This document shows, one piece after another, positions 1-43,078 of a stretch of 43,078 bases of DNA (position 1 is its first letter; the number at the start of each line of letters is the position of its first letter). Under the pieces are notes generated by a model. It ran no database searches and had not been told where the DNA came from. It was given only the letters and a program-made list of their open reading frames with translations. A program made the translations under genes and the position numbers. The DNA comes from Punctularia strigosozonata HHB-11173 SS5 (Eukaryota; Basidiomycota; Agaricomycetes; Corticiales; Punctulariaceae): positions 1,674,120 to 1,717,197 of the forward strand of contig NW_006767439.1 of NCBI RefSeq assembly GCF_000264995.1, written 5' to 3'.

Positions 1-674
1 AAATGGCTTTAAAAGGATATCTACCTGAATAGTCATTTTCAGAACCTCCACTCCTTAGGTCATTGTAAGCCAGTTGCGCCACCCATTATCCGTTTTCTGA
101 ATGTAAGATCAGTGAGTTATCACATCACACGTTTATTTCAACTTTTTACAATGCCACATTATTCCCACATATTCTTGCATCATTTCTCCACACTATTTAA
201 TATTACAACATTAACACCTATACTCGGGTGTGTGAACAAACAAATTTAGTTTGGTTTTTTGCACTGATTTTGAAAGAGGTATTTTATTATCTGGAGAGCC
301 AAAACTTGCTGTGTGGCTATGCAGCCTAGTGTCCATTGATTCTATCGCATGGAGGGATTTTTGGAGGATGATAATGACCCAAGTTGATAGACCCACTCTG
401 TCCAATCCTCAATTCCATGTATTCAGTAAATCAGCTGTAGCGGCCGAAGGAACATTCCCACGGTCATGGGAGTGTAATATTTGGATTCACACAATAATTC
501 TGCACAGATTTAGGTACCCGATGGAATTGAGCCTCAATTCCATCCAAACACAAGGATAGAGCTACCGTATTGGGCTCACAAACTGCCCTGCACTGTGTTT
601 ATCATAAACATTTTATCGGTGGCTGCGTAGTCATGCACTTTTTCCAAAAATGGTACCAGCCTACTAGTATCCTG
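1..674. other. AT-rich flank without a recognisable gene
   Basis: I read both strands and found only short open frames with no family resemblance, splice structure or repeat. The stretch is visibly richer in A and T than the rest of the window. A 12-base word starting TGTAAGATC occurs near base 103 and again at the left edge of the LTR-like insertion at 2642. It is too short to prove a second LTR copy. Confidence 0.4.
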
Positions 675-1289
675 CTATGCTACATTTGTAGGTGGTAGTC
701 CACCAGTCTGAGATGGGCGGAATTGAGGCTCAACCCCTAGCTGGGCCGTGGATAGGAGTTTGGTGAGCCTATCCTCTGCTGCCGGGGGTAGGGTAGCTGT
801 AAGTGTTATGAGCTGAGCATTGAACATCCTTGCTTTCCACACATTCTCCATGGACAGTCGGAAACTGATCTGCATGAACCTGGAGTGAGCTTCGTCCAAC
901 ATGAAGCAAGTGACCGGATAGGGGGAGCCAAAGTGATGGCTGGTGATGGCCTCCTTCCAGGACGCTGATCCGATGTGATCGTAGCTGACTATGACGACTC
1001 GGGCAGAGGAGGGGATTTGTCCTTCCCTCCAGACATGGTGCTCAATGCCTGCCCGTTGCAGCTTACACACCGCATCCTCCATTAAGACCTTCAGCGGAAC
1101 AGCCAAGACGGTGGTAGCCTGGTCCAGAAGGCCAGCAATTATTACCGGTGTGGTCTTGCCAGCGCCTGTTCCCAGGACGACCTGCATGTCGTTGTGGCGC
1201 AGAAGCATCTCGTAAATGGCCTCGCATTGACCTGTAGATCGGAGATTTGCTTCCTTCCCGTAGAGCATCTGCATCTCCTTCCTGACCAT
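675..1289 (-). pseudogene. RecQ-like helicase, N-terminal half (probably the severed 3' part of copy A)
   Basis: A 204-residue frame beginning at a real ATG contains the first RecA-like lobe of a superfamily 2 DNA helicase. Motif 0 is seen as R-S-T-G-Q (about residues 17-21), Walker A as GTGAGKT (40-46), the DEAH box as LDEAH (131-135) and motif III as TATLP (164-168). The frame ends right after motif III, so the second lobe with motifs IV-VI is absent and the product cannot be a working helicase. Its motifs are closer to the fungal zinc-finger/RecQ fusion proteins than to housekeeping RecQ. It lies on the same strand as the recombinase-like gene at 9.1-12.1 kb. The CACTA element sits exactly between them, so I infer it is the downstream half of that gene. 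It may instead be an independent fragment. Confidence 0.75.
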
Positions 1290-2100
1290 GGGTTTCCAAT
1301 ATCAGATCTGAGCTGCCTCCGGCTGAGAGCCCTCCTATGTGCATTGCGATTGGGGATCGTTCGCGTCTCCTGTATCATCCTCTAGCTTAGGCACCTGAGA
1401 TACTGGAGAATCCATCTCGATATCCAAGGGTGAGCTACGGCCGTTTTCTATCGCCAGAGTCAGACATGAGGTAACTGCGTCAATCAAACCGAAAACACTT
1501 GCCTTCACAGCTGGCACTGCCGGTTCTATTCCTGTTGCCGGTTCGTGTGCTGGGATAGGGGCGATGATATGCATGAGCTTCGTTCTGTGAGTCGAACGAT
1601 CAGATTGATGATATCTCTTCCCCTGCGTTCGGTGTCGATCGGATGGAGGACCATGGGGGTGATGGAACTATTTCCCTGCTCATCCTCAAGTGTCTCGTTT
1701 TATCCTGTGACAACACAGATGGGGCCTCAGCATTCCTGCTTGCAGAGACCTGCATAGGGTACTGTGCACAAGAGTTGGGACTGGTAGATGGTGGACGAGT
1801 CTTCGAACTGGATATTGTACCGCACACAGAGTGCAATGTTGGATCCACGTTTGCAGTGGGAGTGCATGGAACCCTAGGCCCAGTGAGAATCGACTCTGCG
1901 CGTGTTCGCTGGAAGCCGCGTGTGTGTGCGTAGGACACTGTCTATGTGCGCGGTTTGGGCACAACCTGCATTTTCGCAGATGAACATGTACATATATATT
2001 CGAAATTAATATTACAGCTGCGAAGTAGGCGACATGCCATGTCTGTTGCTAGCAAGGTGATGACACGTTGCGCAAGACGAGCGAAGTCCTTCCCATGTGG
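1290..2100. other. Linker region with low-complexity minus-strand frames
   Basis: Minus-strand frames at 1335-1574 and 1600-1938 are rich in Pro, Ser and acidic residues. They could be the poorly conserved linker that precedes the helicase lobe in this family. No motif or convincing splice pair ties them to the helicase frame, so they are not called as a gene. Confidence 0.25.
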
Positions 2101-2153
2101 CACACTCTTCCCTGGACAGGCTCTTGTCCACCACTCCTTGCAACTTGGAAAGA

Positions 2154-2640
2154 ATGCCGTCGGGCTCCAATCTCGTATGGTGCACCTGCGGAAGAACGCG
2201 ATGCAGCCAGGCTCAAGTTCACCGGAACACTCGCTCCCGACATCTACAAAATCGGCGCGGTTCGGTCCAATATCAAGCCGACACTTTGAGCAACGGGGGA
2301 GGGAGCAACTCGAATACTCGAACAAGAGCACATACAGAGATTGGAGGCCCGGATGCTCGAGGGTGTACGGTGCGTCGTTCCTTATAAGAATCCCGCCGGA
2401 TCGTTGTAATAGACGATCCCTGCCGCCGTCAGCTACTAACCAACTTTTATCAGGTTCTTTTGCGGCGTAGCTCTCTTCACGATCATCCAGAGGTACCGTC
2501 TGGATCTAGAGGCAGTGGGGATCCCAGCGCAATTGAACTGGATCGTGTTCGATCTCGGGATCCCGGTAGCCTCGAAGAAGTGCAAGAGGAGGACACGCGC
2601 TGTCCCGCCCCTAAAGTGTTTAGGTGCGGAACTGCCCGAT
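2154..2640 (+). CDS. Possible 5' exon(s) of the CACTA transposase gene
   Basis: From the ATG at 2154 the frame contains a cluster CTC-x4-C followed by a T-R-S-R-H motif (roughly 2180-2245). This resembles the Cys/His-rich N-terminus of basidiomycete Tnp2 transposases. An excellent 3' splice site follows, with a TACTAAC branch site near 2434 and a CAG at 2451-2453, so at least one intron lies before 2454. From 2454 two frames stay open up to the LTR-like insertion at 2641. Which one joins the transposase body is unresolved. The assignment rests on position and on a weak cysteine pattern. Confidence 0.35.
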
Positions 2641-2720
2641 TTGTAAGATCAGTAGGATAGAATTAGCTCAGTAAGCATAGTTATAATCATGTATCCAGAT
2701 CACACCCTGCTTACTACTCA

Positions 2721-2857
2721 TGACTCAAGCATAGCGAGTCATCACAAACTTAGTCAGCCTTATGAGTCAGTATGACTCTTATGAGTCAAATGACTCTTAT
2801 GAGTCAGCACATGACTCCAATGAGTCAGAAAGTGACTCAACAGGGATCCGTGACTAG
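2721..2857. promoter_or_regulatory. Array of TGA(C/G)TCA bZIP-type sites
   Basis: Six perfect TGA(C/G)TCA heptamers start at 2721, 2763, 2782, 2800, 2821 and 2833. One-mismatch versions start at 2735, 2750, 2773, 2791, 2812 and 2851. From 2763 on they follow each other every 9-12 bases. TGA(C/G)TCA is the established Gcn4/AP-1 type bZIP binding site. The array ends about 25 bases before a TATA box, which suggests a stress- or starvation-responsive enhancer of the LTR. The alternative is a subterminal repeat block of the CACTA element. Confidence 0.7.
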
Positions 2858-2880
2858 GAGCAGGCCAACTTCTGGAAAAG

Positions 2881-2887
2881 TATAAAT
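2881..2887 (+). promoter_or_regulatory. TATA box of the LTR-like element
   Basis: TATAAAT lies directly downstream of the bZIP-site array. It is followed by a long pyrimidine-rich stretch without ATG, as expected of a U3/R junction. Confidence 0.5.
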
Positions 2888-3317
2888 GTAGCCCCTCTAG
2901 CCCAAGAAAGAAACGAAGAAGTTCCCCCCCTATACGCACGCCGTCCGAACGAAGAAGTTCCCCCTACACGCACACAGTCTGACAGAGCTCGTAAGCTCTC
3001 AGTTTTCTCTCAGACACTCCAATCAGGTCAAGAGTACCTGGTTTTAGTATTTCAACTCAGCACACAGCCACCGACAGCAATATTTGGTTTCCAACTCTCT
3101 CAGTCTCTGAACGTTCTCATTTTTTACTTGGTTATTCTCTCTCAACACCTCAACACCTCACACGTACTATTAGCAGGAGCTAGTATTCAGAACCCAACCT
3201 TCCCACACCCTCACAACACTCTCACACTCACATCAAACACACCGATAAGCTTTATCGCTTGTCACATTCAAGTCAGATCAACTACCGGCCAAACTTATTG
3301 AGTAATCTCCGACTTAG

Positions 3318-6279
3318 ATAGCCCAGGACCTCAAGACGGATTTCATTGGGATCAAGTTAACTCACCCAGACTTACCAACTATCCCATCCATTTCTACTCC
3401 AATCACATCCGTCAAACAAGACAGCGCGATGAAGATTCTGGTTATGACGCCCTTCGAAGTGACGAAACCGATCTCTTGGATGATCGTGCTCGTGTAGGGG
3501 AAGATCAGGAGGCCCGTGAACCGGATGTTAGTGACCGGTCTGCCAACGCGGAGGCTGGTCACGATAACGAAGCTTTTGTACTTCCTACTACGTCGCAAAT
3601 CCCAGAGATTCATCATATCTTGGAGTTCATCAAAGAGCTTCGCTCCGCTACACTCGAAAATGGTGGCCTTCCTGCACACATTCAAGATCGCCTTCGAAAT
3701 CCTCTTCGATGTCTGCCTGAAGACCTTGACGCCGACACATTCTTCTCCCTCCGGGTTTATATGGCAACTGTTCATTCTTCCGAGAGGACCTACGAAGACA
3801 TTATGGCTGCTGCTATTGAATGGAATCCGAATCATAATTCCAAACCCGACTCCCTCTGGCTCCTGAAATGCCAGATTGCAGAATTAACTGGCGTGGAGCC
3901 CTTGAGCGGCGCCATGTGTGTCAACTCGTGCACGGCCTTCTCAGGGCCTTGGTTAGACCTCGAGTCTTGCCCATTGTGCGGTGAAGCACGCTATGACGAG
4001 CAGATCCCGCGGGTGCACGGTGTCAAGAAAGCACGACAGGAATATTATGTTATACCACCCGGTCCCCAAATACAGAGTATATTCCGCACACCGGAGGGTG
4101 CCGATATGATGTCCTACCTTGAGCAGAGGATAGATGAAGCCCTTGACGAGCTCGAGACCTTCCAGGAGATCCAAACCTTTGTCGACATCTGTGTTTCGTC
4201 TGAGTTTCTTGCACTTGTCAAAGCCGGCACAATCATTCCTGGCAAAGATACATGCCTCTTCCTTACAATCGATGGTGCACAGCTCTACCATGACAAGGAA
4301 TCAGATCTTTGGATTTGGGCATGGGTATTCTTTGACATCAAGCCAGGAACGCGATACAAGCGTAAGGCTGTTTTTCCTGGTGGTTTCATTCCTGGACCAC
4401 ATAAGCCCAAATATCTCTTTTCGTACCTTTACCTCGGCCTACATCATGTCGAAGCTCTTGGACGTGAAGGCCTTCAGGTTTGGAATGCCCGAACTGGAGA
4501 AGTTTTCATCGACCATCCCTTCATTTTTCTTGCAGGTGCCGATGGGCCTGGAATGGCATTTCTGACGGGGCTTGTTGGACACCAGGGCCGCTATGGATGC
4601 CGGTTATATTGTCCACAGCTTGGCCGCCGCAAGGGTGGAGGAAACACTTACTATCCCACACTCTTGCTGTCTACAGACTGTACCGTTCTTACATGCAGTC
4701 ATCCGGACATCGACCCTCTGGCCTTTACACACGGGTCACAAACAGATTATCACAAAAACCTATCATATGTCATCCAATCACAGAATACACGCCAGCACAA
4801 TCAGCGCCGACTAGAGACTGGTATCGTGAAACCAAGTATTCTCATGGGTCTCACCTGCGTGCTTGGTATGCCACGGATGTGCACAATTGATCTGATGCAT
4901 GCAAACCTCAATATGCCCCAACTGTTTACGGAGCTGTGGACTGGAACAATTGGATGTGACCGTACAGATTCTATAGATTCCTGGACATGGCGTGTTCTCG
5001 TTGGAGAACTATGGACAGGTCACGGACGCATGGTGTCTGATGCTACCCCATACCTTCCTGGATTTTTCGACCGCCCACCTCGAGACCCTTCCAAGAAAGT
5101 GAATAGCGGATACAAGTGCTGGGAGTTCCTCCTGTGGCAGCACGGGTTATGCCCTGCATTCCTACGACTTCTTCTCCCACCAACATATTGGTGGAACTTC
5201 TGCAAATTTGTTGCAGGGATGCGTATCGTACACCAGTGGCGCACAAGCCGCCATGAACTTCAGTTTGCATCCCGAAAGCTTGCCGACTTCTGTGTCGAGT
5301 TTGAAGAGATTTACTGCAAACGCCGCGAAGATCACCTTCATTTTTGCCGACCGGTACTCCATCTATTACCACACCTTGTTCCTGAGACATACAGACACGG
5401 GCCGTTGTGCTGTTATGCTCAGTGGGTCTTAGAGCGAACAATAGGAAGCCTTGGACAAGAATTGCGTCAACCATCAAAATCATATGCCAATATATCACAG
5501 CAAGGTGTACAGCGATGTCAAGCCAATACTCTCAAGTCAATGTATCCTCCGCTGAACATGCATTCTCCTGAGGAGACTCTTCCCCGTGGTTCAGAAGACC
5601 TTGGCTCAGGCTATATTCTATTACGGGCACTTGAGCGGTACCCTAGTCAGGTTTCAGATGCAGAGCAAATTGCCATCACAGAGTATATGAACAGGTATAT
5701 CACAGAGCTTGGAGCGGAACATCAAAATGTGCACGGATGGTGGACTGCCCCGGAGTTACAAATACAACGCTGGGCACAGTTACGGCTACCCATTGGATGC
5801 ATTGTTCGCTGCTTGTGGAAGGAGTCATTGACAGAAATGAATCGGATCCGTATTTCCCGCAATGTCAAGGTATACACTAGGCTGCTTGATGATTAGTTAA
5901 TGTTCTGAACAACTTTTACTAGGTCCACCTACCACATACTGACTCTATTCAGTACGGTGAAACCCGTTACTTCTTCAGGGCCAAAATGCCCAATGGAACT
6001 GTACATGGCCTTGCCATGCTATCATTATACTCCCAGCCAGACGCGGAACTGCTCGAAGCATCGTCTGGCGTACTATGGTCCTGTGACCACCTGGGTGACG
6101 ATGGCCTAGTTGGGGTGGATGTGTGCAACATTCTTGCTGTTGTTGCCATGGTTCCAGATTGGCCAAGCAGAGAGGAAGACCGTGGAGATGATCGTTTCTT
6201 CCTCGTTGAAAAGCCTGGCCTCGATGTTGGGTTTCTGGCTGGCTACGATGAAACGGCTGAAGAGGAAGGTGATGAGTAA
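3318..6279 (+). CDS. Tnp2-type transposase of a CACTA-like (EnSpm) DNA transposon
   Basis: DDE-type transposase for cut-and-paste movement. The long exon is open from 3302, with a candidate acceptor at 3316-3317 and no in-frame ATG before the core, so upstream exon(s) must exist. Hallmarks in order: a CPLC zinc pair near 3970; the first catalytic Asp in TIDGAQLY near 4270; the conserved GGFIPGPHKPK stretch near 4380; ADGPG followed by GLVGHQGRYGCRLYC (about 4540-4610), typical of basidiomycete Tnp2 proteins; KPSI and DLMHANLN (about 4835-4910); and ER-x-IG plus LRQPS (about 5430-5480). A 53-nt intron at 5870-5922 keeps the frame. The last exon ends at TAA 6277-6279 with an acidic tail. Exons 3318-5869 and 5923-6279 are uninterrupted, so this copy may be fairly young. 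I did not find the CACTA termini. Confidence 0.85.
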
Positions 6280-6838
6280 GTTAATGCATTGAACCAGGCC
6301 CGTACTCAGTTGTAATTACATAGCTTGTGATGGCAATCTATTCAGCTACTATCCTTTGGATATAATGGTCCATTGTTGCAAAGAGAATGGTATTTGTGAG
6401 GTGGACACGGAGACAACTAGTCGCGGCCAGCGAAACGGTTAAATACAGCCATAGTTCAGGACACTTATGGTGGCTGTACGAAAACCTACATTGTGCCCAC
6501 CCACATGTCTTGCTCCTGTCGCTCACTACACGGAACAGTTACTCATTGCAACAAACAATGTCGTATACAATCCAGGGGATAGGACCTATTCAGCCAAGTC
6601 AACAGCGAGAAAACTCATACGAGCCAGCCCAGCATCATCGCCATGGTGTCGCAGAACGCAATCTGTTGTCAGACCCCTCTGCATCTCATCGCATGCAGGA
6701 GGCTTTGCCGAACGGGCTCTCTTTTGCTTATTCGACAAAGAACACAACCTTGCAAGAGAGGGAGCTTGTACGACCAAAACCTGGGGATATATGCGCCTCG
6801 AAAACTGCATATACGCTCACTGACAGTAGTTATCACAG
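6280..6838 (+). other. Inter-gene region of the CACTA element
   Basis: Short plus-strand frames here match nothing I know. The 5' exons of the following gene must lie in this stretch, because that gene's first resolvable exon starts at a splice acceptor near 6838. I could not fix them. Confidence 0.3.
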
Positions 6839-8866
6839 GTCCCGCACAGTCCCTATAGTCAGTGGCTTGCAAGTGCCTCTCCTGATATGCTCTGGAACTC
6901 AGGCAACATTGCCTACCAGCGAATTGTAACTGAGAATATGGTACTTGCAAAGGAGGTGGATACAGTGCGGTATGTCTACTAGTTTGACCTACAGGAACCT
7001 ATCCACACTCTGATTGTCTTCAGTGGTTTATATCAAGGCCTGTTGTCGGTGATCGAGTCAGGCTCATTGACCAAGAAAAACCCTTCGCTCGATGATCCCT
7101 ACTCTCATATCCAAGATCTCCCAAACGAACCACACGACACTCACCCCGAGGTGAAGTATTGGGACCACGATACCTGGACAAATTCCATGAAGCGCACTGA
7201 CGACATAGCCGGCTTTGGCGGCAACTCCAACGACGATCCCGCTGACTCAGACAGTGACGCGGTGGGTGTACGCAAACCCAAGAAGGTCAGTAAGAAGTAC
7301 GGCTTCCTCGAAGATCCGACAGGGCACCGAGTTACGCTCCAACGGCTTGACGAGATACGGCTTACTACGAACCGCGTCTGCCAATACCTCAAGGCGCGCG
7401 GTTTAGGTCCAACTTCGTGGGCTCATAACGCGACTCTACCTGCTGCCCAGCTTGTCTACCGGGTTTTACGTGCTGAATTCATCGAGTTCCAGCTTTGCGA
7501 CGGCACCTGGAAGGCTGAGCGATGGATGATTGAACACTATCCGCAATGGCACCGCCATAATGGCATGAAGATAGTGAAACAAGAAGACGTCGATGACAGA
7601 CCGTCAGGACCTGGAGAAGGATTTAGGAACGCCGTACCGAAGCCAGCTCGAAGATCTGTCACAGTGAAGCGTACATTAAATGGCAATGCCCTGGTGCTCC
7701 TCGTCTACTGACGTGCCATATGTTAGCTGATCCAATCAGGCCCGAAGTCGATGAACACCACGACATCGACATGCAGACTACGTCACATCCGCCGCCCTTT
7801 TTGGCTGCCGAAGTCATTCACGATGGTATACCTGTCTCTTTCTACATTTCTGTTTCAGTGGTCTGATATGCCGCCCGCGGGAGTGTTCTAGCAACGCCCG
7901 AAACAAACAAGCATCTCAATCCTGGGGTCGAGACTCAACCCGTTGTTGTTGCCACAATCTCAGTCTCCGCTGAGGATTCACGGAAACGAGCGCACGGTGA
8001 TGCCGACATGGACAGCGACGACCCGGCCACAAAGCGCAAACGCCGGTTTGAAAGAATCAAGGTTCGAGATCTATTGGTGCCCTTCGAGTTGGTCATCATG
8101 TGCTCACCTCTCTCATCACATGATGGGATAGCTCCCCAACCCGTTGTACGTTTCACATCCTTATCAGGTCCAGCATTCATACATATGTCTATTTGCAGGC
8201 TCCAGACGAAGGAAGCTAACATTGCCGATCGCCGTGCCATGCATACCCAGATCAACAGTACGTCGGCGCTGGGCCATGTAGTGATCGGCTATAGCTCACG
8301 TTCATGCAGAGACTAGCGAAAGGACGCCCGCCTTGTCCACTACCATTCCGGGTATCCCGTCGCCAGCCGCCGGTGTCACAACGTCACGGTCCTCTTCCAC
8401 TCCTTCTGTCCACGGTACTCCCAATACGGATTCGGCTTCAGTACCATCAACGACAGGTTCGCACAGACGGTTCCTTGCTTCCAAGTTGTACATCTACATA
8501 TAACATCCATAGCGCGTCCAGCGACAGCCTCGAAGATTCTGGTCTCGAACAAAGCCCGTGGTAGGAACCTCAACGATGACCCATACTCAGCTCAGTAAGG
8601 CTATCGTATGTATGCTGCTACGGCGATTGCTCATCGGGTTCTCAGGAATATATTCGTCGCCGAATACCTCAAATCCAACGATAACTCGCGCGAAGCAGCA
8701 AGCGCGGTGTGGAAATCAATGGATTCGAAGCAAAAGAGCGTGAGCATCCATTCGCGCCCTTTGCACGACTACGATCTACGTTGACTCTGCCTAGAAATAC
8801 TATCAAATGAGTTCGCGAACGCGCCCTAAGGAGCGCCTAGGACCATCCTTCGACGACACCGCCTAA
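6839..8866 (+). CDS. Second gene of the CACTA-like element (TnpA-like position), multi-exon, HMG-like C-terminus
   Basis: Exon 6839-6970 encodes a heptad-like segment (EN-x2-L-x2-EVD) and joins through a 51-nt GT-AG intron (6971-7021) to the main exon. That exon has an acidic linker followed by a basic patch and a YGFLEDP...W-x-AERW...YPQW core. I associate this core with accessory proteins of basidiomycete Tnp2 elements. Later exons are short. A 25-codon Ser/Thr/Pro-rich stretch lies near 8330-8490. The final exons are joined by introns of about 51 nt (ending near 8650) and 55 nt (8740-8794) and encode FVAEYLKSN...VWKSM...K-x-KYYQMS, a pattern like an HMG box tail. Stop at 8864-8866. Known CACTA elements carry a DNA-binding TnpA partner, and the context fits that role. 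Middle splice sites are uncertain. Confidence 0.6.
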
Positions 8867-9073
8867 GGTCCTCCGACTCGTCCGTACTTTCGCCAGACCT
8901 CCGGTTTGTCTCATGTGCTCGTCCCGTCTTCTCCAACTCCTGTCGGCTACAGGCTTCGCCTTGCTCTGTTCTATCTCTCCAACCCCTTATAGGTGCCAGC
9001 CGTGCTGGGTCTCGCTCGTCTACACGCTATCTTGATGCCTTCTCACTCTTCGACAACTTCATCCGCGGCTCGT
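8867..9073. other. Presumed right flank or end of the CACTA element
   Basis: Pyrimidine-rich DNA with no gene. I looked for a terminal CACTA/TAGTG inverted repeat here and near 1.9-2.1 kb and did not find a convincing pair, so the element ends remain open. Confidence 0.3.
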
Positions 9074-12000
9074 TCAACCCGCCGTCGACTCCGACGAGCT
9101 TCCGGCACTTCCACTGCTGGCCACGACGTCGTTTCGAGTTGTTCTATGCATGTATTGTAATTTCTGTACGAGATACATATGCATTATGCTGTATTCTCTT
9201 GAGCCGCAGGCCAGCGCAGAGCGATCCAGACGAGCAGCATACCGGGACAGACTGTAGCATACCATAGCCGTTCGCCATCTGCGAATCTGCATCACTGTTG
9301 CGCTATGGTAAGCTTTGATGTGCGTGATGGTGGCTTCCGCAGACACGCGCATCTCGAGCAGACTGACACAGAGTCGATTCTCACTGGGCCCTAGGGCTAG
9401 ACATCGGGAGTCGCTCCCTAACATGCTCTGGGAGAACTTGGGGGACGTGATATCAGCGAGTGTCTTGAGCACGTTGCAATCACACTGCGTACCAGTGATT
9501 TCATTCCCGTCTGACTTGCTTGCGATGGGATAGTCACCCTCTTCCCATCCTATTGCATCTCGAGGTTCATTCCAATGCGCAATTGATCTCACAGCCGCCT
9601 TAACTGCACTTGTGATCTCTTCACGGATTGTCTGCAGGATTTGATCAGAAAGGCCCATATGTATGGCCGCTTTGGAGTTGATGGCGGATAGTGCTTGAAG
9701 TTCCTCTCGAATGATGGTTCTGATGGTATCCTGCAGCATCCTGTCCGAGTCTTCCTTCTTCTTTGTGCAATCGTGAAAGTGCCCTGCCACACAGAGGGAC
9801 TCGAACTCCAAGGTACTGCACCGATCGAACAAAAGTAGTACCCCTTCCGGAACGACCCTCATAACGACTTGCCACTGAGCGGCCCGCTCAAAGCTTGCCT
9901 GCAGCAGATGCCCGCTGTACTGTCCATTGGACGTGTTTGATCGTGCGTATATCCGGCGGTCAACGTTGTTGCTATGCCCCATGCCCATGACGTCTATGTG
10001 CTCGAGGTTGAGCTGGGTCTCCACCTCAAGGGTAATACCATGGAGGGCCCTGTGATCGCATCGGAAAGCCTTCAGAGCATGTCGTTTTGCGTTCGCACCC
10101 AGGGGAGCCCTGCATACCTTCATCCCTTGCTCGGACATGATGGTGCTGAGAGCCTCTGGGTCAAAGGGCTGCCCCTTAAAGTCAGAGAATATCAAACGCT
10201 GATACCCCTCGCCGGCCTTGGGATTGGCTGGCCACAGCTTCTTCGAGAGCCAGGCCACAAAGGGTCGGTAAACCACCAAGACTTTGACAAGGAGGTCGGC
10301 CGTGAATGCGTCGAGCGGGCGAGGGACCTCCTTCTGATAGGCGGTGGAGTGTCCCTGTTTCCAATACTGAGTGGTGATCGTGAGGTACCTTCCAAAGAAG
10401 TGAAGGCCCCGTATCGAGTCGGTGTATGGCCCGTTAAGATATTTGAGGGATACCAGCTCGGTGAACCTTGGGGGAGGGCCGCTCAGGTTCATCGTCATGA
10501 TGAGGAGATTTCATTCAAGGTCGGTCAAGGATCGGAGCCATTCAAATCCGTGCACCATATCTACCTGGAGTTCCATGAGATCGGACTCGTCCGGGCTGAT
10601 AAACATCCACTTTCGAGCGGTGGGATCAGACATGATGACGTTGAAAAACATGATTTTGCTGTGCAGCAACCGGTTCCTGGGATCAGAAAGGAATGAGTAG
10701 CTCTGGCTCCTTGAGGTCATGTTGTCCTTGAACGCAGATATGACTATGCCCATGGGACATCCTAGAGAGGTCTTGACATCGGCGGCCTTTGTCCATGCCT
10801 GAAGGCTGGCATAGAGGGCGTGAAGGTTACAGAGAGTGATCTCATGCCCTTTATGGACGAGTGAGGTGAATCCGACCGGATCCGTCAAGATAATGTTCAC
10901 CTCCATTTGGCTGCTCATGGCGACGTCGGTGATGAGGTGCCCCTGAGACTTCATGACCCCGAACGTGCTGCAACCTCCGCTGGTGTAGAACTTGCGGATG
11001 CTCAACGTGGCGATCTCCAGGTCCCTTGCTGATAAACTTGCCGCTTCGAGGTATATTTCCTGAAGGGTGCACAGTCAGATTGCATATTGCATGTGGGAGA
11101 GAAGCGGTGTAACATGGACGGCCTCTTTGAATTGGCTGTTGGGTCATATAGATAGCAGGATGATGCAACGCATGACGGGGTGGGGAATGGCATTGTCGGT
11201 TGTCTGGAGATGATCCCAAGCCCGCAGAAATAACCCGCTGAAGATGTGGTGCATCAACAGCATCAGCGAATCCTCAAAGGACACCGTGGTTGCATTCATT
11301 CCGACGGTGGATTCGAGCGCTTCCCAAAGAGTCACCAGGTCTGCTGTATCGGGAGGACAGCCTGCAACTGAATAGGCGGCAGGGTCCAACATATCCTGCC
11401 TCATGATCATGAGCAGCAGCGCTGCGACCATACAGGAATATTATGCGAGGCTCACCGCTTCTTGGAGACCCTTGAAAGGCTTGTGCTCGAGTCTGAGGAG
11501 TGTAGGATTAGAGACAGCAATGGATTCTCTGAAGAAGCCAGCTGAAACTTACTCTGACTGCACATTGGCGGTGACCAGAAGTTGCAGGACAATCGGCAGA
11601 CAGTTGGCGATGAGGGACTTGCATTTCTTCAGGTACTGAAACACAAGCCCTGAAACGCCTGCTAGAGGATCGAAATGCTGATTCAATGTGTCCACAAGCC
11701 AGCACAGATTGTAGCTGTTGTAATCCTGGACATGCTCTGGCCATTTCAACGCTGTGAGCCAGTAGGGTATAAGCTTGGGACTGGTGCCGAGAGAGACCTC
11801 GTTCATCTGCTGCATCTTGTCTCTGATTCGTTGAAGCTTTTCCACGCCGGGCTGAGCTTTGGCGTCAGAAAGATATGGTCCCATCACAAGGAATCGGGTC
11901 TTGTAGTCAAGCGGGACCAGAGACTGCACGTATTGCACAAAATGCAGCTGGGCTGTTTCATCGTCGGCTTGCCTGGGTGGCCAAGCACAGTCCTTGTGGG

Positions 12001-12117
12001 AGGTAGAGTAGTGCTTGCGTAAGCGATTCTTGTAGTTTGTTGAGAAGAAACGGCAGGGTGTGCCGTCTTCCAACCTCTCTTTGCATGCAAAACCCTTGTC
12101 ACATGTTGTTAGGATCT
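9074..12117 (-). pseudogene. Copy A: zinc finger + tyrosine-recombinase-like part of a RecQ-fusion gene, with four in-frame stops
   Basis: One frame runs through nearly the whole span once a 60-nt intron (11493-11552, donor GTAAGT, acceptor CTCAG) is removed. It starts with a C-x8-C...H-x4-H finger near 12085-12010 and continues through a long helical region. It then shows recombinase-like signatures: GPPPRFTEL (box I, R..E) near 10475, a YWK lysine near 10360, NAKRH at the HxxR position and GHS-x7-Y at 9979-9947, with His to Tyr exactly 9 residues apart. A Ser-rich tail ends at 9074. Four stops interrupt it: TAA 11441-11443 and TGA at 11144-11146, 11075-11077 and 10511-10513. Each continues in frame into family-like sequence. 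The helicase lobe expected next is missing here and probably lies at 675-1289 beyond the CACTA element. I take it as dead. The 5' start is unresolved. Confidence 0.75.
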
Positions 12118-12332
12118 ATTGTCAGAACAATTTCAAGGGTTAAGCAGTGAACATAAGTCTCACGTATCTTGCTTAGCTTGCGTATCTCACGTATCTCGCG
12201 TACCTGTAGCATGCCAGAAACATGTGGCTCGTCTACCCAACGCTAGCAGCACCGATGTGGTGTATAAAAATGGGAGGGGGGCGAGGGGCCTCGACGAATA
12301 TCCCCCCTCCATTATCCCCCTCCTGGATTGCT
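12118..12332. promoter_or_regulatory. Head-to-head promoter region between copy A and its partner gene
   Basis: About 215 bp separate the two divergent genes. The words CACGTATCT and GCGTATCT/GCGTACC recur between 12160 and 12205. A TATAAAA box for the plus-strand gene lies at 12263-12269, about 70 bases upstream of its ATG. I see no obvious TATA box for the minus gene. Confidence 0.5.
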
Positions 12333-15178
12333 ATGGAGGATATGGAAGAGGATCGGCCTGGACCGACATGGTCGATGGACCGGGCACCCTCGCCTCCTGA
12401 GTCTTTCGAGGATGAGATACAGACGGTTAACAGATCAGAGGATCAGGACGGAACGGAGGAGTGCGGCGTGACTGATTTGCTAGACCAGGACCTTGATCCC
12501 TCTTGGCTATACGAGAATATCGAAACGCATGTCATGAGCCTGGCAACATTCATGGGGTCCGCTTCGCAACTGTTCGGACCAGGAAAATCGGTGCAGCGGG
12601 CGACCAACTACATGCTCTGTGATCGTTGGACAAGGGCGGATGGAAGCATGAACAAGCTCATCAAGGTGGATGTTGAATATGCGGAAGATTTCCTGGAGCA
12701 TGAGTTCGACCCGGGGAGCATCCGGTTCAGGCGGGACATCGACTCCATCATCAGATATTCTCAGCAGCTGGACATCCTGGCCAGCGTAAAGGTGTTCATA
12801 TTACCAGATTTTGATTGGAGCCACACGAGGAACAATCGGTGTCTATTGAATATGGTCCCCCCAGGCACTGTTCTGTGCCCGCGCACACGATCCCGAACAT
12901 GCTCCTTGGGACGTTCAGTTCTCAGGGCAAGATAGTTGTTCTGTTTCCAGGGCTGTGGTCCGCGAGCGTGAAACTGGGGGACAGGTGGATTCCCACCGCG
13001 ATAGTGGAGCAATTCTACAACCTCGTACTAGCAGCTCCCTCCCTTCGGGAGCTGAACGAAGGGCAGGTGCACATCCTGGCCATGTACAGTGCAGCGATGG
13101 CGAACCAAAGGGACGAGGGAGGACAGATGCACTGGCACAGCATCAACATGTCTGCCAATTGCATGAAGGATTTCGGGGAAATGCTGAAAACCCGAGCCAA
13201 CAGCCTGGAGCAGGCGGCATTCTGTGACCTCTGGTTCATGTTCGAGGTGAAAGGGTCCAAAGATGAATTTGTGCACGAGCTGCAAGAAATGGAAATAGCG
13301 TCCAAGTTTATAGAAGCGACGAGCTGGATTGGACCGGACACGAGGGCAAATGACCAGTGGTGGATAGACATCGAGGTGGAGATGTACTGCCCGGGGCACT
13401 GCCTGAAGATCCACACCGGCAAGCACAGTGAAATTCTCTGGTGCATGTTTCCGGAGCTGGGGACGCAGGCACACAGAGGGAAGGTGAAAGAGGCTTTGGA
13501 CCATCCTCAATTCATCAGGGATTACGCGGGACAACTGGAACAACTGGCCGGATTCCGTTGGCAACCCCGCAAGTGTGACAAAGAAGTGTTCAACAGCACG
13601 CATATGTGCAGACGTATCACATGGACCAGGTGTTGATACATGCGCAACACCGCAACCTGTGGGCCTGCATTCCATACAAGATGCTGTATCCGGTGAACAT
13701 GGACCGACTGCTGAAGCGGTTGCAAAAGCGGGTGAAAATCATGTTGGACATAGGGGAGGCCAACACGATAGAGACAGGACACGTAGGACAAGATGGAGGT
13801 GTCAGATTAGAGGCGCGCGTCCCACTTTCCGAGACGGATACGTTTATGGGAGACGAGTTGTTCCTCAGCAGGAGGAACTTAAGTGCGCTGAAGGCATGCC
13901 TCACAGCACTGAAGACGTATACTTGGTGGTAAGTGGATATCTTGCTCTTGCTCGTGCGGACAACAATGCTCACCAGATGGCAAGCATTTCATCACATTCT
14001 GCACCAAAGCATGCCTGCTGATCTTGGAGTACCTGACGGGCCTGCCGGGGGAGATTCGACGTTGGGTGGCAACAATCGCGCTCGGAGCACAACTCGTATG
14101 ACTCTTAAACTTGACGCTCAGCACGGGGTGGCAAGGAAGCATCATCCAAGAAATGTTGGCTTTTGGCTCACGGCGAGCAGAAGGTATGGACCACGAGCTG
14201 GTACCCCTCCACCTGATACTTGGGCTGTGGTTCCTATGCGGCATCCACTGGGAGAAAAACGGGGACGTGCGAGTTCCTCATATGCCGACCAAAGCCCTGC
14301 ACTACGTGCCTGGGGACATGGCCAAGCTGTTCGGAGAGAAGCACATGAGCTTTATGCAGAGCCACATGTATCCGGTGATGATACCGCAGGAGCGATGAGA
14401 ACGAATGGAGAAAGTCTACTTTGGGAGGACCAAGAACAAAGTACACACCGAAGACGTGAGAAGCGTGCGTAGGACAGAACCGCCACCGCCAGCTGTGGAT
14501 TTCCAGGCAGGAGAACGGGGCATCAAGGTTCGGCCTCTGGTTGCAATGCAGTTGGAACCAGGGGCTGAGTTCATTGACCTACCGGAGGAGATCAAGGAGG
14601 CATTGCCGCCGTCAGAACCGATAGGACTGAACGAGGCCATGGAGAAGATATCCCAGCAGCTGGCATCAGACATCATCCAAAAAATACCCAACTACCGAAA
14701 GTTGCGAGACAGAAGCTATACGATCATGCTCAAAGCGGAGAGAGGAAATGCCAACTGGTTGTGGTTCAAGACCCTGGACCTTTCGCGCTTGTTCTTGGCT
14801 GTACTGGTGAAGAAGGTAGAAAGGAAGGTGTGGCAGATGGCGATCGATAATCTGCTCCCACAGAAAGGGCTAGTACGCACGCCGTGTTTGCAAAGTTGGC
14901 ACCTGATGGAGTCGCAAAAAGACTGGAGGGAGTTGGCAAACACGCTGAGCGATACAGACGCAGGGAGTGTACGGAAGGAGTTTCAACAAAAGGTGTTGAA
15001 CCAATGTCTTTGGCTGCCTTCGGCTAACGCAAGTCGGTTATGGAAGACGACGGGATCAAAATATTGTGCGGCCACCATGATTCTGGAGACTCACCAAGGC
15101 ACTGCAATATGCATCGTTATCAATCCCAACTGCTACCGCTGGCGCGAAGAGATCAGAGTACACTGCGGCACTCCATAG
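12333..15178 (+). pseudogene. Large degenerate gene head-to-head with the recombinase/helicase gene, function unknown
   Basis: Begins at ATG 12333 with an acidic Pro-rich leader, then a conserved-looking block (YMLCDRWTRADGS; later IPNMLLGTF and KIVVLFPGLWS). I remember this type of protein as a hypothetical protein lying beside RecQ-like helicases in mushroom genomes; I know no function. The frame is broken several times. There is a frameshift near 12865-12885, one near 13580, a disturbed splice of the intron near 13930-13978, and in-frame TGA codons at 14099-14101 and 14396-14398. Both TGAs continue directly into good sequence. The last part (14405-15178) is a 257-residue helical stretch with no motif I can name. 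No catalytic signature, membrane segment or signal peptide was seen. The orientation suggests shared regulation with copy A. Confidence 0.6.
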
Positions 15179-15296
15179 CTTCCAGCGGAAGAAGGAAGGG
15201 AGATGACGGATGATGAAGGGATGGAGGTTGAGTAAGTGAGGAAAGACGGGGCGGGGGTAACCAGAAATGGATCAGATAGATAAGATGTAAAGAGTG

Positions 15297-15600
15297 GTCA
15301 TTGACTGCGCGGCGGGCTTTGCGTACTAGAGGTTCACATTTTGCTCAAACTGCGGGGAGGACAGTCATTGACTGCACGGCGGGCTTTGCATACTGGATGT
15401 TCACATTCTTTTCAAACGGCGGAAAGCGTGGTCATTGACTGCACGGCGGGCTTTGCATACTAGACGTTCACATTTTGCTCAAACTGCGGGGAGGGCAGTC
15501 ATTTACCGCATGGCGGGCTTTGCATACTAGACGTTCACATTTTGTTCAAACGGCGGAAAGAGCGGTCATTGACCGCGCGGCGCGGATGGACTGCGCCCAC
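15297..15600. repeat. 67-bp tandem repeat, about 4.5 copies
   Basis: Units start with GGTCATTGACTGC-like words at 15297, 15364, 15431, 15498 and 15564, that is spacing 67, 67, 67 and 66. Each unit contains GGCGGGCTTTGCATACTAGA, then GTTCACATTTTG and CGGCGGAAAG or GCGGGGAGG. Alternate units share the same 3' variant, hinting at a 134-bp higher-order dimer. Confidence 0.9.
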
Positions 15601-15739
15601 ACGTGAAAGCAATTCACTCCGTACAAATGCATTGTTCACGGAGGCAATGACAACTATAAATGACAATAAATTACAGATTCATAGCGCAAAATGTCCATGA
15701 TGAAGCCAGGGGGAGGATGCAACAAATTCATAACATTGT

Positions 15740-16204
15740 TCAACGGCGGCCCTTTGCGCCCTTTCCGTGTTTCTTCGATCCGCCAGCTTGGGGGGCAGTG
15801 GGCCGGGTGGCAACCGCTTCGTCCTCACGAAGACCCACTGCATCGCCGGGCACAGAGCCCTTGAGAACGAAGTCATTATTGGGCGCGGGGCGCCGTCGGC
15901 GGGCCTGCTTTTGCGGCTGCTCCAGCATCGGAGGCTGGCGCCTGCGAGGGTTCGGGTTGTCGCTGTTGCTGAGGTCAGTGAGGGAGGACGTGGGGTCGCG
16001 CGTCGAAGCCGGTGGAGGGGTCCTGGGCGGCGGCATCAAACCCGGTGCAGGGGTCCGGCTCCAACCGGGGTGGTGGGCGGAGGCGATGCCATATTCACGT
16101 GGTGGTGTCAGAAATGAAACATGATATGGAAGGCAGAAAGGGCCGTTGTGGACAGTGTGGCAGCGGGGACAGTGACAGAGAAAGAGAAAAGTCAACGGAA
16201 GCAC
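15740..16204 (-). CDS. Pro/Arg-rich minus-strand frame, doubtful gene
   Basis: A 154-codon frame rich in Pro, Ser, Thr and Arg (PPPRTPPPAST and RRRRP patches) ends at 15740. Composition alone could produce it in this GC-rich region, and overlapping plus-strand frames are as long. No domain is visible and no promoter or intron supports it. Confidence 0.2.
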   Translation of the reverse strand: MLPLTFLFLCHCPRCHTVHNGPFCLPYHVSFLTPPREYGIASAHHPGWSRTPAPGLMPPPRTPPPASTRDPTSSLTDLSNSDNPNPRRRQPPMLEQPQKQARRRRPAPNNDFVLKGSVPGDAVGLREDEAVATRPTAPQAGGSKKHGKGAKGRR

Positions 16205-16519
16205 GGGAGGGCCGTCGTGGACTGTGTGGCGGTGCTAGGGCCCACGCGCACGTGACCTCAAAGGGGCCAGCCCTCCCGCGTGGTCAACGACGGTCCTTTT
16301 GCGCACGCAAGGTGATCACGTTGTTGCCCAGCCCCACCACATGGTCGATGTCAGGGCATGGCTCCCACACTCGCCTCATGTCCCATTGTCCCCCATTCTG
16401 CTTCCGCTTCTGTCCCATTTTGTTCATTTCCCCTAATACTTTCATCTCCCTATTCAGTCATGCTCTCCCGCGCCCTCCTAGGCTTCCTGCACCCTCCTTT
16501 TGGCATCTCCCCTATTTTG
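16205..16519. other. Gene-free flank of the copia element
   Basis: Pyrimidine-rich DNA directly left of the copia LTR. No motif or gene is seen. The five bases adjoining the LTR are TTTTG (16515-16519), the only candidate target-site copy available because the other end of the element is lost. Confidence 0.35.
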
Positions 16520-16774
16520 TGTTGTCTGAGGGCGTCTAGCAGCTGGACAACACTCGAGAACGAGCTGGAGAGCACAGACAGTGAGCAGAATGAAGTAAAT
16601 ACATGGAGAGGGCTATCCTACCTGGAGAGCACAGACAGTGAGCAGAATGAAGTGCCCAACTCATCTGTGGCTCTCCAGTAAAACTGTCAGCACAGCCTAC
16701 AAGCTAAAGCGGCCACAGCCACGCGAAATAAGCGCCGGAAGCGCCAGAGAGCTGGCAAGTCACCACAGACAACA
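16520..16774 (-). repeat. 3' LTR of the copia element (255 bp)
   Basis: Read on the minus strand the LTR begins TGTTGTCTG and ends CAGACAACA, a perfect 9-bp terminal inverted repeat with canonical TG...CA ends. A polypurine tract of the form AGGGGGGAG stands immediately before it, just after the pol stop codon. Inside, a 32-bp segment occurs twice (16565-16596 and 16622-16653, period 57). Confidence 0.9.
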
Positions 16775-16796
16775 CTCCCCCCTGACAAGGCAACTC

Positions 16797-19700
16797 TCAA
16801 GCCAATCCCATCAAACTCCTGCAAGCCTCCACCTTCGAGCGATCCAGAGACTTGGTGAGCAAGTCGGCAGGCATCTCCGCCGTGGGGATGTAGCTGACAG
16901 AGATCTTCTTCGCCTCAACGGCATCCCTAAGCCAGTAGAAGGCCAGGTCGAGGTGCTTCATGCGCCTGTGATGTTCTGGGTTCTTCGCCACAGAGAGAGC
17001 AGACTGGTTGTCGATGCGGAGCATAGAGGAGGAGCTGACATCGAAGCCGAGCTCAGTGAGGAGGTTCCGGAGCCAGATGACCTCCCTGCTGGCATAACAG
17101 GCGGCCACATACTCGGCCTCAGTGGTGGAGAGAGCCACGACGGTCTGAAGCTTCGAGCTCCAGCTCACGGCGCTGGTACCGACCTTGAGGATGTAGCCAG
17201 AGGTGGAGCGGCCGTTGTCCGGGTTGCCGCCATGGTCAGCATCGGAGAACGAGCTGAAGAGCTCGCCGGAGTCGTCAGGAGCGTACCGGATGCGTAGGTC
17301 GAGGGTGCCCCGCAGGTAGCGGAAGAGGTGCTTCACGGCCTTCCAGTGAGCCGGGCCAGGGTTGCTGGTGAAGCGAGAGAGAACGCCGACGGCGTAGGAG
17401 ATGTCGGGCCGAGTGCAGATGGCCAGGTAGAGCAGGGCACCCACGGCGCTGACGTACGGCTTGTCCTGCATGTAAGCGACGTCGTCAGGAGTGCTGGGAG
17501 CCATGGAGGTCGACAGGCGAAGGTTGGGATCCATAGGAGTCTTCACCGGGCTGCAGGTGCTGAAGCCGTAGGTGTTGAGGATGTCGAGGATGTACTGGCG
17601 CTGATCCAGAGTCATGGTGCGGTTGGGGCGGTCCCAGGTGATGTGCACGCCGAGTAGGAGCGAGATCGGACCCAGGTAACGAAGCTTGAAGCGCCGGGAG
17701 AGCTCCTCGATCACGGCATCCTTGGCCTCCTGGCTCTTGGAGACAATGGTCAGATCATCCACGAACACCGGCACGATCACCTTGACACCGTCGCGCTCCC
17801 AGACATAGATGCTCTTGTCGCAGCGGACCCGGGAGAAGCCCATCTCCTGCAGGGCGGCGTCGAGCTTCTGGTTCCAGACGCGAGGAGCCTGTTTGAGGCC
17901 GTAGAGAGACTTGCGGAGCCGGCAGACGACTCCGGGCTTACCCTGCTCAAAGCCGTCGGGCTGGTCCATGTAGACCTCCTCCACCAGATCACCGTTGAGG
18001 AAAGCGTTGGAGATGTCCACCGAGTCGGCCTCCCAGTCCTCGAGGGCACAGATGGCCAGGATAGCGCGGAGAGCGGCCCACTTGGCTGTAGGAGCAAAGG
18101 TTTCGTCGAAGTCGACTCCCGGGCGCTGGCTGAAGCCCTTGGCGACGAGGCGGGCCTTGTAGCGCTCCACAGAACCGTCGGCCTTGCGCTTGACCTTGAA
18201 AACCCAACGGGAACCGATGGCCTTGCGTCCGGGAGGCAGCTGGACCAGCTCCCAGGTCCCATTGGCGATGTGGGCCTCGATCTCCTCCATGGCGGCCTTG
18301 TACCATAGATCCGAGTCAGGACGCTTCATGGCCTCGCGGAAAGACCTAGGCTCGTTGCCCCGCGCCTCAGCCTTCAGTGCGCAAGTCTGAAAGGCGGCCT
18401 TGAGGCTCTGAGGGAAGGAGAGGTGGTCTGGCGACGAAGGAGCGGCGTAGATGGTGTCGAGGCCAGCTAGCACCAGCATGGCGTCCTCTGGCTCAGCAGC
18501 AGCCAGGGGATCCTCGGAGGAGGTGTCGTCTTCGTCCTCGCTGCTCTCGATGGCTGGAGTGGGTTCCCGGTAGGCCTGAGGGGCCGGAGAGCGAGAGGGG
18601 ACGATCCACCAAGGCTGCACGGGCTTGGGCGCACGGCGCTCGCGTCTGAGGGCCAGAGGAGGAGTCGGAGGGCGTTCAGGAGGCGTAGGAGGGCGCTCCA
18701 GGTCCATTGACGGCGCTGCAGAGCGAGGGACAGGCGATGGGGAGGCCTCAGGCGAGGCAGAACCAGTGGGAGGCGAGGACGAAGCATGAGGAGACGGCGG
18801 AGGCGTCTCAACTCTGGCAGGAGCGACAGGCGGCACATGGGGCGGTTCCAGATCTCCCCCCGGTTCAGGGATGTCCTGAGCATCCTGAAACGGCGGTGGT
18901 GCCATATCTCCCCCCGGAACCGGCGCAGGTGCGTCAGGAGGAGAGCCAGGAGGGCCGTGCAGCGAAGGCAGGGCGCGGAGGAGGAAGTCGGATGCAGCAG
19001 AGTCCCAGCTGGCGGTAGAACGCGCTCCGGGGAAGTACCGCTCGTCGAAGATAGCGGCGTTAGAGATGATCCGCTTGCGGGTGTCTGGGTTGTAGAAGAG
19101 CCAGGCCTTGTAGTCCTCCGCGTAGCCGACGAAGATGCATTTCTCAGAGTGGGAGGAGAGGCCACGGCGCTTGTCCTTCTGGATGTTAACGTAGGCGACA
19201 CACCCAAAGACCCGGAGGCGTTCCACAGAGGGCTTGATCCCGTACCAGCCGAAGTAGGGTGTTGCGCCCTTGGGCAGGGCAGCGGAGGGCGTCCTGTTGT
19301 GCGCATGGACGTAGGCGGCGACGGCGAGGCCCCAGAACGATGGAGGCAGGTTGGACTCGCTCAGGAGAGCCGTGGCGCCCTCGGCCAGAGTCCGGTTGGC
19401 GCGTTCCGCGACGCCGTTCTGGTGGGGCTCGTTGCGGACGCTGTGCTCGCGTCGGATGCCTTCGGAGGTGCAGAGGTCGTCCCACTCCTTCGAGATGAAC
19501 TCGCCGCCCTTGTCGTCGCGCAGTGCGCCGATCTTGCGTCCGGTAAGCCGCTCAGCAAAGGCCTTGAAGCGCAGGAAGGCCTGGAACGTGTCGCTCTTGC
19601 GCCGGAGCAGCACCACCACCCAAAAGCGGTGGGCATCGTCGACAAAGATCACCCAGTATCGATACCCTTCAGGCGTCTGGACAGGGATAGGGCCGTGGAC

Positions 19701-20375
19701 GTCCATGTGGACGAGACCCAGGGCCTCTGACGCGCGCCGGGAGGCCCTCAGAGGCACAGGAGGCCGGTGCAGCTTGCCCGAGATGCAAGGCTCGCAGATG
19801 GCGTCTGGAGCGGCGTCCGAGTCGAGCTTGAGGCCAGAGACGCTGTCCTCCTTCAGCATCCGGCGGACATAGTCGACATTGACGTGCCCGAAGCGCCGAT
19901 GCCAGAGCTCGAGGTCCAAGGCGCAGGTGCTGGCAGGCTGGGCGTGCTCCAGGGCCGGCAGGGTGCGCCCGTTGACGATGGCGGCGTTGGAATCGCTCAC
20001 AGACGCGGTGAACAGCGTGGTAGTGCCTCGAACGAAGGCCATGAGGCCCCTGGTGATCACAACGCGAATGGATTTGTGCTGAGTGAGATACAGGACTGAT
20101 AGGAGGTTAGAGCGCAGCTCTGGGACATGTAGCACCCTGGTCCACTCCACTAGATGTGATTCCTGACCCTTCACCACGGGCTGGAAGCGAACGGAGCCAA
20201 CACCGACGGCGTAGACGAGTTTGGAGTCGGCGAGGCGAATGGGGACGTTGCAGGGCGCGTAGGAGACGAACCAGTGACGGTGAGGCGTCATATGAGCAGT
20301 GGCCCCTGTATCGGCGGTCCAGTCAGCGCTGGGGACGTCTAGAACGTTCAGACGACGAGCATAATACACCTGCAT
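16797..20375 (-). CDS. Copia polyprotein: protease, integrase, reverse transcriptase, RNase H
   Basis: An unbroken 1192-codon frame. Protease: DTGATAHM near residue 22. Gag-pre-integrase: LELWHRRFGHVN. Integrase: catalytic D in HMDVHGP, second D in RDDKGGEF, E in NGVAERANRTL. A long Pro/Ser/Glu-rich linker follows (about 18.4-19.0 kb). Reverse transcriptase: WVFKVKRKADGS, then VDISNAFLNG and a VFVDD box in place of the usual YVDD. RNase H: STTEAEYVA, DNQSA and a C-terminal DLLTK motif typical of copia. The intact frame contrasts with the broken neighbours and suggests recent arrival. Just upstream a frameshift separates it from the end of gag (LAGNAG words near 20390), and a TGA lies in the remnant near 20453. 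Without a 5' LTR it has no promoter of its own. Confidence 0.93.
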   Translation of the reverse strand: MQVYYARRLNVLDVPSADWTADTGATAHMTPHRHWFVSYAPCNVPIRLADSKLVYAVGVGSVRFQPVVKGQESHLVEWTRVLHVPELRSNLLSVLYLTQHKSIRVVITRGLMAFVRGTTTLFTASVSDSNAAIVNGRTLPALEHAQPASTCALDLELWHRRFGHVNVDYVRRMLKEDSVSGLKLDSDAAPDAICEPCISGKLHRPPVPLRASRRASEALGLVHMDVHGPIPVQTPEGYRYWVIFVDDAHRFWVVVLLRRKSDTFQAFLRFKAFAERLTGRKIGALRDDKGGEFISKEWDDLCTSEGIRREHSVRNEPHQNGVAERANRTLAEGATALLSESNLPPSFWGLAVAAYVHAHNRTPSAALPKGATPYFGWYGIKPSVERLRVFGCVAYVNIQKDKRRGLSSHSEKCIFVGYAEDYKAWLFYNPDTRKRIISNAAIFDERYFPGARSTASWDSAASDFLLRALPSLHGPPGSPPDAPAPVPGGDMAPPPFQDAQDIPEPGGDLEPPHVPPVAPARVETPPPSPHASSSPPTGSASPEASPSPVPRSAAPSMDLERPPTPPERPPTPPLALRRERRAPKPVQPWWIVPSRSPAPQAYREPTPAIESSEDEDDTSSEDPLAAAEPEDAMLVLAGLDTIYAAPSSPDHLSFPQSLKAAFQTCALKAEARGNEPRSFREAMKRPDSDLWYKAAMEEIEAHIANGTWELVQLPPGRKAIGSRWVFKVKRKADGSVERYKARLVAKGFSQRPGVDFDETFAPTAKWAALRAILAICALEDWEADSVDISNAFLNGDLVEEVYMDQPDGFEQGKPGVVCRLRKSLYGLKQAPRVWNQKLDAALQEMGFSRVRCDKSIYVWERDGVKVIVPVFVDDLTIVSKSQEAKDAVIEELSRRFKLRYLGPISLLLGVHITWDRPNRTMTLDQRQYILDILNTYGFSTCSPVKTPMDPNLRLSTSMAPSTPDDVAYMQDKPYVSAVGALLYLAICTRPDISYAVGVLSRFTSNPGPAHWKAVKHLFRYLRGTLDLRIRYAPDDSGELFSSFSDADHGGNPDNGRSTSGYILKVGTSAVSWSSKLQTVVALSTTEAEYVAACYASREVIWLRNLLTELGFDVSSSSMLRIDNQSALSVAKNPEHHRRMKHLDLAFYWLRDAVEAKKISVSYIPTAEMPADLLTKSLDRSKVEACRSLMGLA

Positions 20376-20600
20376 TGCCAGCCAACTCGATGTGGACAGC
20401 CTGTCCAGTGGTCTGGGGAGAGCCGGGGGCCAACTTCACATCTTCACCAGATCCATCTCAATCCCCACCACATGCACCTTCTGACCCTGCTCGGTACTCG
20501 ACATTGGCGTGGGCATCTACGTCCACGTCTTCAAAACCAAGCTCCACCTGAGCAGGTACACTCAGCTCAGGAAGGAGTATGAGAGTATCCGGGAGAGCAA
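20376..20600 (-). pseudogene. Remnant of the copia gag C-terminus
   Basis: A minus-strand frame with an acidic stretch (GFEDVDVDAHAN) and TGQAVHIELAGNAG leads towards the protease but is out of frame with pol and contains a TGA. No CCHC knuckle is present; that part is already lost. Confidence 0.5.
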
Positions 20601-20774
20601 TGACGACCACATGAAGAAGGTGAGCTTTAATCTATCATAGGAGCACAGTCGAGTGTTGTGTCTAAAGAAGTAGACACATTCAATGTCAAGCATGCCTCAG
20701 AGAATTGAGCAACCTACTGCATCAATGCCATCGCAAGCTTGCTTAGCTCGCGTTGATGGTCTTCTATAAGCAGT

Positions 20775-21246
20775 TCATCTGTTCTCTGGCAGGTTGAATA
20801 CAACCCTGTGGCATTGAACATTGGCATAATCATGAACTTTGTATACGGTATTTAGGGAGTTAATCATGGCCGTTACGAGGGCATTGCCATAGGAAACTAG
20901 CGAAAGAAGAGTAAAAAGCATGACGGATACTTGCGTAGTGCTGTAGTGAGCGTCCTTCCCAGCTAGAAATGGCACTGTCACTGCAAGGCACGTGACCCAA
21001 GGTTGTCCATCCAGGTAAAGGCCCTGTACAAGTGGTGGTTCAGCAGAAGTGCTTGAAGGGAGAGGGCTGACTTACTTGATACTGAGCTGACCCATCACAG
21101 GACTCGCAGGCTGGGCATTTGAACTGGATTTTTTTGTGGTGTCCATCGGGAATGAGGCTCCAGATGCAGGCGGTACAAACAGAGCACGGGCAGAAATCAC
21201 AGCAGAAGACATTGCCGCCAAGGGTACAAATGTAGCAAGCCTGTCC
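20775..21246 (-). pseudogene. Fragment of a PHD/RING-like zinc-finger gene
   Basis: An exon bounded by an acceptor (GACAG at about 21247) and a GTAAGT donor near 21077 encodes CYICTLGG...CCDFC...CTACIW...FKCPACESC. This is a C-x2-C...C-x2-C...C-x2-C...C-x2-C arrangement with a GG and CD as in PHD fingers. The next exon (about 21025-20930, after a CTTGTACAG acceptor) reads GLYLDGQPWV, followed by two small exons ending in VVFNLPENR. I recall such PHD-like proteins as a repeated, functionally unknown family in agaricomycetes. Start and end are missing, so I treat it as a fragment. Confidence 0.5.
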
Positions 21247-21352
21247 GCGCACAAAACGTAAAGCTCGTTATTATAGTGGTAGGTTTGGGAACCGTAAGGG
21301 TCTTAATATATATAACAGGTGAACTATGCGAAGCCGACGTTGAGACCAGCGT

Positions 21353-22296
21353 TCAACGCAGCTGATTTGCCCTCTGCCCGACCTGCATAACGTAGTCACT
21401 GAGCGCCGCGACCTGATCGACGAGGGCCTGGGTCTTCTCCGCCTGCTGAGTGCACATGTGTACCAGGCCGTTGTATAGCTCGTTCATCTTCGCCATCTCG
21501 GTCGTCATGCACTCGATGGCGGCGGAGAGATCTTCGTGATCGGCGGCGTGGTCCGCGTGCGACTTGAGGATTGCCGACAGCATTTGCTGCTGGCCTGCAA
21601 TCTGACCGGGGACGGCTTCCAGAGCGCTGAGCCAATGCGCCATGTCTTCCACGCTCCTCGTAAGCGCCGATCCTACCGCTTGCAGTTCGGAGGACGTCGC
21701 TAGGCCCAGGGTCGTTGCAGCCTCGACGGACGGGGTCCGTTCAACGATGGGTGCCAGAGGAGCGGCGGCCTTGCGGGGCCGGGGCTTGGGCTGCGTCTGA
21801 GTGGGAGCCTGAGGCGTAGTGTCTTCCGACACGTCCATGCTACCCGAGGCATCGAAGCCTGCTTTAGATGACGGCTGTCTCATGGACTTGCACGAGGGGT
21901 CTGCTGCCGTATCCGTCAATGGGGCCGCCTCGACGTCGTGCGCCCTCCCCTTCCCCTTGGCCTTGGCGGACTGGGGACCCGGACGATCCGAGGCGGAATC
22001 GTCCAATAGCCCAGCACGTGGGCACAGCGGGCCATCGGCATTGGTGTCCTGCTGTGAAAGTTCATACCGATGACGAGACGCCGTCGGAATGAGTGACGCA
22101 CCATATTATGGTCCTTGTCTTCGTTATCGGGTGGTCGGGTGGTCGTTATCCTTGGCGCCTGTGATATGCAACATTGTAAGCCGCTAAAATGCTTTCCGAT
22201 TGGAGGGTTACGCACTGCTACCCCTGCCCTTGCCAGCGCGGCGGCGAAGCCCGGATTGCTCTGGTAGCTTTCCACCCTCGCAATAGAGAATGGCAC
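21353..22296 (-). CDS. Small coiled-coil protein, unit 1 (paralogue of unit 4)
   Basis: The last exon encodes an acidic/basic Ser-Pro-rich stretch with a KAKGKGR basic patch and then about 110 residues of predicted coiled coil (ELQAVGSALTRSVEDMAHWL... to QRANQLR). The coil aligns residue for residue with unit 4 (24753-25178): both share SALEAVP/SAIETIP, AQ/GQQ, LK-x-H-x-D-x-AADH and end in Q-x-ANQLR/SANRLR. An upstream exon (NPGFAAALARAG near 22220) also resembles unit 4's first exon (YLESLIEQAKVG). Introns of about 50 nt are visible, for instance an acceptor ACTTTCACAG near 22050. The start codon is unresolved. Function unknown; coil and basic patch suggest a nuclear oligomeric protein. Confidence 0.5.
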
Positions 22297-22915
22297 ATGA
22301 CCTTTTGCCGATCAAGGCGAATCACCTAAGTCCATATCTGCTCGGCAGTAGTCGTGGTCGCGTTTCCGAACAGCCATAAGGCCGCGGGTATTTCCTACCG
22401 CCCACGAATATTTCATTCTGAGCCCAGCAAAAGCGCATTAGATTGGATAACGAATGGGCGGGGAACGGGTAAAGCACAGAGGTTGTTTCGCTGGCGGCGG
22501 TGAGAAATGAGCAATACCACTACGTCCATAGGAACTGTATTAGGTCTCTCTCGGGTAGAACACATTCTACCATATCCCTCCATTCCGATGCCTGTCCCTG
22601 TCTGGTGCGGCCAGAACAAATGCACCATTTGTTAGGATGGTCAGTCCGATGCTATATCGAGGGGATATGGCACTGGTCTGGGCCTCAGGGAGTGCTTGTG
22701 GTGATATAACCCCTATCCTTCACAGAGCGTCAATTTATCCCTCTGGAAGCTACTTCTTTATTCCTCTGAGAGCCCCGCATAGCATGTCCTTTACAGTGCA
22801 ATCCTCGGATTCATCGTGTTACCCTCTCGGCACCAGAAGCTCAAGCGACGCGCGTTGGGATCGAAAAGTGATATTTTACGGTTATGCGCGTATGCTACAT
22901 TCCACATCCGTGTAT
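22297..22915. other. Gene-free interval
   Basis: Only short frames without motif or conserved splice sites were found between units 1 and 2. Confidence 0.35.
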
Positions 22916-23519
22916 CTACTTTCTAGGAACCGCCCGGCGCTTTCCCTTTCCTCCGCTCCGCTTCTCAACCCCGATGGCGCATGCCGTTTGAATGAGTCGC
23001 AGGTGTGCCTCGACCTCCCTCAAAATGTCTTGCAATCCGATTCCGATGGTGGCGCCGGCGAGGATTGCGTTTTCCTCCATTTTCTCGAGCGCTGTGTCAG
23101 AGAACATATCCAGCGCCTTGAGAAAGCGTTGGCTGGACCTCTCGGTCAGCCGCGCCGCCTCGGTCCACTGCTCGGCCTCCATCATGGCCGACCAATCGCT
23201 GGTGGTAGGCTCGGAATGGGGAGGGGACGGCGGAGCAGCACCTGTTGTCTGGCTCGCCCATGAGTGAGATCGGGCGGGATGGTTGAAAGGTGTCGCAACG
23301 TACCGTCTCTCCAGCGAACGGAAGCGGATCATCGAGCGAATCTGGTATCGGATTAGCCCGGCCTGATGTGCTAGGGTTTGCCGGTGCGTGTCTGGGATGG
23401 CGCGATGTGGAGGGACCGGCCTGAGACCTTTCGTATTCCTCCAGCTCTGCGGCGAGCCGGAGAAGGGTCTCCAGAGGGAGGCTTTCGAGATCTTGCGGGA
23501 TGCCGGTTGACGAGGACAT
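22916..23519 (-). CDS. Small gene, unit 2 of the cluster (N-terminal helix, C-terminal coil)
   Basis: ATG at 23517-23519 opens MSSSTG, followed by an amphipathic helix QDLESLPLETLLRLAAELEEYER. The C-terminal exon, in another frame and therefore reached by splicing or frameshift, has FLKALDMFSDTALEKMEEN and the motif AGATIGIGLQDIL. Unit 6 carries a matching IGATIGTVLRTM. The helix resembles DLSPEMLRLLLEQLE of unit 3 and LTPTQLQALLRELD of unit 6. The cysteine cluster seen in units 3, 6 and 7 is missing, so the gene may be broken in its middle. Confidence 0.45.
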
Positions 23520-23755
23520 GGTGATGAAGAACTAGAGAAACCTGATGGAGGGCCCTTAGGCAACAACCTCACGTGACTGGCCGGATTGTTGGCCGTAACA
23601 TTGCCTAACTTGCGATGGCTTGGCCCGTCATTCCGAAGCATGTACAAGCGCGCTTGATCCTTCGTATGTACGTTATGGTTACAAAAAAGTTGAACAGGCG
23701 TTATCGGGCGATACGGTATCTACGGCATGGCCTACAGCTCAGCCCTTTGGCGTGT

Positions 23756-24483
23756 TTACGCCCGAGCGCCCCCCAGCATCGGAAGGAGCTCGTCGAACCG
23801 CTCCGCGAGGTCGTCGTGCATGGTGATTAGCGTCTCCGCCAAAGGACTCCTCAGCTGCTCGTGGATGTCGATGAGCTCGGTGAGGAGCTCCATCTGGTAT
23901 TTGAGGTTCCGCAAGACGACGGGGAGTGATTGGGACACCTCGATTGTGGTATAGGTGACGCAGTCGCTGCCGTAACCATCTCAGGCGCAAAACGTGCACG
24001 ACCCGTCGGTGGGCTTTCGCACTGATAGCGCATTTCTCGACATGGATTGCAGATCGGATGATGTGTCCGATTCTATTACCCCAGTTAGCAAGAGCAGCAA
24101 GAGGAGGTGGGGAGCGGGAGGGCGCACCGACTCCAGGAGCCACCAGGCGTACTGGATCTTCTCTCGTAGCGATTGCTCGGTCGGTTTCCTCTGTGATTTC
24201 TACGGGATAGCGGTCAACCAATTCCCTGGACAATCGGAATGAATCAGTGCGCACCTGTCTGATCCTCTTCGACCGCCTAGTCGAAGAGAGCTCCTCCTCC
24301 GCCTTTCGCTTGCTGGATGTGCTGTCGCCGCTTACTGACTTGGCAATCCCAGGGGCGGTCAGCGAGCTCTGCCTCGACAGGCTGGCACCTGCATCCGTGT
24401 TGGCCGGCTCGAGCTGCTCAAGCAGAAGGCGCAACATTTCCGGACTGAGATCCTCCAGAGCGCTGATAGCGGATTCACTCATG
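23756..24483 (-). pseudogene. Small Zn2Cys6-like gene, unit 3, broken inside the zinc cluster
   Basis: ATG at about 24481-24483. N-terminal helix DLSPEMLRLLLEQLE, a Ser-rich linker, then a basic SSKRKAEEE...RRSKRIR stretch that looks like a nuclear localisation signal. A second exon (acceptor near 24072) has CNPCREMRYQC, the first half of a C-x2-C-x6-C zinc cluster. The second half, CTFC...DC, follows in another frame and contains an in-frame TGA at 23981-23983. The C-terminal coil (NLKYQMELLTELIDIHEQL) ends at 23756. The cluster would otherwise be a full C-x2-C-x6-C-xn-C-x2-C-x6-C pattern as in fungal Zn2Cys6 DNA-binding domains. Confidence 0.5.
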
Positions 24484-24752
24484 GTGGGATGGTCATTGCG
24501 GGTGGGGGGGGGAGGGAAGTATCGACACGCGTCTGACAGTGCCCCGGTCCCGTGACGCTCCCCGTTTCCGGGCTCATTCCGATCGATATTTACGTTGGTA
24601 TGAAATCTTTCGTTAGGATTCATAGTACGTACACAGGCGGAATCAATAGCAACATCGGCATGAAATGACTCGTTAGATTTCGTACTATTTACACGGGCAG
24701 CAGCGCATGTCGTGAGTGCGTTAGGAGATGGCAACAGTAACACCGCTGTAGC

Positions 24753-25806
24753 TCAACGGAGCCGGTTAGCGCTCTGTCGAATCTGCGCCAAGTTGTCGTT
24801 TAACTTGGCGACCTCTGCGGCGAGCGTCTGCAACTTCTCGGCTTGATCGTGGCACATGTAGAACAGCACTTTCTGCACTTCTGATAGCTTTGCGATATCC
24901 CGGGTGATGCGGTCGACGGCGTCGGTGACATTCGCGTGATCCGCAGCCTGGTCCCCGTGGGCCTTGAGTACCGCATCTGCGAACTGCTTTTGAGCAGATA
25001 GCTGCGCAGGGATCGTCTCGATGGCGCTGAGCCGAGCTGAAATATCGTTGACACTGCATGTGAGCATCGACGCGAACACTGCGAGCTGGTGAGATGTTGC
25101 CACGGCCATCGGCGATGCGGTATCGGCAGAATGATCCTGCACATTGATCGGTGCGATTGGAGAGGCGGGAACTGGCACTACGGTGGTGGAACGCTGTCGG
25201 TCTCTGGGATCCGCCGGTGTGGGGCCTTGGGCGGAAGGTGCCGCGGGCGGACGAGGCCCGTCGCTCTCAGACGGATTCCTGTCAGCCTGTCCCGCCGGCG
25301 AGCCTTAGACGTCTGCCTTGAAGACTTTCGCGTCACAGCTGCCGTGGTAGATATGGAGCAGGGCTGCTGGCCGTCCTGCGCTCTTGAAGTCGTTGCGGTC
25401 TTGGCGGACTGGGCGACGTGTTGATCCATGGAGGCTGAGGATCGCCCGCGGCATGCCTGCTGATTGGGGGGAGGCGGCGAGGGATCAGCGTCTATTTCCT
25501 GTCGTAAACGTTAGCTGGAACGTGGATTTGTGATCGGATTAACCGACCCACCATCTCCTGTTCATCGTCCATCCTATGGCCTTCTCTGGAGCTCGACCTG
25601 TCCAGCTTCTTGATTCGCCAGTGTCAGTAGTGTGGCGATGGCGACAAGAGAATCGGAATACTTACCCCGACCTTTGCCTGCTCTATCAGAGACTCGAGGT
25701 ACCCTTGCCCATGACGGGCGATGAGCTGTCTTATCAGCGTAGCCTTATCAACTTCCGCTGGGTCCTGGGTACACGGGTTGAGAGGATCGCTGGTGTTCTT
25801 GCTCAT
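24753..25806 (-). CDS. Small multi-exon coiled-coil protein, unit 4
   Basis: ATG at 25804-25806 opens MSKNTSDPLN and reads to LIEQAKVG, then a GTAAGT donor near 25670. Middle exons carry a Ser/Arg/Lys-rich basic stretch (RKSSRQTSKARRRDR near 25340). The final exon encodes about 110 residues of coil ending SANRLR at 24753, clearly paralogous to unit 1. No cysteine cluster was found. It starts 176 bp from the divergent unit 5, so the two may share a promoter. Exact middle splice sites are uncertain. Confidence 0.5.
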
Positions 25807-25981
25807 TCTGTGCAACTCTGCGTTGGTCCAATGTCTGGGTGAGCACAAGGAGGGAGGTGGACTTTGCCAGAGGCATCGGGGGGAAAGAGCACATGACACG
25901 ATTTCCATCATTGGGCCACAGGTTCGGCGTTGCTCCTGTTATCCATTCCGGTAAAGACACCCTGCTCGCAGAAGGCCCTAC

Positions 25982-26614
25982 ATGGCATCGTCACATGCTC
26001 AGGATGCTCCTATGGCAGACGATGAGGTGCTCAGAATTCTGAGTTATTTCTGAGATGTCGACCCACCCCAACATGGAGAGCTATTCTCCGACGGGAATCG
26101 GGACGACGGCATGTCCCAGAAAGCGCATTCCATTCCGACAACGAATGATACGCCTGAAGGGCAAGGCATGGCTCTCTCCGATGAGAAGGTGAGTTGCTTG
26201 CCGTTCCTGGTCACCGTGTCTTGATGTATCTTATTTCTGATATCCGCTATTGGATGTGCGGTGCATTAGGGTATTCAGGAAAATCCAGATCTGCTGGCTG
26301 ATGGTCACCGGAAAGATATGCCCCAGCATGTGCAAGACCAGGGTGCTCAAGGGGAATGTTCTGACCGCGGCATCAATCCCACTCACAAGACGACTTCTGA
26401 GGGCACCTTGCGCAACCCATTCGAAATTCCGTCAGTAACCATGCACCGGATGGACGAAGACTTTTTAAGATAGATGGAGAGAGTTGAGCAGCAGATGGAT
26501 ATTCATAGCAAGCTCACGGCTAGCTCGGTGGGGGTGGTGCTGGAACATATGTGCGTGGCGATGGAACTGCTCAGGAGAAATCTACATTGCTATGGAAGGA
26601 TATACATACTATAA
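25982..26614 (+). pseudogene. Small gene, unit 5, two exons with two in-frame stops
   Basis: ATG 25982 opens MASSHAQDAPMADDEVLRIL. Exon 1 (25982-26188) joins exon 2 (26270-26614) in phase 0 through an 81-nt GTGAGT...TTAG intron. TGA at 26051-26053 and TAG at 26471-26473 interrupt a frame that otherwise continues sensibly. The sequence after the TAG (MERVEQQMDIHSKLTASSV) is a coil like that of unit 3. Both stops are one C-to-T change away from sense (CGA, CAG). It is divergent from unit 4. Confidence 0.5.
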
Positions 26615-26658
26615 AGTACTATTATAGCACTACCATAGCATTTCATAGCTTCCATAGC
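26589..26658. repeat. Imperfect inverted repeat at the 3' end of unit 5
   Basis: GCTATGGAAG at 26589-26598 faces its complement CTTCCATAGC at 26649-26658, with AT-rich, self-complementary DNA between (TAGTACTTTATAG-like words). It could be a small fold-back element or a transcription-end hairpin. Confidence 0.5.
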
Positions 26659-26897
26659 CATGGAGTTTTACCAGATGTGGTGATTTCCGAAGTGGCAGAA
26701 ACATTTTTATGGTAGCCATCTAGTTGAATACATATCAGAATGATTTATCGGAATGATTGCATCGGCAGCTCTACAGCCTCCCGACGTCATTGACATCACT
26801 CCCAGCCAGTTGCGAGATCGAGGCGGTATGCACATGTGACTAATTGAACGACGCGGTGGAATTCAAAGTCCATCTCTCTCTCACTTTCCATCTCGCT

Positions 26898-27913
26898 ATG
26901 CATGTGCTAGAGGAACACCTATCGACCCTTACGCCCACCCAGCTCCAAGCCCTGCTTCGGGAACTGGATCTCACCACGGACGCCCCGCCTATCAATCAAC
27001 AAGCAGGTCCCTCAAGGCTTGCTGCGAGACCGGAATCGGATTCTGACGCGGTGGAGGAAGTCCAATCAACGGACATGGAGGCAAAGAAGATGCGGAGGAT
27101 ACCGCTGGGGAGCCTTCAATTAGGTGCTGGCCCATCGTGAGGTCCTTCACGCTGCCGAATAGCCAGACTAAGCCAGCTCCACGTCGCTCTGTGAGTGATG
27201 CCCATTCTGATTCTGGATTTTTAATGCAAGCACATACAGTCACCTATGCAGTTTGTGAGTACCACCGCACCATTCCGCACAGACTGACCCATATAGGATA
27301 TGGTCTAGAGCGATGATGAGGCCATCCCACGGCCAATCCCAGTATGTTCACCGCTAAACGCATGGCTGACGGATACTGACACTTTCCGCTCAGAGGAGAA
27401 GGGGCCATGTGCTGGAGGGAAAAGGCGTAAACACTTATCCTGTCATTCCGATCATCATCTCATAATTCCTCACAGATGTTTTTCCCGACACTGTGCACGA
27501 AGTGCAGAAGCGCGGGGGTGCAATGCGAGATGGGCTGGTATGCGGGAGTGGCGTGCATGTGCTGCCAACGACAGAAGAGCATGTACGAGAAGGGCAAGGG
27601 GGAGAAGGGGCTCAATCGCGGTGGGGCACACAGGCGGCGCAGGGGCGCAGCGTCAGAAGACATCCCTGCTGAGCCAAGGCCGACAAGGGTACCGGAGAAC
27701 GAGAATCCGAATCCGTTCTGGGCCAGCGCCGCGTCAGCTCGGCGCATCAAGGGTATCCTTGATCGATGCACAGAACACGTTCAAACGAGCGCAGATACTC
27801 GCGCTATGCAGATCGGGGCAACAATCGGCACAGTGCTGCGCACCATGGAGCTTACGCATGCTGCCAGAATGCTGGCAGCGGAGATCAAGCGGTGCCAGGC
27901 CCTCAGACGTTAG
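26898..27913 (+). CDS. Small Zn2Cys6-like protein, unit 6
   Basis: ATG 26898 opens MHVLEEHL followed by the helix LTPTQLQALLRELD and an acidic linker with a KKMRR patch. Several small exons and 50-60 nt introns are visible (GTGAGTG near 27198, a CCTCACAG acceptor at 27475). The last exon (27476-27913) has CTKCRSAGVQC then CMCCQRQKSMY. The spacing is C-x2-C-x6-C...C-x2-C-x6, with Tyr where the sixth Cys is expected. A basic region and a C-terminal helix with IGATIGTVLRTM (shared with unit 2) follow, stop at 27911-27913. The loss of the sixth Cys would weaken a binuclear zinc cluster. Middle exons are tentative, and a TGA after AGPS (27138) may belong to an intron. Confidence 0.5.
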
Positions 27914-28089
27914 GACCCGTACTAGTTACATGTACTATATCTCATTCTGAACACGAACGGCTTTTTGAATTTGAGCAAAGCGCCTGGCCTGGTGCAATGA
28001 AAATCCGATTGACATCACGTGCCGTAATTGGATTGAACGTGCGTCGTCGTCGTCGGATCGAACTCCCTCCTCCAACCCATCACTCGACA

Positions 28090-28475
28090 ATGCAGGTATT
28101 TGTAAACAACAACAGGGTAAGTGGCGCACCGTGTTACATATGCAATACTGATACCTGTTGGTCTAGTGCTTGCCTTGCTTCAACAACCAGATCGAGGATT
28201 GCGTTCGGGAGCTGAACATTCCCAGACTAAACAACGTGTGTCTGCATTGCAGGCAGAAGAACGCCAACTGTGTCGGGCGGGACTCCAGGCCTGCGGTAGT
28301 GTTGCTCACCCCCAGCAAGGCTCCGGCGACGCATTCCGGCGTGCCATACATGGCCGCCGAGGAGTGGGCCGCGTTTATGGCGGATACACTTGGGAGATGG
28401 GAGCAGAAGTTTGAGGCACTCGAAGAGATACTCCAGAACGTGAAGGTGGGCGAGGTGGGCGAGGTGAATAGGTGA
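28090..28475 (+). CDS. Small intact Zn2Cys6-like protein, unit 7 (111 residues)
   Basis: Two exons, 28090-28116 and 28167-28475, are separated by a clean 50-nt intron (GTAAGT...GTCTAG) that keeps phase 0. The product starts MQVFVNNNR and then has CLPCFNNQIEDC...CLHCRQKNANC, spacing C-x2-C-x6-C-x13-C-x2-C-x6-C. This satisfies the fungal Zn(II)2Cys6 layout except for a slightly long middle loop. The rest is an amphipathic helix (FMADTLGRWEQKFEALEEIL). The last residues VGEVGEV are encoded by the first units of the adjoining minisatellite, so the repeat supplies the C-terminus and stop. The N-terminal leucine helix of units 2, 3 and 6 is absent. No interruptions were seen. Confidence 0.6.
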
Positions 28476-28735
28476 ATATGTGGACAAGGTGGACGAGGTA
28501 GGTGAGGTGGACATGTGGACGAGGTAGGTGAGGTAGGCGAGGTGGACGAAGTGGATAGGTGGACATGTGGATGATGTGGATGAGGTAGGCGAGGTGGATG
28601 AGGTGGACAAGGTGGATAGGTGAACATGTGGACGAGGTAGGTGAGGTAGGCGAGGTGGACAAAGTAGGCGAGGTGGGCGAGGTGGATAGGTGGACATGTG
28701 GACGAGGTAGGCAAGATGGACTAGGTGGATTCAAT
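28445..28735 (+). repeat. G-rich minisatellite built on a 9-bp unit
   Basis: Variants of GTGGACGAG, GTAGGTGAG and GTGGATAGG repeat for about 290 bp with strong strand asymmetry (G much over C). Longer segments such as ATGTGGACGAGGTAGGTGAG recur at larger spacing, so there is higher-order amplification. Long Thr/Pro/Ser-rich frames on the minus strand are a by-product of the 9-bp period. Confidence 0.85.
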
Positions 28736-29290
28736 CCAATGCCTCGGAACGGTGGATCCGGTAGGTTTGGTGGATCCGGTGGGCAGGTGGATCAATGCTT
28801 AAAGTGGACAGGGTGGATGAGGTGGATGCTCATTCCAACGTTTCAAATAGGATGTGGATGGGGTGGACATGCCATCCACAGCGATCACCAGTCCCACGGC
28901 CGATGTGGGCAAGACAGGTGGGTCTGATGGACACCAACGGCCGTGAGAGGATAGGCCAAGTGGATTTGATGGCAATCCGGGGTTGTGAGAGGATAGGCTG
29001 AGTGGATTGAGGTGGATCTGAGCCCTCTTAGCCAATCCGACGCCTGCATCCACCATTTAGGCCCGTCGACATGGACTAGGGAAGAATAGTGCTAGGCAGT
29101 GTGTGGGGTGGCAGTGCCTGGGGTGCCTGGGGTGGCAGTGCCTGGGGTGGCAGTACACTGGGTGGCAGTGCTTCATGTGGCAGTGGTCCGCTCAGCCGTC
29201 TCCGGTGTTCGTTTCACGCCACCTTGAGCGGCGGAGCACACGTGGCAACGATGGTCCTGGCCGTCTCCGGATTTAATCCCACGTCAACTG
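28736..29290 (+). repeat. Decayed G-rich repeat DNA
   Basis: GGTGGATCCGGT and GGTGGAC words continue to about 29050 with growing divergence. At 29101-29185 a separate short block repeats GGGTGGCAGTGCCTGG-like units. No gene is supported here. Confidence 0.6.
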
Positions 29291-29460
29291 TGGGCTGACG
29301 CGTCGTGCTCCTCTCTCCCCGTGTCCCTGCCATCTCCTCTCCACCCTCTTTTCCTGCCCTCTTCGCCCGCCGCCGACGACACTCTCAACTCATCTTCCTT
29401 GCCGCCGGACTCGTTGCTTGCCGCCCGCCACTGGACTTGTTGCTTGCCCACGCGCCACTG

Positions 29461-29642
29461 CGCTTGCCGTTCAGCGCCCGCCACTGCGCTTGCCGTTCAG
29501 CGCCCGCCACTGCGCTTGCCGTTCAGCGCCCGCCACTGCGCTTGCCGTTCAGCGCCCGCCACTGCGCTTGCCGTTCAGCGCCCGCCACTGCGCTTGCCGT
29601 TCAGCGCCCGCCACCGCGCTTGCCGTTCAGCGCCCGCCACCG
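29461..29642. repeat. 26-bp tandem repeat, exactly seven copies
   Basis: Unit CGCTTGCCGTTCAGCGCCCG plus CCACTG (26 bp) starts at 29461, 29487, 29513, 29539, 29565, 29591 and 29617. The last two units share one substitution (CCACCG). Because 26 is not a multiple of three, every frame cycles through the same 78-bp peptide repeat and stays open, so the three overlapping long frames here are not evidence for a gene. Confidence 0.95.
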
Positions 29643-29700
29643 CGCTTTGTTTTTGCAGCTCGCTGGCAATAAAACCCTACGTGGGTTTTGCTGCTGGCTC

Positions 29701-29759
29701 GGAAGGCTTCGTGCCTTCCGATTGTTTCAGCTCTGTGCTTGGAAGGCTTCGCGCCTTCT
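29701..29759. repeat. Twin hairpins with TTCG loops
   Basis: GGAAGGC-TTCGT-GCCTTCC (29701-29719) and GGAAGGC-TTCGC-GCCTTCT (29741-29759) are direct copies 40 bp apart. Each can fold into a 6-7 bp stem with a TTCG-type loop. They lie in the probable 5' leader of the gene starting at 30040. Confidence 0.6.
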
Positions 29760-29938
29760 GGTTGTTTCGGTTTTTCTTTCACAGTAGACCGCGCGCTCGT
29801 GCTGTTTGGACCCGGTTGCCGTCTCTCTTGCTTTCACCTCCGTCCGTGCTCTCCCTTGTCCCCTTGTCCTCTCCATCTTGCTTGCCTGCTTGCTGCCTTG
29901 CTGTCTTGGCCTCCAGACTCTTATCTTACCAACGTTCG

Positions 29939-29996
29939 GTACGTACTACTGTGCTTCGATTCTCGACGTTGCGCTAACGAATCACATTTCTTTTAG
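29939..29996 (+). other. Probable intron in the 5' leader of the 30-kb gene
   Basis: GTACGT donor, GCTAACGA branch site and a pyrimidine tract ending TTTTAG, 58 nt long, about 43 bases before the ATG at 30040. This pattern supports transcription of the downstream gene on the plus strand. Confidence 0.55.
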
Positions 29997-30039
29997 TGCG
30001 TTCAATAATATTGCACGTCTCCGCTAGTCGATTGACCCA

Positions 30040-32353
30040 ATGGAACTCGACCGCCCGTTTGTGTTGCCAAATCCCAATCCTCAAGCGATGGACCTGGTCA
30101 CTATATATGCTGCAAACTAAAAACACTCCTTGATCAACAATTGGGAGTGGGATTCCCAATGTACGTCTTTCTTTTTTCGCATTCGGGCATCACCCCTCAC
30201 TACAACTTTTCCGGACAGGCTGTCGGTATTTTGATGCTCGCGTCGCCATGAATATGTTCGGCACCGTTGTAATGTACTCCCCCAATATGATCGACATTCC
30301 ATCCCCTCCGCATGTAAAAGATCTTCGTATTGCGATGGCGTATTGATACGCGAACGGCCAATTCAGTGCGCATGAGTGGTCTCTGCACCCTCAATTCTAC
30401 AAGCCCACCGAGCCGCACCTTCCCTGGATTCCGACAGCCGCTGCGCCTTTCCCGCATGGGTTTGCCCATGTGGAGCTCACGAACATGCCGCCTCACGTCA
30501 TCAATTACAAAGCATTCTTTAAGCTCGAAAAGGCATACGCGAACGTGCTGAAGAAGCATAGTCAGTTTCTCAGGCACTGGTGGGAGACCGGCCGAGTCAG
30601 CACTCCCTCCATACACGGCGACGACGAGAAGATCTACGTCCTGGTCGACACCGTGATCATGCGGATGCACTACGCCGTCGTGCACACCGTCGTCGACTTT
30701 GGGTTCCACATTGAGGACCTGATGATCCTAGCGGCCAACGCCCAGCATTGCATCTTTGAGGGCTGGGGCATCTATTTCTGGTTGACGAGATGGCCAGTTG
30801 ATCCTCGTCGGATCACCCATCCGGTCGTTGGCGCAATCGTCACTGACTACAAGCAGCTGCGAGAGTTGTATGACATGGGCCTGCCGGTGTGGATGTATAT
30901 TCCACGGTCACAGCTGCCGACAAACCTAGCAGTCGCCAAAGTCGTTGCCCAGTGCCGCCACGATGTGTTCGTGGAGGTCAATCGTCGCAGCGGGAACCCA
31001 TGACCGATCGCCGTGACCGGCATGAAGAGTGCGATCGCTTTGCTTTGGGCTTCCTTGCCGTCATTGTACTTGACGACAGCAGGATGGATAGGTGGCTCTA
31101 TCAGCAGTGTCGAGATGAGCGAGCAGCCCGCGCTTGTGAACACGAACGAGTTCGGATTGGCCAGTGTCCAATTCAACTCGATCTATAAGGCCAGAGAGAC
31201 TTCAGCGGTCGCTGGTCCGTCACGCTCGCAGCCTGTGGCGGGCCCATTGCGCACTACAAAAAGTAAGTTGCCGTTTGCCGTGTACGAACGATCTATTAAC
31301 AGGACACTATCAGCTACGACGGTTGCGCGTCGGTCTGCGTCACAGGTGTACGTGCTGAAATTGAAGGGCCAGACGCAAGACAAGAACCGGGGTCGTCAAC
31401 TGCAGGCAGAGAAGGCCGCCTTGTACAATGCTATCGCAAACCTCGAGAAGCCGTCGATGCCGCATCCAATCCTTGCCGTCTTCAAGTCGCTCATCACGAG
31501 CATCCCGGTCTCAATAGACAGGCCATTCGCGATGCCAGCCCCACCCATCACTCTTGTCGCTGCGAACACCAGTCAGACCGGCAAACACTGCCGCTACGGC
31601 TGGATTCAATTTCGGAGGGTGTACCAAGCGTTATTGGCTAGTGACCTGTTCCGCTGTTCGCCGGACAACGTTGCATCGTTCCAGTACAGTCGCGGGGCTT
31701 GGAAGGAGCTTCTGAAGATGGACAAGTGGCCCACCCTTTTTGATACTCACGCGGTGCCCAGAACGACTGACAAGCACCTCGAATGTGCTGCCACAACGAT
31801 TCGCGAGCTGTTGAGCAAGTGTGGCGTCCCTTTCCCGTCAGATGAGCCCAACACCCTGTATTTTGGCAAAGTACTGTCCGATGGCGACCTGCAGAACACC
31901 GCGTGGAGGATGCTCATCGTGTGGGACGTCAACGAGCACGCTGTTCACCAAGACCTCCTCCTGATTGCATACCACTTCCTTCGGCGCAACAACCGTAACA
32001 AAGAATTACCGCCCGCCGCCTACAACAGGACCATCGCCGCCATCCGAGCATGTATGGCAGACCGTGTCTTCGACTTCAAACGCAACCCCACGTCGCCGAA
32101 CGGCTTTGGTGACAAGGACATGTACTCTCGTCGCAAGTTCATATTCGCGCTCTCGGATCTCATGCAAGACTGGAAGGTTTTGGGGTTGCTGGTGCTGCCG
32201 TTGTGGGCTACCACCGATGATTGTCTGTCGCATATCAGCTACGTCGCGCTCGAGAAGACGGTCGTGACCGCGTACATGAACACGTTCCTCGACGTATTCT
32301 GCCGACTCCCTTCTGTCCCGTTCCATCACCCAGGCGTCCCATCCGCTTATTAA
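30040..32353 (+). pseudogene. Long degenerate gene of unknown function
   Basis: Exon 1 (30040-30160) and exon 2 (30219-32353) are separated by a 58-nt GTACGT...ACAG intron. After splicing a single frame of about 750 codons runs to TAA at 32351-32353, interrupted only by TAA 30118-30120 and TGA at 30344-30346 and 31001-31003. Visible features are an INNWEWDSQ motif at the end of exon 1; a FSAHEWSLHPQFYKP block; a Pro-rich stretch; a central AGPSRSQPVAG linker with a basic segment; and a C-terminal helical domain (RRKFIFALSDLMQDW). I recall similar hypothetical proteins in agaricomycete repeat regions but know no function. There are no zinc, nuclease or membrane signatures. Long readability apart from three stops suggests recent inactivation. 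Confidence 0.55.
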
Positions 32354-32641
32354 CTCCCCCACAAAACGTCAGCATTGTCCCGGACATCTCGTCGGCTCAC
32401 GTCATGTACTTTAGAATAGCGCGTACATAGTAGTTTTCTTTATTGTATCATAGTCGCTTGACCCTGAATGCATATGTTACCCGGGAAAGTTCGAGCGATC
32501 GTTGAGCCAATTCATTCATTGTATCATCTTGAGGTTACGCCGTCTCTCAACACGTGAGTTCGAAGCACGGTGAATTAAAATCTACGGTAATACACGTAGA
32601 GTACAGTAAGGTGAACAAGACACTGAGCTGAGTTACAACTA
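32354..32641. other. Convergent intergenic region
   Basis: AT-richer DNA between two genes that converge here. I see no terminator motif, repeat or small gene. Confidence 0.35.
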
Positions 32642-35600
32642 TTACTCGAAGACATTAAAGTGTTCGATAAGGGCCCAAACTACGTAGAAGTATCGATACC
32701 CATGGCCAGGCTCGGAGCCAAAGAGCCAACTGCTCAGATCCGACGACGGTTGGTGCAATGGGGGGAGGGGTCCAATGACCAGCTCATACTGCTGGAGAGC
32801 AGGCCAAACCGCTTCGCGAAGGGCTGCATTGCGAGAGAAAAGGTATAGGGCAGGGAGGATCAATCTTTTGTCCATCTCTGGCCTGCACGTGGTGCTGGAA
32901 TTGATTCCACGGTAAGGACGATGAGTTTTGGGAAGGTCTTCCTGTAGCATCTGCGAGACATATGATGATTAGTACCAATCAATTGCGCAGAAACGGAGGC
33001 CGTACCGTATTGAATCCACAAAGCCAACAAACCTTTCTCAACTTGGCATACTGTTCGATCCAATCAATGTATTGCGAACGATGTTGGCCCTGGGTGTTGA
33101 AGACCGGGCACTCCTTGATTCTGTGTTCGGGCTGGGGTCATGTTGCACTCTGCAAGCAGCAGACAACGCATATCTTGCGAATGTCGTCCCTTGCCTTTTT
33201 GAGGCCTGCGGCAACCGTGTGCGACATTTCCTTCGTTATTTGCCCGTTCGCAATGTTCACCGCCGTTGCGTGCGGCCTTGTCCAGGATGATGGGACCGCG
33301 GAGGGAGGCGGTAGTGGAGTGATGGGCTCGATGTAGGTATTGTCCTGCCTGGTGGAGGTGGATGGCTCCTCGTGCTCCCTGAAGCAAGGGGTTAGCAAAA
33401 AGTGCGAGAGTACATGCAGGAAACACACTCACTCTGGCAGTATGTATCAATTCACCCGCCGCGTGTGCCACGGGAAAACTTGATGGACGGTGCCGATGGA
33501 CGCGGTGCCGATGGACTGCGGACACGTCACTTGATTGACAGGCGGGGCAGCGCGAGGTGGACCCGCGGGCCTGTGGACGGGAACAGGCAGAGCAGCGCGA
33601 GGTGGACCCGCGGGCCTGTGGACGGGAACAGGCGGGGCAGCGCAAGGTGGACCCGCGGGGCTATGGACGGGAACAGGTGACGAGGAGAGCTCGATGATCT
33701 CCAACGGCGTCGGGACGGGAACAGGCGACGATGAGAGCTCGATGATATCCAACAGTGTCGGGAGGTAGGACGACAGCGAGCTGCGAGGGTCGTTCCACAG
33801 CATGTCGGGACCTGCGATTGGAGAGCTCGTACCGCTTGAACTGCATATGAGGGCGTGTCGTGTTGGAGACGATGACACCGGGAATGGCAAAGACCAGAGC
33901 GCAACAGGTGGATAGGCAGCGCTGGAACGACCAGCATTCAGGGACGAATCACTGAACACGTCGTCCTGCTGCTGAACATGCGAGAGCATGGGAGTGGAAG
34001 TCGGCGGCAGGGGCAGAGGACGGCGACGACGGTCAGCTGGACGAGGTGGCGAAGAGGGGGCACTCGAGCTGGCATCGGGAAGATCACTGAAGATCTGACG
34101 AGCCAGGGAGGAGTCGATCGGAGACGGGTTTCCGATCGTAATGTATGTATGGCCAAGGCCGCTGTTCGGCGCTGGCTGAGGCAATGCCTCGATGTCAATG
34201 GCCATGTAAAGGTCGTCGTCGCCATCAAACATGCCGTACGAGCTGTCCGACTTGGGCTGGATCGTCCGACCGTTCCCGTGCTTCGTGGAGGGGGGGAAGG
34301 AAGTGTGCGGGTAGGAAGTACGGGAGGAGTTGCGGGACGAGGCGCGATGGATGGGATGGGAGGAATGGGGGTGGGAATGCGTTGAGGAAGAGGAGCGGGT
34401 AAAGATGGTTGCTCTGACGATGCGGGCTGCCTGTTCACAAAATGAGAATACGGACAATATGAACGACTGGGGAAAAATGCACCTCGCACCGACACCGTCC
34501 GTCTTACAGAGGCCTGGATAACCCATCCCTCTCCCAGCAGGCACCTTGTTCATCTCCGGGAGATAAGGGGAAATGACCGGCTCGCCCCACGTTGGGTTGT
34601 CACGAGGAAAAAGAGTGGGCAGAGGACCGAGTATGCTCTTCTTGCAGTTCATGCACAGCTGCACATGAGGGAGCTCGGGGCAGGAAACGTTGCAATCATT
34701 GAAGAACTGGCTGAAAGGTAGCCGTAAGCAGTCGACGGTACAAAGAGCAGTGACTATATCGGCGTCGCCAAGGAGATTGTGCGCCGCAGGAGGATGGCGA
34801 AAGAAGCTTGCGTTGTCGACTTCAATGAACCACACGCAAGCAGGCCTATTGTCACGACCAGCCTGTCCTGCCTCTTGCTCAGCCAGGAGGAAGTTGCCAG
34901 GAAGGCCAAAGAAGAAGATGTCCCGGACGTGTGGAACGTTGACACCATATCTGAGGGCCAGAGTTGCGGCGACGACAGGCCCGACCTGCGACCACTGGTG
35001 GTAAACTTCGGCCTGGTGATCAACAGGCAATTTTCCTGAATACACCGGGCAGCAGAGCCTCGCGGACACGTCTTCACATTGACCGATGGATTGTGCAAAC
35101 ACGATGGCGCGATCTTCGGTGTTGTACTGCTCCCGCGAACGGCGGTACTCGCATGTGGTGAACTCCAGCGCCTTCTGCTTGCTGTTGAAGTACCGGTAGT
35201 GATACTTGAGCTCTGGCCGAGTAATAGGAGCACGGATGGTCTGAGCATCGCGACTGCCCGTGGCGTTGAGCAAGGCCGGGATGATACGTGTGGGCACCAT
35301 AGCCGTTAGCAGGATGAGCTGAAGGCTGAACCTGCCGAGACTTGCGAGGTTCCAGAAACAGTTGCGGAATGACTGGTGTTCGACGATGAGATGAAACTCA
35401 TCGAACACCAGCGTGATCAGAGAGCTAGCGGCTGCTTTGTCTTTGGCCCAAGAGTAGAAATCGCGGATCGTTGCATTCTCGGGAGATATGAAGACGATGG
35501 GGGCCTCTGGGTTTTGGTTCTCTAGAGTCCACACGCTGAACTTGAGACCGATGCCGCGGCATTTGTTCTTCCACTCTTCAACCAAAATGCTGATAGGTAT

Positions 35601-38600
35601 GACAACGACGACGAACTTGCTAAGGGACCGGTAATAGTAGGATACCGCAAGCAGGATAAAACTCTTGCCCGCGTTTGTGGGCAGAACTGCCAACAGGTCG
35701 TGCCCAGTCAACGCCTTCGTGACGGCCACACCTTGCTCGAGAATGCGAAACAACGTGGTCTCCTCGTTGAGCATCTCTCTGAGGCACTTCAACGCCAGTG
35801 CCACCACCCTGTCCTTCTCCTGGGCATCATGCTGCGCCTCGGACACGCGAGGGATACGGGAAAGGATGGAGGAGACCGTTTGCACGAAAGATTCATTCAG
35901 CGCGCTTGCCACGCCGTCGAGTACGAGCTGTGCTATCTGCTTTTGGGATTCAAACGATGGCTCGACGTTGACGACAACTTGAGCATGGCCAGATGCGACC
36001 AGAGCCACCATGTCCTGGGCGTCAGGATGCGGACAAAATCCGAGCGCCACCTGATGAAGTTGGGAGTGATACGTGTTCTCCCGCAACTTGTACGGGCTGA
36101 CCGACTTCAGCATCATAAATTTGTTAATGCGTACCACCGATCGTCGACTTCGGGTGTGTGCCCTCGCATTTGGGCTCTGAGACGATGAAACTTGTGCGTA
36201 TGGCGCTCCCGCGTCTCCGCACTGACGTTGAGGGCAAAGGCTTCTACAGCGGCGGTTGCGGCACGCGTGTCGTGAACGTTGAGCTCGATGCCGAGGTATT
36301 GGCACATGAGGCCAGCGAACGTTGTGTTCACGGTGTCGGATCGTTGAGCTTGTCCGGCCAGGGGGAAAACATCGTCGTACATGCGCATCCGCGCTTCGCT
36401 GCCATGAGTCTAAGCAGCGGGTATTAGATGAAGAAAAAAGAGATGGAGGACGAAAGTCACGCACCATCTTGACCAAATACTCCATCGCAGGTTGCACGAT
36501 GACCTTGGACCAAAGCAAGAGCTCCCGAATTTACGTTGGGACAAGCTTCGTGGTGACCTTTTGTTTGCCGGTCGCGCCAATGTTCTTGTGGTAACCGGTG
36601 ACGAGATACAACTCGTCGGTGAAAACGTACAGGCTGCGCATGTGGCCCTGCTGAGAGTTTGTGCCAATGAGTGCCTGCCATTCCGTTGCGTGGCCAGGAG
36701 GACCACAGGCGAACCAGGTGATGGCAAGGAATATATGTTGGAGGCGGTTGTAGTGCGCATACACGCGCTTGATTTCATCCAGATGCCAGATGGACTCGCT
36801 GTCTTGAGCCTTGTCGTTGACGAAGCACTTGTGGGTGCTCTCATTCCCAATCCACACATGCAGAAGAGCGTGACAATACTTCTTGAAGTCGTTCTCCGGA
36901 TGCTGGATGAACGAATAGTGTAGCACCGAGTTTTGCGGCGAATTGACCAGCCTGGTGCGTTTGAAATCGAACGCTTCGTCGTCGTCGGATATTCCACAAA
37001 GGATCTCCTGTCACAGGATATCTATGGCTTCAGCAACGGCCTTGAGAATCGCATCACCGATCTTCTTCATACTGACGACCTTCCCGTGGTGAAGCCAGGT
37101 CTTGTACTCCTTATCCGCAAATTGGATCCATGGTATGCCTTCCTCGTTGAGCCGGATGGAAGATACAATTTGATTTGTGGATAAAACGAGTGCGAGAGGC
37201 ATGCTGGACTCGAGGTCAAGGCAGGGTTTGATACATGGAAATATCCTGAGCACCGATGATGAGTACCGCGTATACCCTCCAAAACAAAGGCGGACTCACT
37301 CAAGGTAAGGAGCATCTTTCTCCTGCGAATACAGAACACCCTGCGTGAAGATAGACAGTCTACAGATATACAAGAGCGGCGCGATGAAGTGGGAGATGGA
37401 CGCGGCAAACTTGAGACGGCCCTGCGCATTGTACGAGCTGAGGACGAGGAAATTGTACAGGGGGGTGTAGAACTTGTTGGGATCGCAGCCGACCTTCTTG
37501 TGTGACAGGAGGGACCATAGGAGACGATGGAAAGGCTCGAGAACGGGGCGGTCAGTGCCAAAACGATCCATGAAAATCTTCTGCTGCCGATCTTCTTCAA
37601 GCTGCTCCATGCTGACGGGCTGCCCACCGGCTTCGTTAGCAATCTCAAGCTGCCTGAAAAGCTCGAGGGCTGAGGACCATTGGTCATCAGTGAGATCCAT
37701 CTTGAAGTGCTCGGGTAGGTCGTCGCGGGCGGCGCGGATGACAAAGCAAAGGGCAGGCAAGAACTTGTGGACGTACTCCAGCCAGGTCTTGGTATGGTAG
37801 AACGAACCCTTGTACTCGTCTCTCCTACGCGGCGATCAGACATGAGAAACACAACATATGGCAAACACAACTTACAACCCGATGTTCACGAGCTTGGACT
37901 GTATTGTATACGACTCGTCCTTGAGAGCATAGAGGGCGACGTCGACATAACGCTCTACATAGAGCGACAGTAAATCCACCACAGGGGGGTCGCGCGGTTC
38001 GTCCACAATCTCTTGCAGCTGCTGACCCGTCTTGCCCTTCACGTATGGAGACCAGCCTTCACGCCGTTCGAAGACGGACAGCTGGCAAAGATTCTTGGGC
38101 GACTTGATGGGGACTTGCTCAAAAGCCGGCTCCACGAGCATGGGCTTGACACGGTCCCATGCCTGCTTTGCCTCTGCACTGTTGGCGATGGGGTTGAGCG
38201 AGTGCTGGTCGACGGGGGAAAAGCGGCGGTCCTTCCTGTTCTTGAAGAAGGTCTGGGCTTTTGCCCGATAGTAACGCTTTGCATCAGGAACAACGGGATT
38301 CTGTTTCAAGGGACAAGAGTGCCAGCGAGCGAAGGAACCCTCACTCTCGAAGCTGCGGTGACAAGATGCGCAGAAGACGATGGAAGGGTAAATGGTGAGA
38401 CCATAATGGATCTTGCGATTGCGGGGCCTCACTCTCTTCATTATGTCAGGCCCGCAAAGCTCAAAACTCAGACAGATGGCGGTAAGACGGTCCATATCGG
38501 AGACGGACAGAAGACGGCGATGCTCGGAATTGAAATGGCCATGTATGCGCTCGGGGTCGAGAGCGTATCGACAAATGGTACAAATGAGTATTTTATATTG

Positions 38601-39748
38601 CATATCAACGACAAATTTAGCCTTGGACATGACGCGCTGGGTATCCCGGTCCTTGGGCTGCCAATGATGCGCGCCGCGATGGATGGTAGCCTTCAAGCGC
38701 TTCACTTCCAACTCCTGATCAAGAGGGGGAAGGAGGGGGGAGATGTCGGATGACCGGAGAGTATTTTCAGGCTCCGCGTCAGATCCCTCCAGAAGATCGT
38801 CGTCGCCAGACAGCACCGACTCCTCGATGTCGGAAGCGGCGGTAGTTTCGACGTCCGAAGGAGTGGGGTCTTGGTGGTCGCAGTCCTTGCTTGGGTCTTT
38901 GCAAGGGTCGTCCATCGCGATGTCTGTGTTGCCGCCACTCGCGTGGCTGAGGTAGCCGTTGTCGGGATCACCATGAACCTTGCCCTCGCTGTCGGCGTGA
39001 ACGTCCTCATCAGCGTAGAGGTTGCCGTCAGAATCGTTGCTGACGAAGGCGGGAAGAGAAGGAGCGGAGCTGGATGGTGTGGCAGGGGAATGCTCTGCAC
39101 CAGACGAGGGGCATACAACACGTCGGGTCTTTGGGCCACGACGCGGGTGCTCGCTTTCCCCGTGGACAGTGGAGGACACCATCGACGACGAAGGCCACTT
39201 GCGCTTGCCAGGGGCGTCGTTGTCGCCGGGACTCACTGCAGGTGTCCCTTGAGAGAGGTGGCGAGCCAACCCGCCAAACATGCTTGAGACTGCTGACCCC
39301 AGACGGTGGGCTGCGGACCAATCAGGCGGAGTGGGTTGTGCGTCCTCGGGAAGAGGAACTTGTGGCCAAGCGGGTTGCGGGGTGGGGTGATCGGATGCCG
39401 CAGGCGTCTGGTGGCGACAAGTTTCAGTCGCTGAAACGACATCCTTGAGGCCGGGACACGAAACGCTCCGAATATGATCCTGTTAATTGATCAGCAATGC
39501 GAACCACAAGACGGGGACAATGGACATACCCAGAGAGGCTGGAAACTTTGCGATTCATACGGACAGTAGGGGCAGCAAACCATATCCGTGATCGAGTCGC
39601 GATGTAAGTAGACTATCTGACCGGCGACTTTTGTACGGCTGCGCGTCTGATGCCAGGCCTCGCGATGAGCATCCGCGGTTGTATATGTGTAGTCTTCACG
39701 GCATCGACACCCCGTCTCCATGCATCGGAACACGGCAATGGGGGTCAT
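32642..39748 (-). pseudogene. Copy B: C2H2-like fingers + tyrosine-recombinase-like + RecQ helicase fusion, near full length
   Basis: ATG 39746-39748. Exons by eye: 39748-39530, 39479-37876, 37824-37300, 37245-36465, 36409-33433, 33378-33006 and 32950-32642. All introns are 50-55 nt with GT-AG ends. Order of domains: an N-terminal C-x4-C...H-x4-H finger; an acidic linker; CTIC...H-x4-H and CASC...H fingers; helical region; recombinase-like block (GPPGHATEW, YHK, HDTR, GHT-x7-Y at 36163-36131); RecQ lobes with PTNAGKS near 35680, VFDEFH, LLTAMVP, a motif V stretch and QEAGQAGRDNR; Cys-rich patch CNVSC...CMNC; Pro/Ser tail with repeats; terminal CVVC...CWLC zinc-like domain. Defects: TGA 37011-37013, TAA 36531-36533, a frameshift near 36113-36125, TGA 33447-33449 and 33138-33140. 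Box I has His where Arg is expected. In the family, helicase plus recombinase would act on chromosomal DNA. Confidence 0.8.
33541..33771 (-). repeat. 45-bp and 48-bp in-frame repeats in the copy B tail
   Basis: Three 45-bp units (33541, 33586, 33631) encode PVPVHRPAGPPRAAP-type blocks. Two 48-bp units (33676, 33724) encode a related PVPVPTPLEIIELSSS. Both lengths are multiples of three, so expansion kept the frame. This suggests the repeats grew while the protein was still under selection. Confidence 0.85.
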
Positions 39749-39834
39749 AACGACCGACTGGGATGAGGGTGGCGACGAGGAGGCGAGAGGGGCTGCCGCA
39801 ACGAGAGCAAACCGAGAAATTTGAGGAGGAGACC

Positions 39835-40060
39835 GTGAACCATGGGAATCCAGCGGCGTACACAGTCTTTGGGCTTGGGGGCCCACGAACAACAAGAGAG
39901 CGACCTAAAAGGAGACCGAAACAAGCGGAGGAACGAATTCCTCCGACGGGACAATCCAGCGGCGTCCGAAGTCCTGGAGCTTGAGGCCGATAAACGAGAG
40001 AAAAGAGTGATCTGGGATTTGACCGAGACAAGCAGAGGAACGAATTCCTCCGCCCACAAC
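39835..40060. repeat. About 107-bp tandem duplication carrying a palindrome, upstream of copy B
   Basis: AATCCAGCGGCGT...GAGGAACGAATTCCTC occurs twice. The palindromes GGAGGAA-CGAA-TTCCTCC (39927-39944) and GAGGAA-CGAA-TTCCTC (40035-40050) are 107 bp apart. The block begins about 90 bp upstream of copy B's ATG and could be promoter or 5' leader. Confidence 0.7.
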
Positions 40061-40739
40061 CGTTGAGACGAGCTCAACAGGTGGATGAGCGACTAAATAC
40101 AAAAGGGGGGCCATACTTACGCGGCTGCGGCGATGAGTAACGGTCGTCTGCAAGGCCGAAAGCGCGTTAGCCGCGCATACAGGCAAGGAGGGGGGGGACT
40201 TACCGGCTGCCAAAGGCGCGCGGTGGTCGAGTTGGTGAGGGTGGTGAAAGAAAGGCTGGGTCGTCGCGACCCAGCCTTTATGCGTCCTAGAAAACGGGGG
40301 TCAGCAGTGTCGAAAAGGATATTCAATACCAATTAATGACCTCCTGACGTCGAGGCGACTAGGCGCCCCGACACCGGAGGCTGGATGACCCGAGATCGTC
40401 GCGAAACAAAACCAAAAAAGAAGGCGACAACTTACCTGTCGTCCCTTCACAACTCCGCGGCCCCCCATCTTGCGGGCAGCAGCCGTCCGCGTTGGCAGCG
40501 CCACCGGTGCAGTTGTTGACGTCGGCACAGAGAGAAGCGGGAGGGGAGGAGCCAAAGCGGGAGGCGGGAGGCGGACGGCGGGGGGGCGGAGGAGGCGAGT
40601 AACAAGGAGGCGGGCGGGCAGAGGGCGCAAGAGGCTAAGTCCAACCCCCATCAGCGCCCAGGAAGCTGATGGATAGATTGGTTCCCGTGTTCACCGTCTT
40701 CCCATGACCTTTATCCCATGCTCACTGTCGATCCCGACC
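40061..40739. other. Gene-free interval upstream of copy B
   Basis: Short frames on both strands, low complexity (GGCGGG) near 40540-40620, no domains. A GGGTCGCGACCC-like inverted word near 40257-40277 is seen but not interpreted. Confidence 0.35.
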
Positions 40740-41075
40740 AATGCGGACATCACCGTGGCGATGCCGGCACATGCAAGCAGGCCACGGCCCGATGCCGCAT
40801 GGCTCACCATGGCAGTGCCGTGCCGCGCAACCCACGTTCACCATGGCAGTGTCACAACTCGCGTCCGCGCGTGGCTCACCATGGCAGTGTCACGACGCAC
40901 GCTCAGACCCGTGGCAATGTCAGCATGTGATCTGCATGGCTCACCGTGGCGGTGTTACGACGCGCATCCGCTGAGCAGGCCGGGACCCACGGTCACCGTG
41001 GCAGTGTCACAACGCGCGTTCAGACCCCCTGCTGAGCTCGCCAGAGTCCCACGGTCACGGTGGCGGCGAGCGATA
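40740..41075. repeat. Degenerate repeats of a GGCTCACCATGGCAGTGTCAC-like unit
   Basis: The core CACCATGGCAGTG or CACCGTGGC(A/G)GTG recurs about seven times (near 40806, 40840, 40877, 40905, 40942, 40997 and 41055) at 25-60 bp spacing, often followed by TCACAACGCGC. The irregular spacing suggests an old, decayed minisatellite. Confidence 0.7.
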
Positions 41076-41540
41076 CTCCCGGCGACATCTCCACCAAAAT
41101 ATTAGTGGAGATATGCCCACAGCGCCTTAAATCCCCAGAATATTCATGGAGGTACCCGTCATAGTTACGAAGAGGCGCTGTCAGACAGTGAGTAGCTATT
41201 CAGTTGAGAGCCGTCAAGAAACATGGACGGTGAATTATGAGCTTCATTTCTTTCAATTTAAAAAACCAATTGGTCGATAAATACTGCAATATATGAAGCT
41301 TCTAAAATCTTGAAAAAATAGCCAGTGGGAGGGAATTGGCGAACATGATTTTTTTGACATACTAACCGTGGGAGATTGATCGCTGGATAATCCTCCAGGC
41401 CCTTCTCACCGTTTTAGGAGGATATGATGAATTACGGAACGACTACCAATATAAAGCGGGGGGCGAGAATAGTTCTGGATTCAGTACTTCTGGGGCTATG
41501 CACTGACACCCCAAACATCCAAAACTGAGATGCCCGGAGG
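41076..41540. other. AT-rich island between copy B and copy C
   Basis: From about 41220 the DNA is markedly richer in A and T than its surroundings, with no open frame of note. Copy C breaks off at its right edge, so this may be the junction of a deletion or insertion. No terminal repeats were identified. Confidence 0.35.
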
Positions 41541-42955
41541 TCAGCCTGACCTCCTGGCTGGGACAGGCGTAGAAGTCTTGTTTTTCTTGCTCAACTTTCC
41601 ATTATGTTTGCTGTTGAAATGGCCGTTCAAAGCGGTGGGGTCGAGCGCGTAACCACATTTATGACATATGAGAACACGATACGTAAGGTTGACCGTACAC
41701 TCAGCCTTTCTGAGCAGTTTCGCCATCTTGTCTTCTCCGTCCTGCGTTAACTCATCTCGGCTGAAGTGAACGGTGGCCTGGATCTGTGCAACTTCGGTGT
41801 CGCACTTGTGTTGCCCTATTCCCTGCCAAATGTCCCTAGGGGCATCCTCCCACTCTGACTCCGAGCCAACCTCGATGTCGACATCGTCCTCGTCACCTAA
41901 CACCAACCAGATCTTCTGGTCTTCGTCATCCATACTTTCAGGTTCCTCGTCTCTGAGATGCACCATAGCCATGGGATAGTCAACGTCGTCTATGTTGTAG
42001 TAGTCGAAAAGGGGGCTCGATGGCAGTGTGCCGACTTTAACTTTGCTGTCGTTGTTGAAGTTCTCGGCCTCGGCCTCGTCCTTGTCCTCGTCTTCATCTT
42101 TGTCCCCAAAATTGCTGTCGTCTTCGTCGTCCTTGCCCTCGTACTCATCCTCACCCTCATCCTGGTCCTCGTTGTCATCCTCATCCTCGTTGTGACGCTC
42201 ATCGTCAGCGTCGTCTTCGACTTCGTCGATCAATCTAGACTCACAGCGGGCCTTCTTATGCTGACAAGGAGACGGGCAGGCGGTTTCTTCGTTCGACCTC
42301 TGACGCTTGCTCCCAATGGAGGATGCCCGCTGGAGGGTCTCTGCCTGTGGAGCAGAATGCGGCAGTGGACGCGACTTCTCGTCCTGAGAGGGCCCGCCGG
42401 TCGACAGTGAAGACCGACCCGTGATACGGCGCGTCAGTGAGTCGATCATTCTGACGGCAGCATCAACAGCGGTCTGGGGTTGGAGCTGCTCGTCCGTGGA
42501 ACCAGACGCGACAGTGGACGAGGCAATATGCATCATCATGTGAGTCTACGAATCGTCCACAGTCAGCACAAGGATTAACCAAGACGAAGGGAGCCACTTA
42601 CACGTGCTGCCCGGGCACCTTTGCAGGACCGGCCGCAAGTCCTGCACTGAAAGTCCTCCGTGTTACCGATGCGCGTCGCTCGATGCTTGACGCCGTCAAC
42701 GCGAACGTGCGTCTTCTTTTGGTGGTATTTCTCCACGTGGGCCTTGTAATGATGGTCTTTGTCCTGTGGGTTCGGGCAATACGGGCGATCACAATGATAT
42801 ACCGGGCCCGGCGGGTTGCTCTTGATTGCAGTCCCTTCTTCTGCGGGTGTAGAGGGTTGCGTGGTTGAAAGGGTTGGAGCAACCGGCGTTGACAGAAGAG
42901 CGGGGGAAGACAGCAAAGTGGCATGCCCCGGTATAGGAGGGGGCAGGACTGCCTG
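41541..42955 (-). pseudogene. Copy C: N-terminal zinc-finger part of a third fusion gene, 3' truncated
   Basis: An acceptor near 42958 starts an exon with a Pro/Thr-rich leader, then YHCDRPYC...HVEKYH (C-x4-C...H-x4-H) and FQCRTCGRSC. A 56-nt intron (42546-42601, GTAAGT...CGTAG) joins it in phase 0 to a long exon. That exon has a Ser-rich linker, about 60 residues of almost pure Asp/Glu and then CHKCGYALDPTALNGHFNSKH. The second finger matches copy B's CTICRYALDPERIHGHFNSEH. The finger order and linker positions are the same as in copy B. The frame ends at 41541, shortly after this finger, and no recombinase or helicase part follows. It is therefore a truncated copy or a stand-alone finger gene. 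The 5' end probably lies beyond the window. Confidence 0.65.
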
Positions 42956-43078
42956 CGAGACAGATGGAATGGCAGAGTCTATCGATGACGAAACGATTCT
43001 CGTGTTGCATTGGCGAGTGACGAGAGTGCGCTTGCCAGCACGCGACTACAAGCAGGCAACGATCTGGGCAAGCATTAC

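What the first reader, a model, noticed from the sequence alone, without database searches (positions are those of the whole stretch)
32642..39748. Tyrosine-recombinase signatures inside a zinc-finger/RecQ helicase fusion gene
Reading the frame through six introns, the segment before the helicase lobes has, in order, a box I-like R..E site (His replaces Arg in this copy), a lysine in a YHK hairpin, HxxR (HDTR), and GHT-x7-Y with His to Tyr exactly 9 residues apart. That is the established order and His-Tyr spacing of tyrosine recombinases such as XerD. RecQ motifs I-VI follow. Known: fungi carry repeated RecQ-like helicase genes, often subtelomeric. Inference: these genes encode a recombinase and a helicase in one protein and could be a mobile element of their own class. 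I am not aware how far this fusion is already described.
Basis: partly seen in the sequence, partly recalled or inferred. Interest (0 to 1): 0.85.

Follow-up and report, generated by a model that had tools for sequence, protein, structure and literature searches.

The report
Telomere helicase gene with recombinase signature
Helicase genes near the chromosome ends of a wood-decay fungus carry a conserved active-site pattern like that of DNA-cutting recombinases and sit in units with a sharp, repeated border, which suggests that these puzzling genes belong to a mobile element.

Summary
The window is from Punctularia strigosozonata. The gene at 39748-32642 (minus) reads OrsD-type zinc finger, then R..E / K / HxxR / GH-x8-Y, then a RecQ-like helicase. 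This copy is dead: two in-frame stops, a frame change just after the Tyr box, and His for the first Arg. Intact copies keep the Arg. The six named residues are identical in four divergent lineages (Punctularia groups A and B, Athelia, a metagenome protein), among only 17 invariant columns of 211. The fold is not shown: both AlphaFold models were poor, and profile similarity to XerD is weak.

New here: a defined element end. 1.6-1.8 kb upstream of the gene lies a 19-bp palindrome, 18 more bp, then an abrupt joint. Twenty-three such borders were read, with 21 different flanks. In six sites with a comparable target the joint follows AG (one of them ambiguous). Genome scans found 30 palindromes, 22 within 2.2 kb of a contig end, partly because contigs break in repeats. 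A second gene lies tail-to-tail beside all four group-A copies examined. Passages read on telomeric RecQ genes mention no recombinase. Best reading: a subtelomeric mobile element encoding a tyrosine-recombinase-like/RecQ fusion; catalysis and mechanism are inferred.

The parts
32642..39748 (-). Gene A of this copy (pseudogene): zinc fingers, tyrosine-recombinase-like domain, RecQ-like helicase, Cys-rich C-terminus
   Evidence: intact relative on C30
38520..38582 (-). OrsD-type finger CTICRYALDPERIHGHFNSEH
   Evidence: PF12013, 25.1 bits, cut-off 26.6; position
36678..36695 (-). Box I-like GHATEW (Arg replaced by His in this copy; GRATEW in C30)
36558..36596 (-). Lys box GYHKNIGATGKQK
   Evidence: Lys identical in four lineages
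36251..36277 (-). Box II VHDTRAATA (HxxR)
   Evidence: Arg identical in four lineages; the His is kept in group A only
36131..36163 (-). GHTPEVDDRWY, His to Tyr 9 residues
   Evidence: His and Tyr identical in four lineages
34851..35684 (-). RecQ-like helicase core from Walker A-like LPTNAGKS to QEAGQAGRD
   Evidence: PF00270 and PF00271 over cut-off; positions
30347..32353 (+). Companion gene X (two open pieces, 30347-31003 and 31004-32353), tail-to-tail with gene A
   Evidence: found beside all four group-A copies examined; no Pfam family
41536..41572 (+). Upstream border of the unit: palindrome GGAGGTCAGCCTGACCTCC and 18 bp ending GTAG; homology between copies stops here
41604..42799 (-). 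N-terminal part of a third A-type gene (OrsD finger and first exon), cut by the border at 41572
   Evidence: PF12013 26.5 bits, 27.4 bits over cut-off; positions
9947..10483 (-). Group B recombinase-like domain: SGPPPRFTEL, QYWKQGHST, AKRHALKAF, GHSNNVDRRIY
675..1301 (-). Group B helicase piece; its homology to the C2 copy stops at 754
   Evidence: DEAD 40.7 bits
719..755 (+). Border of another unit (palindrome type GGAATTGAGGCTCAACCCC plus 18 bp) that cuts the group B helicase
523..559 (+). Border of a further unit (palindrome GGAATTGAGCCTCAATTCC plus 18 bp)

Best explanation
The gene is a telomere-linked RecQ-like helicase gene that also encodes an OrsD-type zinc finger and, between finger and helicase, a divergent domain with the active-site pattern of tyrosine recombinases. 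It belongs to a subtelomeric mobile unit of about 11 kb: companion gene X, then gene A tail-to-tail with it, then 1.6-1.8 kb of upstream sequence, then a border made of a 19-bp palindrome and 18 further bp. Shown: domain order, conserved residues, the precise border with many different flanks, AG at the joint, clustering near contig and chromosome ends, decay of this copy. Inferred: the recombinase-like domain breaks and joins DNA at the border, with AG as the shared core; finger and palindrome guide binding; the helicase opens the DNA or supports copying toward the chromosome end. The far (X-side) end is not resolved and may be the chromosome end itself.
For: Six named residues identical in four divergent lineages, among 17 of 211 columns (chance about 1e-7 if columns were random), His to Tyr 9 in each. 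Groups A and B are one domain family: hhalign 92-94% against at most 0.4% in 20 shuffles. The middle domain is under purifying selection: dN/dS 0.15 (helicase 0.21) in group B, 0.12 and 0.17 in two group A exons (dS near saturation). OrsD, middle domain and helicase are annotated in one protein, P0013. Border: 23 read, 21 different flanks, same 19+18 geometry in three palindrome types, two of them fully complementary although they differ at three paired positions. Joint after AG in 6 of 6 comparable targets, one of them ambiguous. 22 of 30 palindromes within 2.2 kb of a contig end. Gene X beside 4 of 4 group-A copies examined.
Against: No fold evidence. hhalign with XerD is P 0.015 and 3% probability for group B only; group A and the joint profile score no better than shuffles. 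The His before the second Arg is absent outside group A. The palindrome lies 18 bp from the joint and not around it, unlike the inverted repeats flanking the crossover that tyrosine recombinases usually use. The far end, excised circles and direct repeats were not seen. No border was found for group B in the stretches held. Contig ends are enriched for repeats for assembly reasons too.
Confidence: 0.6

Rival explanations
1. Telomere-linked helicase genes spread only by homologous recombination or break-induced replication between chromosome ends, as yeast Y' elements do. The conserved middle domain is a DNA-binding domain that descends from, or only resembles, a tyrosine recombinase and does not recombine.
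For: Copies cluster at chromosome ends; telomere repeats are attached at differing points inside units (C30 inside gene X; C2 left end; C19), as in end repair; the fold and profile tests gave no proof of a recombinase.
Against: Copying by homology would carry flanks along, but 23 borders have 21 different flanks and stop at one base. All six active-site residues are kept.
Confidence: 0.22
2. The border belongs to another, perhaps non-autonomous, subtelomeric element mobilised by an unknown enzyme, and the helicase genes are passengers.
For: Most borders were seen only as short pieces at contig ends without the gene. No border was found upstream of group B in the stretches held.
Against: In the window, C30 and C7:1726k copies the border lies 1.6-1.8 kb upstream of the gene-A start, and C30 and C7:1726k are alike from gene to border; the window and C30 copies have different palindrome types.
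Confidence: 0.12
3. A Helitron-like rolling-circle element: a hairpin 18 bp before a terminal NTAG and a helicase gene recall Helitron 3' ends.
For: Palindrome plus 18 bp plus TAG at the end.
Against: Joint after AG and before G or A, not between A and T: of 23 borders 19 are followed by G and 4 by A. No Rep or PIF1 family in the Pfam scans of the pieces of A, B and X. Gene A points away from this end.
Confidence: 0.06

Closest known systems
Telomere-linked RecQ-like helicase genes (UTASa/UTASb of Ustilago maydis; subtelomeric RecQ genes of Agaricus bisporus var. burnettii)
   Same: Multicopy RecQ-like helicase genes near telomeres; [quoted passage not shown]
   Different: The Agaricus authors report no domain besides the helicase core (PMC7473861, passages). 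Recombinase-like domain, palindrome border and companion gene X are not mentioned in the passages seen.
Tyrosine recombinases (XerD, lambda Int)
   Same: Order R..E, K, xxR(H), GH-x8-Y; GHSDNVDRRIY of group B falls on GHSDLSTTQIY of E. coli XerD in the free profile alignment.
   Different: No significant sequence or profile similarity; fused to finger and helicase; crossover site of unusual layout.
Crypton transposons (CryptonF)
   Same: Fungal elements whose gene would be a tyrosine recombinase with a DNA-binding domain; no long terminal repeats (PMC3212892, passages).
   Different: CryptonF has a GCR1_C domain and 4- or 6-bp direct repeats at both ends; here OrsD finger and RecQ helicase, and a palindrome at one end; the other end is unresolved.
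Starship elements
   Same: Fungal mobile elements built on a tyrosine recombinase (search listing).
   Different: DUF3435 captain and large cargo there; no DUF3435 hit here; unit of about 11 kb.
Helitrons
   Same: Hairpin near the end and a helicase gene (recalled features).
   Different: No Rep or PIF1 family found; joint AG^G/A, not A^T.

Membership tests
Tyrosine recombinases | Catalytic set Arg, Lys, (His/Lys)xxArg, His, Tyr in this order, His to Tyr about 9 | tested here: met
   Arg, Lys, Arg, His, Tyr identical in four lineages, His-Tyr 9; the His before the second Arg only in group A
Tyrosine recombinases | Characteristic catalytic fold | tested here: inconclusive
   pLDDT 38.4 and 53.6; searches with the second model gave no credible match
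Tyrosine recombinases | Profile similarity to known members | tested here: inconclusive
   Group B with XerD: P 0.015, 3% probability, boxes in register; group A, joint profile and wider sets no better than shuffles; no Pfam hit
Tyrosine recombinases | Tyr-dependent DNA cleavage and joining | not testable with these tools
   needs protein
Telomere-linked RecQ-like helicases | RecQ-like helicase gene, multicopy, close to telomeres | tested here: met
   DEAD and Helicase_C over cut-off; C30 copy a few kb from telomere repeats, C2 copy 10-15 kb
Cryptons | GCR1_C domain next to the recombinase (CryptonF) | tested here: not met
   Pfam scans of pieces of A, of B (also as P0013) and X at E up to 1 list no such domain
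Cryptons | Short direct repeats at both ends | tested here: inconclusive
   One end defined; X-side end unresolved
Starships | DUF3435 recombinase | tested here: not met
   No such family in the Pfam scans
Helitrons | Rep (HUH) and PIF1-type helicase | tested here: not met
   Pfam scans list DEAD and Helicase_C only as helicase families over cut-off, with ResIII
Helitrons | Insertion between A and T | tested here: not met
   0 of 23 borders is followed by T; 19 by G, 4 by A

The most novel reading that the evidence does not exclude
A separate class of mobile element lives at fungal chromosome ends. A tyrosine recombinase fused to a RecQ-like helicase joins the element's palindrome border to an AG site near a chromosome end, and the element's far side becomes, or is copied out to, the new chromosome end. 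Successive additions would build the nested arrays seen on C7. Telomere-linked helicase genes of fungi in general would then be the transposase genes of such elements.
Probability: 0.3. Interest if true: 0.92.

Novelty: new variant of a known kind. Interest (0 to 1): 0.8.

Why it matters
RecQ-like genes have been known at fungal telomeres since the 1990s (references seen) without an agreed function. If they carry a recombinase active site and a defined element end, they become testable as mobile elements: mutate the Tyr, look for covalent DNA complexes and excised circles. It would explain why these genes are multicopy, patchy between strains and tied to chromosome ends, and would add a recombinase-helicase fusion to the known kinds of tyrosine-recombinase element.

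Tried and rejected

Sequence profiles: A1 and A4 against PDB sequences found nothing. hhalign against 81 XerD-type sequences, a mixed set (10 ORFs of this genome, lambda Int, some XerD) and the 10 ORFs alone gave a signal only for group B with XerD (score 24.5; shuffles up to 21.4 of 20 and 19.4 of 12); group A and the joint profile stayed within shuffles. The 10 ORFs came from PF00589 matches, of which 2 of 15 pass the cut-off; one (L059) was read at a length other than reported.

Homologues: three protein searches scored about 8000 candidates each and gave few fungal relatives. Four viral-contig scans found none.

Dropped idea: that the telomere side of the C30 copy is the element's natural end. 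It lies inside gene X, so it is a truncation. The X-side end could not be fixed from three weakly similar copies. No border was found upstream of group B in the stretches held, which contain runs of N.

Caveats on counts: of the 22 end-near palindromes, 15 were read as borders; 6 were not fetched and one (C8:1722568) was fetched but not recognised. Of the 15, 14 face their interior to the contig end and 1 (C2 right end) does not; most of these contigs lack telomere repeats, so breakage of contigs inside the repeat can cause this, and also part of the end enrichment. The C24 end, with telomere-like repeats at 2590, has no palindrome hit. Two hits of the first palindrome at two mismatches (C1:862356, C10:1503337) equal the control rate and are not among the 30. 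A degenerate border at C18:283 is not among the 23. The window's own border is not in the list (my pattern missed it) and was added. In A4 the second-exon fragments of C30 and C7:1726k are misplaced at the Lys column; one search used the first-exon row there. I recall ascomycete telomeric helicase proteins with a like motif set; that comes from no call and is not used.
Full report
Where it is. Names attached to database hits show that the genome is Punctularia strigosozonata HHB-11173, an agaricomycete. The window is C7:1674120-1717197, 49 kb short of the right end of a contig of 1,766,211 bases.

Check of the observation. The motifs are present, in order, at the stated place. The domain order is OrsD-type finger (PF12013, 25.1 bits, just under its cut-off), a middle part without any Pfam family, then DEAD and Helicase_C. 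The copy is dead: two in-frame stops and a frame change just behind the Tyr box. Its box I Arg is His (codon CAC against CGT in C30). A younger pair of copies shows the kind of decay: of 381 differences between the C30 unit and its C7 relative, 292 are C to T or G to A in that direction, 233 of them at CpG.

Relatives. In the same genome there are group A copies on C30, at C7:1726k and at C2:80x kb and a fragment at C7:1668k, and group B copies at C2:12 kb, at C24:25 kb and in the left part of this window, with a fragment on C12. The C30 gene is open over five exons to the helicase end, 1695 codons, with splice sites chosen by me. For group B an annotated 1730-aa protein, P0013, spans OrsD (23.8 bits, below cut-off), middle domain, DEAD and Helicase_C. 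All 8 PF12013 matches listed for the genome lie in or beside copies of this family. Outside Punctularia, Athelia psychrophila P0015 and the metagenome protein P0012 carry the middle domain.

Conservation test. MAFFT aligned groups A and B with the boxes in the same columns. hhalign between A and B gave 92-94% probability against at most 0.4% in 20 shuffles. Over four divergent lineages 17 of 211 columns are identical; they include first Arg, its Glu, Lys, second Arg, Gly-His and Tyr, with His to Tyr 9 in each. The His three residues before the second Arg is kept only in group A. Of 9 rows with a letter at the first Arg, 7 have Arg and 2 (window, C2:80x kb) have His; both those copies are decayed. 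dN/dS is 0.15 for the group B middle domain against 0.21 for its helicase, and 0.12 and 0.17 for two group A exons between C30 and C2 (dS near saturation).

What failed. Fold prediction was poor and its searches uninformative. Against XerD, group B alone gives P 0.015 and 3% probability, score 24.5 against shuffles up to 21.4; the free alignment puts R..SEL, RHAF and GHSD....IY in register. Group A, the joint profile and wider reference sets give nothing above shuffles. So the assignment rests on the active-site pattern, not on fold or profile.

A defined border. Homology between copies stops at one base 1.6-1.8 kb upstream of the gene-A start (window 41572). The last 37 bases are a 19-bp palindrome and 18 more, ending in TAG. 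The same geometry recurs with three palindrome types: GGAGGTCAG-N-CTGACCTCC, GGAATTGAG-G-CTCAACTCC (one unpaired position) and GGAATTGAG-C-CTCAATTCC. The first and third are fully complementary although they differ at three paired positions. Scans found 15 sites of the first type at up to one mismatch and 15 of the second pattern; the reversed controls gave 1 per strand (at up to two mismatches) and 0. Twenty-two of the 30 lie within 2.2 kb of a contig end, in part because contigs break in repeats. Among the 100 of 104 telomere-pattern places that one search lists, 5 contig ends have repeats reaching within 200 bp of the end (C2 left and right, C9, C19, C30); each has a palindrome within 10.3 kb. 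C3, with repeats at 939, has two; C24, with repeats at 2590, has none.

Twenty-three borders were read (22; the window's own). They have 21 different flanks, starting with G in 19 and A in 4. Where an uninterrupted relative of the flank was in hand, the joint falls after AG: TTTTAG^G, CGAAG^G, GGAG^G, TCGAG^G, CCAG^A, and GCTAG^G, the last perhaps itself a border remnant; two of these alignments have mismatches at the joint. Two targets were hit twice by borders of different sequence (C18:557 with C25:97201; C3:338 with C6). In this window one border cuts a third A-type gene at 41572 and another cuts the group B helicase at 755.

The unit. Gene X lies tail-to-tail beside all four group-A copies examined (window, C7:1721k, C30, C2:800k); its one other match, at 29% identity, lies about 4 kb from the A fragment at C7:1668k. 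In C30 the telomere sits inside X, so that end is a truncation. The X-side end of the unit could not be fixed.

How it most likely works. Shown: domain order, conserved active-site set, precise border with many flanks, AG at the joint, clustering near ends, decay of this copy. Inferred: the Tyr domain makes the joint, AG being the shared core; the palindrome is a binding site or hairpin; the helicase opens DNA or supports copying outward. Against a textbook tyrosine recombinase speaks that the palindrome lies 18 bp from the joint and not around it.

Comparison with the known. Telomere-linked RecQ-like genes are long known. In Ustilago, UTASb with an OrsD domain lies near telomere repeats or 5' of the helicase UTASa (PMC10532341, passages). 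In Agaricus the authors found no domain besides the helicase core (PMC7473861, passages). 'Recombinase' has 0 occurrences in PMC7473861, PMC12857005 and PMC10532341 and one in PMC4522978. PMC10799480, a screen of fungal host-transposon fusions, has 'tyrosine recombinase' once and 'RecQ' once; the 12 of 14 passages seen do not describe this fusion. Seven paper searches joined recombinase or subtelomere terms with helicase or RecQ terms (five of the lists were cut short), and no title or abstract start listed describes it. Two further searches, on OrsD and on Starships, were not aimed at it. Most subscription papers are not in that library. Crypton features come from passages of PMC3212892, Starship features from a search listing, Helitron features from recall.

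Judgement. The signature is real and selected. A tyrosine-recombinase-like function is likely but not proven. The border is the stronger new fact. I rate it a new variant of a known kind, with a fair chance that it is a class of its own.

Noticed in passing
window 1878-9389: The group B gene is split: C2:10900-12024 matches window 754-1878 and C2:12018-14706 matches 9389-12098, so about 7.5 kb is inserted with a 7-bp overlap (possible target duplication). It holds an 864-aa ORF at 3302-5896 (+) with a weak Transposase_21 match (14.9 bits, cut-off 28.6).
   Followed up: partly
window 16797-20435 (-): A 1212-aa open frame that looks like a Copia-type retrotransposon polyprotein (recalled motifs, no scan run).
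   Followed up: no
C30:12694-13517 (L028) and C24:1761-2586 (L033): A 97% identical repeat that ends in GGGCGCCCTAA repeats, telomere-like sequence away from the contig end.
   Followed up: no
C7:1668k-1735k: Several units nested or in a row, all gene-A copies on the minus strand, 30-100 kb from a contig end without telomere repeats; perhaps an old chromosome end now internal.
   Followed up: partly
C18:283-439: A degenerate border (ending GGGGCATGGATAG) joined to the same target base as the border at C18:401.
   Followed up: no
L056-L065 (C13, C19, C9, C21, C1, C11, C15): Fifteen weak to borderline PF00589 matches elsewhere in the genome (2 over cut-off), with a GRW...Y box in the ORFs seen; none overlaps this gene family.
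   Followed up: partly
window 32642-33140 (-) and the C-terminus of P0013: A Cys-rich C-terminal module with CWxC seems shared by groups A and B by eye; not tested.
   Followed up: no
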